A stretch of 64,000 bases of DNA from Diphasiastrum complanatum (taxonomy: Eukaryota > Streptophyta > Lycopodiopsida > Lycopodiales > Lycopodiaceae), in contig MU832231.1 in NCBI GenBank assembly GCA_029204225.1, positions 1-64,000 on the forward strand, read 5' to 3'. Both the position numbers and the translations under genes were made by a program. Positions within the stretch are counted from its first letter, which is position 1, and every line of letters starts with the position of its first letter. Below the pieces are notes generated by a model, which saw only the letters and a program-made list of their open reading frames with translations, searched no databases and was not told the DNA's origin. Of this stretch, positions 1 through 64,000 are shown piece after piece.

Positions 1-879
1 TTAGGCATTTCCCATTCAAATTCCTGTTCCAATTATTCTATGAGCTTCATGGTTGGATGTAGCCATATACAATGGATATATACATTGGTGTGATTGATCT
101 AATTAGTCTTGTCTAGGTATATGACAAAGCTTGTGAGGTCTATGATGAGATTACTTTTGATAGATTACAACTACTCATGTCATGAACTATGTTGCATGGG
201 AGTTGTTATTTTGTCTTGAACAACAAAGAGTACAATGAGTTGAAATTAGTTAAATTTACTTTACTCAAACAATTCAAGCAGAGTCATTCAATGGAGAACC
301 CATTATCTTGTACAAGATTGCATCGAATGTTGGAGAATATTCTAGAAATGGTATTAGACAATGCTATATATCATATCTAGTGTATAATTGAGCTTTCAAA
401 GGGCCTAAGAATATAATCATAATAAAATCCAAACCAACAATCACACACATCGTGATCACACAAGAATTTAGAAGGACAAGAACTTGGACCAATTCTAAAG
501 GAAGTCATGATCAAATCATAACATGCATATATAATTTGATTCAAAATGCAAAATCAAAAGTAAATCCATCCAACCTCAAGCAACCCTCCAATTGAGAGGC
601 TCTATTATCATGATGTGAAAGCATACAATATTCTCTTGTTATTGGAATCACATTGTCATGCAATCAATGTGCCAATGTATTGCTCAATGCCAAAGTTATT
701 GTTATAATATTTGTTTTGCTTCATAGAATTTGGTCATAGTACTTTGATGCAACTGATTACTCTATTATTTTTTTGATGATGATATTATAACATCTACATG
801 TGAATATCCCTGTTGATTTGGCACCTTTTGGGCAGAGAAGAAGAGGCAAAGGAGTTTAAATATCTGCTGAAGATCGTTC
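1..879. other. Intergenic, no gene recognised
   Basis: AT-rich sequence with only short chance reading frames. No repeat ends, RNA gene or conserved protein motif could be recognised. It lies upstream of the transposase-like copy A and may contain that element's 5' end, but no terminal inverted repeat was identified. Confidence 0.5.
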
Positions 880-2640
880 TCGTTACAGGGCAGAAGGAAA
901 GAAAAACGTGGATTTGTGGACAGATGGAACATTATATCCACAAGATCCAAGCACTTTGACACATCCCACATTCTCTTCCAATAACTCATTTAGTTACATG
1001 GATATGCAATGGGCATAGGTGGATTACTAGGATATTGTGAAAGATTGCAAAACCATGGAAAACAACTTTATATGAATTAAAGTTCACTTTTTAGAAGGTG
1101 AGTTAATTCGGATATCCTCTTATTGTCAGAATAGAGATTGTCATCTCCAAAGACGTTAGAAGAAAATGAACAACTTAAAAAATAATGAATCAATTACAAG
1201 AAGATAGCAATCAATATCAAATCAAAACTAGAGCAAATGCAATCAGTCTTACAGTCTATTCGTATTGAAAACTTACAATTACTGAAGGATGTGGATTTGG
1301 TAAAGAAGAAGGCTGAAAGTAAGAAGCGAAAGCGACAAAGTTGCAAGGATATTCAAACGCTTTCAAAAGGAGTTATCGAAATAGAAGGATCCGTGCATTC
1401 AAGTAAGCATATTCTAAATTTTGTAAGTTTTTCAATGACATTTGGATTTAATTTTAGCTATGGTGATATGTTGTTAACTATCTATTTTTTTTGCAGATCT
1501 GCATTAGTAGCTCCTCGGAATATTAAAGACAATGCTTCACTAGGAATGTCATTGGGCACAATATTGACTTGCAAATTCACTGAGCGTATCATGATGAACA
1601 ATAGGATTTCAAATGTAAAGTGTAAAATAGCAGAGTTTTTGATGGTGGACATTCAAACATTTTAGATAAGACTATAGTTTCAGGGTGCTTGTGATTTTGC
1701 AGGTATAAGTAGGGAAGCATATGCAATAATATTTAAACTAATTAGAGAAGCTTTTAAGCAATTTCAAATTAGAAAAGTCCCAATCCCTAGGACATACCAC
1801 TTGAAGAAAGAGAGGGATACATTAAAACATAGGTATGCGTAAGATCACTGGAACTCCATTTCATATTGAGGAGGTATATGAAACTGATGGAAGATCGATA
1901 TTCTATAATTCATCAAAACAATTTATTTGTTGATCTAAATTACTTGCTGAGATACATCGTCACATTCTATGATATAACCTATGAAAAGGTGAATGACAAA
2001 ATAATCATAGTACTTAAGTTAAATGAGTCAAAAATTGTGAAAGGGTAGAAGATGGAAAGGGTTAGTATAACTCTCATGAATGGTGCTCTATCCCAAACAG
2101 AGAACCAAGAAGATTTCAAATTCAGTGTAATATATGGTGGTTGGCAGCGTTTCAGGTAACTAGCCTCATTATCACATTACATTCATTGAATAGTATTAAT
2201 ACATTGTAAACTAAGTATGATTAATTCTTTGGACAGGTGCTGAAAGAGGATCATGATGTATTATCATGGATATTCTCAAGGACATCTTATCCTAGGATCA
2301 TCAAGGACCATATGGATGGAGGATTTCTCAATGTTCCAGGAATTGGAGACTTCATGTTGAATGACACTTAGCAGGTGATTTGAAAACATTGAAATATATG
2401 TATAATGTCTCTCACGGTGCTACATCAAAACACCCTTGTTCGTACTGCATGAAAATGGCAAAAGATGTAACTAGGAGTACAAGAATTACTAGAGAATATG
2501 TAGATCCAAACTGGAAGTCTGTGCTGCCTATCCCCTTAAAAAATGTGCATGTTTGCACTCTTCATGCAGAAGTTAGATTAATAGAAAAGATCATTTATCT
2601 TCAAAATCTGTGTATACACTCTTTCATTCAATAAATGAAA
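880..2640 (+). pseudogene. Transposase-like gene, copy A (decayed, 3' truncated)
   Basis: This is a broken gene of an unclassified family seen three times in the window (also 34414-35070 minus and 50379-51749 plus). The N-terminal part near 905-1075 reads LWTDGTLYPQDPSTL and, after a frame change, GLLGYCERLQ. These match LWVDGSIYPND and GLLGYCQRL of the copy at 34.4-35.1 kb. A Lys/Arg-rich coiled-coil-like stretch follows (1237-1400). The core begins with GGWQRFQ, is interrupted by an 81-bp GT-AG intron (2156-2236), and resumes with VLKEDHDVLSWIFSR, then GDLKTLKYMYNVSHGATSKHPCSYCM and CTLHAEVRLIEKI. The GDLK aspartate, the CxxC pair and the LHAE motif resemble the core of DDE-type cut-and-paste transposases; that is inference. 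Homology stops near 2632, whereas copy C continues much further, so the 3' end is missing. Several stops and frameshifts make it non-functional. Confidence 0.55.
2156..2236 (+). other. Intron conserved between copies A and C
   Basis: The donor is TTTCAG|GTAACT and the acceptor TTGGACAG|GTGCTG. The same position, right after the codons for GGWQRFQ, is interrupted by a 95-bp GT-AG intron in copy C (50496-50590). The shared intron shows that both copies descend from a spliced, DNA-level gene rather than from retrocopies. Confidence 0.6.
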
Positions 2641-2778
2641 GCCCAAGTTGGGCATCTGTACATTTATTTTGTGCTCCCAAATTCATAAACTGGAGCAGCA
2701 TTTGATATATCAATGTATATTTTTCTATGAAGTCTATACATGTATTTTTGTTCTATGCTATCTATATTTTTTCTGATC

Positions 2779-3620
2779 TTAATTTAGTACAACTACATAA
2801 TCCTTTGCACCATCATCAATAACGGGAGGTTGAAGCTTTGCCCGAGCCAGTATACTGAGGATAATTTCTTGTATAAATCTGTACACCTGGCTTGATGTGT
2901 ACTCAGAAAGTGTAAACTGCAAAATAGAACATTCATGTATTAGTAATGGCCAATAACATCACCAGAATAGAAAACTATTTATGATTCCAAAATAAGAATA
3001 AACAGAATTTATCCTTAGAAATATCAACATCTTGTTGAAGGATGAACCACTCAAAAAACAGCTTGGCATTGTACAATGTGTACCACCCACAACTGAATGA
3101 ATCATTTTGCTGGGGTGACTGCAAAATAATTCAACACACAAGAAATCAATTATGAAACAGAATGAATTAGATTGAAAATATTTCATTAGAATACTGATTT
3201 CAAAATGCTATTAAGTCCACAGAATGAGGAACGTCTGTAGGAATATATTTACTTAGATATGGAATGAATATATCTACATCCTTATGCATATTTCTCCCCA
3301 AATTCATCTTGACACAAGAACATTTAATAATATTATTTATAGATCTCTTGATAGAGATCAGGTTTAAACTCTAGTGATCACTGCAAAATAGGATTGAAAG
3401 TACTCTAGCGGCAATTCTGAGAACTATTTAAATTGAAAATGTCAATGTTAATGCATAAAACAAGAAGAAGCACTTAATATATCTTACTTGGTATGATAAG
3501 GAATGATCAGATACTTTGTTGCTGGTGTGAATCCACTTGTCAGACACTGTGACAATGTGTCATTATTCTCCTTGAAGGCCTGGAGCAGAAAGTTACTCAG
3601 CACCAGCAACTCGTTTGATG
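2779..3620 (-). pseudogene. Ulp1-like (C48) SUMO protease domain, inactivated
   Basis: Four exon-like pieces are readable on the minus strand. Piece 1 (about 3620-3488) ends FTPATKYLIIPYHT at donor AA|GTAAGAT. Piece 2 (3380-3221) starts after TTTTGCAG and reads N-D-H-stop-SLNLI across the junction, then DVDIFIPYLSKYIPTDVPHS. Piece 3 (starting 3118 after TATTTTGCAG) reads SPQQNDSFSCGWYTLYNAKL. Piece 4 (2916-2779) starts after TTTTGCAG and ends in a stop. The series His-Trp, then Gln, then Cys-Gly is the Ulp1/SENP catalytic signature: HW, Q(Q)N, SCG. Here the Trp codon is TAG instead of TGG. An in-frame TGA lies further upstream near 3621, and the catalytic Asp cannot be found with certainty. 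Ulp1 domains are known in plant DNA transposons (Mutator-like KI elements, some CACTA) as well as in host genes. Confidence 0.6.
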
Positions 3621-3719
3621 AATCTCAAATTGCAAGAGTGTCAGCCCGAACTCTATCACAGGATCACATGATAGAAGCCCGTCTGTCTTTGAGATCCGAG
3701 CAATTAGAACTCTAAAATT

Positions 3720-4082
3720 AATACTAAAATCAAGTTCTTCTAGTCTAAAACAAAAAAGAATACTAATTGTATCTATAGCATCTGATATGTCTTTCTCAAA
3801 TTTAAGATAATCATTCGAATCTATATATATATAGAAATTGGGAGGAGGAGGAGGAGGTGAAAGTGTAGTATCTACAACAATATTAGGAGTATCCAAAACA
3901 GAGGTAGCTATATTTACAGCATTATCAACAGCAGCATTATCTGCAATGGATTCTGGGATAGGCTTCACTTTCTTAGGAGCACGCTTGGGGGCTGTCTGCT
4001 TCCTAGGACGCTTCGTAGGAAGATGAGTCCTATCTACAGGAGTTGGTCTAGGAGCAGCAGGCTGAGATACATGTAACCTACA
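3720..4082 (-). pseudogene. Basic and proline-rich linker after the histone fold
   Basis: The reading frame directly continues the alpha3 helix of the histone fold. It contains QPAAPRPTPVDRTHLPTKRP then KQTAPKRAPKKVK, an NLS-like Lys/Arg/Pro/Ala tail, then an acidic Ala/Val stretch and a run of seven prolines (about 3836-3856). CENH3 and H3 normally end immediately after alpha3, so this extension is the sequence evidence that the histone fold was part of a larger protein. The frame stays open down to 3597, where it overlaps the start of the protease region. Confidence 0.45.
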
Positions 4083-4356
4083 GTACCTATCCCTCATTCT
4101 GATCAGAAGCTGGAAATCCTTGGGCATTATGGTAACCCTCTTAGTATGGATGACAAGCAAAAGAGAATCCTAAAAAAAAAAGGCTAATATAATCTTCAAC
4201 AGCCTCCTGAAGACATTGAAGAGCACTTGGTGTGAATCTAACGTGCTGTCCAAGATCATTTCTTGTTATGTTCCGGACAGCACGGTAGAATGGAACTCTT
4301 AGGATCAACAGAGCTGTTGACCTCTGATACTTGCGTATCTCAGAGAGCCACCTGCT
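4083..4356 (-). pseudogene. CENH3-like histone H3 fold (frameshifted)
   Basis: The alphaN-alpha1 part reads SRWLSEIRKYQRSTALLI then VPFYRAVRNIT, matching canonical H3 'ALREIRKYQKSTELLI' and 'LPFQRLVREIA'. Loop 1 and alpha2 read NDLGQHVRFTPSAL then QEAVEDYI. After a run of ten T (4171-4180) the frame shifts and alpha3 reads VIHTKRVTIMPKDFQLL, matching H3 'AIHAKRVTIMPKDIQLA'. Three features point to the centromeric variant rather than canonical H3: a loop 1 one residue longer, the F(T)P residues after loop 1 with EDY in alpha2, and KDF instead of KDI in alpha3. The N-terminal tail is replaced by a Ser/Pro/Arg-rich stretch. Unlike any normal H3, the protein continues past alpha3 for about 100 residues. 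The poly-T frameshift breaks the fold, so this copy is a pseudogene. Confidence 0.7.
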
Positions 4357-4555
4357 GCGGTTGCGCGTTCTAGGTCTAGCAGGGGGTGTGATGGCAACTG
4401 CAGGAGATGAGGATGAGCCAGGAGAGAAGAAGTCTCTCCTTGTCTGCTTTATCCTATTTGAAACTATTGTTCTCCCACAATGGTAATTGTTGTAGGTAGA
4501 TATTTGCAGCACGTTATCACCTCCTGTCTTTTTCGCATCTGTGACATGGCAAATA

Positions 4556-5122
4556 TTAGTGAATGTGCAATTGTAAATGATGACATTTTCTATTATTGAG
4601 TCTTCCGTTGATGATAAATCTGAAATATGGCTCTTCCACCTCAACCATAGTCAAATATTCCTCATTGTAGATAATGCTTATCTCCATTCGGTTTGTGTGA
4701 CCATTTAGTTCAAAGTCTTGATCCAGTGGTAGCCATGTACCTTCAATTTTCTTGTATCTCTGATAGCTAAATGTGAGACTGAGCATTTGCTTTTCGATAT
4801 GATAACGAAAGATCATTGAGGACTTTTTAATCCTGCATTCTATGTCATTATTTGTTTTACTATCCCAGCCTTGATCTATGAGATCTGACAAAGTCTCATC
4901 TGATAAATCCTTGCAAACAAATAAAGTTGGTGTCCTACGAACACTAGCACTCGAGAAAAAATCAACAAATGTATGCAATGAGATAAACCAACTTAGGTGA
5001 ACAATTTTCGAGCCTGTGCTTATCTTCATAGCATTTTTAATATCAATGAGTAGCTTGCATCTCAAGGATTCAGAAACAATGCTGTCAGGAGTAGGCCACT
5101 CATCACTTTGAAAACTAGGCAA
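4556..5122 (-). pseudogene. Middle segment of composite gene, unknown function
   Basis: An open frame of 188 residues that I do not recognise. Readable landmarks are MPSFQSDEWPTPDSI near the start, VRRTPTLFVCKDLSDETLSDLI in the middle, and GTWLPLDQDFELNGHTNR towards the end. It is acidic to neutral with no membrane segment. Its length, lack of internal stops and regular mixed composition support a former coding exon. It lies between the N-terminal segment and the histone-fold segment on the same strand. The frame then passes, with a shift or short intron near 4556-4644, into the ORF that holds the histone fold. Confidence 0.4.
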
Positions 5123-5374
5123 TGGAATTGCTTCGAGCTTGCCAAAACCTCCATCTGTCTGTGGCGTATATAAAGATTCATAAAAATAGATACCACAATC
5201 TGCAAGTTTCTTTGGACTTCTTCCTTTGTATTGTAGCTTTCCAACATCAATCTAATATTCCTGCAAGTGATTGTGCGGGCTCCCATTCACTTATGCATGA
5301 TGGATATAAATCTGAAAGAAAAAAACAATGTTGAAGCATTTGAATCATCATCTGAAGAGCATCAATAAAGAAAA

Positions 5375-5737
5375 TCACCTATGATTATTGTAGAGTGCAT
5401 ATGTTTTGATATACTTACAATTACATTTTTGATGATCATGAGGATTGATATCATGTACTTTGATTTCTGAATGCATATATATATGCACTAAGACTTCTGA
5501 TATCGATTGACCTCCTGGGGTAGTCTTGAACTCCAAAATTTTTGCTTTCCAATAAGATTTGTAAGTCATTTTTGCTCTTTTCTTTTGTCGAAAATTGCCC
5601 TTTGATGATGGATGCAGCAATACCCATGAGTTGTTCGTATATTTTGTTGGCTTCCAGTTATCAACTTCATCTTTCTCATTGTAAAGAATCACAGAATCGA
5701 TTGTAGATCTGGGTCTCCTCGCCATTGCTATTTTCAA
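5375..5737 (-). pseudogene. N-terminal segment of composite gene, possible BAH-like domain
   Basis: An open frame of about 120 residues, with ATGs at 5737 and 5725. It begins with a basic patch (MARRPRS), then YNEKDEVDNW, NNSWVLLHPSS, a Lys/Arg-rich loop and YWKAKILEFKT followed by EVLVHIYMHSEI. A loading segment of the form 'WVLLHP', then 'KAKILEF', then 'VLVHIY' is what a BAH chromatin-reader fold often looks like, but no diagnostic residue is certain and I would not name it on this alone. A Cys-rich tail (KCNCKY) follows. The ORF ends in a probable intron. An acceptor-like TTTCTTTCAG lies at about 5310-5319, followed by DLYPSCISEWEPAQSLAG, which leads into the next segment. Confidence 0.35.
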
Positions 5738-6194
5738 AGCTTGGGCGCCAAATTTTTTTTTGATATGTTACTTGATTTTTTTTTCGTATCACATTTAATC
5801 TAATGTGAATGCCAACATAGTCACGGTTACTGCGTATACCATATTTTATGTAACTGTACATACTATATTTCTATAACCGTAACTAGTATAGTTAGAAAAT
5901 TTTACTATACTAACCAACATAGTAAAGTAAATTTAACTTGAGATATTGACGTCGGGCAGATTAGCACGTGTCGGGCAGGAAAAAGAAACCAATGGGATAC
6001 GTCCATGCTGCCTGGACACAAATTTCAAAGTTTTCTATATTGTATTTTTATTTTTTAGTTAATTTGAACTACGTTACGTAGATTTCAAATCTGTGCATTT
6101 TGATTGGGCCTGGTGACAGTCGAAACTAAAGAAAAAAAATAAAAGTATCTTTACAAAGGGTCTTTTTGATATTGAGAACTCCTCTAATGATTTG
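5738..6194. other. 5' flank of the composite gene, with short palindrome
   Basis: Non-coding and AT-rich. It contains an inverted repeat, AGTATAGT (5885-5892) and ACTATACT (5904-5911), and two copies of CGGGCAG-type words (CGTCGGGCAGA near 5951, TGTCGGGCAGG near 5970). A similar CGTCGGGCAAGG occurs upstream of transposase-like copy B near 35350, which could mark a shared element end. No convincing TATA box was chosen. Confidence 0.3.
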
Positions 6195-6420
6195 CTTGTT
6201 TTTCATGATATTTTACCAGAAATTGATAGTAAGAGCTAAAATCCAACAAGATCAGATCATGTTGATGGCTATAATCCTATAAATTGAGTTGCATGTGTGT
6301 CATAAAGGGTTGCATGCCATGAATATCAACTTAATGTAGAAGAAAAAACTGGAAAATTGTCAAAAATCATCATTTTTGCAAGTTTTTTTTTTTTTTTTTC
6401 ATATAGTTGGATAGTAGGTT
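6195..6420 (+). repeat. Dispersed repeat, related in inverse to 47430-47640
   Basis: Shares blocks with the reverse complement of 47430-47640: TTG-TTGTTTTT, GTAAGAGCTA, a CAA-ATC block, TGTAGA-GAAAAAAC and CATTTTTGCAAGTTTTT, in the same order and spacing. It lies upstream of the chromovirus gag and may be part of that element's LTR or leader. Alternatively it is an unrelated repeat family. Confidence 0.4.
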
Positions 6421-7691
6421 GTTGTAAAATGCCTTGTAGAGCTTACTAAAAGCTTAATCAAAGTCTTTTGAAGCTGTCCTTGAAGTTAGAGCCAAGATTT
6501 CGGTGAATTGATGATGTAGAAGGCCAAAAAAAGCCAAAAAAATAGCCTTCTTTTTTGGTAATTTTTGGGGATGGATTGCTATCAATCCACAAGGGGATCA
6601 TGCTGGGAGTTGTTATTGCCTATGTTGTGCTCCTCTTGACCTGTCCAACAAGCTATCAGACATGTAATTTGATGGGGGCTTATGCTCAGAATCCATAAGT
6701 TTGTAGCAAAACGCCCTTTTACAAATCAAGAAATCTTTGTTCTCAGCCCATACTACTTCTTAGGAGCTGTATGAAAGCTTCACGGAAGTCTAATAGATTG
6801 TTTAAGACTGTTGGTAATGTTACTTTTGGATTTGGGGAGGTGTTTGCATGTTTTTGGACAATATGGTCTAGAAAAAGTGCGCCCTACTGCAGAATTTTAG
6901 ACGCTTTGTTTTTGCACGTGTGAAGCTGAGGTGGCAGGATGAGGTATCAATCATCTCGATCACTTGGTCTACCTTTGTACTGTGCTTTACAGCTAATTTG
7001 GTGCACTGTAGCTCAAGATATGGCCGCTTAAAATTTTGGTAGTTTTGTGAACAAAATTGTCAAAATTCGTCAATGTTCTAATTGCATGCCCGCTTTTCCC
7101 CTAATTTGATGTACTGTGCTTGAATGGATTTGTTGCATGCTGAATCTGATGATGTTTTTGACATGCATGAAGGATTTACATTCGTTTTGAGTGGTCATAC
7201 GCATGTGCTCTGACGGTGGGGTGACAAATCAGTGATTTTGGTTGACAATTTCCGTAAAACTAAAATTTAAGTAAAAAATTCTGTAATTGACAAAAAAATA
7301 GTTAATGTTGTGTGCTTTGCATGCCGGACTGACATTATATTGGTAAGATTAGGAATCGAACTAAATGTCGATTTTTCGATTTCGATTGCCCATAAACTAA
7401 TAGTACTTTTTGTTGAATTTAAAGTTACGCAAAAAAAAAAAATTTAAAAATTCAAAATTTTCGGGTTTTGAATTGTCTACAAAATGAACTAAGGTTAGTG
7501 AATTGACCATATTGGAGTCAGTTTCAGTTGGAATTGGTCAACTGTACTTCACTTAAAATTAAGAATAGACGTATTCATTAAGTACTAAAGTTAGTTATTT
7601 CTTGGATTAGATAATTCAAAATAGTTGAAGATGCTGCAAATCATGCTGTGCAAATCATGTTCTACCGTCGTACATGCAAATTTGCTAGCAA
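6421..7691. other. Non-coding AT-rich stretch before chromovirus gag
   Basis: No open frame, RNA gene or recognisable repeat end. By position it should include the 5' LTR and leader of the chromovirus whose gag starts downstream, but nothing here matches the 3' LTR start TGTTCATCCATC at 18411. The 5' LTR is therefore either too diverged or lost. Confidence 0.4.
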
Positions 7692-8500
7692 TTGAGCACG
7701 GTGCTCAATGATATGAAGTATCGAAATAATTCGAGAGACCAGCAGATGGAAGTTCCATTGAACCAGATAAAGCTATTATCTTCTCCAAACCTCGGATTTC
7801 AGCTTGAAACTTATTCGGAGGAGAAGAAGGAGAAGAAACTGGAAGTTATGGAGGATTGGCTCGTTAAGCAGTTACTTCAATTTGCATGGAATTCCTGTGA
7901 AAAGAAGTTTGAAAGTGTCGTATTACTTTTATGCAGCAAGGCGTCGTGTGGCGGCGAAATCTGACGGTGAAGCCCACGAACCTGGGATGCTTTTGTGGAG
8001 GTCTTTAAAAAAGCTTTTGTAATAGATGATGACATCAATTATTACTAGAAATTTGTGAATTGCAAGATGGGTAGTAAGAGTCCGGACTCTTATATCCAAG
8101 AATTTATGGATCTCTGAAACAAAATTCCATTGTTCGATCCTAAGTTGGCATTATAGCACTTATTCTTAGGTTTGCTGACAGACTATCAAAATAAATGTAG
8201 GAGAAATGTGTTTCAAAGCCTTGCGGATGCTTTTCGGATAGCAACCAGACCGAGCTACTAAATATTTTGACGAATTGAATCAACTCGTGTCAGAACCCTA
8301 GCAACCAGAGGAGAAAAAGTTGAGAAATCTATGTCTTGGATGAAGGCTAAGAAAACAAATCTGTGTTTCATTTGCAATAAGCCTGGACATATGATGAAGT
8401 TTTGTTCGGATAAAAAGAAACCTACGACACAAATGATTGAAATCCCAGGGGGCAAAAGTAAAACTTTGAAAATTAACCTGTTTGATTGTGAGTGTGAATG
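7692..8500 (+). pseudogene. Chromovirus gag remnant with zinc knuckle
   Basis: Frames broken by stops read as capsid-like protein (near 8060-8220: YIQEFMDL, then KIPLFDPKLAL and LLTDYQNKCRRNVFQSLADAFR, typical of gypsy retrotransposon gag). A CCHC knuckle CFICNKPGHMMKFC (CX2CX4HX4C) follows at about 8365-8406. A shared stop in the middle and a frame change make it non-functional. It ends at 8500, exactly at the target-site duplication GAATG of the nested element. Confidence 0.6.
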
Positions 8501-8856
8501 TGTTATGGCCGAATTCAGCTAAGGACATTGAATAGTCCTTATATGGTAGACTGGCCCTCCAGCGTTCGAGATTGTTGGTCATGCTAAGATTTAATTCCAG
8601 TCGAGGCCTGTTTGTTACTAATGACCCAGACACTCTAATTGAGACATATGGAGTATTGCATGTACGTGTGACGGATATAGGCAGGAGGACTGCATGAAGA
8701 GACTATTTATAGTTGACCTGCATGGGGATTGCATGGGATCATGCACAAGAATCTACTCTCTATATATTGAGTGGAGATTCTCCCGTCGACATATTGGGTT
8801 TAGGTCACAAGTTTCTCTCTTCTCCTCTTGCTTCACATGGCATGGCTTGGGGGCTA
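8501..8856 (+). repeat. 5' LTR of non-autonomous element, first part
   Basis: Matches 16329-16690 nearly throughout, including GAATAGTCCT, ATGGTAGACTGGC, TGTTCGAGATT-equivalent blocks and CACATGGCATG-CTTGGGGGCTA. It is interrupted after GGCTA, which is duplicated on the far side of the copia insertion (14066-14070). Confidence 0.8.
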
Positions 8857-9562
8857 TGTGAAGAATTGAAAAAGATTATCTATGTTAGATATAGGGGCCT
8901 TATGTTTTTTATATCAAGCACCTAGGTGTAGGATGTTGATAGGACCAAATTTGGCATAGATGGCAAATTACCCATTTCCACTTGTACTGCACTAATTAGC
9001 CAAAATAGAGTAAGAGGCTAAACTCGTGCCAATTAGAGTGTAGACAAGTGTAATACTGTTGCTTGATAAAATTTAAGAGGTCCAATAGGATTTAGAGGTG
9101 GAACCTTGAGGGGTCCAATAGAATTTGAGGTTTGTTTGAAAATGGTCCAATAGAATTTAGAGGTGAATGGATCAATGGTCCAATAGGATTAAGAGGTGGC
9201 AAAAGTGTGGTCCAATCACAGTTAATCATAGTGGTAGCTCGTGGATCTACTAGTATCATTGTACTTCTCATTTGGATCTAATTGATTTTGAGATTGAGTG
9301 AATTTTGTGAGTAATTGGTTTTCTAGCTTTCTCTCTCTACCCAAGAGCTCATGATGATTTTCTCTACGCGAGGAGAGCAGCTTGTTTTTACTTAGATTAT
9401 TTTTGGAACACTTCTCACACGTGTGAGTGAGAGTTGGAAGTGATTGAATGCATGTAGTAGTGTGTTTTTGCCATAGAATCAAAGATAGGTCTTGAATGCA
9501 TCTACACACCTTAGGAGATCACAAGTACATGTTGTGGATAGTCCACATGTGTGAAATCAACA
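8857..9562 (+). repeat. 5' LTR of copia element
   Basis: 706 bp, from TGTGAAGAATTG to GTGAAATCAACA. It contains repeated GGTCCAATAG-ATTTAGAGG blocks (9078, 9112, 9144, 9176) and a CACACGTGTGAGTG palindromic box. It is slightly shorter than the 3' LTR because of indels. Confidence 0.9.
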
Positions 9563-9574
9563 TGGTATCAGAGC
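9563..9574 (+). other. Primer binding site of copia element
   Basis: TGGTATCAGAGC immediately after the 5' LTR, complementary to the plant initiator methionine tRNA 3' end. Confidence 0.85.
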
Positions 9575-10317
9575 CTACCTAAGTTTACCATGTATTTTGA
9601 TCCATTTAAGTGAAAACTTTTCATCAATCTTGAGCTAGAAATTGTCAAGATCCATTTTCCTAGCTATCTTGTCTAATTTTGGATCAAAAGAGATCAATAG
9701 GGCATTGATTGGGTATGACCTGGTACTGTACGGAATCAGGTGCCCAGACACGTGTGAGGAACATCCAATTTTAGATTGAGAGCTCTCTCTCATTCTTGAT
9801 CCATTTATCTTGCTTGATAGCTTGTTTTGAAGCTATTTTTGTCTAGTTTCTGATGCAATCAGTTTCATTCCATTTGGTTGAGCCAATCAGAAGTTATAAG
9901 CTTTTGAAGAGGGTTAGGTAGGGCACCTAGACCTGGGTGGACACATTTGGTTTGGTCAAGAGATTGCTTGTTAGATCTCTGTTCACAGTCGTATGGTTAC
10001 CAATCTCATCTATAATGATCTAGACATTGTTTTGAGATCATAGCCAATTTGTTTCATGCAATAACATTGAGTTTGAGTCAAATTTGGTTACTTAGTGTAT
10101 TTCACACGTGCTAAGAGTAAATGATCCTAACTTTGTCTATAGTCCATCATTTGATGTGAAATAGATCTTGTTTTAGAGAGACTTGAGTAGCTAGTGAGAA
10201 TCAATTCACAAGGAGTTCCAAGATCTTTCATAGGAGGAGATAGTATTTCATTATTGGATCCTATTGAGAGTGTGTAGCAACATTTATTGTTCATCATTTG
10301 AGTTTTCTTCACTTCAA
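9575..10317 (+). other. Copia leader, non-coding
   Basis: Untranslated leader between the primer binding site and the gag ATG at 10318. No conserved frame is seen in it. Confidence 0.6.
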
Positions 10318-12011
10318 ATGGCTTCAATGAGTTCATCTTTGTTGGAACCAAGTGAAAGATTGTCCACTTCAAACTATTCAATCTGGAAGATGAGGATGGA
10401 GTCCATCTTGATCCTTCAAGACGTGATGGACATAGTTCTTGGCCTTGAAGAAGAACCACAAGTTCTTCAAGAGGTTCAAAAATACAAAAAGAGAGCTAGG
10501 ATGGCTCTCCACTACATTAAGATGAATGTCTCTAATGAGATATTGAGGGAGATAGGTACTTGTACAATAGCAAAGAAGCTTGGGATTGTCTCAAGACTAT
10601 CTATGAGGCTAATAACACCTCTAGGCTCCTCACTCTTAGAAATCAAATCTTTCAAAGTAGCCAAAAGAGTGATGAGAGTGCATCTAGTTATGTTTTGAGA
10701 GTAAAAGATATTCATAGAGAGCTTGCTTGCATTGGTGATTCCATCAATCAAAATGAGCTAGTCCAAGTCATTCTCAATGGCTTGAGAAGTGAATTTGATA
10801 ACCTTGTCCAATCCTATGCCATTAAGGAGGAGCTACCAAGTTTGGAGGCTCTCCAAAGTGTGCTAATTTATGAAAAATCAAGACAATAGTACAAGCTCTT
10901 GAGGATGGACAAGCTTTCTCTCACTCATAATGATGGCAAAGCCCTCTTCGCCAAGGACAAGCACAAAGGGAGGAGCAAGAACCACTTTCAACAATTCTCA
11001 AGCAAGGACAAAGCCAAATCCAAAGGCAAAGATGAGGAGGAAGATGATTCCTCTAATGCTTCATCATCCAAGCTCAAGAAGAAGAAGATCAAGTGTTTTT
11101 ATTGTGGCAAGAAAGGCCATTATGCCACCAATTGCTTCAAGAAGAAGAATCAACTCAAGCAAGCCAACATCACCAATGAGAAGGAAGACACTATTGCAAG
11201 TGATGGAGAGGGATCTCTTATGGTCTCTAGCTTCTCATCCACTCCTTTCAAGAAGGACGGCTTATGGTATATTGATAGTGGAGCCTCTTCACATATGTGT
11301 AGCTCCAAGGATTCTTTCTCTTCTATTGCACCTTATGATGGAGTCAAGAAATCAATATACACTGCAAATGATTTTGAATGTCCTATTGAAGGCATAGGGA
11401 ACATTCCCTTAAAGCTTGCATCCTCTAAAGTTCTTTCTCTTTCTAAAGTGCTTTATGTGCCTAAGATTACAAAGAATTTCATTAGTGTTGGCCAATTGCT
11501 TGATAATGGCCTTGATGTAAAATTCAATGTTGATACTTGTACTATCAAGAAGAGTGATGAAATACTTGCATTAGGATCTAGATTTGGAGGCATCTCTAAA
11601 CTAGATCCAAATGAATATGTGAATTCTTGTAATGTTGCTCTTGTGAACAAGCTCTCTATGGAGAAATTATGGCATAGGAGGTTGGGATATCCCAACTACA
11701 AATCTAGGCTCTCATATGTTGAAAAAGGCAAACAAGTGGATCTTGATTCCACTAATTATGTTTTTTATGTCTCTTGTGAAGAGCCAAAGAATGTACAAGA
11801 GGCACTCAATACCAAGGAGTGGTATGATGCCATGAAGCAAGAGTATGATGCATTGATCACCAAGAATACTTGGGAGCTTGTGGATCCTCCATCCAACAAG
11901 CGTGTGATTGGTTGCAAATGGGTATTTTGGATCAAGTACAATCATGATGGCACCATAAACAAGTATAAAGCAAGATTATGTGCCAAAGGATTGCCATTGC
12001 AAAGATGGTGA
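10318..12011 (+). pseudogene. Copia gag-protease, fused to RT entry by integrase deletion
   Basis: Starts MASMSSSLLEPSERL with the copia gag opening (LSTSNYSIWKMRMESIL). A frameshift near 10558 leads into the UBN2-type capsid (YNSKEAWDCLKTIYE). A stop at 10887-10889 follows. The frame then resumes with the CCHC zinc knuckle CFYCGKKGHYATNC (about 11094-11135), the protease motif WYIDSGASSHMC (about 11265-11300) and the gag-pre-integrase LWHRRLGYP (about 11668). Instead of the integrase core the frame goes straight to EEPKNVQEALNTKEWYDAM and WVFWIKYNHDGTINKYKARL, which normally precede reverse transcriptase, roughly 400-500 residues later. The frame stays open across the deletion point, so the deletion is in frame. 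It ends by frameshift at 12011. Confidence 0.85.
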
Positions 12012-12019
12012 CAATAAGA

Positions 12020-13282
12020 ATTCTTATTTCTCTTGCTTGTTTCTTTAAGTGGAAGGTGTTCCAATAAGATGTATCCAATGCTTTTCTAAATGATTATCTT
12101 GAGGAGGAGATCTATATGGAACAACCTCAAGGATTCATCAAGGATGAGTTCAAAGTGTGCTTGCTCTTCAAAAGTCTTTATGGACTCAAGCAAGCACCAA
12201 GATCATGGTATTCAAGACTTAATTCTTTCCTTATCTCACTAGGATTTACTCTTAGTGACTATGATCCTTCCATGTATCTAAAGTTTGTTGATAGTAATAT
12301 TGTCATTCTTCTAATTTATGTTGATGACATTATTCTTTGTGAAAGTTGTATCAAGCTAGTTGATGAAACTAAGCTAGCACTTGGGTGTGAGTTTAAAATG
12401 CAAGATCTAGGAGAAATACATTACATCCTAGGCCTAGAGATTGATTTTTATGAAGATCATGTTTTTATATGCCAATCTACATATGCTCACTCTATGTTGA
12501 AAAAATTCCATATGGAAAATTCTAAGAGCATAGATACTCCAATGGAGCAAATTGTAAAAGATCCTAATAAAGGTGATGAAAGATCCTTCGAGGACATCAC
12601 ACTTTTTAGGAGTTTTGTAGGCTCCTTGATTTGGCTTACCATTATTAGGCCCGATTTAAGTTTTGGTGTGCACAAATTGAGTCAATCAATGCAAGATCCT
12701 AAGATTCATCATTGGAAGATGGCCAAGAGGATTCTAAGATATGTATCTTCATCTTGTGATTATGGTCTACTTTATAAAAGTGAAGATCTATCCATTGTTA
12801 GCTACTCGGATTTGGATTTTGCAAGTGACAAGATGGATCGAAAGTCTATTAGCGCATACACTATCTTTCTTGGAGGCAATCTAATATCTTGGCTTTCCAA
12901 AAAGCAAGATACTACATCTCTCTCTCCATGTGAGGCCGAGTACAAAGCACTCACTACAACCACCAAAGAGGTGCTTTGGATCAAGAGATTATTATTGGAG
13001 CTAAAGTGCATCAAGGAATATGATCTACCAATGATCAAGTGTGATAATATCTCGGCCCAAGCTCTTGCCAATAATCCCATATTTCATGCAAGAAGCAAGC
13101 ATATAGAAGTGGCACACCATTTTGTGAGAGAAAAACTTATTGGAGGAGAAATCTATTTGGAGCATGTCAACTCGTCCTCTTGTATTGCCGATCTACTCAC
13201 CAAGCCTTTGAGAAAAAGTGCTTTCATCAAGCATAGATCTAATCTTGGAGTTACATCAAGATCAATGCTCAAATCTTCATAG
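12020..13282 (+). pseudogene. Copia reverse transcriptase and RNase H
   Basis: An open frame from 12116 (upstream part, 12020-12115, has one stop: SLACFFKWKVFQ-stop-DVSNAFLND). Copia RT motifs follow in order: EEEIYMEQPQGF, SLYGLKQAPRSWY and the catalytic YVDDIIL (about 12320), then the LGLEI region. RNase H follows with SYSDLDFASD, SPCEAEYKAL and the C-terminal HFVREKLIGGEIYLEH then IADLLTKPL, ending 18 bp before the 3' LTR. The catalytic residues visible in RT and RNase H are intact in this stretch. The first half of the polyprotein is out of frame with it. Confidence 0.9.
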
Positions 13283-13300
13283 ATAATTCTTTAGGAGGAG

Positions 13301-14065
13301 TGTGAAGAATTGAAAAAGATTATCTATGTTAGATATAGGGGTCTTATGTTTTTTATATCAAGCATCTAGGTGTAGGATGTTGATAGGACCAAATTTGGCA
13401 TAGATGGCAAATTACCCATTTCCACTTGTAATGCCACTATTCAGCCAAAATAGAGTAAGAGGCTAAACTTTTGTTTGATGAAATTTAAGAGGTCCAATAG
13501 GATTTAGAGGTGGAACCTTGAGGGGTCCAATAGTCAAAATATCCAAAACAACCAGGTCAATTGTAAATTTCAAACCAATGATTTTAACCAATACACTTGG
13601 TATCACACCTTGCGGTCGAACAACACTTTGATCGGCCATTCAAAGTGAAAATGGTCCAATAGGATTAAGAGGTGGCAAAAGTGTGGTCCAATCATAGTTA
13701 AGCATAGTGGTAGCTCGTGGATCTACTAGTATCATTGTACTTCTCATTTGAATCTAATTGATTTTGAGATTGAGTGGATTTTGTGAGTAATTGGTTTTCT
13801 AGATTTCTCTCTCTATCCGAGAGCTCATGGTGATTTTCTCTCTCTACCCGAGGAGAGCAGCTTGTTTTTACTTAGATTATTTTTGGAACACTTCCCACAC
13901 GTGTGAGTGAGAGTTGGAAGTGATTGAATGCATGTAGTAGTGTGTTTTTGCCATAGCATCAAAGATAGATCTTGAATCTCAATCTAGTCTTGATCTTGGT
14001 GCATCTACACACCTTAGGAGATCACAAGTACATGTTGTGGACAGTCCACACGTGTGAAATCAACA
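13301..14065 (+). repeat. 3' LTR of copia element
   Basis: 765 bp. Differs from the 5' LTR mainly by an extra block of about 110 bp at about 13530-13650 (starting GTCAAAATATCC) and loss of a 35-bp block near 13465. Otherwise it is nearly identical, so the insertion is not ancient. Confidence 0.9.
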
Positions 14066-14174
14066 GGCTAGATCCGGGTTTTGATCTAGGATTGTTTGGG
14101 CGGTTTGGCTCCATAGTCTCTCTTATTGTGTTCTCCTATCCTCATTTTAGAGGTTATCCCTTAGGGTCTTTACA
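14066..14174 (+). repeat. 5' LTR of non-autonomous element, second part
   Basis: Continues from the duplicated GGCTA through GATCCGGGTTTTGATC to TTAGGGTCTTTACA, matching 16688-16794. Joining it to 8501-8856, minus one GGCTA, gives a 460-bp LTR. Confidence 0.8.
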
Positions 14175-14175
14175 T

Positions 14176-14187
14176 TGGTATCAGAGC
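14176..14187 (+). other. Primer binding site, initiator-Met tRNA type
   Basis: TGGTATCAGAGC one base after the LTR end. It is complementary to the 3' end of plant initiator methionine tRNA, the usual primer for such elements. Confidence 0.75.
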
Positions 14188-16328
14188 CCGGATAAGATGC
14201 GTCGGCTAAGATGTGGTCTTGGATGGGATGAAGGCAAGTTCTACATCGAATTGGAATTGGAGGGCACTTGGGATTTACGTCTTGGATGGAGTGCTAGTTT
14301 CTCTCAAGGGAAGTTGGATTTGAATTCACTAATTCCGGATGGAAGCATGATTAGCAAGATTGGTGGTAGAGTGCACATCTACTTATTGAAATTTTGTTAT
14401 GTTGCTTATGAATTAGTAGTTAATTCACTTTTTGATTTCATGAATCCTTGAGATGATTCCAATACTTGTAGATGATTTATGCTTATCTAAAACCTTGAAC
14501 CTGCTGGAATTATTCCATGCTAGTGAGATTTCAATAATCTGCTTTTGTTTATTATGTTTAGGTGAATTGGTTTTAAGCATGATTAAATTGTTTATTGATA
14601 GATTGTTGAGGACTAATCTATCCAGAAAAAAAAAAAGTTTTTGTAGTGCTAGTTTCTGAAACTAATTACAACATGAAGAGGATTGGAATTCTACTCTAAA
14701 ACTGATCCTCTTGAATTCATGCAAGGAACATGATAAAGTACTACAAATTACTATTGTCTCTCTAGTAGTAAGCAGTACTTAAGCAAGAAAAGAGGCTTTG
14801 TAGGTTGGTAATAGTCATGCATGCTGTGAGAATTTTGAAAAGTTTTTTTTTAAGCTTTGAGGGGATGAGTAGCGTAATCCTATTCTGTAATTCCATGTGG
14901 GAAGGTGATCTCTCTTCACGCGTTATGTGAATAGATTCTAATAATCCCATCCTTCTAGAATTGTGAAGGAAGAATTTTAGATTCCTCAAAGAAAAACAGC
15001 TGTAGACCTCGACCAGTTACTGGTCCTTGACCTGCAATCAATAGGATTGTAGTTATGAATAGAAATCAGTGTTGAATCCCTATCTCTCATTTTTTTTTGC
15101 TTAAAAGCTATTGCAGAATCAATCTAGTATTTGATTGGTTGCAAGCATGGGGCTCTTTCTTGAAAAGCACCTGTTGTCATTGACACGAAGATCTGACGAT
15201 GCTGAATCCATGTGGGGTTGAAGGGAACTGTGTGCATGTACCATGACAACCGGGAAGCGCGATCCTCTAGATCCAAAAAAATAGCAGATCTATTCTCTAG
15301 CAATGGGAGTCAGGAAGGTGTTGTGAGCTGACATTATAGTAGAAGGAACGAATGTAGACAAGTCCTTATTGACTAAAAAATCTGTAGCGTTGTTAGACCA
15401 AGTGTTTGATGTTTGATTCTCTATTGCATGTCATGTGGTTGCTTGAAGAAATTATAAGCACAACTAACTTGATAACCAGCTCGTTGGAGAAAGGTATTGG
15501 GGTTTGATGATTCTTAAGTGTGATGATTAAGTCTTGATCTATTAATTGAGTAAGAATTCAGATCAGTGTTTTGAATATCTTTACTCCAATATTTTAATTG
15601 AGAACCTATGAATTTCACAAAGGTAAGTATTTTATTTGTGAAAAATTTAATTTATCTAATGGATGCTATTCTGTTACAGTTTATGGTCTGCAGATGCTTG
15701 AGTACAATTTTTTCTTTTGATTAGATCTCTAGATATCATAGGGGACAGACAAATCTATTAAGATGAATGATTGCTATTTTTTCTTGCATATGATGTTGAA
15801 AACAGGGCTAACTAACTCATGAGAGTATCTAGCATACTTAGAGTTGTGTTTTAATCATTTTATATCTTAATGATTCTCCTAGAGATTGTAGTTGAATGAA
15901 TTATCATATATTAGAATTGGATTCTAAGGATAGTTGTACTTGGAGAGTTATGAATCATCTGCCAGAGTTGGTGGATGATTTCAGATTGTAATTATTATTT
16001 TTCTTTAACTTTAATCTCCTAAGTTAGGTAATATCTCACTCAGTGGTTCATGTAAGTATTTTACGTGAAGATGATGTTACTAACTTGTGTTGGTATAACC
16101 CAATTGAAAAAATATATCTCTTAGTGTACTTTTCAAACCAGAGTTTGTATTCCAGAGCAGAGATTAATGATTGGAAACATTTTTTTCTCTGAATACTTCT
16201 TTGATAAGTAAGTCTGATTAAGGATAATAACTTTCTAGGTTAATATTGAAAGTTAAAAGAACTGTTCCTGTAATTCTTTCATGTTTTGAGGAGCTTCTAA
16301 GGATAGAAGCAGTTTAAGGAGGGAAGAG
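14188..16328 (+). other. Internal region of the non-autonomous element, no proteins
   Basis: About 2.1 kb with short open frames only (longest around 13972-14451, which overlaps the LTR). No gag, protease, RT or integrase motif was seen on either strand. This is typical of large retrotransposon derivatives whose interior is non-coding. It ends with a purine-rich tract at about 16314-16328 that would prime plus-strand synthesis. Confidence 0.6.
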
Positions 16329-16794
16329 TGTTATGGCCATATTCAGCTAAGGACATGGAATAGTCCTAATATGGTAGACTGGCTCTCCAGTGTTCGAGAT
16401 TATTGGTCATGCCAAGGTTTAATTTCACGTCGAAACTTGTTTGTGACTAATGACCTTGAGAGGACCCAAACACTCTAATTGAGACATATGGAGATTGCAT
16501 GTATGTGTGACAAATATAGGCAGGAAGACTACATGAAGAGATGTGATCTATTTATAGTTGACCTGCATGGGTTCATGCACAAGAATCTACTCTCTATATA
16601 TTGAGGTGGAGATTCTCCTGTTGACATATTGGGTTAAGGTCACCAGTTTCTCTCTTTTCCTCTTGATTCACATGGCATGACTTGGGGGCTAGATCCAGGT
16701 TTAATCTAGGATTGGTTGGGCAGTTTGGCTCCATTGTCTCTCTTATTGTGTTCTCTTATCCTCATCTTAGGGGTTAGCCCTTAGGGTCTTTACA
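16329..16794 (+). repeat. 3' LTR of non-autonomous element
   Basis: 466 bp, TGTTATGGCC to TCTTTACA, with few differences from the reassembled 5' LTR. It is followed directly by the target duplication GAATG. Confidence 0.8.
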
Positions 16795-16799
16795 GAATG

Positions 16800-18382
16800 T
16801 TAAGTATTGCTTATTTCTTGCCTAACGAACTGTTTTGTTTAATAGACATAGTTAAAGATCAAGAAGTTAGTATTCTATTGGATTGGTAAACTGAATGAGT
16901 TGTCATTCACCCAAATTTTTACAAATATATATCTTTCAATGAGAGGAAAATATGAAGACGATTTTATTTTGGTCATATTTGGAAGATTGTTTGAACCAGA
17001 AGAAATGAGGACAGTGTTGAGTCGAGTTCACAACTCAACTAACAAAGAAAGATAAGAAGATTGTGGATCAATATATCATTCGAGATGGATTGTTATTTAG
17101 GAATGAAAAGGTTTGTGTACATGGTAATGATGAGCTCAAATGCAAGATTTTGTTTGAATGTCATGACATACTCTGTGCAGGAGATCCCGGTATACACAAG
17201 ACTCTTGACTTGGTCAAAAGAGAGTTTTATTTGCCAAAACTCAAGCCATACATCAAGTTATATGCGATTAAATGCAAGCCCTGTCAACTAGCTAAGGCTG
17301 AACGTCTTAAGGCTGGTGGTTTGTTGCATCCATTGGATATCCCTGATAAGAGATGAGAAAGTATATCGATGGACTTTTTAGTTGGACTTCCAAAGACCCA
17401 ATGGCAAAATGATTCTATTTGGGTTGTTGTGGACATGTTAACTAAAATAGCTGCGTTCATACATGTTAAGTCAACTATTAAGGCTTTTGATTTAGCCCAT
17501 ATCTTTGTAGATTATTTCGATTGTATAGACCACTGAGTGACATTGTTAGTGATAGAATTCCTAAGTTCACATGTCACTTCTGGTCAAACTGGAAACTTCT
17601 CTTAGTTTTAGTTCTTCTAATCACACTGAATCAGATGGCCAAATGCAAAGGACTAATCAGACTATGGAAGATATGTTGAGAACATATGTTTCTCACAAGC
17701 AATCTCATTGAGAAGATTACCTTCTTTTGATTGAGTTTGCATACAATAATAGAAAGCATTCTGGTACAAGTTACAATTTTTTTATGCTTATGTACGGTTT
17801 TCAACCTAGATCTCATGTTAATGTGGAGACGAAATGTATTAAGATCCATAAGGTTGCTGATTTCCTGCATGATATGCAAGAAATGTTGCAAGTGGCTAAG
17901 GATAGTACTTGGAGGACAGAGCTAAGCACTATGCCGATCTTAAGGTATCTCCCAGAGATTTTAAAGTTCATGACTGGGTATATCTTAGAACACCAAAAGA
18001 TTCTATGATGCTATGTATCGGAAAGCATTATAAACTATCTACTAGATATTGTGGACCATTCAAGATTGTACAAATAGTTGGTTCTTTAGCTTATGAACCA
18101 GATCTTCAAGGCAAATCTACTGCACACACAGTTTTTCATGTGAGCCAGTTAAAACTAAGTTTACATGAATGTGACACAATTGGATCTGATGAGGATCTAT
18201 CACCTGGAAGATCGCCTAGTGTACCTTTGGAACCTGAGAAAGTGCTCATAACTAGAGATAAACAATTGAGAAATCGTTCTATCTCTGAGTGCTTAATTCG
18301 GTGGAAGGCCCAGACTGAGGACGATGATTCGTGGGAGAGAGTTGATAGCATAAAGAATAAATTTCCTAAGTTATGCTTCTGA
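16800..18382 (+). pseudogene. Chromovirus integrase and chromodomain (broken)
   Basis: Resumes after the nested element's second GAATG. It contains the HHCC zinc domain (CHDILCAGDPGIHKTLD, then KCKPCQLAK), the core motif SMDFLVGLPKT with the first Asp, the second Asp in VSDRIPKF, then SDGQMQRTNQTMEDML. In active gypsy integrases this last motif is '(T)DGQTERVNQ', so the third catalytic acid (Glu) is Gln here. Then come IEFAYNNRKHSGTS and YGFQPRSH, GPFKIVQIVGSLAYE, and a chromodomain-like tail with LIRWKAQTEDDDSWERVD. Stops at about 17356 and elsewhere, plus frameshifts near 17520 and 17910, inactivate it. The chromodomain assigns it to the chromoviruses. Confidence 0.7.
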
Positions 18383-18410
18383 GGACAAGAGCAGTTCAAG
18401 GGACAACAAA

Positions 18411-18570
18411 TGTTCATCCATCATATAGGATTCGGCATAATCTTAGACTTGGATACACGACACTCTAGTGCTCGAGATTATTGGTTATGTCACATCATTT
18501 CGGATGGGGCGCCAAGACACACTAATTGGAGTTAGTACATGGTTTCTGACAATTGTAGGGTTGTCTTGGA
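18411..18570 (+). repeat. Start of chromovirus 3' LTR, truncated
   Basis: Begins TGTTCATCCATC after a purine-rich tract (CAAGGGACAACAAA). It shares several blocks with the LTR of the non-autonomous element (8501 and 16329): the TGTT start, CGAGATTATTGGT-ATG and GACAC-CTAATTG. That suggests the two elements are relatives. It is cut by copia integrase sequence shortly after 18550. Confidence 0.45.
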
Positions 18571-18573
18571 AAA

Positions 18574-20315
18574 ATGACAAATGAGACTTCCCATACATCA
18601 CATAACCTTCCTTATATTAGATCTACATCTAGATCTACAAAGCCTTTTCAAGTTGTACATTCGGATATTCATGGAATTACTACAATCAGCAATAGTGGAG
18701 CTAAGATGTATGTAACTTTCATTGATGATTTTAGTAGATTTTGCTGGATCTATCTACTAAAGAGAAAAGATGAAGTGTATGATGTCTTTGTTAAGTTCAA
18801 GAATGCAAGGGAGAACCAATTTTTTCACAAGGATCAAGTGCTTAAGGAGTGACAATGGTGGTGAGTACATATCTACCAAGTTCAAGGCCTTTTGTGATGA
18901 GCATGGGATCAAGAGGGAGTATACAACCCAAGGACCCCACAACAAAATGGAGTGACTGAAAGGAAGAATGGGACTGTATGTGAAAGTGCTAAAGCCATGA
19001 GATTAAGTGATAATCTTGATAAATAATTTTGGGATCAAGCTTGGTTGTGTGCCAATTTCTTGTGCAATAGGTGGCCGAGTGCTATTTTGGATGGAAGGAC
19101 ACCTTTTAAGATGCTATTCAAGAGGAGGCTGAGTGTCAACTTTCTAAGAACCTTTGGATGCACATGCTATGTCAGCATTACTCTTGATGATAGGACCAAG
19201 GATGATCCCTCTTCAAGAAAAGGTATTTTTGCTGGATATAGTGAGGTGAGTAAAGCCTACGAGGTTTACATTCCTTCTACTAACAAAGTAATTGCTGGTA
19301 GAGATGTCATTTTTGATGAGAGGAAAAAACATTCCAAAAGTGTCTTCAAGCATTATTGATGGTGATGTGTATGGATCTAACATTCTTGATGTTGATGTAA
19401 AGGATCCTACTTTAGATGGTGATGATGATGGACCTTCATCAAGGGAAAGACAAATGCTTTCAAGGCTCACATATGATGAAAAGAGTAAGCAAGTAGTTTC
19501 TGGAAATTGTGTTGCTTTCCTAACCTCTTTTGATGAACCTACAAGTGTAGATGAAGCAAGGAGTGGATCCAAGCAATGGATCTTGAGTATCAAACTCTTA
19601 TGAATAGAACATGGAGATTGGTGGAGTTACCTAAGGACAAGAAAGCTATTGGATGAAAATGGATCTTCAAGGTGAAGACAAACCAAGATGGATCTATCAA
19701 CAAGTACAAGTCAAGGTTAGTGGCAAAAGGATATGCTCAAGAACAAGGGATTGACTATGATGAGTTGACTATGATGAGACCTTTGCACCCATGGCAAAGA
19801 TGGTAAGCATTCGAGTCATCATCTCACTTGTTACTCTTTATGGATGGGACCTATGGCAATTGGACATTACAAATGATTTTTTGAATGATGATCTTGAGGA
19901 GGAAGTGTACATGGAGCAACCCGAGAGCTACATTTCTTCTACAAAGCCAAATTATGTGTGTCTTCTACAAAAGAGTTTGTATGGCCTTAAGCAAGCACCA
20001 AGGAGTTGGTATGCTAAGTTTAACACTTTTTTACTCTCTCAAGGCTTTGTTATGAGTGAGTATGATCATTCACTTTATTATAGGTTTGTTGGAAATGATG
20101 TTATCATCTTGCTAATCTATGTGGATGATATCATCTTGAGTGGCAGAAACAATCAAGATGTGGAGGATATCAAAATTGTTCTTAAGAAGGGATTTGACGT
20201 GCATGATCTTGGTTACTTGCATTACATTTTGGGAATAGAAGTCAATAGATCTTCTCAGCCTACTTTCATTTGTCAAGAGAAGTATGCTAATTCTATTCTA
20301 GAAAGATTTCATTCA
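18574..20315 (+). pseudogene. Truncated Ty1/copia integrase-RT fragment
   Basis: A second copia, truncated at both ends. Integrase core: HSDIHGITT (first Asp), [22 protein letters not shown] (second Asp), then TERKNG (Glu). The C-terminal part includes FGCTCYVSI and then RKGIFAGYSE. RT: a short duplication of GACTATGATGAG near 19758-19780 shifts the frame, then LDITNDFLNDDLEEEVYMEQP, SLYGLKQAPRSWYAK and YVDDIIL. Homology breaks off abruptly after the ILERFH motif at about 20315, so RNase H and the 3' LTR are missing. A stop (DK-stop-FW near 19026) and frameshifts at about 18843 and 19352 inactivate it. It joins the truncated chromovirus LTR on the left. Confidence 0.85.
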
Positions 20316-23300
20316 CCAGTTTGGACCGGTTTCAAAGTTGGGGCACTAAAGCCTCATTGCATATGCATTCACACACACATCAATGACACGACGTTAGACA
20401 CAATACTGATGACTTGCATCTTTATCATCCCATCTCCAATCCTGAGATTTGCATTTGCATATCCCTACATGCATAGGTCCGAATGTGGGCATTGCCTTAC
20501 ATCTGATGGGAATGAGAACATTCGCCATTTAGGTCACAGGTGAGTTTTTGTAGGTATGAAGACACCAAATTATTCAAAGATGCTGCAGTTAAATCCAATC
20601 CGGTTGCTGATGGATCCTAAGGGCTCAACAAATGGCCTTTGGGTAGGAAGTTGTTGAAGACATCCCACCAATTCACTGTGGTTAGCATCACCTAGCAAGG
20701 GTGCTGAGCCCACTATACTTCATTCACCACCAAGAGCTTATGCGAAACCAGAGAATCAGGGTTCGCCGTATGGGGACCATACTACCCAGTGGTAGTCGCC
20801 AATGTTAGCCGATATTTTTGCAAGAAAAATCGGGCTAATATTGAAGCCTAAGTTCACAATAACTGAAAAACCGGCATGTAAAACCTGGTTATTAGAGAAA
20901 AATTGGCACAAATTTGCCTTAGAATTGGGCCCCAGCCCGCCTCTAAAGTGGCTAGGCACAATATAAAAGTAAGAAATTGACTTTCGAAAAAAATTGTCAA
21001 AAATATTTTGTGGTCAATTTTTGTGAAGACCAAACCAAAAATGCCGGTCCACCTAGAGTGGGTCCCAGCCCTAAATGAGGCTAGAGAAAAGTTTGTGGCC
21101 ATAGAAATGGCCTGTGATAATGTTTTACGGCTTTTTGCCAGTTGTAAAAATAGTCGGCATAGCCGTGCTAAAACCCTACCATGTACATAGTTGGCTTTAC
21201 TAATATATGGTTGCTTAGTGCATTTTTAGGAAAACCGTGTTGTGGGAGCCCTAGTCATGAATGCCGGAAAAGTCAACTTCAGTCAAAGAGCCATCAAAGA
21301 AAAATATTTATCAGGCAAAACCCAGGTTGTGGATTATGGGCAATACTGAAAACTTACAGAAACCCTAACGGGTAAAATTGGGCAAATTATGGGAAATGGG
21401 CAAAGTACGCAAATCAATCAGTAATCTCGAGAAACCACAAGCGGGTCGTACATGCTACAAAGAAAATCAAAGAAAAATCAAATGGGGGGCTAAGAGAAAT
21501 AAAGGACCAAGGAAATGGAGGGCACATTATGTGGAATAGAGGTTGGACAAAAGTCTTCACCCACCTTTTGAATAATAAATGTAAACAAGACTTTAGAAAC
21601 TATTGGAGCTAAAAGATATTTTTCTCTAGCTTTTGACAAAGAGCGCATCTTGCTAGATTTGGAGGTAGCCAATAAAAGGCTTTAAATGGCACCAAACCCT
21701 TACACCTTCATGGAAGCCACTTGCCAATGGGGATTGGACAAATGGAAAAGAAGGCTTGAAGTGCATGAAAATTGGCAAAGCCTCATTTTGAAGGGGGACA
21801 CTTGAGATTTACTATAAAAGGAGGCCACTCTTTGTATTAAGATATAGTTGGATATAGTGAGATGATGTATATAATTGGATATAGTGAGATGATGTTGATA
21901 GTTGGATATAGTGAGATGATGTTAATAGTTGGATAGTTGAGAGTTGGTACTTTTAAGAGTGGTTATTTTGTGAGTTGATAATTTTGAGTATGAGTAGTTT
22001 TGGATCCCCGCGATGTCTTTGAGGAGAGGATTTTTGTTATTCCTAAGTTGTTTGCTAGTTGAGGTATGAATGGTTGCTTGAGGTTGAATTCTATATGGGG
22101 TGTGAGAAATATTTGATGAGTAGTGATTCCTTGCTATCTTACCCAATCTAGTTGTAAGAATTCGTGCTTGCTATCTTTGAGGGAGTCCCTTCTCTTTTTT
22201 CAAATTCCATTCTAGAAAGGGGACATAGACTTGGTGATTTTGCATTCCATTAAGCATGAATTTCATCTTTGAGGGATGAGAGCTTGAGTGTAAATGTCTT
22301 GGAGAGTCCAATGTGAGATGATGAGAGGTTCCATTGTCATTTCATAGTACTAGAGTTTCTATCAATCACCTTGTGAGTTGTTTAGGAGGGTTCACACTAT
22401 TATAATGAGGAGGTAGATATTTATAATATGAATTCTTGTTTTCACGTTCTTAAAGAGACTTCCAATGGAGTTTGTTATAATTATCCACAAGAGACTTGTT
22501 GAGGTTGTTAGAAGGTTTTTGTATGGAAGAGTTATGTCAAGTTACTACTTTCATTGAAAGGCAACTAAGTGCATTGCTCTAACTTTGACCCTACTGGACT
22601 TATCGGCCAGGCAGAGACGAGCAATGTTCCTTACTCCATCGTTGATCCTGTCATGAGGGTAGTCTTCTTGCGGATTCAGCGTTGAGCCAGGGGACAATTT
22701 TGATGCTACCTCCATCACTGCATTTCCAGTACTGTAAATCGTGCTTTCAGAGGACAACACTCACTGCCGAATCACATTTTTGAAGATAATGGATCGCACC
22801 TGAAGAGACCCATTTGTGTACACAGATCCATTGGAAAACGATGGTTCTGCTATAAATCAAAGATGGATTTGGTCTGAGGAGGATATCCAGCAACTTCACG
22901 GCCCTGCCTGCTGCCTACGATCCTGTCTGAGGCCTCTGATCCCACCTGCGGCCTATTTGCCATCGTTGGCCTTGCCCTACCTGCGGCCACCTGCAGCCTG
23001 CTTGGTCCTATACTCGCTTGCCACATGTAGCTGCCCTGCAGCCCTGCCTATTGTGGAGCGGTGCTGTCTTGCCAAGCCCTGCCTGTGGATTTTTGGTCTA
23101 CTGTGCTTTTCTGCGACCTGTTGAGGATTACTAAACCCCTGTCGCAGGATTATTTCTGGATGAAACTTCTGGTGATGTCATCAGCCAAGGAAAACATTCA
23201 GAATCATGATGCTCAGTCCAACAAGTATACACGACAGATTCTTTGTTTTGATCTGTGAAAGTTTAGGAATTCTCAACAAATGTTTGCAGCGGTCTGAATC

Positions 23301-23980
23301 ATTCAACAAGAGCTCCAATTGATGATCCCTGAGAGTTGATTTCATCGCTACCACCGTTCTATAAGCTAACTAGTGCGCAGTGTACTTAGTTAACCGTATG
23401 AAAATGTCAAAGTTATAAATGGCATTCGATTTATTATTTTTTGAAATTGTCTTTATGAGCATGCACTAATTAAACTTGATCTCTTTGAAACACAAGAGCG
23501 GGCCGTCCACCATCTGTGGTTGAAATACATCACCTTGGTTAAGGGTCACACTAGTCACACCCGCCATAAAAAATGTCTAGTGAAATACCTAGGCCCAACG
23601 GTCGACGAAATACGGCTGCTCCACAAATAGAGCGGTGTGTATAATTTATCACCTCACGATATCCTTGCAATAAACCGAGTCATTATAATCGGTAAACCTA
23701 TACATAATCGATTTACACTACCCACCTTTGTTAGTACTATATTATAGTGTCAAATGAAGAATTTATCTCACACATCACGGGTTATGTAGGACAAGATGAT
23801 TAGGATGATGCTTACACCTCCTCTGGCCATACCTCTAGGGGCCTAGAAAACTCCTATTGGTGGGAGGAGCACGGGGTGGTTGGAGATGGCCCACATGATT
23901 GGAAGCGACACCTCCTCAACCATTTACGTAAGGGCAGTGTGGGCCCTTCTCCTTTTAGGGCCTTCTTGACAAAAATTTTC
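20316..23980. other. Long intergenic stretch without recognised genes
   Basis: 3.7 kb lacking any protein homology I can name. It contains a 27-bp tandem repeat (21847-21930) and a C/T-G rich low-complexity patch (about 22895-23115, repeated CTGCCTGC/CTGCGGCC words) that produces a spurious Pro/Leu/Cys-rich frame. Open frames of 60-100 codons here have no start context, motif or partner exon. Confidence 0.5.
21847..21930. repeat. 27-bp tandem repeat, three copies
   Basis: The unit TTGGATATAGTGAGATGATG plus a variable T/A/G tail recurs with GGATATAG starting at 21850, 21877 and 21904, with partial units on both sides. Confidence 0.75.
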
Positions 23981-23984
23981 AGAA

Positions 23985-24759
23985 TTCACACGTGTGGGGA
24001 TGATCCACAAGTATGATAGATCTAATTAAGCTTTATGATTAGCATAATAACCTGATTCTAGATTGAATAGCAAGATCTAGTACAGAAGTTATGGCTTAAC
24101 CACAATCTAGCAGACTAAGAATCAGAGAATGATAGCAACGAATCATGAATGAGCAAAAGTACAAGAAATTAGTGTATTAGCATTAGCCTCAACACGAGTT
24201 GGAGAGAGAAAGATAGAGAGATATCAAGCAAAAATGGTCTGGATCCAAAATGGCATGAGATAGTTACAAAGCTTTGGTTCTTCATAAAAAAATATGAGAA
24301 TGGCTACACATATTTATGGAGTTTGAGGTAGCTCGAGGTAGAACCACATCCATCAATCTTTCACTGACATCTAAAATGGAAACTAGAGTCGATGTGACAT
24401 TTGTCACATCTCATGCAAGTATCTCTACCTACTTTTACCAAGTGTCCTAGTTCTAATTATAAATGTACAAATCATCATGCATGTGTCCATTTCACTTTGT
24501 GCATGCCTTGCATGTCACTATGGATCACTTACAATTAATGCATGTGAAATGCCACGAGTTTCTACAAGCATAATATTGCTATTTCTAAGTCTACAATCTA
24601 TATGCAAGTTGTAATAATCAAACTAGATATGACATATCCATAAAGCTCGAGTTTTATCTAGGCCAAATTTGGCATTTGCATTTATGGAACAACATACTTG
24701 CATGGTACAATGTTTGTAGCAAGCCTAAAGTCAAGATGGATTATTTTTCAATTTCAACA
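23985..24759 (-). repeat. Reversed copia LTR
   Basis: On the minus strand it starts TGTTGAAATTGAAAAATAATCC right after a purine tract TTTTTAGGAGGAG, and ends near a CACACGTGTGAATTC box. Both features match the copia LTR at 13301-14065, and the length of about 770 bp agrees. It is a diverged member of the same family. Confidence 0.6.
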
Positions 24760-24765
24760 CTCCTC

Positions 24766-25141
24766 CTAAAAACAATCTATATTGACTTGAACATGGATCT
24801 TGGTAGTACTCCAAGATTGGGAACTCTTGCTCAAAGGTTTGGTAAGCAAATCTGCAATACAAGATGATGTGTCGATGTGCTCCAAGTAGATTTCCCCTCC
24901 AATGAGCTTCTCTCTCACGAAGTGATGTGCAACTTCGATGTGTTTGTTCCTTGCAAGGAATATCGGGTTGTTGGCAAGGACTTGGGCTGAAATGTTGTCA
25001 CATATGATCATAGGTAGGTTATCTTCCATGATTATCTTTAGCTCCACTAGCAACCTCTTGATCCAAAACACTTCCTTTGTTGTAGTAGTGAGTGCTTTAT
25101 ACTCAGCTTCACAAGATGAGAGTGATACAATATCTTGCCCT
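24766..25141 (-). pseudogene. Reversed copia RNase H C-terminal fragment
   Basis: On the minus strand from 25141: DIVSLSSCEAEYKALTTTTKEV, then FWIKRLLVELK, CDNISAQVLANNPIF, HFVREKLIGGEIYLEH and IADLLTKPL. This is very close to the RNase H end of the copia at 12.9-13.2 kb. It is cut at 25141, where zinc-knuckle gag of a gypsy element begins on the opposite strand, marking a rearrangement or insertion junction. Confidence 0.85.
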
Positions 25142-25149
25142 GTGAAGTT

Positions 25150-26098
25150 TGCGAAGACTTTTCCTACTAGAAAAAATGTCTGGTGTTCTATTTGTACAGG
25201 AAATCACACAGTGAATGAGTGTCCTCAATTGAAAAAATGAATGGAAATCAGTGTATGTCATTTGTGTAATTCGCCTGATCATGAGACTACTTTTTGCAAC
25301 TTTAATCCTCGGATAGTTCAGCAGCGATATGCCCAAATGGGATATCAAGAACCACAGTATGGAGGAAATCCAGTAGCTAGACCTCGACAATCTGCTCTTG
25401 GATACCCGGAACATTTAGCCTTACCTGCCCCACCAAAGCACTCTGCTCCTCCTGCCAATTTGATGGAACCAGAACCGTACAGAAGTGCCGAGCAATGGAA
25501 CTATGGTAATGATCAAGAAGGTGGATCTTCAGAACAATATGCTATTTATGCTGCCGCGCAACAACAAGCATCTAGAAACTGGACCAGAGCACCACTTGGA
25601 TGCTTTGCATGTGGAGAAAATCACAGAGTTGTAGAATGTCCAAATAAAGAAAAATTTGTACCATTCTGTCGTGACTGTGGTTATGGGCATTGCTATAAAG
25701 ACTGTCTAGCAAGACCGAAGCCACGACCAGCTACAGCTCCTGTCAATTTGATAATAATCAAGCGAAGACCATTAGCTCAAAATAAACCAAGTGTACCCTT
25801 GATGGTGGTCACCAGAGCACAAAAGCAAAAAGAACTAGTAGCGGATCCAGTACCTGCTGATTCTATACCGTTAACTGATATACCAATAGCATCTGGAGTC
25901 TATCCAAATCTTCATGCAAAAAAAAGTCGATATCAGGATATGAGGCAGTGGATTAAACATCTGCAAGAAGAAGAGGAGCTGGAAGCTGCTAAGGCAACAG
26001 CCGAAGTTCGTTCTTCACCATTACAGCCACCAAGAAATTCACGTATAGATAGGAATGATCAGTTGCATCATCATGAAGAACCCTTCAAGATGACTTAA
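25150..26098 (+). pseudogene. Gypsy gag C-terminal part with four zinc knuckles
   Basis: Four Cys/His knuckles are readable: CSICTGNHTVNEC (about 25182-25220), CHLCNSPDHETTFC (about 25258-25299), CFACGENHRVVEC (about 25603-25640) and CRDCGYGHCYKDC (about 25668-25706). A stop TGA at 25238-25240 separates the first from the rest. Between the second and third lies a Pro/Gln/Tyr-rich linker, and after the fourth a Lys/Arg-rich tail. Plant gypsy gag proteins usually have one or two knuckles, so four is unusual. The capsid domain upstream is absent. Confidence 0.7.
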
Positions 26099-26104
26099 CC
26101 GGAA

Positions 26105-26860
26105 GTGCCGCAAACAGAACTGCTCATGAATATTTTGTGTAGCAAGATCAATATTTCATTGGGAGAGTTCCTGAAGTTGGTGCCAAAAGCAAAAGAAGTC
26201 TTAGCACAAAAGTTAGCTCAAGCAGAACCAGAAGCCCATCAAAAGCCATTTTTTTGTGCTGGATTTGAAGAATCTAATGAAGTACTCCATGTTGGAGCCG
26301 CTTGGGAAAGTGAACAAAAAAATATCACTATGTCGATACAACATAGACAATTTCCTAAGGAAGTAGTCGTGATAGATGGCGGTTCAGGAGGTAACCTGAT
26401 TTTTACAAAGCTATGTGCAAAATGGGGCCTTACAAAGATCAAGCCTGCTACATTTGCTATTAAGCTAGCTGATCAAACAACAGGTCGTCCGCGAGGAATG
26501 GTTGAAAATATATATGTCAGAATTGCGGGAGTACAGTTCATCATTCATAGTAATGGACTTACCAGAAGCACCAAATGTCTACTGAGTCCTATTGGGACGT
26601 CCATGGTTACGAGTTGCACAAGTAGTTCATAAATGGGGTACCGAAAAAATCACTTTTGAAAATCGTGAACGTGCAGTTAAAGTTGATCCTGCAACTTGGA
26701 CTATCAAACCAGTGGTTCAAAAAGAGGATGATGATTCATCAACAACGGATCATACTTGTGACCGACACGAGAAAAATTTGAGAGTTCATTACGATTCTCA
26801 AATAGATACTATCAACTGGAGTGAAGCTCTTGCGACGATTGATTGTACAATATGATACAT
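26105..26860 (+). pseudogene. Gypsy aspartic protease region
   Basis: Contains VVVIDGGSGGNLIFTKL (about 26363-26413), a retropepsin active-site loop in which the usual Asp-Ser/Thr-Gly reads Asp-Gly-Gly. This is followed by VENIYVRIAGVQF and, after a frameshift near 26545-26600, the GRPWLR flap-end motif typical of plant gypsy proteases. Without the frame shift the two halves would be one domain of about 110 residues. It then fades into linker sequence with stops. Confidence 0.65.
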
Positions 26861-27639
26861 GTGTCAACAAGATAATCAGCTAGATTTGAACGAGATTTCA
26901 TTATCGGATCGAACCTTGGATACACCGATCACTTTTCCGTTGAATGTGCTGAATGTAGCTTGGATATCAATGGAATCTATACCAGATCCGATTGAAGATG
27001 ACCTCATTCTTGTGAGTCATGTCTTGACTTATGATGACAAAATGCAGAACATACTGATGAGCAGATTCTAAATCATATGGATTCGACCAGATTTGGAGTG
27101 CGTAATATTTCTCATGAACCAACAATAAAACCGGCCAAAGCAGTTATATTGAAGGAAGACAGGATCACAGGTTCAATGATGAAGAAACAAGCCAAGCAAC
27201 ATTATAATATGGTCCTGAAATAGGAAAATCCTTCTCAAAAGATTGATTCAAAGAATGTGCCACCCTTTTTAAATAAAGACAAAGAAAAAGTCACGGATGA
27301 TTCTACAAGTCAGAGTTCTAACAAGACATCATCGTCTCGGAAGTCATCACCTCCACGATCAATTCCTGCTAAGAAGGCTAAGCGAAGATCCAAGACAAGT
27401 CCTTTTGACAAAGAACAAGCAGATGTTGTCTAGCATGATATGTCCGAACATTTTAAATGTTATACATTGGATGATGTGGTTATCATGTTACCTAAAGCAC
27501 ATCGTGAACCCAAAGACCATGTGCCAGAATCGAAAGTTGTTTATGATGGCCCAACTAGGACATAGCCAATGAATCTTGCTGAACCAGAAGAACTAGAAAA
27601 GATTGTCCGAGTTGGATCACAACTTAATCCTGAACAGTA

Positions 27640-28480
27640 TCAAGCACTCCGAATGTTACTTTTAAGTATCAAGACTGCTTTGCATGGACTTATCAAGATC
27701 TGAAGTGTATTCCGACGTCAGTTATTGAGCATACCATATGTTTAGTACCTGATGCAGTTCCAAAGGTTACAAAGTTCTATCGTTGTAATCCTAATGTTGT
27801 GGATCTGATAAAGAAAGAGCTTCAGAGACTGCTTGAAGCCAATTTCATTTATGAGATCAAGCATACCGAATGGGTTTCACCGATTGTCATTGTTCCTAAG
27901 AAGAATGAGAAATTTGAGAATTTGTGTGAATCTCAAAGCTTTGAACAAAGTGACGTGTAAGGATCACTTTCCGTTACCTTTTACTGAAAGCATTTTGGAT
28001 CGCCTTGCTAGAGTGGAAGCTTATAGTTTCCTGATGGATTTAGTGGTTACAACCAGGTTAAGATTGCACTCACCACAAATTAGCTTTTGCAACAGAATGG
28101 GGAACCTATGCTTACAAAGAAATGTCGTTTGGACTCTATAATACACCAAGTTCGTTCCAAAGAGTAATGCAATTTGCTTTTAAAGATTATCTACCCAAAT
28201 TTCTTGAAATTTATTTAGATGACCTGGGACTCCATAGTACAGATACAGACCACCTGGATCGATTGGAGAAAGTATCTGAATGTCATATCAAATTTTTCTA
28301 AATCTAGAAAAATGCCAGATATGGGTTTCCCACGGAATTGTACTTGGGCATGTGATATCGAGACATGGCATTGCCACAAATTATTCTAAAATCAAGTTTA
28401 TTGTGGAATTGCCACTGCCAACAACGATTCGTGGAGTTTATGTGTTTATGGGTCATGCGAACTATACAAACTGACTATTG
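27640..28480 (+). pseudogene. Gypsy reverse transcriptase (frameshifted)
   Basis: Reading across several frame changes: DCFAWTYQDLKCIP, then FIYEIKHTEWVSPIVIVPKK, ICVNLKALNK, FPLPFTESILDRLA, and the palm motif FLEIYLDDLGLHS (about 28200-28240), where YLDD is the catalytic box. It is broken at about 27925, 28050 and 28290. Downstream comes the thumb/connection region with GHVISRHGI. Confidence 0.75.
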
Positions 28481-28549
28481 TTCCTATTTGGACAGTAGAG
28501 GCGTTAGAAGCCTTTGAAAAATTAAAAAAAAAGCATTAACTTCAGCACC

Positions 28550-28890
28550 AATACCGCGTTCTCCAGATTGGACGGTTGAATTTCATGTTCACATGGATGC
28601 CTCAAAATACACCATTAGATCAGTTTTGACGCAGCCAGGTGATTATAAGAAGGACTATCCTATAAGATTTGCAAGCAGACAACTTACAGATCCGGAGAAG
28701 AACTATTCAACAACAGAACGTGAAGCGTTAGCCATGATATTTTTTGTTTGATAAATTTCGTCATTATCTCATGGAAACGCACTTTGCATTTTATACCGAT
28801 CACCAACCGTTACTTTATTTGGTAAACAAGATGTGCAATACTGGATGTATTGCAAGATGGTTACTGTTATTGACTGAATTTGACTTTTGA
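28550..28890 (+). pseudogene. Gypsy RNase H
   Basis: FHVHMDASKYTIRSVLTQPG (first catalytic Asp in MDAS), then FASRQLTDPEKNYSTTEREAL with the catalytic Glu, and after a one-base shift near 28745 KFRHYLMETHFAFYTDHQPL with a further catalytic Asp. It ends at ARWLLLLTEFDF. Catalytic residues are retained but the frame is broken. Confidence 0.75.
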
Positions 28891-28893
28891 ATT

Positions 28894-30289
28894 GTGGTTC
28901 GAAAGGGGAGGCAACATTATCTAGCAGATCACGTTTTGCAAATTGAATCTGCACCAATTAGTATTGAAGTGGATGATGAATTACCATATGCTGCATTGTT
29001 CTATGTAGAAGCAGTACCTGAGTGGGTAGCAGATATTGTTGAGTACCTAATGGTAGGACAACTGAATGACTCTTTGACAAAAGTACAGAAGAGACAATTG
29101 ATTCATAAGGATCAACCTTATCAATTGATTGCAGGACAATTATGTTATCGTGGATCAGACAATATTTTACGTAGATGTGTTTTACCGCATGAAATACCAG
29201 ATTTAATCATGTTTTCACATGATGGCATGGGTGGAAGACACTTCTCTATAGATATTACTATTCGCAAACTTTTGTAATCAGGTTGTTGGTGGCCTATGCT
29301 TCATAAGGACACAGAAACTTATATTCAGACATGTGATGTTTGCCAACGAGCACGACGACCTACTAGACAGAAATATGAACTCTTGCATCCGGTTTTATCG
29401 CAAGCACTGTTTGAAAAATGGGGATTGGATTATGTTGGTCCTATTCATCCGGCCGCACAAGGATCTCAGGCCCGATACATTATCGTAGCAACTGATTATA
29501 TGACCAAGTGGGTTGAAGCCAAAGCTGTCAAGGTTGCTGATGCAAAATCTACGGCCAAGTTTCTCTATGAAAATATTATAATCAGATTTGGATGTCCAAT
29601 TGAGATTGTCAATGACCGGGGTACACACTTTGTTAATCAAACAATAAAGTGTTTACTGGAAGATTTTTTTGTTATGCACAGATTTAGTACTCCCTAGTAT
29701 CTTAGAGGAAATGGCCAAGCTGAATCTTCCAATAAGATTCTCTGCACTATTATGACAAAGACAGTTGAAGCGAGTCGGTCTGATTGGGAACATAAACTGT
29801 ATGCAGCGTTATGGGCATTCAGAACCGCTTACAAAAATAGTACAAGTCAAACACCCTTTCAACTGGTTTATGGTCAAGATGTTGTCAGCCGATTGAATTT
29901 TTAATTCCATATCATGCATAGCGACAACAAAACGGTTAAATGATGATAAGTCTTTACAACTCTGTCATGAAGCGTTGCACAAATTATGTGAAATACGATT
30001 GATGGCAGTTCATGCGTTAGCAATAGAGAAAGCCCGCCAAAAGGCATGACACGATCGTCGATTGCACAAAAAGGATCTGAAAGCAGGAGATCTTGCAATG
30101 ATGTACAAAACCAAGCTGATCAAGAGAAAATTAAAGTTTACCGGTGAAGGCCCATATAAAGTTAAGGAAACCCTAAACTATGACGCAATAATTCTTGAAC
30201 ACTTGGATGGAAAACGATTTGATACTCCGGTGAATGGCAGCCGATTACGCAAGTTTTGGCAGCCTGTTCCGCCAGATCAGCAAGCATGA
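28894..30289 (+). pseudogene. Gypsy integrase (broken)
   Basis: Starts within LADHVLQIE. The zinc-binding part reads FSHDGMGGRHFSIDIT, then CDVCQRARRPTRQ. The core reads GLDYVGPIHP (first Asp), VATDYMTKWVEAKAV, IVNDRGTHFVN (second Asp) and GNGQAESSNK (Glu), so all three catalytic acids are present. The end reads RTAYKNSTSQTPFQLVYGQD, then GEGPYKVKETLNYDAI and GSRLRKFWQ. Stops at 29276, 29696 and about 29900, with a frameshift near 30045, inactivate it. There is no chromodomain, unlike the element at 16.8-18.4 kb. Confidence 0.8.
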
Positions 30290-31095
30290 TCTAATTGATT
30301 TATCATTTTTATTTGTTTTTCAATCTTTTGTTTTCAATATTTAATTGTTAAGTTTGTTTGGAAAAGACAAAAAAAAAAAAATGAAAAAAGACTGATGAGC
30401 AAAAGTCAAAAAGTCATCAGCAAGGAAAAATGAAGGACAATATTTTTGATGAAAAATGACTTATAAAATCACTGTTTTGGTCGTATGTGGCCTATACAGT
30501 ATTAGAAACCTTCGTTGAGCTTTCAGACTGTACATCCACTTCAGATATATCTATACTGAGTTGGGAAAAGGTTCTTTTCCAGAAAAAATCCTTTTTTTTG
30601 AGTCTGGCGAATGATCAGCAATATGCCATTTTGGGAACCTTCACCGAGCACCTTACTCTCCTTAGGAACCTTCGTTGACATGCTATATGGTCTTAAAATG
30701 TCAAAATTAGGTTCGCCATAGCTTCAGATCTTGAAAAACTGCATTTATGACAGTACTTGGATGAATAATCCTCTTGGGCGAAAGTTCATCCTTCACCAAC
30801 CCTGGAAAACGTTCACCGAATAGGTTCAGAGCCTCACAAACCTTCGCCGAGATTTTTATAGCCTATTTTCACAGTATTGTACATGCCTGCAAATTTTTGT
30901 TTAGAACTGATCAGCCAAACTAGTATTCAGTGTGATGGACCCTCCAAATTCACCTATAAGTTGGCTGAATTCGATTCAGTCCTCACTTGTGCTAGTGAAG
31001 CTCTTGCCAATTTTTTCAGCAACCAAAGTCTTTCAAACTTTCTGGATTGTTTTTTGTTATACACTCGCGCATCTTATTTTTTGTTTCTGATCGTA
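30290..31095 (+). other. Spacer between integrase and extra ORF, with repeated motif
   Basis: Non-coding. After a poly-A tract at 30370 it contains a motif of the form CCTTCRYYGA several times: near 30509 (ACCTTCGTTGAG), 30638 (AACCTTCACCGAG), 30664 (AACCTTCGTTGA), 30811 (ACGTTCACCGAA) and 30842 (ACCTTCGCCGAG). It may be a regulatory or structural spacer of the element, or decayed coding repeats. Confidence 0.4.
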
Positions 31096-33260
31096 ATGTC
31101 TTCCACATATACATCCCAGTCGCCTCGTTATACTATCCATCGTGATGTCCCATCTGCAACAGATATCATGATACTTCCTAGCACAAGCATGGTCACTCAG
31201 TGGATGACCCTTGCGGAGCCTCTGCTTACTGCAATAAGTATTCATGAGAGAGCCTTTTCAGGGAGAATTAATATGGATTTTATCACTCTTGCCTTCAGTA
31301 CGTGGAAGGAGGAGAAATCCAAGTTTTACATCACCTTCCAGGGAGCCACACACAAGGTGAGCGTGACTAAGGCTGCCCTTGCTACCATAGGCATAGCGTC
31401 TGGTACCCAAGCCTCACCAAACCATAAGCAGGCCAAATAGGCTATTAAGCCTTATATTGACCTTACAAATGATTTGCATTGGACCAATGATGACTACCTC
31501 CTAGATGCCATTACTGAGCCTGTCATACACGTTGCTGCCCAGCTCCTTAATAATTTTCTGATGGTTGGCAACCTCAGGAAAGACCGCATTCCTTCTCAAA
31601 TCTTACATAGGATAGTTAAGTCATACGTCAAGATAGCCCAGGCCCCTCTCGAACCATATAATTGGTTCAAGATTGTTTCTCGTGAGCTCAAACGAGCCAT
31701 TAAAAGCAATACCAAGCAACAGTTTGCTGCTGGCTCCTTGTTATCTCTCCTAGCGGTCTCACACCTTGAAAATAAAATCCATGGGTTTTGCCTGGATTCT
31801 GTGCTTTCGATTTGTGAAGAAGCATCGGCCGAGTCATCTCACCAGGCCTCCACTTCTCATAGTCGATGTCGTCCACGCAACGAGATCGTCATTCCTGACT
31901 CACCTTTCGCGTCACGACGTCGTACTAGGAATACATCGTCAGCAACGTTTCAACCCCCTGTTGCTACTCGCACTGAACTTCCTATTCCTCCCACCTCTGA
32001 TGCTTCCCTCGCCTCTGCTTCCACTCAAGGATAGTCTGTGACCATCGGGCTACAATTCCATCACAGCTGCCCAGGCCGTCTCACCCCCGCACACAGAAGC
32101 TGTTTTCTCAAACACAGAGTATTTCATGATATGTTCGATGATTCCAACCCCCTTGAGGCCTCTGAAGTTTTTAAAATGCCCTAGAGCCTTGCGCCCTTTG
32201 AGCTCCAATCCCCTGGAAGAGGATTTGAACAGTTCTATGATACTACTGCTGGTGTTGAGGATTAATTTCAACTACTCCAGCAACCACAAGTTGAAGTCGC
32301 ACCAGCCACACTTCGGGTCGAGCAAGCTGTAAAATCAGCGAAGCAGTTTGACGTCATAGTGCTTGAGGGCTATGAAGAGGAAGATCTCTTTGAAGAAGAA
32401 GAGTTACAGGCACCTCTTCCACGCCAACCAAGGATAGTACCATCAGGTCCTTCTGCTACTACCACCTCCACAACACTAGATTCTGGTGATGCTCTCGGTT
32501 TGGTCTCAAGCCTTGCGCAAGTGATCCAGTCTATGCTGGATAAGAAAAAAGAAATGGAGCAACGAATCTCGGATATGGGATCAGAAAATACTTTTACCAG
32601 CCAAAAGATTATTCAGTTGGATGAAAAATTGAAGATCGCCAAGAAGCATGAAGAAAAATCCGAAGCTGAGAAGAAGACGACATAGCAACAGACTGATCGC
32701 CTCGAAAAATACGTCAGCTCACTACAGAATGCCCTGACAACCGCACAAGATCAGGTGGACAAGGCCGTGCAAGATGCAAAGCAACAAGTGCAACTGCTAC
32801 AAAGTCAACTGCATATGGTAGAGCAGGATCGCACTCGTCTCCAAGGTTAATTTGATGTGACCACCCTTGAGCATGATGCGTATCTCCAGACACAAATACC
32901 AGATCATCCGGTAACTCCGATGGAGATCGCATATTTGTTCAAAAAAGTTGAGACTTATGAAGTGGTTCTTTAGGGATTCCAAGGCCGCTTTGATAGATTC
33001 AAAGGAGCAGCTTCAACTGAGCTGGCAAGGGCTAAAACAACCATCAGTGCCTATGAAAAAGTTGTCACTCAGGTGTTGGAAGCTAGACCTCAAATCTCAG
33101 TACCGGTCATGCCGCAATTCTCCCCTCCGCACCAAGCTGCAGTACCAATGGATACAGGGATGGATTCGGGCATGGACCAGGGTGGAGCCCCAGAAGTTGA
33201 AAAACAACAGCCCATTCCACAGGCAGTGCAAGCGGGTATTCAGAAGGCTAATCAACGTTG
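31096..33260 (+). pseudogene. Extra ORF after integrase of the gypsy element, unknown
   Basis: From MSSTYTSQSPRYTIHRD the frame is readable for roughly 720 codons, with stops at 31438, 32032, 32165, 32264, 32683, 32848 and 32972. The N-terminal part is globular (AFSTWKEEKSKFYITFQGAT, then LDAITEPVIHVAAQLLNNFL). The middle is Ser/Pro/Arg-rich with SRCRPRNEIVIPDSPFASRR. The C-terminal part is a Glu/Lys/Gln coiled coil (IQSMLDKKKEMEQRISDM, LQNALTTAQDQVDKAVQD). I do not recognise it. The evenly spaced single stops within one frame show that a single long ORF decayed here. Extra ORFs are known downstream of pol in some plant Ty3/gypsy lineages, but homology was not established. Confidence 0.5.
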
Positions 33261-34020
33261 AGGTCCAGATTCAGAGTTTTTTATCGCAACATCTGCATGA
33301 GTCCTCGCGTGGTGGTTGGGTCCTTAAGTTTAAGACCTCTAAGATAGAGGTCGACAAAGAATTGGATAAAATACCCCCATTGGGAGAGCAACCGAGAGTT
33401 ACCATTTTTGAGAAAACTCTGAATCTATTAGGAGTTATGTGGCCAGCCCTCGCCAATTGCAGGTAGATCCATATTATGTACCGATGCTGCAAAGAAATAG
33501 GTGGAAGGATTTGGGGTTGCCAATGGATAAAATTACGATCCATACATCAAATTGGCCAATCATACATCAACCTTTCAGTTGGGACATATAAGTGGATTTC
33601 CACCGGGCCTTACATGCGTACCAGCAGGAGTACATACACTCTCCCGATCCGACAACGAGACAATCGACACTTTTTGCGAAAGACTTGACTCTTTTGGCAT
33701 CAGTGGCAATGAGATGGGATGATTGCCTTCCTCCTTTGGCATTCGATCCAAATAAGCCAATGGCCTCAGAGAATAGCAAGGATTAGCTGCCGATTGCTCG
33801 ACTATATTTTCGTGCAGCAATGATGGGAGGCTCCTGGGAATCTTGCTTCACGTCTTGGACAATTTCAAAGTAGATTGCCGAAGCTCGTCGTTGTTTTTGG
33901 CCGTATAATTTGGATTTTAACACTACCCGACTTGATTTTATGGAAAAGGTACAGTATCATTTAATAAAGATTCGTCGCGAAGCCAATAAATGTCCCCAGT
34001 AACTACATCTCGCAAGTGTC
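33261..34020 (+). pseudogene. Second extra coding stretch before the 3' LTR
   Basis: Readable peptides in shifting frames: ESSRGGWVLKFKTSKIEVD, QLQVDPYYVPMLQRNRWKDLG, VDFHRALHAYQQEYIHSPDP, and then CFWPYNLDFNTTRLDFMEKV near 33900. It may be the 3' end of the extra ORF or a separate protein. It is unrecognised and ends about 30 bp before the putative 3' LTR. Confidence 0.35.
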
Positions 34021-34049
34021 ATGGGACCGCCACCAGTTTTGGTGGGGGA

Positions 34050-34250
34050 TACTGTTGGAGGGTTTGCGGATGCCAAGGCAACCCTAACCCTAGTTAATAA
34101 GTGAGAGGGATTTGGCACCCTGCATGTCTAAGTCCACCCCGATGATTAGTTGAAAGTCAATAAAAGGACTTTAGGCCTTTTTGCGGGACTTTTAATGTCG
34201 CTGGGCCATGTTCGTGTAGTTTATTTCAGTTGTTGACTTTCTTGGTAAAA
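34050..34250 (+). repeat. Probable 3' LTR start of gypsy element
   Basis: TGTTGGAGGGTTTGCGG follows a purine-rich GGTGGGGGATAC. An AATAAA-like signal lies at about 34160. Without a 5' LTR for comparison the end cannot be fixed. The sequence fades out before the transposase-like copy B. Confidence 0.4.
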
Positions 34251-34413
34251 CATGACTTAAAGATGATCCAATGCATGAACGATCTGTTAAATAGTTCTTT
34301 GCCACCAAACATGATTTGCAACAAACATATGAAAATTATGTTTAATAAATAAATGATCCATGTTATCAAGTGCAAATCAAACTTAAATGACATATACAAA
34401 TCAAATAAACAGT

Positions 34414-35070
34414 TTATATGACAACATACTTGAATGCTCGAATTCTTTTTTTCTGATTGCCGCTATGTGTAGATAAGTCATCAATATTCTTCATCGGTAC
34501 TCTCTTTCTTTTTCTCTTCATCATTGTCTTATTGATAATTTTTATATCAACAGCAGATTTTAAACTCTCGGATCGCAACTTTTCCATGGATTCTAACATT
34601 TCTTGGTTTGATCCCCAAAGAGTAGTGACAGTAGCATTCAACTCTGACAGAGCATTTTTGAGTGCATTGTTTTTAGCATTAGTGTGTTGCACATAATGAA
34701 GCAATTGTTGATTTGCACGTTGCAATTGTTGATTAGCAAACTGTAATTGTTGATTAAGACAAGATATGCTATGCATTCCAATATCACGCAACCTTTGACA
34801 ATATCCAAGTAATCCGCTATTTCCTTCACATACATATCTAAGAAGATGAGTTACGGACTTAAAATCTGGACACAAATGGGTAGCTGTATCATTAGGATAA
34901 ATTGATCCATCCACCCACAAACCTATATTCATATGATTATTCATTCTCAATTCTCTAACTATTCTAGCAGCATTCTCTACAACTTTCGCATTTTTCTTAA
35001 TAATTGGAGTGTATTTCATCTGAAGAGCAACATGCAAATGGAACATTGCCATTGTTAAAGCTACAATCAT
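34414..35070 (-). pseudogene. Transposase-like gene, copy B (N-terminal exon only)
   Basis: An open frame of up to 218 residues. Landmarks are MNIGLWVDGSIYPND, HLLRYVCEGNSGLLGYCQRL, a Gln/Asn/Leu coiled coil (NQQLQFANQQLQRANQQLL), and a basic end KRKRKRVPMKNIDDLSTHS. It aligns with copy A (880-1400) at LW-DG-(L/I)YP-D, GLLGYC-RL and KRKR...KDI..LS. It ends at a probable splice donor (AAG|GTATGT at 34421-34429). No downstream exon with the GDLK core lies to its left, where the gypsy LTR begins, so the rest was lost. This copy is the least damaged version of the N-terminal region. Confidence 0.55.
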
Positions 35071-36480
35071 GTAAATGAATCAAACTACGGTAGATCAATA
35101 TGAATAGATCTAGCATTCCTTACTTTTGTAATGTTTATGTCGCATTGAAAAATCGCCCCGCCTCATATTTCACTATAAGCATACAGTGATTTCAAAAGTT
35201 CTGCCTCTCCCGCTTCAGTTTTTGCATTGAGCACACCAAGATTTTCAGTCTTAAAGTTGTAGTCCCGAATTTTGGAACGAGCATGAAGAGAAGTTATTAC
35301 ATCTCATGCTTAACTAACTATTGTCTGAAGCTAACCATACTAGTTAAACGTCGGGCAAGGCCAGAAACTCGGAAAACGGCGACCAGAAGTTACCGGTTTT
35401 CATTCTCTCTCTACGTAACCTCTCTCTAAAATGAAATTTCTTAAAGGGCCCATTTTGAGCCCATATTTTCCCTAGTGTAAGAACATTCCTTGTTTAGGGG
35501 TTTGTTAGGGCTAACATTTTAAAATTTAAAAAAAAAACGATATAGTGAAGTATGAGATAGAAGATATTACTCAGCGAGAGAGATAAAAGGGGAAGGAAAG
35601 AAGGGGGGAGGGGAGGTTGGAGAGGGAGAGAGAGAGAGAGAGAGGAAGGAGAGGTCTTTCTTAATGGTACCATATATTTTAGAAATTTTATGCTCAACCA
35701 TTTGGATTTTTTTTTGCAACATGGCTTATTACCACTTGGACATTTTCAATAGTTGTCATATATACATGTTAAAATCAAAACAATAGGCCAAGATTAGGGT
35801 TTTCCCTTTTTTTTGTTTTGGGTGGGGGTTGGGGTGCTGTGTTTGGTGCTTGGGGTTTCACTCTTTTATTGAGGCGGCTCTCTTACTAGTACTACTGAGA
35901 GTCCGTAGTAAGTAGTAGTAATTCAGAACGAACTTGCTAATAAAGTTAAATTTCATCTTTTGCCACGGGATTCAGCGGGCTTACCCCTCCTGTCATTTTG
36001 CTGTCCGCTGTAAAACCCTTGGACCGTGGGTCCGTGACTGCACCACCCGCCGGTCGTCCTTCCCACCCGGTTCCGTTACTCCTGTGACCGGTCCCTCCAA
36101 AAGAGCACGGGCCCCCAGAGGCCCTCTGCCCAGTGGGCCAACGCGATCGAGGCAGTCCACCGGCACAGTCCGTCATCGCTCCAGCTCAGCACTTTATACC
36201 AGCTAGCCCCACCGGCTCCTACCGGTGGATCTCTGACGTCAGCCCGAGGCTCCCACGGGGGAACCGGTTGGGCCGGTGGCAGACGTAATCTAATAATTTT
36301 TGTTGGCAGAAACAAAATCCTTCAATATCGAGGAATCGACGATTAATTAGCCAAATTAATTTATTTTTATTTATATAGATAAATATTTAGTTTATTGATT
36401 AATTATTTTGATTTCCAATTTTATTTTTTGTTTTTTATTTTTAGTGTTAATTTATTTTAATAATGTTTTTGGCGATGGCG
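35071..36480. other. Intergenic with GC-rich island
   Basis: The left part is AT-rich with a GGAGAG-type purine run (35575-35652). From about 36030 to 36290 the sequence turns strongly GC- and CpG-rich, unlike its surroundings, with ACCGG words and a perfect 7-bp hairpin (CCACCGG/CCGGTGG at 36209-36228). Only antisense and chance frames are seen there. Confidence 0.5.
36030..36290. promoter_or_regulatory. CpG-rich island upstream of the DUF630/632 gene
   Basis: An isolated GC-rich block about 1.1-1.3 kb upstream of the ATG at 37375. The position fits a promoter-proximal CpG-rich segment, but a remnant of a GC-rich repeat is equally possible. Confidence 0.25.
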
Positions 36481-36927
36481 GATTTCTCCTTCGAGCTGTC
36501 TGCTCACTGTCTCTCTTCTGTCTCCTGAGCTGACGATCCATCTCTCTTTCTCCTCTGCTGTTTGATCTTCATCTCACTGCCACACTCTGGCAGGCATGCT
36601 GAAGATCTAGAGTTTCTTTTCTTTTCATCAATTTTTCTCTGAGCTGCTACTATCAGTAGGTACCAGACTCTCAGTTAGCTGGGATTTTTTTTCTGTACTG
36701 CATGTGAGCTGAGGTTTTGTGTAGGAAGAGCTTACGCCTTAAACCCACCTCTATTTTCTCCTCATTCTCTTGCTCTTATATCACGGAAGCATCAACTGGT
36801 AGTCATCATAGTGGTTCTTGACTTCAATCTATGGTAGTTATCACTGCATATATAGCTGTTTTTAGCCTCTGATATTTGTTTATTGCTTGCCAGTTTAATT
36901 TATCATTTCGCGCATTTATTGCTTTGA

Positions 36928-36953
36928 TCTCTCTCTCTCTCTCTCTCTCTCTC
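36928..36953. repeat. (TC)n microsatellite
   Basis: About 13 uninterrupted TC units in the upstream region of the DUF630/632 gene. Confidence 0.85.
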
Positions 36954-37115
36954 ATACATATCACATTGTATATACAGAGTTTATATGTAGACTCCACCGA
37001 GCTCTGGCTACAGGTTACTTCATTATGTGAGACACAGTGAGAATCCGAGGATCCTTCTCCACTTTCTACAGTAAGCTTCTCTTCCGAGAAGCATTCTCTG
37101 TCTCTGTCTCTGTCT

Positions 37116-37125
37116 TGTGTGTGTG

Positions 37126-37156
<31 letters not shown>

Positions 37157-37166
37157 CACACACACA
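37116..37166. repeat. Compound (GT)n(TC)n(AC)n microsatellite
   Basis: GTGTGTGT, then about 13 TC units, then ACACACACACACA. The outer GT and AC blocks are complementary, so the tract can fold on itself. Confidence 0.8.
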
Positions 37167-37374
37167 GTCTCAAACAATCTAATACAGTTCAAGTCGACTA
37201 CCTGAAAGTTATGGCAACATAGCAACAGGTTACTTCATTCTGGGAGACACGGTGACAGTCGTTCTGGAGTAAGCTCTTCTAGCTAATAGCATTGTATTTT
37301 AGCATTTCTCAAATTGTTGATGAAACGACAGCTCATTCCATCCTTGAAGCTACGAAGCAGAAGCAGTAATAGAG

Positions 37375-40300
37375 ATGGGCTGTGCAAACACGAAAATCGA
37401 CAACGAAGAGAATGTGGCGAGGTGCAGAAATCGCAAGCGCTTCATGAAGCAGGCTGTTGCATCAAGGCACGCTTTAGCTGCTGCCCACATTGCCTACATA
37501 TACTCTCTCAAAAACATAGGAGCAGCATTTCGGCAGTTTGCAGATTCAGACGTTAAAGGGTGCAGATCGCCTATCCCATCTCTGCTCAAAACGTCCTCCG
37601 AGCCTCTCCCACCTCCAACACCGTTGTTTCTCCGCTATCCCTCCCCCCCTGCTACTCCCATTCACCGCTCAGTCAGTCTCCCAGCTCTCAGGCTTCAGAA
37701 TGGAGCCCCGTCTCCTGATAAGAGCAAGCTGCTCTCTCCCCCAGCTAGTCTTCCAGAAGAGGACGACGACGAAGAGCATAAGGACTATCTCTATGGAGAT
37801 GCTCAGCCTCCACCGCCGCCCACACTTGCTGCTGCTGCAGCTCCTCCTCCTCCTCCAGCTCCCAGATCCTTCACCTGGGATTTCACAGACTTCTTCCGCC
37901 CAGCAGAGCCGTCCTTGCACCTTCAGGAAATGAGGAAGAGCAAGCAGATGCAGGAAGCAATGGAAGAGCAGAATGGAACCGCTGACTATAGCCCTGCACC
38001 ATATCCAGAGCATGGAGAGCACAATGACATATATGGGGATGACCAGACTGAGAATGATAGATACATGCACTCCGAGAATGATAGATATATACAGACTGAG
38101 AATGATAAATATATGATGTCGGAGGGGAGCAGCCCTGACAATGTGATTGTGAAAAGCGAAGTGGTGAATGAGCTAGTGTGCCTGGACAGGAGGGAGATGG
38201 CCCTTGTGCCATCTTTGAGAACAGGGACAGAGCTGGTGGATGTGCTGAAGGTGGTGGATGACTGGTTCCTCAAGGCTCATGAGAGTGGCAAGGATGTTGG
38301 GCGATTGCTGGAGGCTCTCAGAATTCAATATCACTCCAACTTTATCAAACCAAAAGGTCTACCTTGAATCGCTGTCAGATATAATAGCAATCTAAACTAT
38401 ATAGTCCTGTTTCCTGCTGCAAAGACATGCATTTTTTGCTTTCTATGTCTCTGGTCAGTTTGATTTGACCCTTGCAATCTCTGATCTTTTAACTTTTCGC
38501 CTCTGTCGAAATGCGAAAGGTGAATATACTACATTGTTTTGAGAGTTCTATTCTGGACGAAGACCTAGATCACTCGGAATCTGTGCAATTATGTCTCTTC
38601 TCTTTAACTTTGTGATGGGATCAGAAAGTTTTCAACTTTCATGGTAACAACCTGGCTTTGACTGTGTACAAACGTATAAAAATATAGATTACGCTAAGTG
38701 ATGAAAATCAAAGAGCAACTTGCATACTTTGGAAAGTAAGGTGTTTATCATAACAGACCTAAAAACTTGTTGTATATTTGAAACTCTGCATCAAAGAAGG
38801 AAAATATGGTAGCCATCCATGACAATACATTGAATGGTTTTTGAGGGCCTTAAGAGCGGGGCCCACCTACATTTAGTATGAGGTTAATTAGTCACCGGAT
38901 AGCCTAATAGCTAAGGCAGATGGTGGACTCACCTGCAATTAGCGGATTTCATTCAGCTAAATTAAAGTGCTAGTGAGTTTAGTAACCTGCTCTGAATTTT
39001 TGAGGACGGAACGTACTATTACAGTAAAAAGAAATTCAAACATGTTATACTAAAAAGAAAAACCAGAAACCATCAGAATTTTAAGCCACATGATGATGGT
39101 AGTCTTGCAAACTTTCTTATCAGACTATGAATTTTCTGAAAATTCATTAGTTCAACAGTGAGAAAATTGCAGAATGTAATGTTGGACTGTTCCCTTGTCA
39201 ATTTGCACTTTCAGAAACCTTCTGACACAAAACTTCCAGCCATGATGCAAGGATGAATAAGCGATTGACAGCACCAAAACACCTTTGGAAGTCAGCTGTT
39301 GAGATCAATGAATGTTTTTGCAAAATAACTTACTAGAAAGTCAGAATAGAAAAAGACACCTTCTGACACACAATTGGCGAACAATTTTATAGAAAGTCAG
39401 AATAAAAAATAATTAACATACTTTTTTCAATACATACTGAAAGAAATTTTTTCTTTTGCTCGTTCCGGCAACACATTAGCTCACAGATTTATGGAGACCT
39501 CCTGAGGTCTTTAGCTAATGGGTTGAGCATGGGCATCTTGCCAGGTCAAGCAAAAGAGTGTGCCATTGATTAACTTGTTTTCTTGTTTCAGAAACCTTTA
39601 ACCATGCCTCTTAACAAAAAACTTATGGGGCCTGTTAGTGCACCTGGACCCAGTAGGTACAGTAATGGGTGTGCTCTGATTTTAAATGGGGCCTGAATCT
39701 CAGTTAAAACTCTTCCGAGTTTTATTAATGGTGCACTAACTATTGGCTGCACTAATGTGGATGGGGCCCCTATAAGTGTCCATTCAAAGTAGCATCAAAG
39801 AAAATCTCAGATGCTGTATTCCTTCCAACTGTTGTTTAGCTTAATGATTATCTAGATACCCTTTAACCCTATCTATACATGAGGGCAATGCAATAACACT
39901 TCACAGAACCTAGTCAAGGTATGATACAAATGAGTTTGATGAATGAGATTTTGGCATGCACCAAGGGGAAAAGGCAAGTCAGAATCCCACGTTGCTAGAA
40001 GTTTGATGGACAAAGAATTGGAGAATGATAGGTTAATTGTCAGCTTTTTCCGATGCATCAGGATTTTTATATCCTTAAATGCGTGGAGGATGGAATCTGG
40101 ATGGTAAGGCTCCAAGCTTATACAGTGAAAAGGCTGTCATGCATGATGCAACAAGCAAAAAAATTTGTAAATATTGTTCGTCAGATTTATTAAATTGCTT
40201 GGAAGTTGACATACAAGCGAAACAAAAAAGCTTCAAAATTCAGAAATTAAACTTGTGCTATCCATTTTAAAATATTCAGAGGTAGCAGTTCTATGATTTG

Positions 40301-43300
40301 TTAAGGGAAAAAATACTAAAAGTTTAGAACTTCTTCAATAAGACTATAGCTCTCAAGCTTGATTGAATCTTGAGGAATAGCTAGCATCTGCTCAAACTTC
40401 CTTCATATAGTTCCATATAGTTCCCCAACCCCACCCCCACCCCCTCTCCCCGAGAATTCATTTCGTACATATAGAATGAAAAAAACTTTCTTTTAGGGGT
40501 CTCCAAACCCAAGGAGACCCCTATCTTAGTATGTCCACCGTAATAGGAGGTTGGTGGAGAGAGATTGCTTGGAGAGCCATTGATGATCAGAATGTACTGA
40601 AGGAACTACTTTAAGTGAAATCGTGAGTTTTGATTTGTGCCCCAAGTTCTTTGCTACCTTCATGTGTTTTTAAGCTCCTACGACCTTTTAATCATAGAAA
40701 TAGGCTGTACCCAATGAATTTAGGCCTTCTATTTTTTTGCATTGGCGTCTTGTTTTAAGCTATGTAGTAGTTTGAGTCGATTTCTCTTCCATTGTGCTTT
40801 TCAGCCCATCGGTCACGTTTTCCCACACAGACCCACACCCTTGTTTCACTTACTTGCATGCACATTGCATGTGGTTCTCCTTGTGTCATTTTGCTATCAC
40901 ACTTACTATAGGTCATTGTTTTCAAGCACCTCGTTCAAATATATTGCCGCTCTTTTTGTTGCATCTTGTAGGGTTGTGATTGGTACTTAGTGTTGTTTTT
41001 GGGTAATTTTGACTACTTGAGGGTTTTGTTTGTTCATTAACATTCATTCCTAGATTGGAGGGTTGTCTCTGGTCAGAGGTAGGAATAATTGTTATGGAGG
41101 GGGATTGGTATGATAGTTCTGGTGCACATTTATACTATGGCCTTACTTTTATACAAGGCTTAGGTCTTTACTTGTTTGGCATGTTTGGACAGTCGGTTGG
41201 TATTTCTAGTTGCACAATGGTATCCAACGTTGTCATTTGTAAAGGATCCTCAACATCGGCCCATACTGAGCAACACTACAGGTTGGGATATTAGATTTAC
41301 CTCCTAATCTAAGAGCAACATTCCATGCTCACCCTTGAACCATCATCCATGTGAGTACACCTGCATCCAACAATCACTCACCTACATAGTTGTCAATAAC
41401 TATGGTGTCCCATACAACCATAGCCCATCCCGCGGACAATGATAACTTGTCTAGGACTAGAGGATCATAATGGCTTGTGTTCATGTCACAATGATCCATT
41501 GCACAATTGAGCAACCCTTCAAGAGGGCGAGGAGTGAAATTATAATGACTTGGTGGAGCATCTATTGGTTTCCAATCCCCTCGAGGCAGCTTACGGTTGT
41601 GCCGTCTCACATGATTATTCAACATGTGCCGGTGTGCAAAATTGGAGCACCTCTTAGCGCTAATTCACAAGAAAAAGTGCAATAGGTAATCCACACAACA
41701 TTGTGAGTGATTGGTGTTTTGCGGCAACAATTCAAAGCTAGCTCGTCGCCTCAAGGAGGTCTTAGAGCCCCTGGAGGTGAGCCCAAGCAATTTTAGTGTT
41801 GTTCTAGACCTGGCAATGGCTTGTTGCTCACCTAAGCCCATTCCTGCAGAGATCGTGGCCACCTTCTACCAGGATCCACAACAGGTTTCCTAAGTTTAGG
41901 CATATGCACCTCACTAAAGGTGCAAACACACTTCCCATGAAGTAGATGCTCTAGTACCTGTGGCAACAAATGTCCAGGCACATACCATTTCTGTAATCTG
42001 TAGTTTTTCCACGACATGCTTATTTCTCTGGAATATGCATGTATAAGCCCTTCCAATTACCATTTGGCATTTCTCTCTGTTGTGCAAGACGAGCTGGCTG
42101 TAGACAGTGATTTTGATTCACCTTCAAATGAGACAAGGAGATCAACCATAGGAGGTGGTTCAGCTTGATTGTGATCCCCTCGTTGTTCCCTACCATGCAT
42201 TTCAAGTGGCCCTGGATGTAGAGGCCCAAGCAGAGCCAGACATATTGTTAAATACACTGCTAAGAAAATCAGGTGTTTTCTGAGGTGAGCACAGATCGTG
42301 ACATCATCATGGAAGGCTTAAAGGCAGCTTCAGGGTCATGGACGTACACTTGAGGAGGGCCCACAGGGCAGTAACTGTAGCACACAATGGACATACACTT
42401 GAGGAGGGCCCACAGGGCAGCAACTATAGCACATCTAGCATTTCCACTGTGGGCAACAGACTCAGAGCTAGATCCCGAGGATCAGGATCAGTATCAGAAT
42501 CACACTCTAGGAATGAGAATTGCGTAGTTGGGCAACCTTCCAGTGGTAGAAGCAGGAGGTCAAAACTATGTCAGATGTTCTCTTCTCGCTCCACAGAGGA
42601 CTTGGTGCTATGATGAGGTGATGGCCAATCCAATTAGTGGCAGAATCTTGTACATATTAGCAGTAGATCATAATGTAGTAATTCTAGACTTACACTTGAC
42701 AGGTGTACATTCCGTTCATCTATGTACCACAGTATTTTGAGACAGTGCATTGTACAAATCACATATGACTTTGCTTCCGTTGGTATACTGCAGTCTCCTG
42801 GCTACCTGGATGATGAATAATAATGTTTTTGTTTGATGCAGCCACATCACTGTAGTTTTGTTATACATATGAAAAGAGTTTCAGTATATACATGTTTACA
42901 ATTCGGAAGTCCATTCGGAATGGTGAAATTTTTTTCCACATTGCATATGGACAGGCATTTGGAATGTGGTCTTTTCCCATGTTATAGATCCATGGTTCCT
43001 CAAATTAGTAATGTCCAAATAAAGCTATTTGAAGGGTACCTAAAGGCAACAAGAATTCTACATATTTGATTTCTAAACATCAAGGAGATTTGAATCTTCT
43101 GTCTTTTGGTTTATGCCACTTTAACTTTTAACTTGACATATAGAGACTTGTTTTTGGAAATGTCTTCTGGGTCATCTTGCAGGATTTCCTGATCGCACCA
43201 GTAGTAAGATAGTTCGGACTATGTCCTTGAACCGTTGGTCTTCTCATTCCCAGAGGATGACTCTTCCTATCAAAGGTATGGTTGAAGACAGTGGGGGAAT

Positions 43301-45283
43301 GGCTGGGAGCCATGCATCAACACTTGATCGACTCTTTGCATGGGAGAAGAGGCTCTATGAGGAAGTCAAGGTACTCTTCAATTTAGATTCAGATTCTCAG
43401 AGAGCTTTTCCCTTTACTAAATGTAAACTTGTCATTTTATACAAATTGGGTGGTAACGCAACTGAAATGCTGCTAAATTAGAGCTGGTTAGAGTTGCTTA
43501 TTTGAGCAAATCACAACAGTCTTCATGTTATCCATATTTACCAGAAACAATGATGAGATTTTTATGACTTTATCTCAAGTTTTGAGGCTTATCTGTTGAT
43601 GTACTGGGGATTTACAGCACACACTTTAGCCAAGTCCCATCAGTGTCATTAGCTTTCCAAATGGTGGGATGCCTTGTATACCTTCATCATGTATTTGAAG
43701 TTTTGAACATGTTCGTAGGAAAGATTGATATTTGTTTCTCATGCATACCTTCAGTACCGTACCAGCTGCTCGCTTAAGTCATAGACTTCTTTCCAGTTGT
43801 GCTTCATAGAAGCAGAATGTTATTGCAGTCAATGGAGTTGTAAGTATTTCCAGCATGGTATCTCAGCTTTGTCCCAACATTTGATTGCTCATAGTCAATA
43901 CTGATTAACCGTGACCAGTTTACTTGGAATCAATTTTTTTCAGGGAGCTGAAACAATTCGGACTGAATATGAAAAACAATGTGCTTTATTAAGAAGGAAA
44001 AATACAAGGGGGGCAGGAAATGAGTCGATTGACAAGACACGGGCAGCCATTAATTCATTACGCACAAGAATAGTGATAGCTCTCCAGGCTGTTGATACGG
44101 TTACTACAGCAGTACACAAGCTGAGAGATGAAGAGCTCTATCCACAACTGCTTGAAATACTACAAGGGTATATTTCTAAAAGATTCATGTGTCCATGTAA
44201 AATAAAAACTTGGAAGGTGTTGATCTTTTCATTTGCAACCGTTGAACTGATGCATCACTTCAAGACTTAATGCATCAGGCACTCATGGGTTCATTTGTGA
44301 AACTTATTGTATGAATCGTAAAGTCAACAGCCATTTTATTCATTCTTAAGTCAATTCTGCACATCTACTGGGTGTGAATGTATATTGATTTTGGCATTGC
44401 TAGAGTAAGTGCTTTGGGAATGGATTTGGTTAGCAACTGCTTGCAAGAGAAAGTGAGTCTGATAATTGTTCTATGCAGATTGACTTTTATGTGGAATGAG
44501 ATGTATGATTGTCATCAAAGACAGAGAGAAATTGTGAAGGATATGAAGGCCCTTGAAGTGCTAGAAAGTGCAGATGCAACAAGTAATCTTCGTAGACAAG
44601 CAACCTCCCAGCTTGAATTGTCACTTACAAACTGGTATAATTCCCTTAACAAAGTAATCAATACGCAAAGGGAATACCTGCATAATGTCAATTCATGGCT
44701 GCGACTCAGTCTACAACCTGTCGAAACTGAACCTCGAGACAGATTGTCTTCACCTGTCAGGAATGATCCTCCTCCAATCTACTATCTTTGTATAGAGTGG
44801 CAACAAGCACTTGATAGACTACCAGACAAGGTAGCCTTGGAGGCTATCAAAAGCTTTTCAGCTGTGGTAAGGGTCATGGTCGATTTGCAGTCAGATGAGG
44901 TTCGACACAGGAAGAAAGTGGAAGTTCTTTCTAGAGAACTGCATAGGAGAGTAGTTGCATTACAGAACTATGAGAGGAAGCATGCAGATGAGGTTCCTTT
45001 CCGGTATGAACGTAATGAACTAATTACTGCAATAGTACCATACAAAACCCCACACAGTGCAAAACAGGCTGCAATCGATGTTCTTAAGAGAAAACTTGAC
45101 GAGGAAAATGAGAAAGTGAAGAAGGCCATTCAAGCTAGCAGAGCAATGACAATAAATAGTTTCCAAACAGGTTTACCAAGTATCTTTCAGGCGGTGACGG
45201 GTTTTGCTCAAGTATGTTGCCAAACTTACCAGGGGTTGTACAGTCAGATCAACAGTAATCAGTTTTCCAGAATTAACAGATAA
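37375..45283 (+). CDS. DUF630/DUF632 protein (NRG2/APSR1-like), four exons
   Basis: Four exons: 37375-38356, 43183-43370, 43944-44167 and 44479-45283, total 2199 nt, giving 732 residues with consistent splice phases. The start MGCANTKIDNEENVARC opens the DUF630 domain (residues 1-59), whose Gly2/Cys3 suits N-myristoylation and palmitoylation, so plasma-membrane attachment is expected. A Pro/Ser-rich region follows (about 76-180), then an acidic region holding three tandem 8-residue repeats (ENDRYMHS type). DUF632 starts near residue 265 (VSLRTGTELVDVLK-like) and continues through exon 4 with WEKRLYEEVK, EYEKQCALLRRKN, ELYPQLLEILQG and MYDCHQRQREIVKDM, mostly coiled coil. The family includes Arabidopsis NRG2 (nitrate signalling) and APSR1 (root response to low phosphate); which paralogue this is cannot be decided. 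Intron 1 is 4.8 kb, with donor AAAAG|GTCTAC, a weak match to consensus. Confidence 0.9.
38050..38121 (+). repeat. In-frame 24-bp coding minisatellite, three copies
   Basis: Each unit starts GAGAATGATA and encodes ENDRYMHS, ENDRYIQT and ENDKYMMS. It lies in the acidic linker between DUF630 and DUF632. Length is a multiple of three, so copy-number change keeps the frame. Confidence 0.75.
39621..39777. mobile_element. Foldback, MITE-like element
   Basis: The left end ACTTATGGGGCCTGTTAGTGCACC is complementary to the right side GGTGCACTAAC (39730-39740) plus GGGGCCCCTATAAGT (39763-39777). The termini ACTTATGGGGCC/GGCCCCTATAAGT form imperfect inverted repeats about 157 bp apart. Small size, intronic position and no coding capacity fit a MITE, but no target duplication is certain. 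Confidence 0.4.
42340..42437. repeat. 49-bp tandem duplication
   Basis: TACACTTGAGGAGGGCCCAC followed by AGGGCAG(T/C)AACT(G/A)TAGCACA occurs starting at 42345 and again at 42394. Confidence 0.7.
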
Positions 45284-46369
45284 GCCATTCAAAATCTAGT
45301 ATTCATATCAAGTTCTTGCACGTAATTTTTTTTGGCAACGGGTAGTGTTTTACAGACCTTGAGGGTGTAGAGAGGATGCTTTTATGGCATTTCTAATATG
45401 TATATATCTAAAAGAGATGTTATTCTGAAAAGCTTTTTCCAAGTGATACTTCTCTTTTTTTTTTCTGATGTATGATAAATCCAGGGTGACCCATCTCCGA
45501 TACTTGTGCTGTCCTTGTCAAAAGTGATATATGTGGAGGAACTGACGCTGTTAGGTGTTGCATTGATAGTTTATGTTCAGCTGAGTAATGGAGTGATCTA
45601 TAGATTATGGTACGTCGAACAAAATGTGGACTAAAGCTGTTTTCATAGATCCACCCAAAAACATGTGGGTTTGTTTCAAATGGATGGGACAAAGTTTGCA
45701 TGAATCTACATTTGTGTTGTCATAATTCCTCCTCTTAATCTCATTGATCTAATCTGTTGTCTCATTGATCTGATCTGTGTCAACATAATTCCTCAAAATC
45801 TCATTGATCTAATCTGTTGTCTATGATTTTCAAACTTGCTACTTGCCTATAAGTGACACTATTATAACCAGTGACTTACATCATGCAGTTGGTTTTTTTT
45901 GAGTAATTATTTTGATGTCTTATGTTTTATTAAACATATTAACTTAATTGATTTTTGCCATTTGGTATTATCATTCCATGTACTCTCAACTTTTTGTACA
46001 CTGATGGGTTTTCCCATCCTTCATTGATAAAAGCATCTACAAGTAGTATCACGCTTCCATACTTCTGCCCTATTTGCAACACATGCTAGATATCCTTTGT
46101 ACTTGCATGTGGCTTAGTCTAAGTCTTGTATTGACAACCAACTACCTTTGAAAAAGTTCCTAGACCAGTTCAAAGTTGAAAAATTTGGAACCACCAATTA
46201 TACTATACGACGATGTTGTCTTATTGTATCAACTAACAAGTTATGCTAGCAGTTTCAATCTTTAGCCAATTTCAATCTTTAAGTCACAAGCTCACAAGTA
46301 TAACTACCCACCCTTTGATTCCCCCATTGCTTCATTAAGAACCTTAGATGTACCTTCGTAATACCATTA
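45284..46369. other. 3' flank of the DUF630/632 gene, with repeat patch
   Basis: Non-coding. Contains an imperfect tandem repeat of CTCATTGATCTAATCTGTTGT (about 45738-45825, three variants). No terminator signal beyond AT-rich sequence, and no protein. Confidence 0.45.
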
Positions 46370-47330
46370 TTGAAACTTGGGGTAATGACCAATCATAACG
46401 GTAACCTAGTAGTAAAGGTCAAATGCATGACTAGAGCATGTTTGTGTTTCCTATGCAAATGCGTGTACCAATTCTATGATGAACACGATGTCCTTGATGA
46501 GAAGTTACACTTATTTGATATGGCCTTGGTGGAAGGAGTGGAAGAGCATAAAAATGGCTTTGACTAAGAGATCCAAACTTTCCCATTTTTAAAAACATTC
46601 ATCTTCATGGCTTAGTAAGATTAAGATGAGAAGAAGGAATGTTTCCAAGACACTGTGGAATTTATTGAGAAGATAAAGACCAAATGTACTCTTGAGATGA
46701 CACTAGACAATGTTTTATTTATGTGGTTCATGGTTGGAATGCCAACATAAGTCATGATAGATGAAGAGACACGAGACATATATCACCCTAATTGAAGCTA
46801 TGAATGATGTTACTCATGAAAAAGATGAGACATTTGAAGAAGATTGTGACCTTTTAAAATTCACTCCCATATTGTTGTCTTGACCAAGCAACGAACATTA
46901 AAGAAATCACATCATCCTCGAGTATCTTTGAAACTTGCATGTAATTACTCCTACAACACTTACATTGGATGCATAAACAAGAAGTTCAATTGGATAAGTT
47001 GACAAGTCTAATGCAATCTATAAATCCTAAAGTGAAAGCAAATTTATTAGTCACAAAATTGTCAAGTAGAGTACCTAAAAGGACAATGTACCATGTCCAT
47101 ATTGTGCACATAATGACAATGTAGATGAGTGTATTTTGCTTCATCAAAATTGCACCCCGTTGTAAGTAATGTGACAAACCAAGATACAACAAGCTATTTA
47201 TTCAATGTATAAGTCCAAGTTGCCCACTAACTCTAGTATGATGTTGCAGAATAATACCAACAAAGGTAAAGGGGATAATTGACCAATGTTGAAGCAAAAA
47301 TTGCAAAGCCTCACTTTTTCCACTCCTAAC
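46370..47330 (+). pseudogene. Possible retrotransposon gag remnant
   Basis: Broken frames include FIEKIKTKCTLEMTLDNVLF and, near 47096-47150, CPYCAHNDNVDECILLHQNC, which resembles a gag zinc knuckle (CX2C...H...C). Many stops. The assignment rests on that one motif and position among other repeats. Confidence 0.25.
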
Positions 47331-47429
47331 ACTAATCTCACTTTGATTTTATGACCTTCAATCGGTTGTTCTACACAATGGGATTTTTGAAAATCACCAA
47401 AATTTGGCCGGGAAAGACAAAACCAACTT

Positions 47430-47640
47430 CAGTTTGTCAACCACTATTAAAAACTTGCAAAAATCGTCAATTTTGACATTTTTTTTGGGTTTTTTCATCT
47501 ACATAGAGCCGAATTCTACCTCATGCATCCACATATTGATCACATGAAATTAATCCATAATGGTCATCAATTATTTTGATTTTGCTAGATAATAGCTCTT
47601 ACTACCCTTTTCTAACCAAAAACTCTAAAAAACAAACAAT
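47430..47640 (-). repeat. Dispersed repeat, inverse relative of 6195-6420
   Basis: Read on the minus strand it shares TTGTTTGTTTTTTA, GTAAGAGCTA, ATGTAGATGAAAAAAC and TTTTTGCAAGTTTTT in the same order as 6195-6420. Confidence 0.4.
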
Positions 47641-48294
47641 TTTTGGCTAAACTATAGTCTGGAACCATAAATCTTGCAAACTTTTGACATGCAATCATTA
47701 ATTCAAAAATTAATGAAATCCTAATTGAAAGTACACTTGCTGAAAATTTAGATCTATTATAAGTTACGAGAGATGCAAGCAAAAATTGAAAACTGGCTTA
47801 TATCGACAATAATCCATAAAACCCTGGAGAACATCGACAATGATGGATCTTAGCAACATAGAGTGAAAAAACTGAGAGAATACCCACTTGGAAGCTTGTT
47901 CTCCACCGGGAAGAAAAACCAGATCGATTTCTACCAAAGAATCGGTGAAAAGCCTCACAATTCTAAGTCCTTCGATCCTCGTAAGCCGTTCGCTAATATC
48001 ACTATAAGGGAAAGCACCTCAAGATCCTGCTATGATAGGATGCGGGCGTAGAGAAAAAAAACTGGTAAAAAAATCACAAACTGGTAGGGCAAGTTTCCAC
48101 CTCGATATATATCCTCAACTTTTCTTGTGCATGGCCCAATGTAAGCCAAGAATATTCCCAAAATCATTTCTCATTACTATTGATACTCTACACATGCCAA
48201 TAGTCGTCCTAATCCATGCACTAGCTCCAAATATGTAACCTGGCCCTCACAAGGTTATTAATTACATTTCTAGCCTAGTTCGAAATAATGAGAC

Positions 48295-48334
<40 letters not shown>

Positions 48335-50378
48335 TACTTCACAGCTCAACTACTATTATAGACTAGTTAATGTTTTTCGGCGTAGGTACAAATTTGTCTC
48401 ACTCTGATTGGTGGATAAATATAGGCTGTGTTTCTGAATTTGTTACTTGACAAATGTATGGTTGTGATCAACAAGGTTTGGCTATAAATATGGGCACCAC
48501 TTGCCATATTTCAATTTTGTGATCTTTTATTCTGAACTCCCGGGTCTTTTTGTTTTCTTTCTATCTCACGATATCAAATCGACGCGCGTCTTTCCAAACC
48601 ATTGCATGATCGGATTCATTCAGGCACGCTGAATCGATATCACCCACTTCTGACGTGTTCTCGCGGAAAATTTCAATCTCGTCCTAGCGATATTGGATCA
48701 ACGCGCGCACTCTTGTTCAGTCCTCCACCGATATCATTCTGTCGCGTCGAACCGATATCAGGTTCAATATGGCAAGTTACTCAAATGAAGGAATCGAGCC
48801 GCCAAACTACATTAAGGAGCGTCGACAAGTAACTGAGAAGGAGTTCCAGAATCCAGATTTACCGAGAACGCCAATATCAGAAGGTCGACAAGTCACGGAC
48901 CGGCTAATGAACAAAGACAAAGCCTAGCGCCTCCCCAACACATCTTACCGCCGCTGCCCTTCCTGATACCCTTTGCCTTGCTTATAATGAGCACTGCAGC
49001 CTCTACTATAATTGCCACCAGTACCACGCCGCCACCTTTGATTTCCCATTCATTGAATCCACCTCCATGGACTAAAAGAAACTCTAGCTCACCTTTCCCC
49101 ATTTTGACCTCCAAACTGGAGGAGACCGCACTTTCAACCAGGATTTCCAGAGTACGTCACTCAGGCTAAAACCACCACCTCCACCCTCCAACGTATCCCA
49201 ACATGCCCGAGCTAGAAATTGCCTCTCCAACTCCCCTCATGCTGCTTCTCCACCTCGCACCACCTCAACTCATGCCGCCTCGCCGCCTCCTACCACTTCC
49301 TCACCTCCAAAAACCGACTCTCTATCCACCTTCACAGTTCCCCCTTGCGCTGATGACACTTGTGGTGGACCTGCTGTACACCAGCATTGGTACTAGAAAA
49401 AGTCTAACAAAAGGCATTCATGGACTCACTTTGATTTTCTTGTTTTTCACTGTTCTTTTCATTTTCTCTTTTATTTTTCTCTACGTATTTCTACATACAT
49501 ATTCTCTGTTTCCCCCCTCCTCTATCGCTAATTTGTTGCCAAAAAAAATTTCCTCACTTTTTTGCCAATTTTCATCTCCCTATCTTTCCCACACCCCCTT
49601 CACTTTCATTCTTTATCGCCTCACGGTTTCAGATCACCATGTCTGCCAACGTTGAAGACAAATATAGGTGCCAAGGGACTGTCACCAAATTCGTTGTGGG
49701 ATCATGTTAAAATATTCTAGCGAAGATTCTTCTAACCGATTCCATCCATCACAAGCACATAAAGGATATCAAAAAGCGGAGTCGAGCCACCAAACTACAA
49801 AGGAGAGCATCAATGTAGTGGGTTTCTTTCCTTGCCTAACCTCAATCCAAGATCTAATCAATCTAGCATCAAAGAGATGAAGTTAGTTGTCACACATAGA
49901 TTCATTCCCATGAGAGCGATACTATAGTTCAGATTTTAGCATGAATGGAAGATTCACATCTAACTCTAACATCCATTAACCCTAAGCATTAACACTACAT
50001 CCATTAACACTAGATCCACAACAAGATAGCTTACTCTATCTCTCTCTCCCTTTCTCCCTCATAAAAAGTATAATAACATGCAATCCCAATAACAATCAGA
50101 TCCAACAATTAGCCAAATCCAAATAAAGCATGAGAGATGGAGGAAAAGTGATAGAGAGCAAGGACATTCATCAATCCATTTTACAAGAGAACCAATATGC
50201 GTTATTGAATTGAAGAAATGAACATGTGTAGGAATTCGAGTTGGTCCCTTCTTATAGTAGAGAGGAGGACCCTGGCCTCTGAATCCTATTAGTCCATTTT
50301 TGCCTCCCTAATTATTCAAATTTTAAAAAGAGTGGGATGATCATTATTGTAATAAAATTGGATGAATATGAAATCATC
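47641..50378. other. Intergenic, with microsatellite and Pro-rich chance frames
   Basis: Includes a (CA)n tract at 48299-48332 and a TATAAATA word at about 48484. A locally CG-rich patch at about 48570-48900 has several GATATC/CGCGCG words and a 52-codon frame MASYSNEGIEPPNY. The Pro/Leu/Ser-rich frames at 48978-49655 are on low-complexity C-rich DNA and carry no motif. The part from about 50330 begins to align with copy A upstream of its conserved intron. Confidence 0.4.
48299..48332. repeat. (CA)n microsatellite
   Basis: About 17 uninterrupted CA units. Confidence 0.9.
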
Positions 50379-51749
50379 AAGGGTCAGAAGTTGGAATGAG
50401 TGAGTGTCACTTTGATGAACAAAATTTCAAATACAAATGATTGAACGTTTAGTGTCCAATCGGAAAATCACATATGGTGGTTGGCGACATTCCAGGTATA
50501 AATTTCAATTTTCATTTAGAATATCTTTATTAACAATTCATACCTTGTCAGTTTTTATTGACATGTCATGCATTACTTGTTTCTCTATAGGTCTTGAAAG
50601 AGGACCATAAAATACTTTTATGGATATTTTCAAGAACAAATTATGGCGAGATTATAAGAAGACATTTGGAGGGTGAGAAATTTGCAGTCGAAAACCATGG
50701 AAGTTTTCAAATTCAATGGCACCTTGCAGGGGATTTGAAAACATTAAAATGTATGTATAATGTCTCTCATGGGGCAACATCAAAGCATCCATGTATTTAT
50801 TGCATGAAGGATTGTTACAATATGAATTTGGGACGATCAACATACACTGGCCCAACACGAGAAGCTGAAGATCCAAACATGAAAAGTGTTCTGCCAATTC
50901 CATTAAAATATGTTCACATATGCACATTGCATGCTGAGGTTTGTATTATTGAAAAACTTATTTACCTGCACATTCTACTAGCATGGAATCATAAACTGGA
51001 GTCTGTGGCTAAAGCAGCAATTAGGAGGTTGGAATTAGTTCTGTCAAATGCAGGACTACATAAAGGGAATGTCACGATTGAAAAAAGTGAGAGACTCTCC
51101 GGAAAAAAAAAAAAAAAGAAACGTTTCTAATAAGCCATCAATTGGAGGTGCTAAAGCAAGAAGATTCTTATCCAATCACACATGCAAAGAATCAAGTGTC
51201 GGATACGAAATTTGGAGAGAAATTCTTCAAGCCACACGAACACTGGAAGGAAGTAATCGAGTGGAAAAGGGACAAGTGTGGACCAACTTAGACAAACTCG
51301 TAGGTGTTATCAGGAAAAAAAAATCTATCATCAGAAGATATGAGGACTTTGCAAAATCATTGCACCACATTTGTAAAATCTGTACATGATTGTTGGGGAA
51401 AAGACAACGTTACTCATTACATGGTGCTAATCTATATCATTATCTGGTACTTTTCTCATTCAGGCTTATATTTTTTTCGACTGATGTAACTAATCAAAAC
51501 CATTGTTTGCAGCACATCCTTCTTTATCATGCAACTTATTTTGCAAAGGAATATGGGAGCTTAAGTATCTGGTCATCACAAGGCATGGAAAAATCTCATT
51601 GGCAAGCAAGGGGAGTATTTCATAGAGCAACAAACCATGGAGGACACAATTCAAGAAATAAATATTTAGTTCAACTTTTTCAGTGGTTTTATAGAAGAGC
51701 ACAATTTAGATATCAAGCTAAAAACTCACCAAGTATTACGATATTTTGA
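50379..51749 (+). pseudogene. Transposase-like gene, copy C (core and C-terminus)
   Basis: The best-preserved core of the family. After a degraded lead-in ending ATTCCAG, a 95-bp intron (50496-50590) and then an open frame VLKEDHKILLWIFSR, HLAGDLKTLKCMYNVS, HPCIYCMKDCYN, PIPLKYVHICTLHAE, KLIYLHILLAWNHKLE. A 13-A run near 51103-51115 shifts the frame, which resumes SIGGAKARRFLSNH, then another A-run shift and LSSEDMRTLQNH then SVHDCWGKDNVTHYM. A probable 66-bp intron (51447-51512) precedes HATYFAKEYGSLSIWSSQGM, EKSHWQARG and HRATNHGG. The spacing of GDLK (Asp), and EKSHW (Glu) after SSQGM, would suit the first and last acids of a DDE transposase; that is inference. The N-terminal exon found in copies A and B is absent. 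Only two homopolymer slips and no scattered stops suggest rather recent decay. Confidence 0.6.
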
Positions 51750-51795
51750 AAGGCATATGCTTGTAATATATCAAAAATCTATCACAGAAAATTAT

Positions 51796-53129
51796 TTAAT
51801 TATCATCATCATCCTCCTCTTCAAGATTTAGACGGATGGTATTGTCATGAAGGAATAATCTCCTTTCATATGGATCCAAAAATTCTAAATTTTTTCTCTT
51901 GCTCATATCAATGTAACCCGAATAAAGGGCCATTGCAGATAATCTTTTCGTAGTCTCATTGGGAGTATAACCCAATATCTTAATAGCCAAATCTCTTTTC
52001 ACAAAAATTATTTTATATGTTCTTCTTGCATACTTATGGCCTCCCAAACAAACTGATAATGATTTGATGGCCATAATGATAGTGGTTGCAAATGGATAAG
52101 ATGAATGATATATACAAATCTCATTATTTTGAAAGTGTTTCAAATAATAAGATAGAGACACATCTTTTCTCCCGGCTGATACACCACGGACGTCTCCATG
52201 TCTCATACCAAAGGCATATATTTCAATAGCATCTTGTAAACTAGAATAGAAAGTAAATTTAGAATTATACATAACACTGCAAACTCAATAAAAAAAACTG
52301 AACAACATCAATACCAATATAATATCTACGTACCAAATCATAATCATCGTAATCAATGACGTTTGCTCTGCTAATGTCATGTCCTCCAATGGCCTCTACA
52401 TTTCCGGAGGGGGTATATCTAGGCCTTGGGGGATATTTTTTTTTGGAATTCCAAAAATTCCTCCTCTGTAGGCAAAGTTTTTTCATAGGATTTAGATTTT
52501 TCAATCATGGCCTCCAAGGCCTCATTGCCAGATTTCCAATTGCCATCTTTATCATAATCTATCTCACTTTCAAGTTCATCATATGAGTAATCAACAATGT
52601 CAGAAAATTCAAATAAATTTTGAGCAAAAAATGAGAGGATTTCATCCTCTCTCAAATTCAAAACATCTTCTATATCATTAAATGAAATATAACTTTCATT
52701 ATTTATAAAATATAGGCGAACATCGAGTAGAGTTAATTGATTAACAGGAGTTGCAGATGGAAGAGAATCAGAGAGGATTATAAAACGAGGGAGAGTTTTT
52801 TGATAATATGAAGCCATAGATGCTTCTGCTTCAATCCCTATATCAGTATCTGCATCATCTAAATCAACTGGAGCAGGTGCAGATGCTTCGATCAAAGGAA
52901 CAGTTGAAGATTCCACAGACTCATCATCTGGAATTTCAGCAGATATGTAAAAGACAAAAGCCATTCCTTTGATTATAAGGCGACATATTCTTTTGTGGAT
53001 ATCACAATATATATTTCTTTTAAAATGGTCATGCAAGTTAGAGTACTTTCTATTGTGTTTATGTTTAGAGGATGATTGGGAATGCACAAGGTCCTGAAAA
53101 TGAACGAAACAAAAACTATCTATATCCAA
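51796..53129 (-). pseudogene. Unknown gene convergent with copy C
   Basis: Two open frames that appear to form one gene. 53129-52419 (236 residues) contains FYISAEIPDDESVESSTVPLI, an acidic Ala-rich stretch, RFIILSDSLPSATPVNQLTL and EEFLEFQKK. A poly-A slip near 52435 shifts into the frame YPPRPRYTPSGNVEAIGG, HDISRANVIDYDDYDL (to about 52335). A probable intron follows (AG at about 52277) and the last exon 52272-51796 reads YNSKFTFYSSLQDAIEIYAFGM, then SLSVCLGGHKYARRTYKIIF, GYTPNETTKRLSAMALYSG and ends LEEEDDDDN. I do not recognise it. It ends only about 45 bp from the end of transposase-like copy C, in the same convergent arrangement as copy A and its minus-strand partner, but the two partners show no obvious sequence similarity. 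Confidence 0.45.
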
Positions 53130-53411
53130 AACAGGAGTACTAATAATCTGAGAGAAATTATCAAGAACAAAATTAAATTATAACGATTCTCATAAACTAG
53201 CTTATCGATATCAAAGGGAGCAAAAAAAACTAGCAAAATACTCTAATATCTCAGATGGAATGTCACTGGCATTAAAAAAAATCAAGAAGTTTGTTATCTG
53301 AGGCTTGTCTTTTTATTGTCTTTCTATGTACATGCCTTGGAGAAAGAACTTAAAAGCTATTGCATAAGGAAGCTATGTCAAATTTGGAGAACGAACACAC
53401 ACACACGATCG

Positions 53412-53562
<151 letters not shown>

Positions 53563-53825
53563 GGATGCTTCTACGTTTATACTTGCCCCTGCTTTGCTAC
53601 TAAACAAGTGGACAACAGACGCACCATCGCCTCTAAAAAACACAAGGTTATAATTCAAAGTAACCCTCTTATGCATAAATGGTCCTTTTTTTAACTAAAG
53701 GGTTTTTCCACCTTTGGTATATAAAAAAAAAACGAACTCTACAAAATTTAAAACTCAAAATCCTAACTGGAGGAAAATTAATTTTCTCTCCTTCATTACC
53801 TTCCGGAAAACACTCTACATAACAC

Positions 53826-53833
53826 TATAAAAG
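53826..53833 (+). promoter_or_regulatory. TATA box of a putative gene
   Basis: TATAAAAG, followed about 25-30 bp later by CCTCCCTCACATCATTG, a pyrimidine-rich start-like region. It lies upstream of the split gene at 54656-55940. Confidence 0.5.
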
Positions 53834-54662
53834 CCTGCAGTTTCGAGGATCCTCCCTCACATCATTGTGAAGAGTTTGCTTGTTTTTCACATACAGCAAA
53901 AGCACCCTACCAGTTCTGGATTCGACAACATACTATCATAAGTAGTAAGCAAATCTCCATTACTTTGGCATTCCAGCGCATTTTCTATGCTTCCGAGTTT
54001 CAATCATACTTCTTTGTTTAACCACTGGCTATGGCTAAATCATGCTCATAACATAATGCTTTGTATGAGCCTTTTTTGGTATGATGAATATAAGTCCAGC
54101 GATGGACAGTTCCAATGCATCATTGTGTAGGTTGAAGAGGTGTTTTCTGCCTGTCAACAATGAACATCGTGCACTCTACTACATCGCTTCAAATCTGTTT
54201 AGTAGGCAACAATTGTTTACTTGCCATCTTTCAATATGTATGAATGCCTCTTCGCTTGCTGATGGCAGCAATAGAATAGCTACTATGTAGCGAATTTTTA
54301 TTCTCAAACCTCTAAGAATTGGCTTTACTCTCTGTTCTTACAATGAAATGATATTCTCAAAAGACATCTTTTACGTTTCCAAGTCTCACTATATGATACT
54401 AAATTATTAAAGAGTGTATGTGATAATGTAGTGTCATCTCTTACTATGACCTATTACCTTCTACATTCTGGTTCATATTCGAACCGAGCATTATTGTACT
54501 CAAAGTAAAGGTATGTTACCGACTGAACCGTCATGAAGCAGACGATTTAACACACTATGTTTACTTTATCTAAACGTTTTCTACTCTTAAACGTAGCTAT
54601 GGACTAAACAGACTATTTTCTTGTCGTTATGATATAAAGAGAAAACCTTTTACAGAAAAACA

Positions 54663-55940
54663 ATGATGGCAGCCTCTCAAGAAGCCTTGTCAACAAACCT
54701 TCAGGTATGACTTCTCGTTATCGATTCGTATATGTATTCTACAACGCACAAACAAGAATGGGTTAAGTAGTTCCTTATACCTTAACATTGATACGTTTTA
54801 CCCTCTCTATTTTAAAAGAAACGACTTAAGAAAAAGATAATACTTCCCAAAAAAGCAAAATTGACTAAATGATTCTTAAACAAATCTTTGTCAAAAACCT
54901 AACAATAGAGACTTCAATAAAACAGTCTTAGACAGTATGGAAATGCATAAGATACGTAGTTTTTACGAAAGGGGTCTTGCTTTGTCAAGATGAACTAAGT
55001 GCAGTCTTGTATCTCTTTCTATGCATCCTAGTGGTGTAAATCCGACTATTCCTTGGGTGGGATAGTACTGAAACCTTTACCTTTTATCCTATTCATAAGC
55101 TAACAAAGGTCTGTTTTTATGGTTTAGTCTATAAAATGGTTTCAGGATGCTGCCTCTTTGGGTTATGGGGAGCCCTTTCCTCCACCTAACCATTTTGTTC
55201 ATACACTGATTTGTTGTATGAAAAAGGCCGTTGAGATGCATAATTTTGTCACTAACACTGATAAGGCTACATGTTCTTCTACAGGACCTAAGGATAAGAT
55301 TCTTTGTCTGATTGATCTGCTTGAGTCTATTGACTGGGTAAAGATTTATCTTGAGTTTGTTAAAAAGAAAAACACTTTGAGCTTAGTGAAAAATCTTTAC
55401 AATCGTCTTAATGATTTCATTGAAAAATTCGAAGAGGAGAAAAAGTTCTATAATATGCACATTAGAAAAGTGTTCATGTGCTTGGAAAATAAAAATGGTA
55501 TTACTCCTACTATCATTTTCCCTTCTGTTTCTGATGCTCCTCTTTCGCCACACCCTCTAGTCTTTATTGATGACCTTGGTGAGGATAGTTCCTCTCAACT
55601 CGAGATCTTTTCTCAAGACATTTACGACATTGGTGACCTTTCTTCTTATGACTTCAACCAATCTAAAAGCTGTCAAGTCCCTTTTATTCCAGGCAGAATT
55701 GTTGAGTACAAATCCACTCTTACGTCTTATAAACTTTGGAGTCTTCCTTTTGTCAATTTCCTTGCACCCATCCCTATCGATCTTTGGATCATGATGACTC
55801 ATTTGACAGAAAAAGAAATACAAGTCTGTAAATTGGCCGCCATGCATAAAAATCATTCACTTGAGACCCCTGTTTCTTTCGACATCATTATTCGTATGAA
55901 CAAATTCAAACCCTCTCTCTGCCCTTCTGAGCAAACCTGA
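54663..55940 (+). CDS. Putative spliced gene of unknown function
   Basis: Model: TATA box at 53826; 5' untranslated exon to 53944; intron 53945-54655 (GTAAGC...TTTTACAG); exon 54656-54704 with the start MMAASQEALSTNLQ; intron 54705-55145 (GTATGA...GTTTCAG); and exon 55146-55940 ending in TGA. The protein is 278 residues. Landmarks are DAASLGYGEPFPPPNHFVHTL, LIDLLESIDWVKIYLEFVKK, a Lys/Glu-rich helix NDFIEKFEEEKKFYNMHI, the acidic FIDDLGEDSSSQLEIFSQDI, and FLAPIPIDLWIMMTHLTEKE. No domain is recognised and no signal peptide or membrane segment is seen. Intact coding through two exons with matching phases and a promoter-like TATA box argue for a real gene, but it may be a transposon or lineage-specific gene. 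The start could also be the second Met. Confidence 0.45.
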
Positions 55941-57979
55941 CCCATAATTAGAGGCCACTTTGAAACCGGCTTCAATAGAATGAACCTATACCAAGGAAAA
56001 GACCTTTTTTCAAGTGTAGATGTGGTGAACAATGCAAAAAGAGCTCTTTCATCATTTGGTTTGACCATGTTATCTGGTTCATGATGAATAACCTAGCCAA
56101 GTTTTTTCCTTGTGCTTCCCTCCAAAATCAGATGAATGCATTAATGTTTTTGAAACATTTGAAAGTAAGACAATGACAAGGATGTAGATTTTCTATATCA
56201 AATTCGCAAAAAATATCATAAGGGAAGTACCATTCACATTTAACACTTGGTAGGTACGACCAGCCAAAGATGATATTTTGAAAGAGTTTGTCTACAATAC
56301 CAAAATGCCTGCATAAAACGTGAGCTTAAAGTACTTCACATGGATAGCCTCAAAAACTCTATTACGGTAACGTAAATGCAAAAAAATTCTACATGTGTTG
56401 GAGGCGGTCGGTCATTGAAGTACTGATTTTCCTTCTAACTGTCCCTTCTTCGTCCTGCACATCGATTAGGATTTGTAAAAGTTCGATTTTTTGATTGGTG
56501 AATCATCCTTGGTGCCACTACTTTGTCCTTCCTTTCTTTTGAAATCTAAAAACCGCTTTTTTTTTTTTGCTCCTGATCCAAAGATGACTGAGTTTGGATT
56601 GTTAAGATTGAAAGAGCCAGTTCTTTTATTTGAGTTCTTGAAATATTTATCTTGGAGGGTAGAAAAGCTAGGTCATTTTAGAAGGCGTTCTATTTCTTGG
56701 ATATTTTTGGCATCTCCCAAAGGTGCAAGAAGTTTGGCGGATGAATCTTTTGCAAGTTCTTGGTGATGTTTACTCCAGTGTTGGCCGGGTATTGATTTTT
56801 TTTTCGGTTCTCAACCCGGTTCTAAAGATCCTAACCGACGGGTACACTACTTCTTGAAAACCGGCTTCTATGTAGAACCGCCGGGAATGCTCTTTTGTAG
56901 GAACCGGTCACGGTTGAGAACCGTCAGGTCCCTTTGAGCCGTGGATTGAGGTTGATTACCGGACCATCATTTGGAGGGAGGTATAACCCGAGTATCAATT
57001 CGCCCTACAGAACCTAACATTCACTAAAGTTACCTTTGTGAGCACGCGATTACATCTGCTATTGTCTTGTGCTTGCAAACATTATCTCACTTGTATTTCT
57101 ATATATTCAATCTGAATAAATTACTATCTGGTTTTGCATTCGTCTTGCATGCTTTTCACTTTCTGTCTGACTTTCGTATTGCTTTGTCTAACTGTTTGCT
57201 CTTCCACTTCCACATAAATGCAATGAAGCTCTATTTTGTGTTCGCCTACTATTGTAGAAGTGCGCGCACTGAGGAAATCAGTCAACCACTGCTTTCATCA
57301 AGAAGAATATTTGAATATGCAATGACTCTCACAATGACAACAAGATCATCTCAAGAATTGGAGGAGATGCAAGATCATTTGTGTGGAGGTTTCTGTTTGT
57401 GTGGGGATAATTGGTGATGGTAAGTAAAACAGGCAACTTACTAGCTTACTTGGCAGCCTTGATTGTGACAGTGTGCAGTCCAATTCCTACATCGAGTTTG
57501 CTTGCATGAAAAAATACATTATGGTTTTTTCCTTGAAGAGATATTGAGGTGCTTATCTGAGTGTGGAAGTTAATACACTAGACTTATTTTGTTGTTTCTC
57601 TTATTCTCTGAGTGTGTGGATGAGTAGGAAATCATAGTTTGTGTAGGTTTGCAACCATTCATACTATTTGTACCTAGATTGCCTTCTAGATATTTGAGCT
57701 AGCTAAGAAAAAATCTCTGATAGCTTCTTTTTTATCTCTCATAAATATTTCTGAATATCGATGGAAGTGCAAACCTGTTGGCATATAAGACAACTAGACA
57801 ACTTTAACAAATGACTAATTTACTTCCTTTGTAGTAAACATAAGAGACAACATACTTGATCTCGAATCCGTTTTTTTAGAAAGAACATATCTATCCTATG
57901 GAACCAAGATCCAGGTGACTATTTCAAACCATATAGTGGCTTTTTGTAGCTCACATACTTTATCCTCTTTTCCTTTTGA
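55941..57979. other. Intergenic with one foldback element
   Basis: No protein homology seen. Contains the inverted repeat at 56805-56923. Frames at 56491-56766 and 57067-57417 lack motifs or splice support. Confidence 0.45.
56805..56923. mobile_element. Small foldback, MITE-like
   Basis: The left arm CGGTTCTCAACCCGGTTC (56805-56822) is complementary to the right arm GAACCGGTCACGGTTGAGAACCG (56901-56923) with a short insertion. The loop repeats AACCGGCTTC/GAACCGCCGG-type words. At 119 bp and with no coding, it looks like a short MITE. No target duplication is certain. Confidence 0.45.
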
Positions 57980-59800
57980 CTCATAACCTTCTAGCTATCT
58001 CCTATAAACTTCCTCCTTGAGATTGTCATTGAAGAAGGTCGTTTGTACATCCATTTGATGTACCTCTAAGCTGTGAAGGTTCTCATTGAAGCCAATTGTG
58101 CTATTGGACTAAATGTCTCTAAGTACTCAATTCCTAAAATCTGTTCAAACCTTTAGGCAACTAGGCTAGCTTTCCATCTATCGGTGTCCGCATCAATTTG
58201 AATTTTGTCTTGAAAATTGCTTTGTAGCTAAGTAACTCTCCTACCCTTTGGAGGTTCATCTAGGGTTATTTGAACCGGACAATCAATGAGTCTCATAGGT
58301 GGCTTTGCCTTATAATTGATCTCAACTAAATCTCTAATTATCTTTTGACGTGTAGAATGCTCAGATCATGAAAAAAATTTAAAGGCTTTGCCTCAAGTTC
58401 ATTATCCTATAAATATCTCGAGATACCTAAAGATCATTCCTTGCATTTGGGATCTTGAAATTGATTTTCTACGAAGACAACATTTCTCACGATGACCTTT
58501 TTCCATCAACTGGATTAGGTGGCTTGAAACCCTTGTTCTCTAATCTATATTCCAATGAAAATAGTCATGATACTACAATGATCCAACTTCTTGTCGTGGT
58601 TAACTGGTTTTTAAGCAAAAGCAGTACAAAACAAAAAACCTTGAAATGTTTATTTAAAAGCTTGATTCCAATTCACACATCTTCATATGTTTTGCCTTCT
58701 ATTGCTCTTGTATAGCATGAATTCTTGATGTAGTTAGTTGTTGCTACAACTTTTGTACAATAAGAGTTTGTAAGTGAAAGTATATAATGTCATTGTTAAT
58801 TAAGATTCAATTTTTACTCTTGGCTACTCCATTTCGCCTCGGGAAATATCAAGTTGCAGATTGTTGAGCAACCCCTTAATATTCCACCATTGACTCATTT
58901 TTTTGGATATATATATATATCTCCATAACATACGTCATGTTTATTATTCTTTATCTAATTTGAAGAATTCCTTCGCCTTAAGTTTGATCAAGGCTATTGT
59001 CTCCTAGTTGAACTTCTATTTCAATGTTGGATTATTTTATAGTTCTTGAACAACTCAATTTTACTTGTCATGTTTTGGGTAGCACTACAATCTAATTTGA
59101 CCATAAACAATCTCTTGTTGGTATTTTGAGTTGTCTACAAAGGTATGTGCTTGTTGTTTTATTTTTATTTTGATTGTAGATGCTTATTCTACGCTCTTTG
59201 CTTTCATGCCTTGATTTCTTGCAAAAATTCGAAAAAACTTTGTTAGGCTTTGATCATAGCTCTTTCTTATTTTGATTCTCCTGATTTTACAGTCTTCAAC
59301 TAAATTGATATTTCTTTGAATAACGAGTTTTTTGAATTTTAAAGCCAATGATTTGCCAAATTCTTACTCACTATCTCCTAACCTCTTCTTCAAGCAGCAT
59401 ATAGGTTTTTTTTTTAATGGCCAAATTTGTTTGTGCAAATATCATCATGCAAGATTCTCATAGAAATCACAGAGATTGCCTATAGCAAAGTAATTGCATT
59501 GTCTGCTCATCAAGCGATGTCCTAAATCAAACTATATGACTACTAATCAAGTTTGCTTCAAACATCTTCAATAAAGACAACTCCCTTTCCAGAAATAGCT
59601 TGTGGTGACATCTTGGGTTTCAAACATGTTGACCAAAATATTCCAAGCCTCTTAGGTTGTGTGAGCTCCACTAACATGAGAAATTTGGGAGTCTTTCATA
59701 TTTAATGTGATGCGAATGAGTGCTTTGCCATCACTTTGTTTCCATCTCTTATTGAGAGATTGGAGTTTTGTAAAGTTCGTACATATATGATGCTAGTGAA
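57980..59800 (-). pseudogene. Reversed, degraded Ty1/copia (gag to RT)
   Basis: On the minus strand, gag-like sequence at about 59770-59440 reads RWKQSDGKALIRITL, SHVSGAHTT then EAWNILVNMFETQDV, the UBN2 copia gag pattern. RT-like sequence at about 58240-58000 reads AIFKTKFKLM, GIEYLETFSPIAQLASMR and, near the end, VYKRPSS-type text where 'MDVKTAFLNG' is expected. Gag-to-RT order and direction agree with a single element. Integrase and RNase H were not found and stops are frequent. Confidence 0.6.
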
Positions 59801-60379
59801 ATGAAGTGGCTACAAAAAGAAAGGCACAACTCACAGAGCTCTACACCCAAAAAAAACACATGATAACCGTACAAATTGCAGACCATATGGAAAAGAAAGC
59901 TAGGGTCCATGCCCACCATCTCATTTGCTTCACCTTAAACTAGAGTGGTAAACCTGGGGTAAGAATGCCAACAACTCTTGCAGATTCCTGAAAGTCATTC
60001 ATCTAAATAGACTAAGCTCTCAAAATACCAGATGTTGATTCAGGAACTCAAGCCAAGTACATTGACTATGATTGAGATTGATTGACTGACTGATTATAAC
60101 CTGAACAAGACCAACTTTATTGCAATTATTTTACATAATAGCATCCATTGAATAAAGGGCAGCTTTCTAATGTGACAAGAACATAGCTAGAGCACACAGG
60201 TTACAAACTCCAGATCAAATTTTCTCTTTGATCATTTTAAGCTGTGAATTCTCTAAGCACTTAGCGCAGTCCCATCATTGGTTGCCTTCGATAAGAAAGG
60301 CAATGTCTATTGGGTGATATATTAGGGTCCCCAACATAATAGTGTGATTACAGAATGCCAAACTTTGACATGCATCAAA
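59801..60379. other. Copia 5' end region and 3' flank of the ALDH gene
   Basis: On the minus strand TCTGGTATTTTGAGAGC at about 60010-60025 resembles a decayed primer binding site (TGGTATCAGAGC) preceded by a TCAACA-type LTR end at about 60030. The copia LTR would lie at about 60030-60220. Downstream of the ALDH stop no clear polyadenylation signal was selected. Confidence 0.35.
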
Positions 60380-60908
60380 CTACAGCCAGGCAGGGTTGAC
60401 GAGTGGTGTCATAACAGCCTTGACCTGCAGATAATTCTTCAAAACATGTTCCCCTTTCTCTCGTCCTACCCCGCTCATCTTATATCCACCAAAAGGAACT
60501 GAGGCATCAAATATATCATAACAGTTGATCCATACCGTCCCTACACGTAATGCACGACTTAATGTGTTTGCTGTGTCCAAACTCTTGGTAAATACTCCTG
60601 CAGCCAATCCATAGTCGGTGTTATTTGCCCGTTTGACCACCTCTTCAAGTGTTCTGCAAATGCCAAAAAAATAGCAATATCATTATTCTGAGACCCTGTT
60701 GGAATGGTTAAATCGCTAAACTCATCAAGCAAAAAAAATATGAGAATTTTTTGTACTCTGGTTGCTTCACTGTAGAAAGAGCTTATAGAGATTGGGAGGA
60801 ACAGTATTGAGATAACACAATGGCAAGAATAAATAGAGTAATTTGCAGCTATAGCAGGCAATATCAATAATTTGCAGCTATAGCAGGCAATATCAAATAT
60901 GGAGAGAG

Positions 60909-60941
<33 letters not shown>

Positions 60942-63900
60942 CACACCTGAATTTTGTAACAGATTGAACAGGTCCAAAAATCTCATCTTTAGCTATTGAC
61001 ATAGCATCCTGCATTTTCCAAGCTATGGAAGTTAGTAGACAATTACTATTCTAAGTACTGCGGCTCAACGATGATTCACCTGTTGGGATGCTCTCACCAA
61101 TCATTCTACTGCTACTTTAGTTTTGATTAGCTAACTGGAAACTGCCTGTCTTCTCTGTATCGATAATTCAAAAGGTACCAACTCTGGTGTGACAAGCCAG
61201 TAATTAGCTTAGCATTTAAGTTGATAAAGCACAAGGAACATCAAACCTGCACATCTGCAAAAATTGTAGGTTTTATGTAGTAGCCCTTGCGTCCAAACCG
61301 AGCACCGCCTGTGAGAAGTCTTGCACCTTCTTGTTGCCCCGCATCAATGTAGCCTAATACCTTGTTAAATTGTACTTCGTCTACCTGATATATCAATAAT
61401 TTAAAACTTCAGAATGATTGTCCTTCCACGTATTAAACTGAGCTGCAAGGCATTGGCTTAGACAAATTTATAGCACGCTAAGTAATTTGGTGGAAAAATG
61501 AAATAGATGTACGCTATCTCCATCAAAGAAGCCTTTCAAATGAACTTTTAGACACATCATAGAACTAACATTTACCTGAGGACCCTGCTCTACGCCACTT
61601 TTAAAGGGATCCCCTACTATTCTTTTTAGAGCTCTATCTTTAGCCTTCTCCAAGTATTCGTCATAAATACTCTCATGAACAAAGGTTCTTGAACCAGCAC
61701 AGCAACATTGACCCTGCCAAAAGAATTAACTCCAAAACATGATGACTCAAACTTAGGTAGCTATTTAACAGGATTTTAATGATCCCAAAAAACAACAACA
61801 GAAATCTTAGCAGATTAGTGGTTTGGAGACCCTACCTGATTAAAGAAGAGGGCAAAATGAGAGAGCTCAACGGCCTGGTCTACATCAGCATCTTCACAAA
61901 TAATGAAAGGAGATTTTCCTCCTAGTTCCAATGTGACAGGCTTTAAATTACTCTGTGCAGCTGACTGCATTATGATTTTTCCAACCTCTGTGGATCCTGT
62001 GAATGCAACCTGAATCATACAAGCAGTAAAAGGTTCATAAAGTCTTTATTTTGGAAAGTGTTTCTTCCGTTGTTAGGAGATGAACACATCCACAAGATAA
62101 TCATGAAAAAACAAAATATTTGAGCAACAAATTTGTCAAACAATGATGGTTTTGCAGCAAATATATTGAGAACAACTGAAAATTAATTGTGTTGCAGGCC
62201 CTGCAACCAAGAAACTTTGCTATATTTGATTCTCACTTGCATAACCTAAATCAGAAAGCAACCAAATGGCGGACACTTTGAACAAACGCTCAAAATTTAA
62301 CTGATTTCCCCCAGCAGGATGAATATTGTCAGTTATGAACACATCCACAAGCAACAAAACATCCATGTAGAAAAGATGGTAACAAGAAATAATTATATTG
62401 CAATCCAGTACAAAGCACACTGAATGGACATCATCCAGAGCCAAGATAAGTAGCAGATTTCCTACAAAGAGCTTTCATAAAACCTCCTACAAAGAACTCA
62501 AGAGAGCAAAGGAGCTCAATGTGGATCTTCCTACGAGCTACTACTTACATGATACTAGTTTGGAGGCCCTCGAGGTAAACTTTCAAAAGACTACTGATAG
62601 TGTCAGCACAAAGATCCCTTGTCCTTATCCACAGTCTACAAGTTTCTTGAATGGTCTTCTCAGTCTAGCTAAGCTAAGCTCCCTCATCCTCATCCATAAT
62701 CTAAAACTTTTGTCCAAGGGTTCAGTCCACCACATCCAGATGTACTCAGGTTCCATACCTTAGTTAGTGGGGCCATTTAATAAGGTATTGACTTCGGCCG
62801 ATAGAATTCCATAAATCTAATACCTATCAGATGATGTGCTTAACTTTGTCCTACTTTAACTTCATGAAAAATTATGACCCAAAAAGGGCTGTGAAGAAGG
62901 TGCTGATGATGACTGGATAGCACCTGCAAAAGCTAGGGCCTGATCTTGGAGATGCGAGTATGTGCCAAAATACCAAAAGGCTCCCATGTAGCCTCATCGA
63001 TAGAACAAACAGGCAAACGCAAATGAGTTTTGGATATTCTGTGATGTCTATGAGATATGGTTTTATGGAAAATGTGTGAAGATAACTGCAGCCAAAGTCG
63101 AGCACAAGAAGTAGTAGATATGTCCTACATGCAGTAGCAAAATAAGAGCTTCCACTCACCATCTTGCATAGTTGGGCATATGTCAGGTTGGAAATCCAGA
63201 GTATGGGATGAAGTCTATGAAAAACAATGGCGTACATGTGGAGCTCGTGCATGAAAGGATGTTGACAAACCATTGTTTGAAATTCAGTTTCAACATCATC
63301 ATTTCAGTAACTGTTTCACCATGAACATAAAACCCTTCAGTATTTATAAGAAAAGGTTAAACAACGAGCTAGAGTGACTGGCCAAAAGACTACCCAATCC
63401 TCACAAACATCATTGGCCTTTACCTGTGTTTTATCCATCAGAATTAACTACTAACAGATCATAACATGAATATGGACTAAGAAGAAACCTTATCTACATC
63501 CATGTGTTTTGAAACAGCAGCACCTGCAGTAGGTCCATAGCCTGAAACAATGTTAAGGACACCAGGAGGTAGGCCCGCCTGCATGAATATCAAGTAAGAT
63601 GAGCACTTAATGTTGATGTGAATGCCATTATTTGGTGGACTTAAACTAGAAGTCCTGGAAGACTTCACAAAGAGCATGATTTTGTATTTTGAGATTTGTA
63701 GTGTTACGTGGATGTAAAAGATAATTTATTCAGGGACATGAAAGCAATCCCATAGCATCAGCAAGTGGAGGATGCAAACAAGTCAGACATTTTCTACAAA
63801 AACAATTAAAAACATGTTGACTATGCCCAGGCCAAATATTTGTGCAATTGCACGGAAAGAGACGGCAGGAGAGAAAGATACATACCTCAAGTGCAAGCTT

Positions 63901-64000
63901 TCCAGCTAAAATGGAAGATAAGGGAGTTTGTTCAGCAGTCTTCAAAACAATTGTATTTCCACAAGCAAGTGCTGGGGCCACCTTCCAAGAGAACATGACC
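60380..64000 (-). CDS. ALDH2-family aldehyde dehydrogenase (3' part, seven exons)
   Basis: Minus strand. Exons: 64000-63886 (partial), 63578-63489, 62009-61836, 61713-61576, 61384-61247, 61008-60947 and 60653-60380. All junctions are GT-AG with matching phases. The enzyme oxidises aldehydes to acids with NAD(P)+. Readable in order are [18 protein letters not shown] and AEQTPLS (cofactor-binding fold), [26 protein letters not shown] (nucleotide binding), [10 protein letters not shown] with the catalytic Glu, GQCCCAGSR with the catalytic Cys, GPVQSVTKF with the EIFGP motif, and [15 protein letters not shown] then [11 protein letters not shown]. The C-terminus NPAWL is typical of the plant ALDH2 family. 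Exon 1 and any mitochondrial targeting peptide lie beyond 64000, so ALDH2B (mitochondrial) and ALDH2C (cytosolic) cannot be separated. No break was found. Confidence 0.92.
60841..60898. repeat. 29-bp tandem duplication in an ALDH intron
   Basis: ATTTGCAGCTATAGCAGGCA plus ATATCAATA occurs at 60841 and again at 60870, inside the last intron of the ALDH gene. Confidence 0.8.
60909..60945. repeat. (AC)n(AG)n microsatellite beside a splice donor
   Basis: Runs up to the donor of ALDH exon 60947-61008. On the minus strand the intron begins GTGTGTCTCTCTCT and continues as CT then GT repeats. Confidence 0.8.
62010..63488 (-). other. Large ALDH intron (1.5 kb)
   Basis: Separates the exon ending KHMDVDK from the exon starting VAFTGSTE. 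Frames of up to 130 codons on both strands inside it lack homology. Confidence 0.7.

Follow-up and report, generated by a model that had tools for sequence, protein, structure and literature searches.

A broken copy of a large DNA transposon predicted to encode its own histone H3 variant in Diphasiastrum complanatum

The H3-Ulp1 feature of the window (the whole 64,000-nucleotide stretch of Diphasiastrum complanatum DNA that was analysed) represents a defective copy of a large DNA transposon that ends in terminal inverted repeats (TIRs) and, as predicted from its sequence, encodes its own histone H3 variant. Elements of the clade to which the window copy belongs (clade 1) are 8.7-9.3 kb long, have inverted ends and carry four genes: T, D, H3-Ulp1, and B. 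Among the two-ended full elements, E17 measured 8681 bp with a 35-bp perfect TIR and E23 measured 9305 bp. The first-pass annotation had proposed a mobile-element gene, and the TIR-ended structure with its dispersed copies bears this out. The features of the window copy are listed in Table 1.

Table 1. Layout of the transposon copy in the window
Feature	Position	Strand	Evidence
Gene T, putative transposase lacking its 3' part	710..2603	+	95% DNA identity to element E23; 22 database relatives; over one stretch, 90% identity to P0039
Segment in reverse orientation to clade-1 elements; remainder of T and gene D lost	2603..4457	-	
H3-Ulp1 gene: exon D with the stop codon	2779..2916	-	
Ulp1-like exon C, Q-N...CG active-site motif	3005..3121	-	PF02902 4.1e-4; dN/dS 0.13 (24 copies)
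Ulp1-like exon B; His kept, Trp replaced by stop, Lys where the catalytic Asp is expected	3203..3382	-	
Ulp1-like domain, N-terminal part (end of exon A)	3490..3755	-	Part of the 331-aa exon, present in 121/121 scored places
Basic/proline-rich linker, in frame with alpha-3	3756..4082	-	Seven clade-1 copies 68-93% identical
H3 histone fold with a frame break at a run of T between alpha-2 and alpha-3	4083..4371	-	PF00125 3.8e-16 (ORF 4141-4650, minus strand) and 2.3e-4 (ORF 3597-4169, minus strand, containing alpha-3); seven clade-1 copies 82-90% identical in protein
H3-like N-tail remnant (KQTRRDFFSPG...), lacking its start codon, which the inversion junction near 4456 removed	4372..4458	-	Starts of sister copies; window-L017 alignment breaks at L017 2489
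Gene B, N-terminal and middle parts, separate element gene	4456..5725	-	92-95% DNA identity in six clade-1 copies, where its orientation relative to H3 is opposite
Right terminal inverted repeat (CATTAGAGGAGTTCTCAATATC...)	6155..6189	-	End common to sister copies; 35-bp perfect TIR in E17

Positions 2779-5737 had been annotated as a single minus-strand gene. H3 fold, linker, and Ulp1-like part indeed form one gene, but it starts at about 4457 and not at 5737. Because the H3-Ulp1 cassette is inverted in the window copy, 4456-5737 belongs to another gene, B (5725-4456). A single long B-H3-Ulp1 gene was rejected, as B and H3 lay on opposite strands in six of the seven sister copies fetched; the seventh (L015) gave no B match. 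With the 820-aa read-through frame that wrongly joins B to H3, none of 5901 candidates in the protein database was retained at E 0.001. Gene B itself gave no Pfam match above the cut-off and showed no known domain, and an AlphaFold prediction of its middle part made without an alignment was uninformative (pLDDT 31). The window copy is a pseudogene within a dead transposon copy. At the level of the element, T is truncated, D is lost, and the H3-Ulp1 cassette is inverted. Within the H3-Ulp1 gene, the start codon was lost at the inversion breakpoint, the frame is broken twice (in the run of T between alpha-2 and alpha-3 and in the Ulp1 part), one nonsense codon is present, and the end of one exon is missing.

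Both domains of the gene were identified by profile searches. The two histone ORFs of the window, when read through, scored 90.5 bits against the Pfam Histone profile. The H3 type was assigned by best sequence match, the PDB matches of the element histone being H3 and Cnp1. The Ulp1-like exon 2975-3130 (minus strand) lay exactly on the curated cut-off of PF02902, and the broken Ulp1 part of the window read through reached 19.5 bits alone and 17.9 bits in the long frame, both below the cut-off of 20.7. This weak match is supported by a stop-free relative, L017, whose spliced 473-aa product contains Histone (9.3e-28) and Peptidase_C48 (1.1e-10) in one protein, with 44.2 bits for PF02902. In the PDB, the Ulp1-like domain matched the Ulp1-like entry 6dg4 (3.2e-4), and the splice pattern was common to clade-1 copies. 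The H3 fold and the spliced C48 domain of the first-pass annotation were thereby confirmed, and so were the order, the strand, and the continuity of frame from alpha-3 into the linker. Searching the protein database with a 377-aa H3-linker query returned 18 of 3207 candidates, all with histone Pfam labels and none with C48 (12 of the 18 inspected). The first-pass annotation knew of no family with this architecture, and the literature searched likewise described no H3-Ulp1 fusion.

The same gene set, T, D, H3(-Ulp1), and B, was found in two deep clades, between which the H3 fold is 43-49% identical. Histone and protease fold are fused in the clade of the window, so that the two are not always separate genes, the condition under which the first-pass annotation would have fallen. 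The clade-2 H3 stands alone: in 11 of 12 copies its reading frame stopped directly behind alpha-3, and no match to a Ulp1 piece was obtained. Purifying selection acts on the H3 fold and on the exon with the Ulp1 active site. Within clades, dN/dS of the H3 fold was 0.19 in clade 1 (7 copies) and 0.41 in clade 2 (12 copies); between-clade figures were discarded because dS was saturated and row selection had partly failed. Among the Ulp1 exons, dN/dS was 0.13 for exon C with the active site (n = 24), 0.42 for exon B (n = 26), and 0.40 for exon D (n = 22), and it was 0.59-0.65 for the linker, the start of the Ulp1 part, and the stretch preceding H3 in clade 2.

The N-terminal tails of the two clades differ in sequence and share the absence of lysine 9. 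In six clade-1 sister copies the tail starts with MDRRKQTRRDFF or MDKRKQTRRDFF and is closely preceded by an in-frame stop; tails of the MDRRKQTRR type were present in six of seven copies, L016 being broken at the tail. All 12 clade-2 copies read MARTKQTAR with zero to two letters changed (one change is a stop), and in most of them the first eight residues equal canonical H3. The clade-2 N-terminus may not be free, because the first in-frame Met would yield MSEEMARTK...; L024 has a stop within that motif. Lysine 9 was absent from all 20 H3 tails read, with D, G, or A in its place. Clade 2 has D in ten and G in two of 12 copies; in clade 1, six copies have D and the partial L016 has G; in L027 the residue is A, in the host K. 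Lysine 4 was present in 18 of the 20 tails, one being unreadable and one having Glu. Intact copies suggest that the element produces a nucleosome protein of its own, perhaps to resist silencing, and the annotation as a chromatin-directed protein is probably right.

Many copies of the element appear to be young. When the 331-aa exon (H3, linker, and start of Ulp1) was searched in the 1.74-Gb genome, the best 121 of 9965 candidates were scored; all covered at least 314 aa of the exon and were 84-100% identical, 24 being stop-free and 97 containing at least one stop. The scored copies were found on every contig from C1 to C24. Queries of 150 bp from the element ends gave 1422 right and 1618 left unscored candidates; of the 40 scored per end, right ends were 97-100% and left ends 99-100% identical. 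Copy number proves the success of the element, not its mechanism. No target site duplication was seen in any of four two-ended elements. Some transposon superfamilies make none. The transposase role of T is our inference, as no Pfam or PDB relative of T was found. Membership of the MULE and hAT groups was rejected: 16 relatives of T gave no match to the MULE and hAT Pfam profiles (E 0.1), and for hAT the four elements without duplication also count against it.

The best reading of these data is, in our view, an element-encoded, silencing-resistant H3 variant, a proposal with about equal prospects of proving right or wrong. The element H3 would be built into nucleosomes at fresh insertions of the element or close to them and, having no lysine 9, could not carry the H3K9 silencing mark; because the mark cannot be carried, we propose that the protein counteracts silencing. 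The Ulp1-like domain would bind SUMO, or cleave it via an unusual active site, and would recruit or protect the protein at SUMO-rich silenced chromatin. The loss of Lys-9 could also be an inheritance from a CENH3-type ancestor and not the result of anti-silencing selection. With somewhat less than even confidence, we suggest an unrecognised lineage of plant DNA transposons with an H3 variant as core gene, K4 being kept in nearly all copies read and K9 lost, which could form self-packaging, unsilenceable nucleosomes; in one clade the variant is fused to a SUMO-protease fold (His, Gln, and Cys kept, Asp lost) that may be a SUMO reader.

Other explanations were weighed against this reading. The element H3 might be of the CENH3 type and mark, or steer the element to, centromeric chromatin. 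Several stretches resemble CENH3 (LIPRAPF in alpha-1, AEDY, DSFL, and KDF/KDL, as against LIRKLPF, AEAY, DTNL, and KDI in H3) and loop 1 of clade 1 is one residue longer than in H3, the CENH3 sequences for comparison having been entered by hand; Cnp1 was also the best PDB match for the alpha-1/alpha-2 piece of the window alone (47.1 bits, followed by canonical H3 with 45.4). With alpha-3 included, however, the best 60 PDB rows were all H3 or histone domain and none was CENP-A or Cnp1. Loop 1 of clade 2 has the length of H3, and the mostly canonical first eight tail residues point the same way. The transposon clades are no nearer to the hand-entered plant CENH3 sequences (42-53% identity) than to host H3 (47-54%), and a tree with these CENH3 rows and no host CENH3 left 10 of 15 inner branches open and gave no placement. 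The scored copies, centromeric or not, occupy each of the contigs C1 to C24. Centromere targeting is unlikely, and the data do not support a settled CENH3 identity for the fold that the first-pass annotation called CENH3-like. Alternatively, the histone could only dock an active SUMO protease on chromatin, where SUMO would be stripped from silencing factors. Retention of His (24/26 copies), Gln (24/24), and Cys (20/24) and the low dN/dS of exon C favour activity, and KIU genes of VANDAL elements likewise combine a Ulp1 domain with an anti-silencing protein (PMC13317346). Against it, residue 17 after His, which aligns gap-free with the Asp of yeast Ulp1, is Lys in 25 and a stop in one of 26 copies and never Asp; a full His-Asp-Cys triad with Gln is absent from these copies, and the clade-2 H3 gene has no fused Ulp1. 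The deSUMOylation claimed earlier is therefore doubtful, the H-W motif reported for the protease reads H-stop in the window, and we rate an active protease as slightly less probable than centromere targeting.

Passive capture of functionless host H3 and Ulp1 fragments would find its precedent in fungal hAT elements whose captured H3 was amplified to hundreds of inactive copies (PMC6710886), and 97 of the 121 scored exon copies (the best 121 of 9965) contain stops. The same four genes recur, however, in two deeply split clades, dN/dS is well below 1 in the H3 fold and the Ulp1 core, and clade-1 copies share their splice pattern, which makes this explanation improbable. Very improbable is the remnant of a virus-like element, that is, a DNA virus with protease-fold, histone, and unknown genes that was integrated many times. 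The lack of known domains in T, D, and B and of target site duplications would suit it, and some DNA viruses have histones (PMC9145170); but no capsid, polymerase, or packaging gene was matched among 10 element ORFs, four scans of viral_contigs found no relative, and a length of 8.7-9.3 kb, precise TIRs, and very many copies are transposon-like. It is hardly credible that nested or inverted fragments came together in the window by accident. The window copy is rearranged (inverted cassette, truncated T), yet H3, linker, and first Ulp1 part stood in constant order in each of the seven clade-1 copies fetched and at all 121 scored places, so that chance juxtaposition of H3 and Ulp1 was rejected. 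An accidental arrangement is true only for the join between gene B and H3 and is refuted for H3-Ulp1.

If the reading as a silencing-resistant H3 variant is true, an H3 without K9 that the element supplies and that selection has kept in both deep clades would act as a direct counter-defence at the level of chromatin, and the fusion would be a natural case of a histone joined to a SUMO-protease fold. It opens a testable question: can one protein of a transposon prevent DNA from acquiring H3K9me2? Transposons that evade silencing through sequence-specific anti-silencing proteins are already known, as are fungal transposons and viruses with captured histones. Like CENH3/CENP-A, the element protein has a divergent H3 fold; unlike them, it is element-borne, of high copy number, fused to Ulp1 in one clade, and not clearly CENH3-like in loop 1. 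A MARTK-type tail start without the K9 context is a further likeness to CENH3/CENP-A, and plant CENH3 tails also are without that context. VANDAL MULEs of Arabidopsis and other plants carry VANC and KIU (Kaonashi), an anti-silencing protein paired with a captured Ulp1 domain; they share with our element a DNA transposon gene with a Ulp1 domain, whereas the partner here is an H3 fold (VANC is not termed a histone in the available part of the source) and the MULE transposase of VANDAL contrasts with a T without MULE Pfam match (PMC13317346). Amplification of an H3 coding sequence by a DNA transposon is shared with the ~9.5-kb hAT elements of Dothideomycetes, where it reached hundreds of copies. 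The H3 there arose from the host by transduplication and is for the most part truncated and inactivated, although 23 of 26 copies apparently still code in one species (PMC6710886). Those elements have a hAT transposase and 8-bp target site duplications, with no Ulp1 mentioned in this part of the report, whereas here T is unclassified, no duplication was seen, and H3 is divergent and kept by selection in two clades (PMC6710886). Bracovirus histone H4 (CpBV-H4/CvBV-H4) joins host nucleosomes and its tail changes expression (PMC5423620; PMC9145170). Like our element, which would act in a comparable manner, bracoviruses encode a histone of their own; unlike it, they are viral, encode H4, and act in a parasitised host (PMC5423620; PMC9145170).

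A perfect inverted repeat of 18 bp (248/5921) was rejected as the element ends: its right copy lies ~250 bp inward of the true right end, and E17, E23, and E16 each contain its motif a single time instead of twice. Conserved KLDE, AGDLK, and CTLHA..RI.EK motifs are present in T.

The first-pass annotation had placed an H3 fold, an in-frame linker and a C48 protease-type domain in one minus-strand gene. In the window copy, the H3 fold was confirmed by the Pfam core-histone profile, which matched two overlapping open reading frames, the second supplying alpha-3 (see table). Read through, the fold scored 90.5 bits, and the frame was indeed continuous from alpha-3 into the linker. When the alpha-1/alpha-2 piece was compared with PDB sequences, centromeric H3 Cnp1 ranked first (47.1 bits) and canonical H3 second (45.4 bits); with alpha-3 included, the best 60 rows were H3 histones. 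Peptidase_C48 matched one exon exactly at the curated cut-off, and the read-through C48 part scored below the profile cut-off. The C48 call is weak from the window copy alone and was settled by other copies in the genome. In L017, a locus of the window's own clade (clade 1), no stop interrupts the 331-codon exon A (H3, linker and start of the Ulp1 part) or exons B-D. Splicing at GT..AG borders yielded a 473-residue protein that matched Histone at 9.3e-28 and Peptidase_C48 at 1.1e-10 (42.1 bits; cut-off, 20.7). Its histone-like N-terminal tail begins MDRRKQTRRDFF..., three codons past an in-frame stop. Because the tail starts there and the spliced protein matches both profiles, the H3-Ulp1 fusion is one predicted protein with a histone tail at its N-terminus, as the single-gene reading had held. 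The later exons were read in 26 copies (the window, six earlier loci and 19 picked for a stop-free exon A). In nine of the 26, the H, C and C-terminal segments run without interruption and contain His, Trp, Gln and Cys; two of the nine look identical.

Selection was estimated as pooled Nei-Gojobori dN/dS over live and dead copies together, without a significance test. For clade 1 (7 copies, 21 pairs), values were 0.38 for the tail, 0.19 for the H3 fold, 0.59 for the linker and 0.62 for the Ulp1 start. For clade 2, a second deep clade with a stand-alone H3 (12 copies, 66 pairs), they were 0.41 for the fold and 0.65 for the stretch preceding it. Ulp1 exons B, C and D gave 0.42 (26 copies), 0.13 (24) and 0.40 (22). 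Since pooling mixes live with dead copies, selection during element activity was probably stronger than these values. His was kept in 24 and Trp in 20 of the 26 copies; among the 24 in which they were readable, Gln was present in all and Cys in 20, with Tyr instead in 4. Residue 17 after His aligned without gaps to the catalytic Asp of yeast Ulp1 (1euv). This residue was Lys in 25/26 copies and a stop in 1/26, which makes the deSUMOylation proposed earlier doubtful as a normal activity of the protein. For the conserved Q-N..CG exon, a domain that binds SUMO, or one with an unusual dyad, is the better fit.

The window copy was compared with E23 and E17, two extended element copies. The rest of gene T and all of gene D are missing from it, and left-end sequence was not recognized over its first 460 bp. 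In the window, the inverted H3-Ulp1 segment is followed by gene B. Thus, positions 4456-5737, previously assigned to the H3-Ulp1 gene, are gene B, aligned with H3-Ulp1 through the inversion. The same inversion removed the start codon of the window H3-Ulp1 gene. In the clade-2 element E20, B and H3 lie on one strand, and the H3 tail begins just past an in-frame stop, ~0.7 kb beyond the end of the B match. Cassette inversions were seen in several copies, affecting H3-Ulp1 in the window and D and H3 between the clades. In clade-2 loci L014 and L024, either the T half is inverted or a second element is joined.

Features located in the window
Feature	Positions	Strand	Evidence
T up to element position 2364	710-2603		Comparison with E23/E17
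H3-Ulp1 segment, inverted	2603-4457		Comparison with E23/E17
Gene B and right end	4455-6189		Comparison with E23/E17
Peptidase_C48 exon	2975-3130	-	4.1e-4
ORF with alpha-3	3597-4169	-	Core-histone profile, 2.3e-4
ORF with H3 fold	4141-4650	-	Core-histone profile, 3.8e-16
ORFs resembling a Ty1/copia retrotransposon	10234-13279	+	By eye: a zinc knuckle and the stretches VLYVP and CKWVFWIKYN
Third T gene, N-terminal fragment	34420-34953	-	31% identical to database relative P0032
Exon of ordinary plant DUF630/DUF632 gene	37348-38364	+	Pfam, 6e-27
Exon of the same gene	44378-45280	+	Pfam, 5e-40
T gene of a second superfamily member	50310-51728	+	Individual stretches up to 69% identical to relatives in the database
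D gene convergent with that T	51823-53105	-	Comparison with clade-1 D

A sharp right end is common to the sister copies. Extension of three of them gave elements E17 (8681 bp) and E23 (9305 bp) with inverted ends CATTAGAGGAGTTCTCAATATC..., perfect over 35 bp in E17 and ~84% identical over 43 bp in E23; E16 had no matching left end at the point where similarity stops. No target site duplication was found in any of the four elements read at both ends (E17, E23 and two more); in a fifth, the left end only was found. The two-ended elements have ends CATTAG...CTAATG, and in two of the four the empty site would read AGT/TGA. Clade-1 elements carry, in this order, T (+), D (-), H3-Ulp1 (+) and B (-). 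For T, the protein database yielded 22 relatives, among them P0039, which shares about 90-94% identity with stretches of T in these elements; Pfam and PDB gave no match. From its place in the element and its conserved acidic motifs, T is a putative transposase.

The assembly comprises 1.74 Gb, and the window is the start of its contig C713. The DUF630/DUF632 gene in the window is consistent with a land-plant source. Queries of 150 bp returned 1422 right-end and 1618 left-end candidates, unscored; the 40 scored copies per end were 97-100% (right) and 99-100% (left) identical. Near-identical ends and these candidate counts mark the family as young and high-copy. The 331-residue exon of L017 returned 9965 first-look candidates. 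All of the best 121, which were scored, matched at least 314/331 residues at 84-100% identity, and 24 were stop-free; they occupy every contig numbered C1 to C24, plus smaller contigs. With PF00125, 6325 first-look candidates were obtained, 150 were scored and 153 matches were reported. Thirteen of the reported matches reached the level of canonical H3; the others scored 110 bits or less, and not all of these need be transposon H3 because H2A, H2B and H4 fall under the profile as well. Twenty PF00125 loci, selected by long open frames, were fetched, and every one carried a transposon-type H3. Seven belong to clade 1 (L015, L016, L017, L021, L022, L023 and L026). In these, H3, the linker and the first part of Ulp1 or more share one orientation; the later Ulp1 exons are absent from L022. 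Twelve belong to clade 2, and L027 has a third H3 type together with a second, partial H3-linker-Ulp1 copy.

B was matched in 11 and T in 7 of the 12 clade-2 copies, counts affected by the different end points of the fetched stretches; D was found in E20, the sole clade-2 copy tested for it. The clade-2 H3 frame has a long tail with SR repeats and polyproline and stops right after alpha-3 (RRERN) in 11/12 copies, L019 continuing for a few residues. Ulp1 pieces had no match in the 12 clade-2 loci. The clade-2 end sequence, CATTAGGGCCC..., has CATTAG in common with clade 1. Identity between the clades was 31-35% for D, about 30-38% for B and 43-49% for the H3 fold; D was 26-45% identical to the D gene at window 51.8-53.1 kb, and either H3 fold 47-54% identical to host H3. 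The H3 gene is thus an old component of the element. Its fusion to Ulp1 was observed in clade 1 and also in the second copy of L027. At L027 (2323-3318 and 5529-6617), the third H3 type has its own C-terminal extension, and the partial copy beside it, which includes T, is perhaps a nested insertion.

The host H3 tail reads MARTKQTARKS. All 12 clade-2 tails read MARTKQTAR or differ by one or two letters, with D (10 copies) or G (2 copies) at position 9; L024 has a stop inside. Clade 2 also has an upstream Met (MSEEMARTK). The clade-1 tail is M-D-(R/K)-R-K-Q-T-R-R-D in six copies; in L016, broken upstream, only TRRG is visible. The L027 tail is MARTESTARA. Lysine 9 occurs in 0/20 tails read and lysine 4 in 18/20 (12 of clade 2 and six of clade 1), being unreadable in L016 and replaced by Glu in L027. 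In plant CENH3, too, the tail begins with MARTK and the K9 context is absent; loss of lysine 9 may therefore be inherited.

Alongside the anatomy, copy number, selection and tails of the element-borne H3 observed here, a mechanism may be envisaged in which this histone would be incorporated into nucleosomes, these nucleosomes would resist H3K9 methylation and the protein might be recruited through SUMO. The nearest functional parallel is VANC/KIU, a VANDAL transposon gene with an Ulp1 domain that leads to hypomethylation of related elements (PMC13317346). Structurally, fungal hAT elements carrying a captured H3 (PMC6710886) and bracovirus histone H4 (PMC5423620, PMC9145170) come closest. A literature search, with most subscription journals outside its coverage, listed neither a fusion of H3 to Ulp1 nor a transposon lineage whose H3 gene is under selection.

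H3 queries gave no match beside the T-D pair at window 50310-53105. Three database proteins, P0015, P0016 and P0017, are long-tailed divergent H3 proteins of 477-578 residues, which could be further element-borne or CENH3-type histones.
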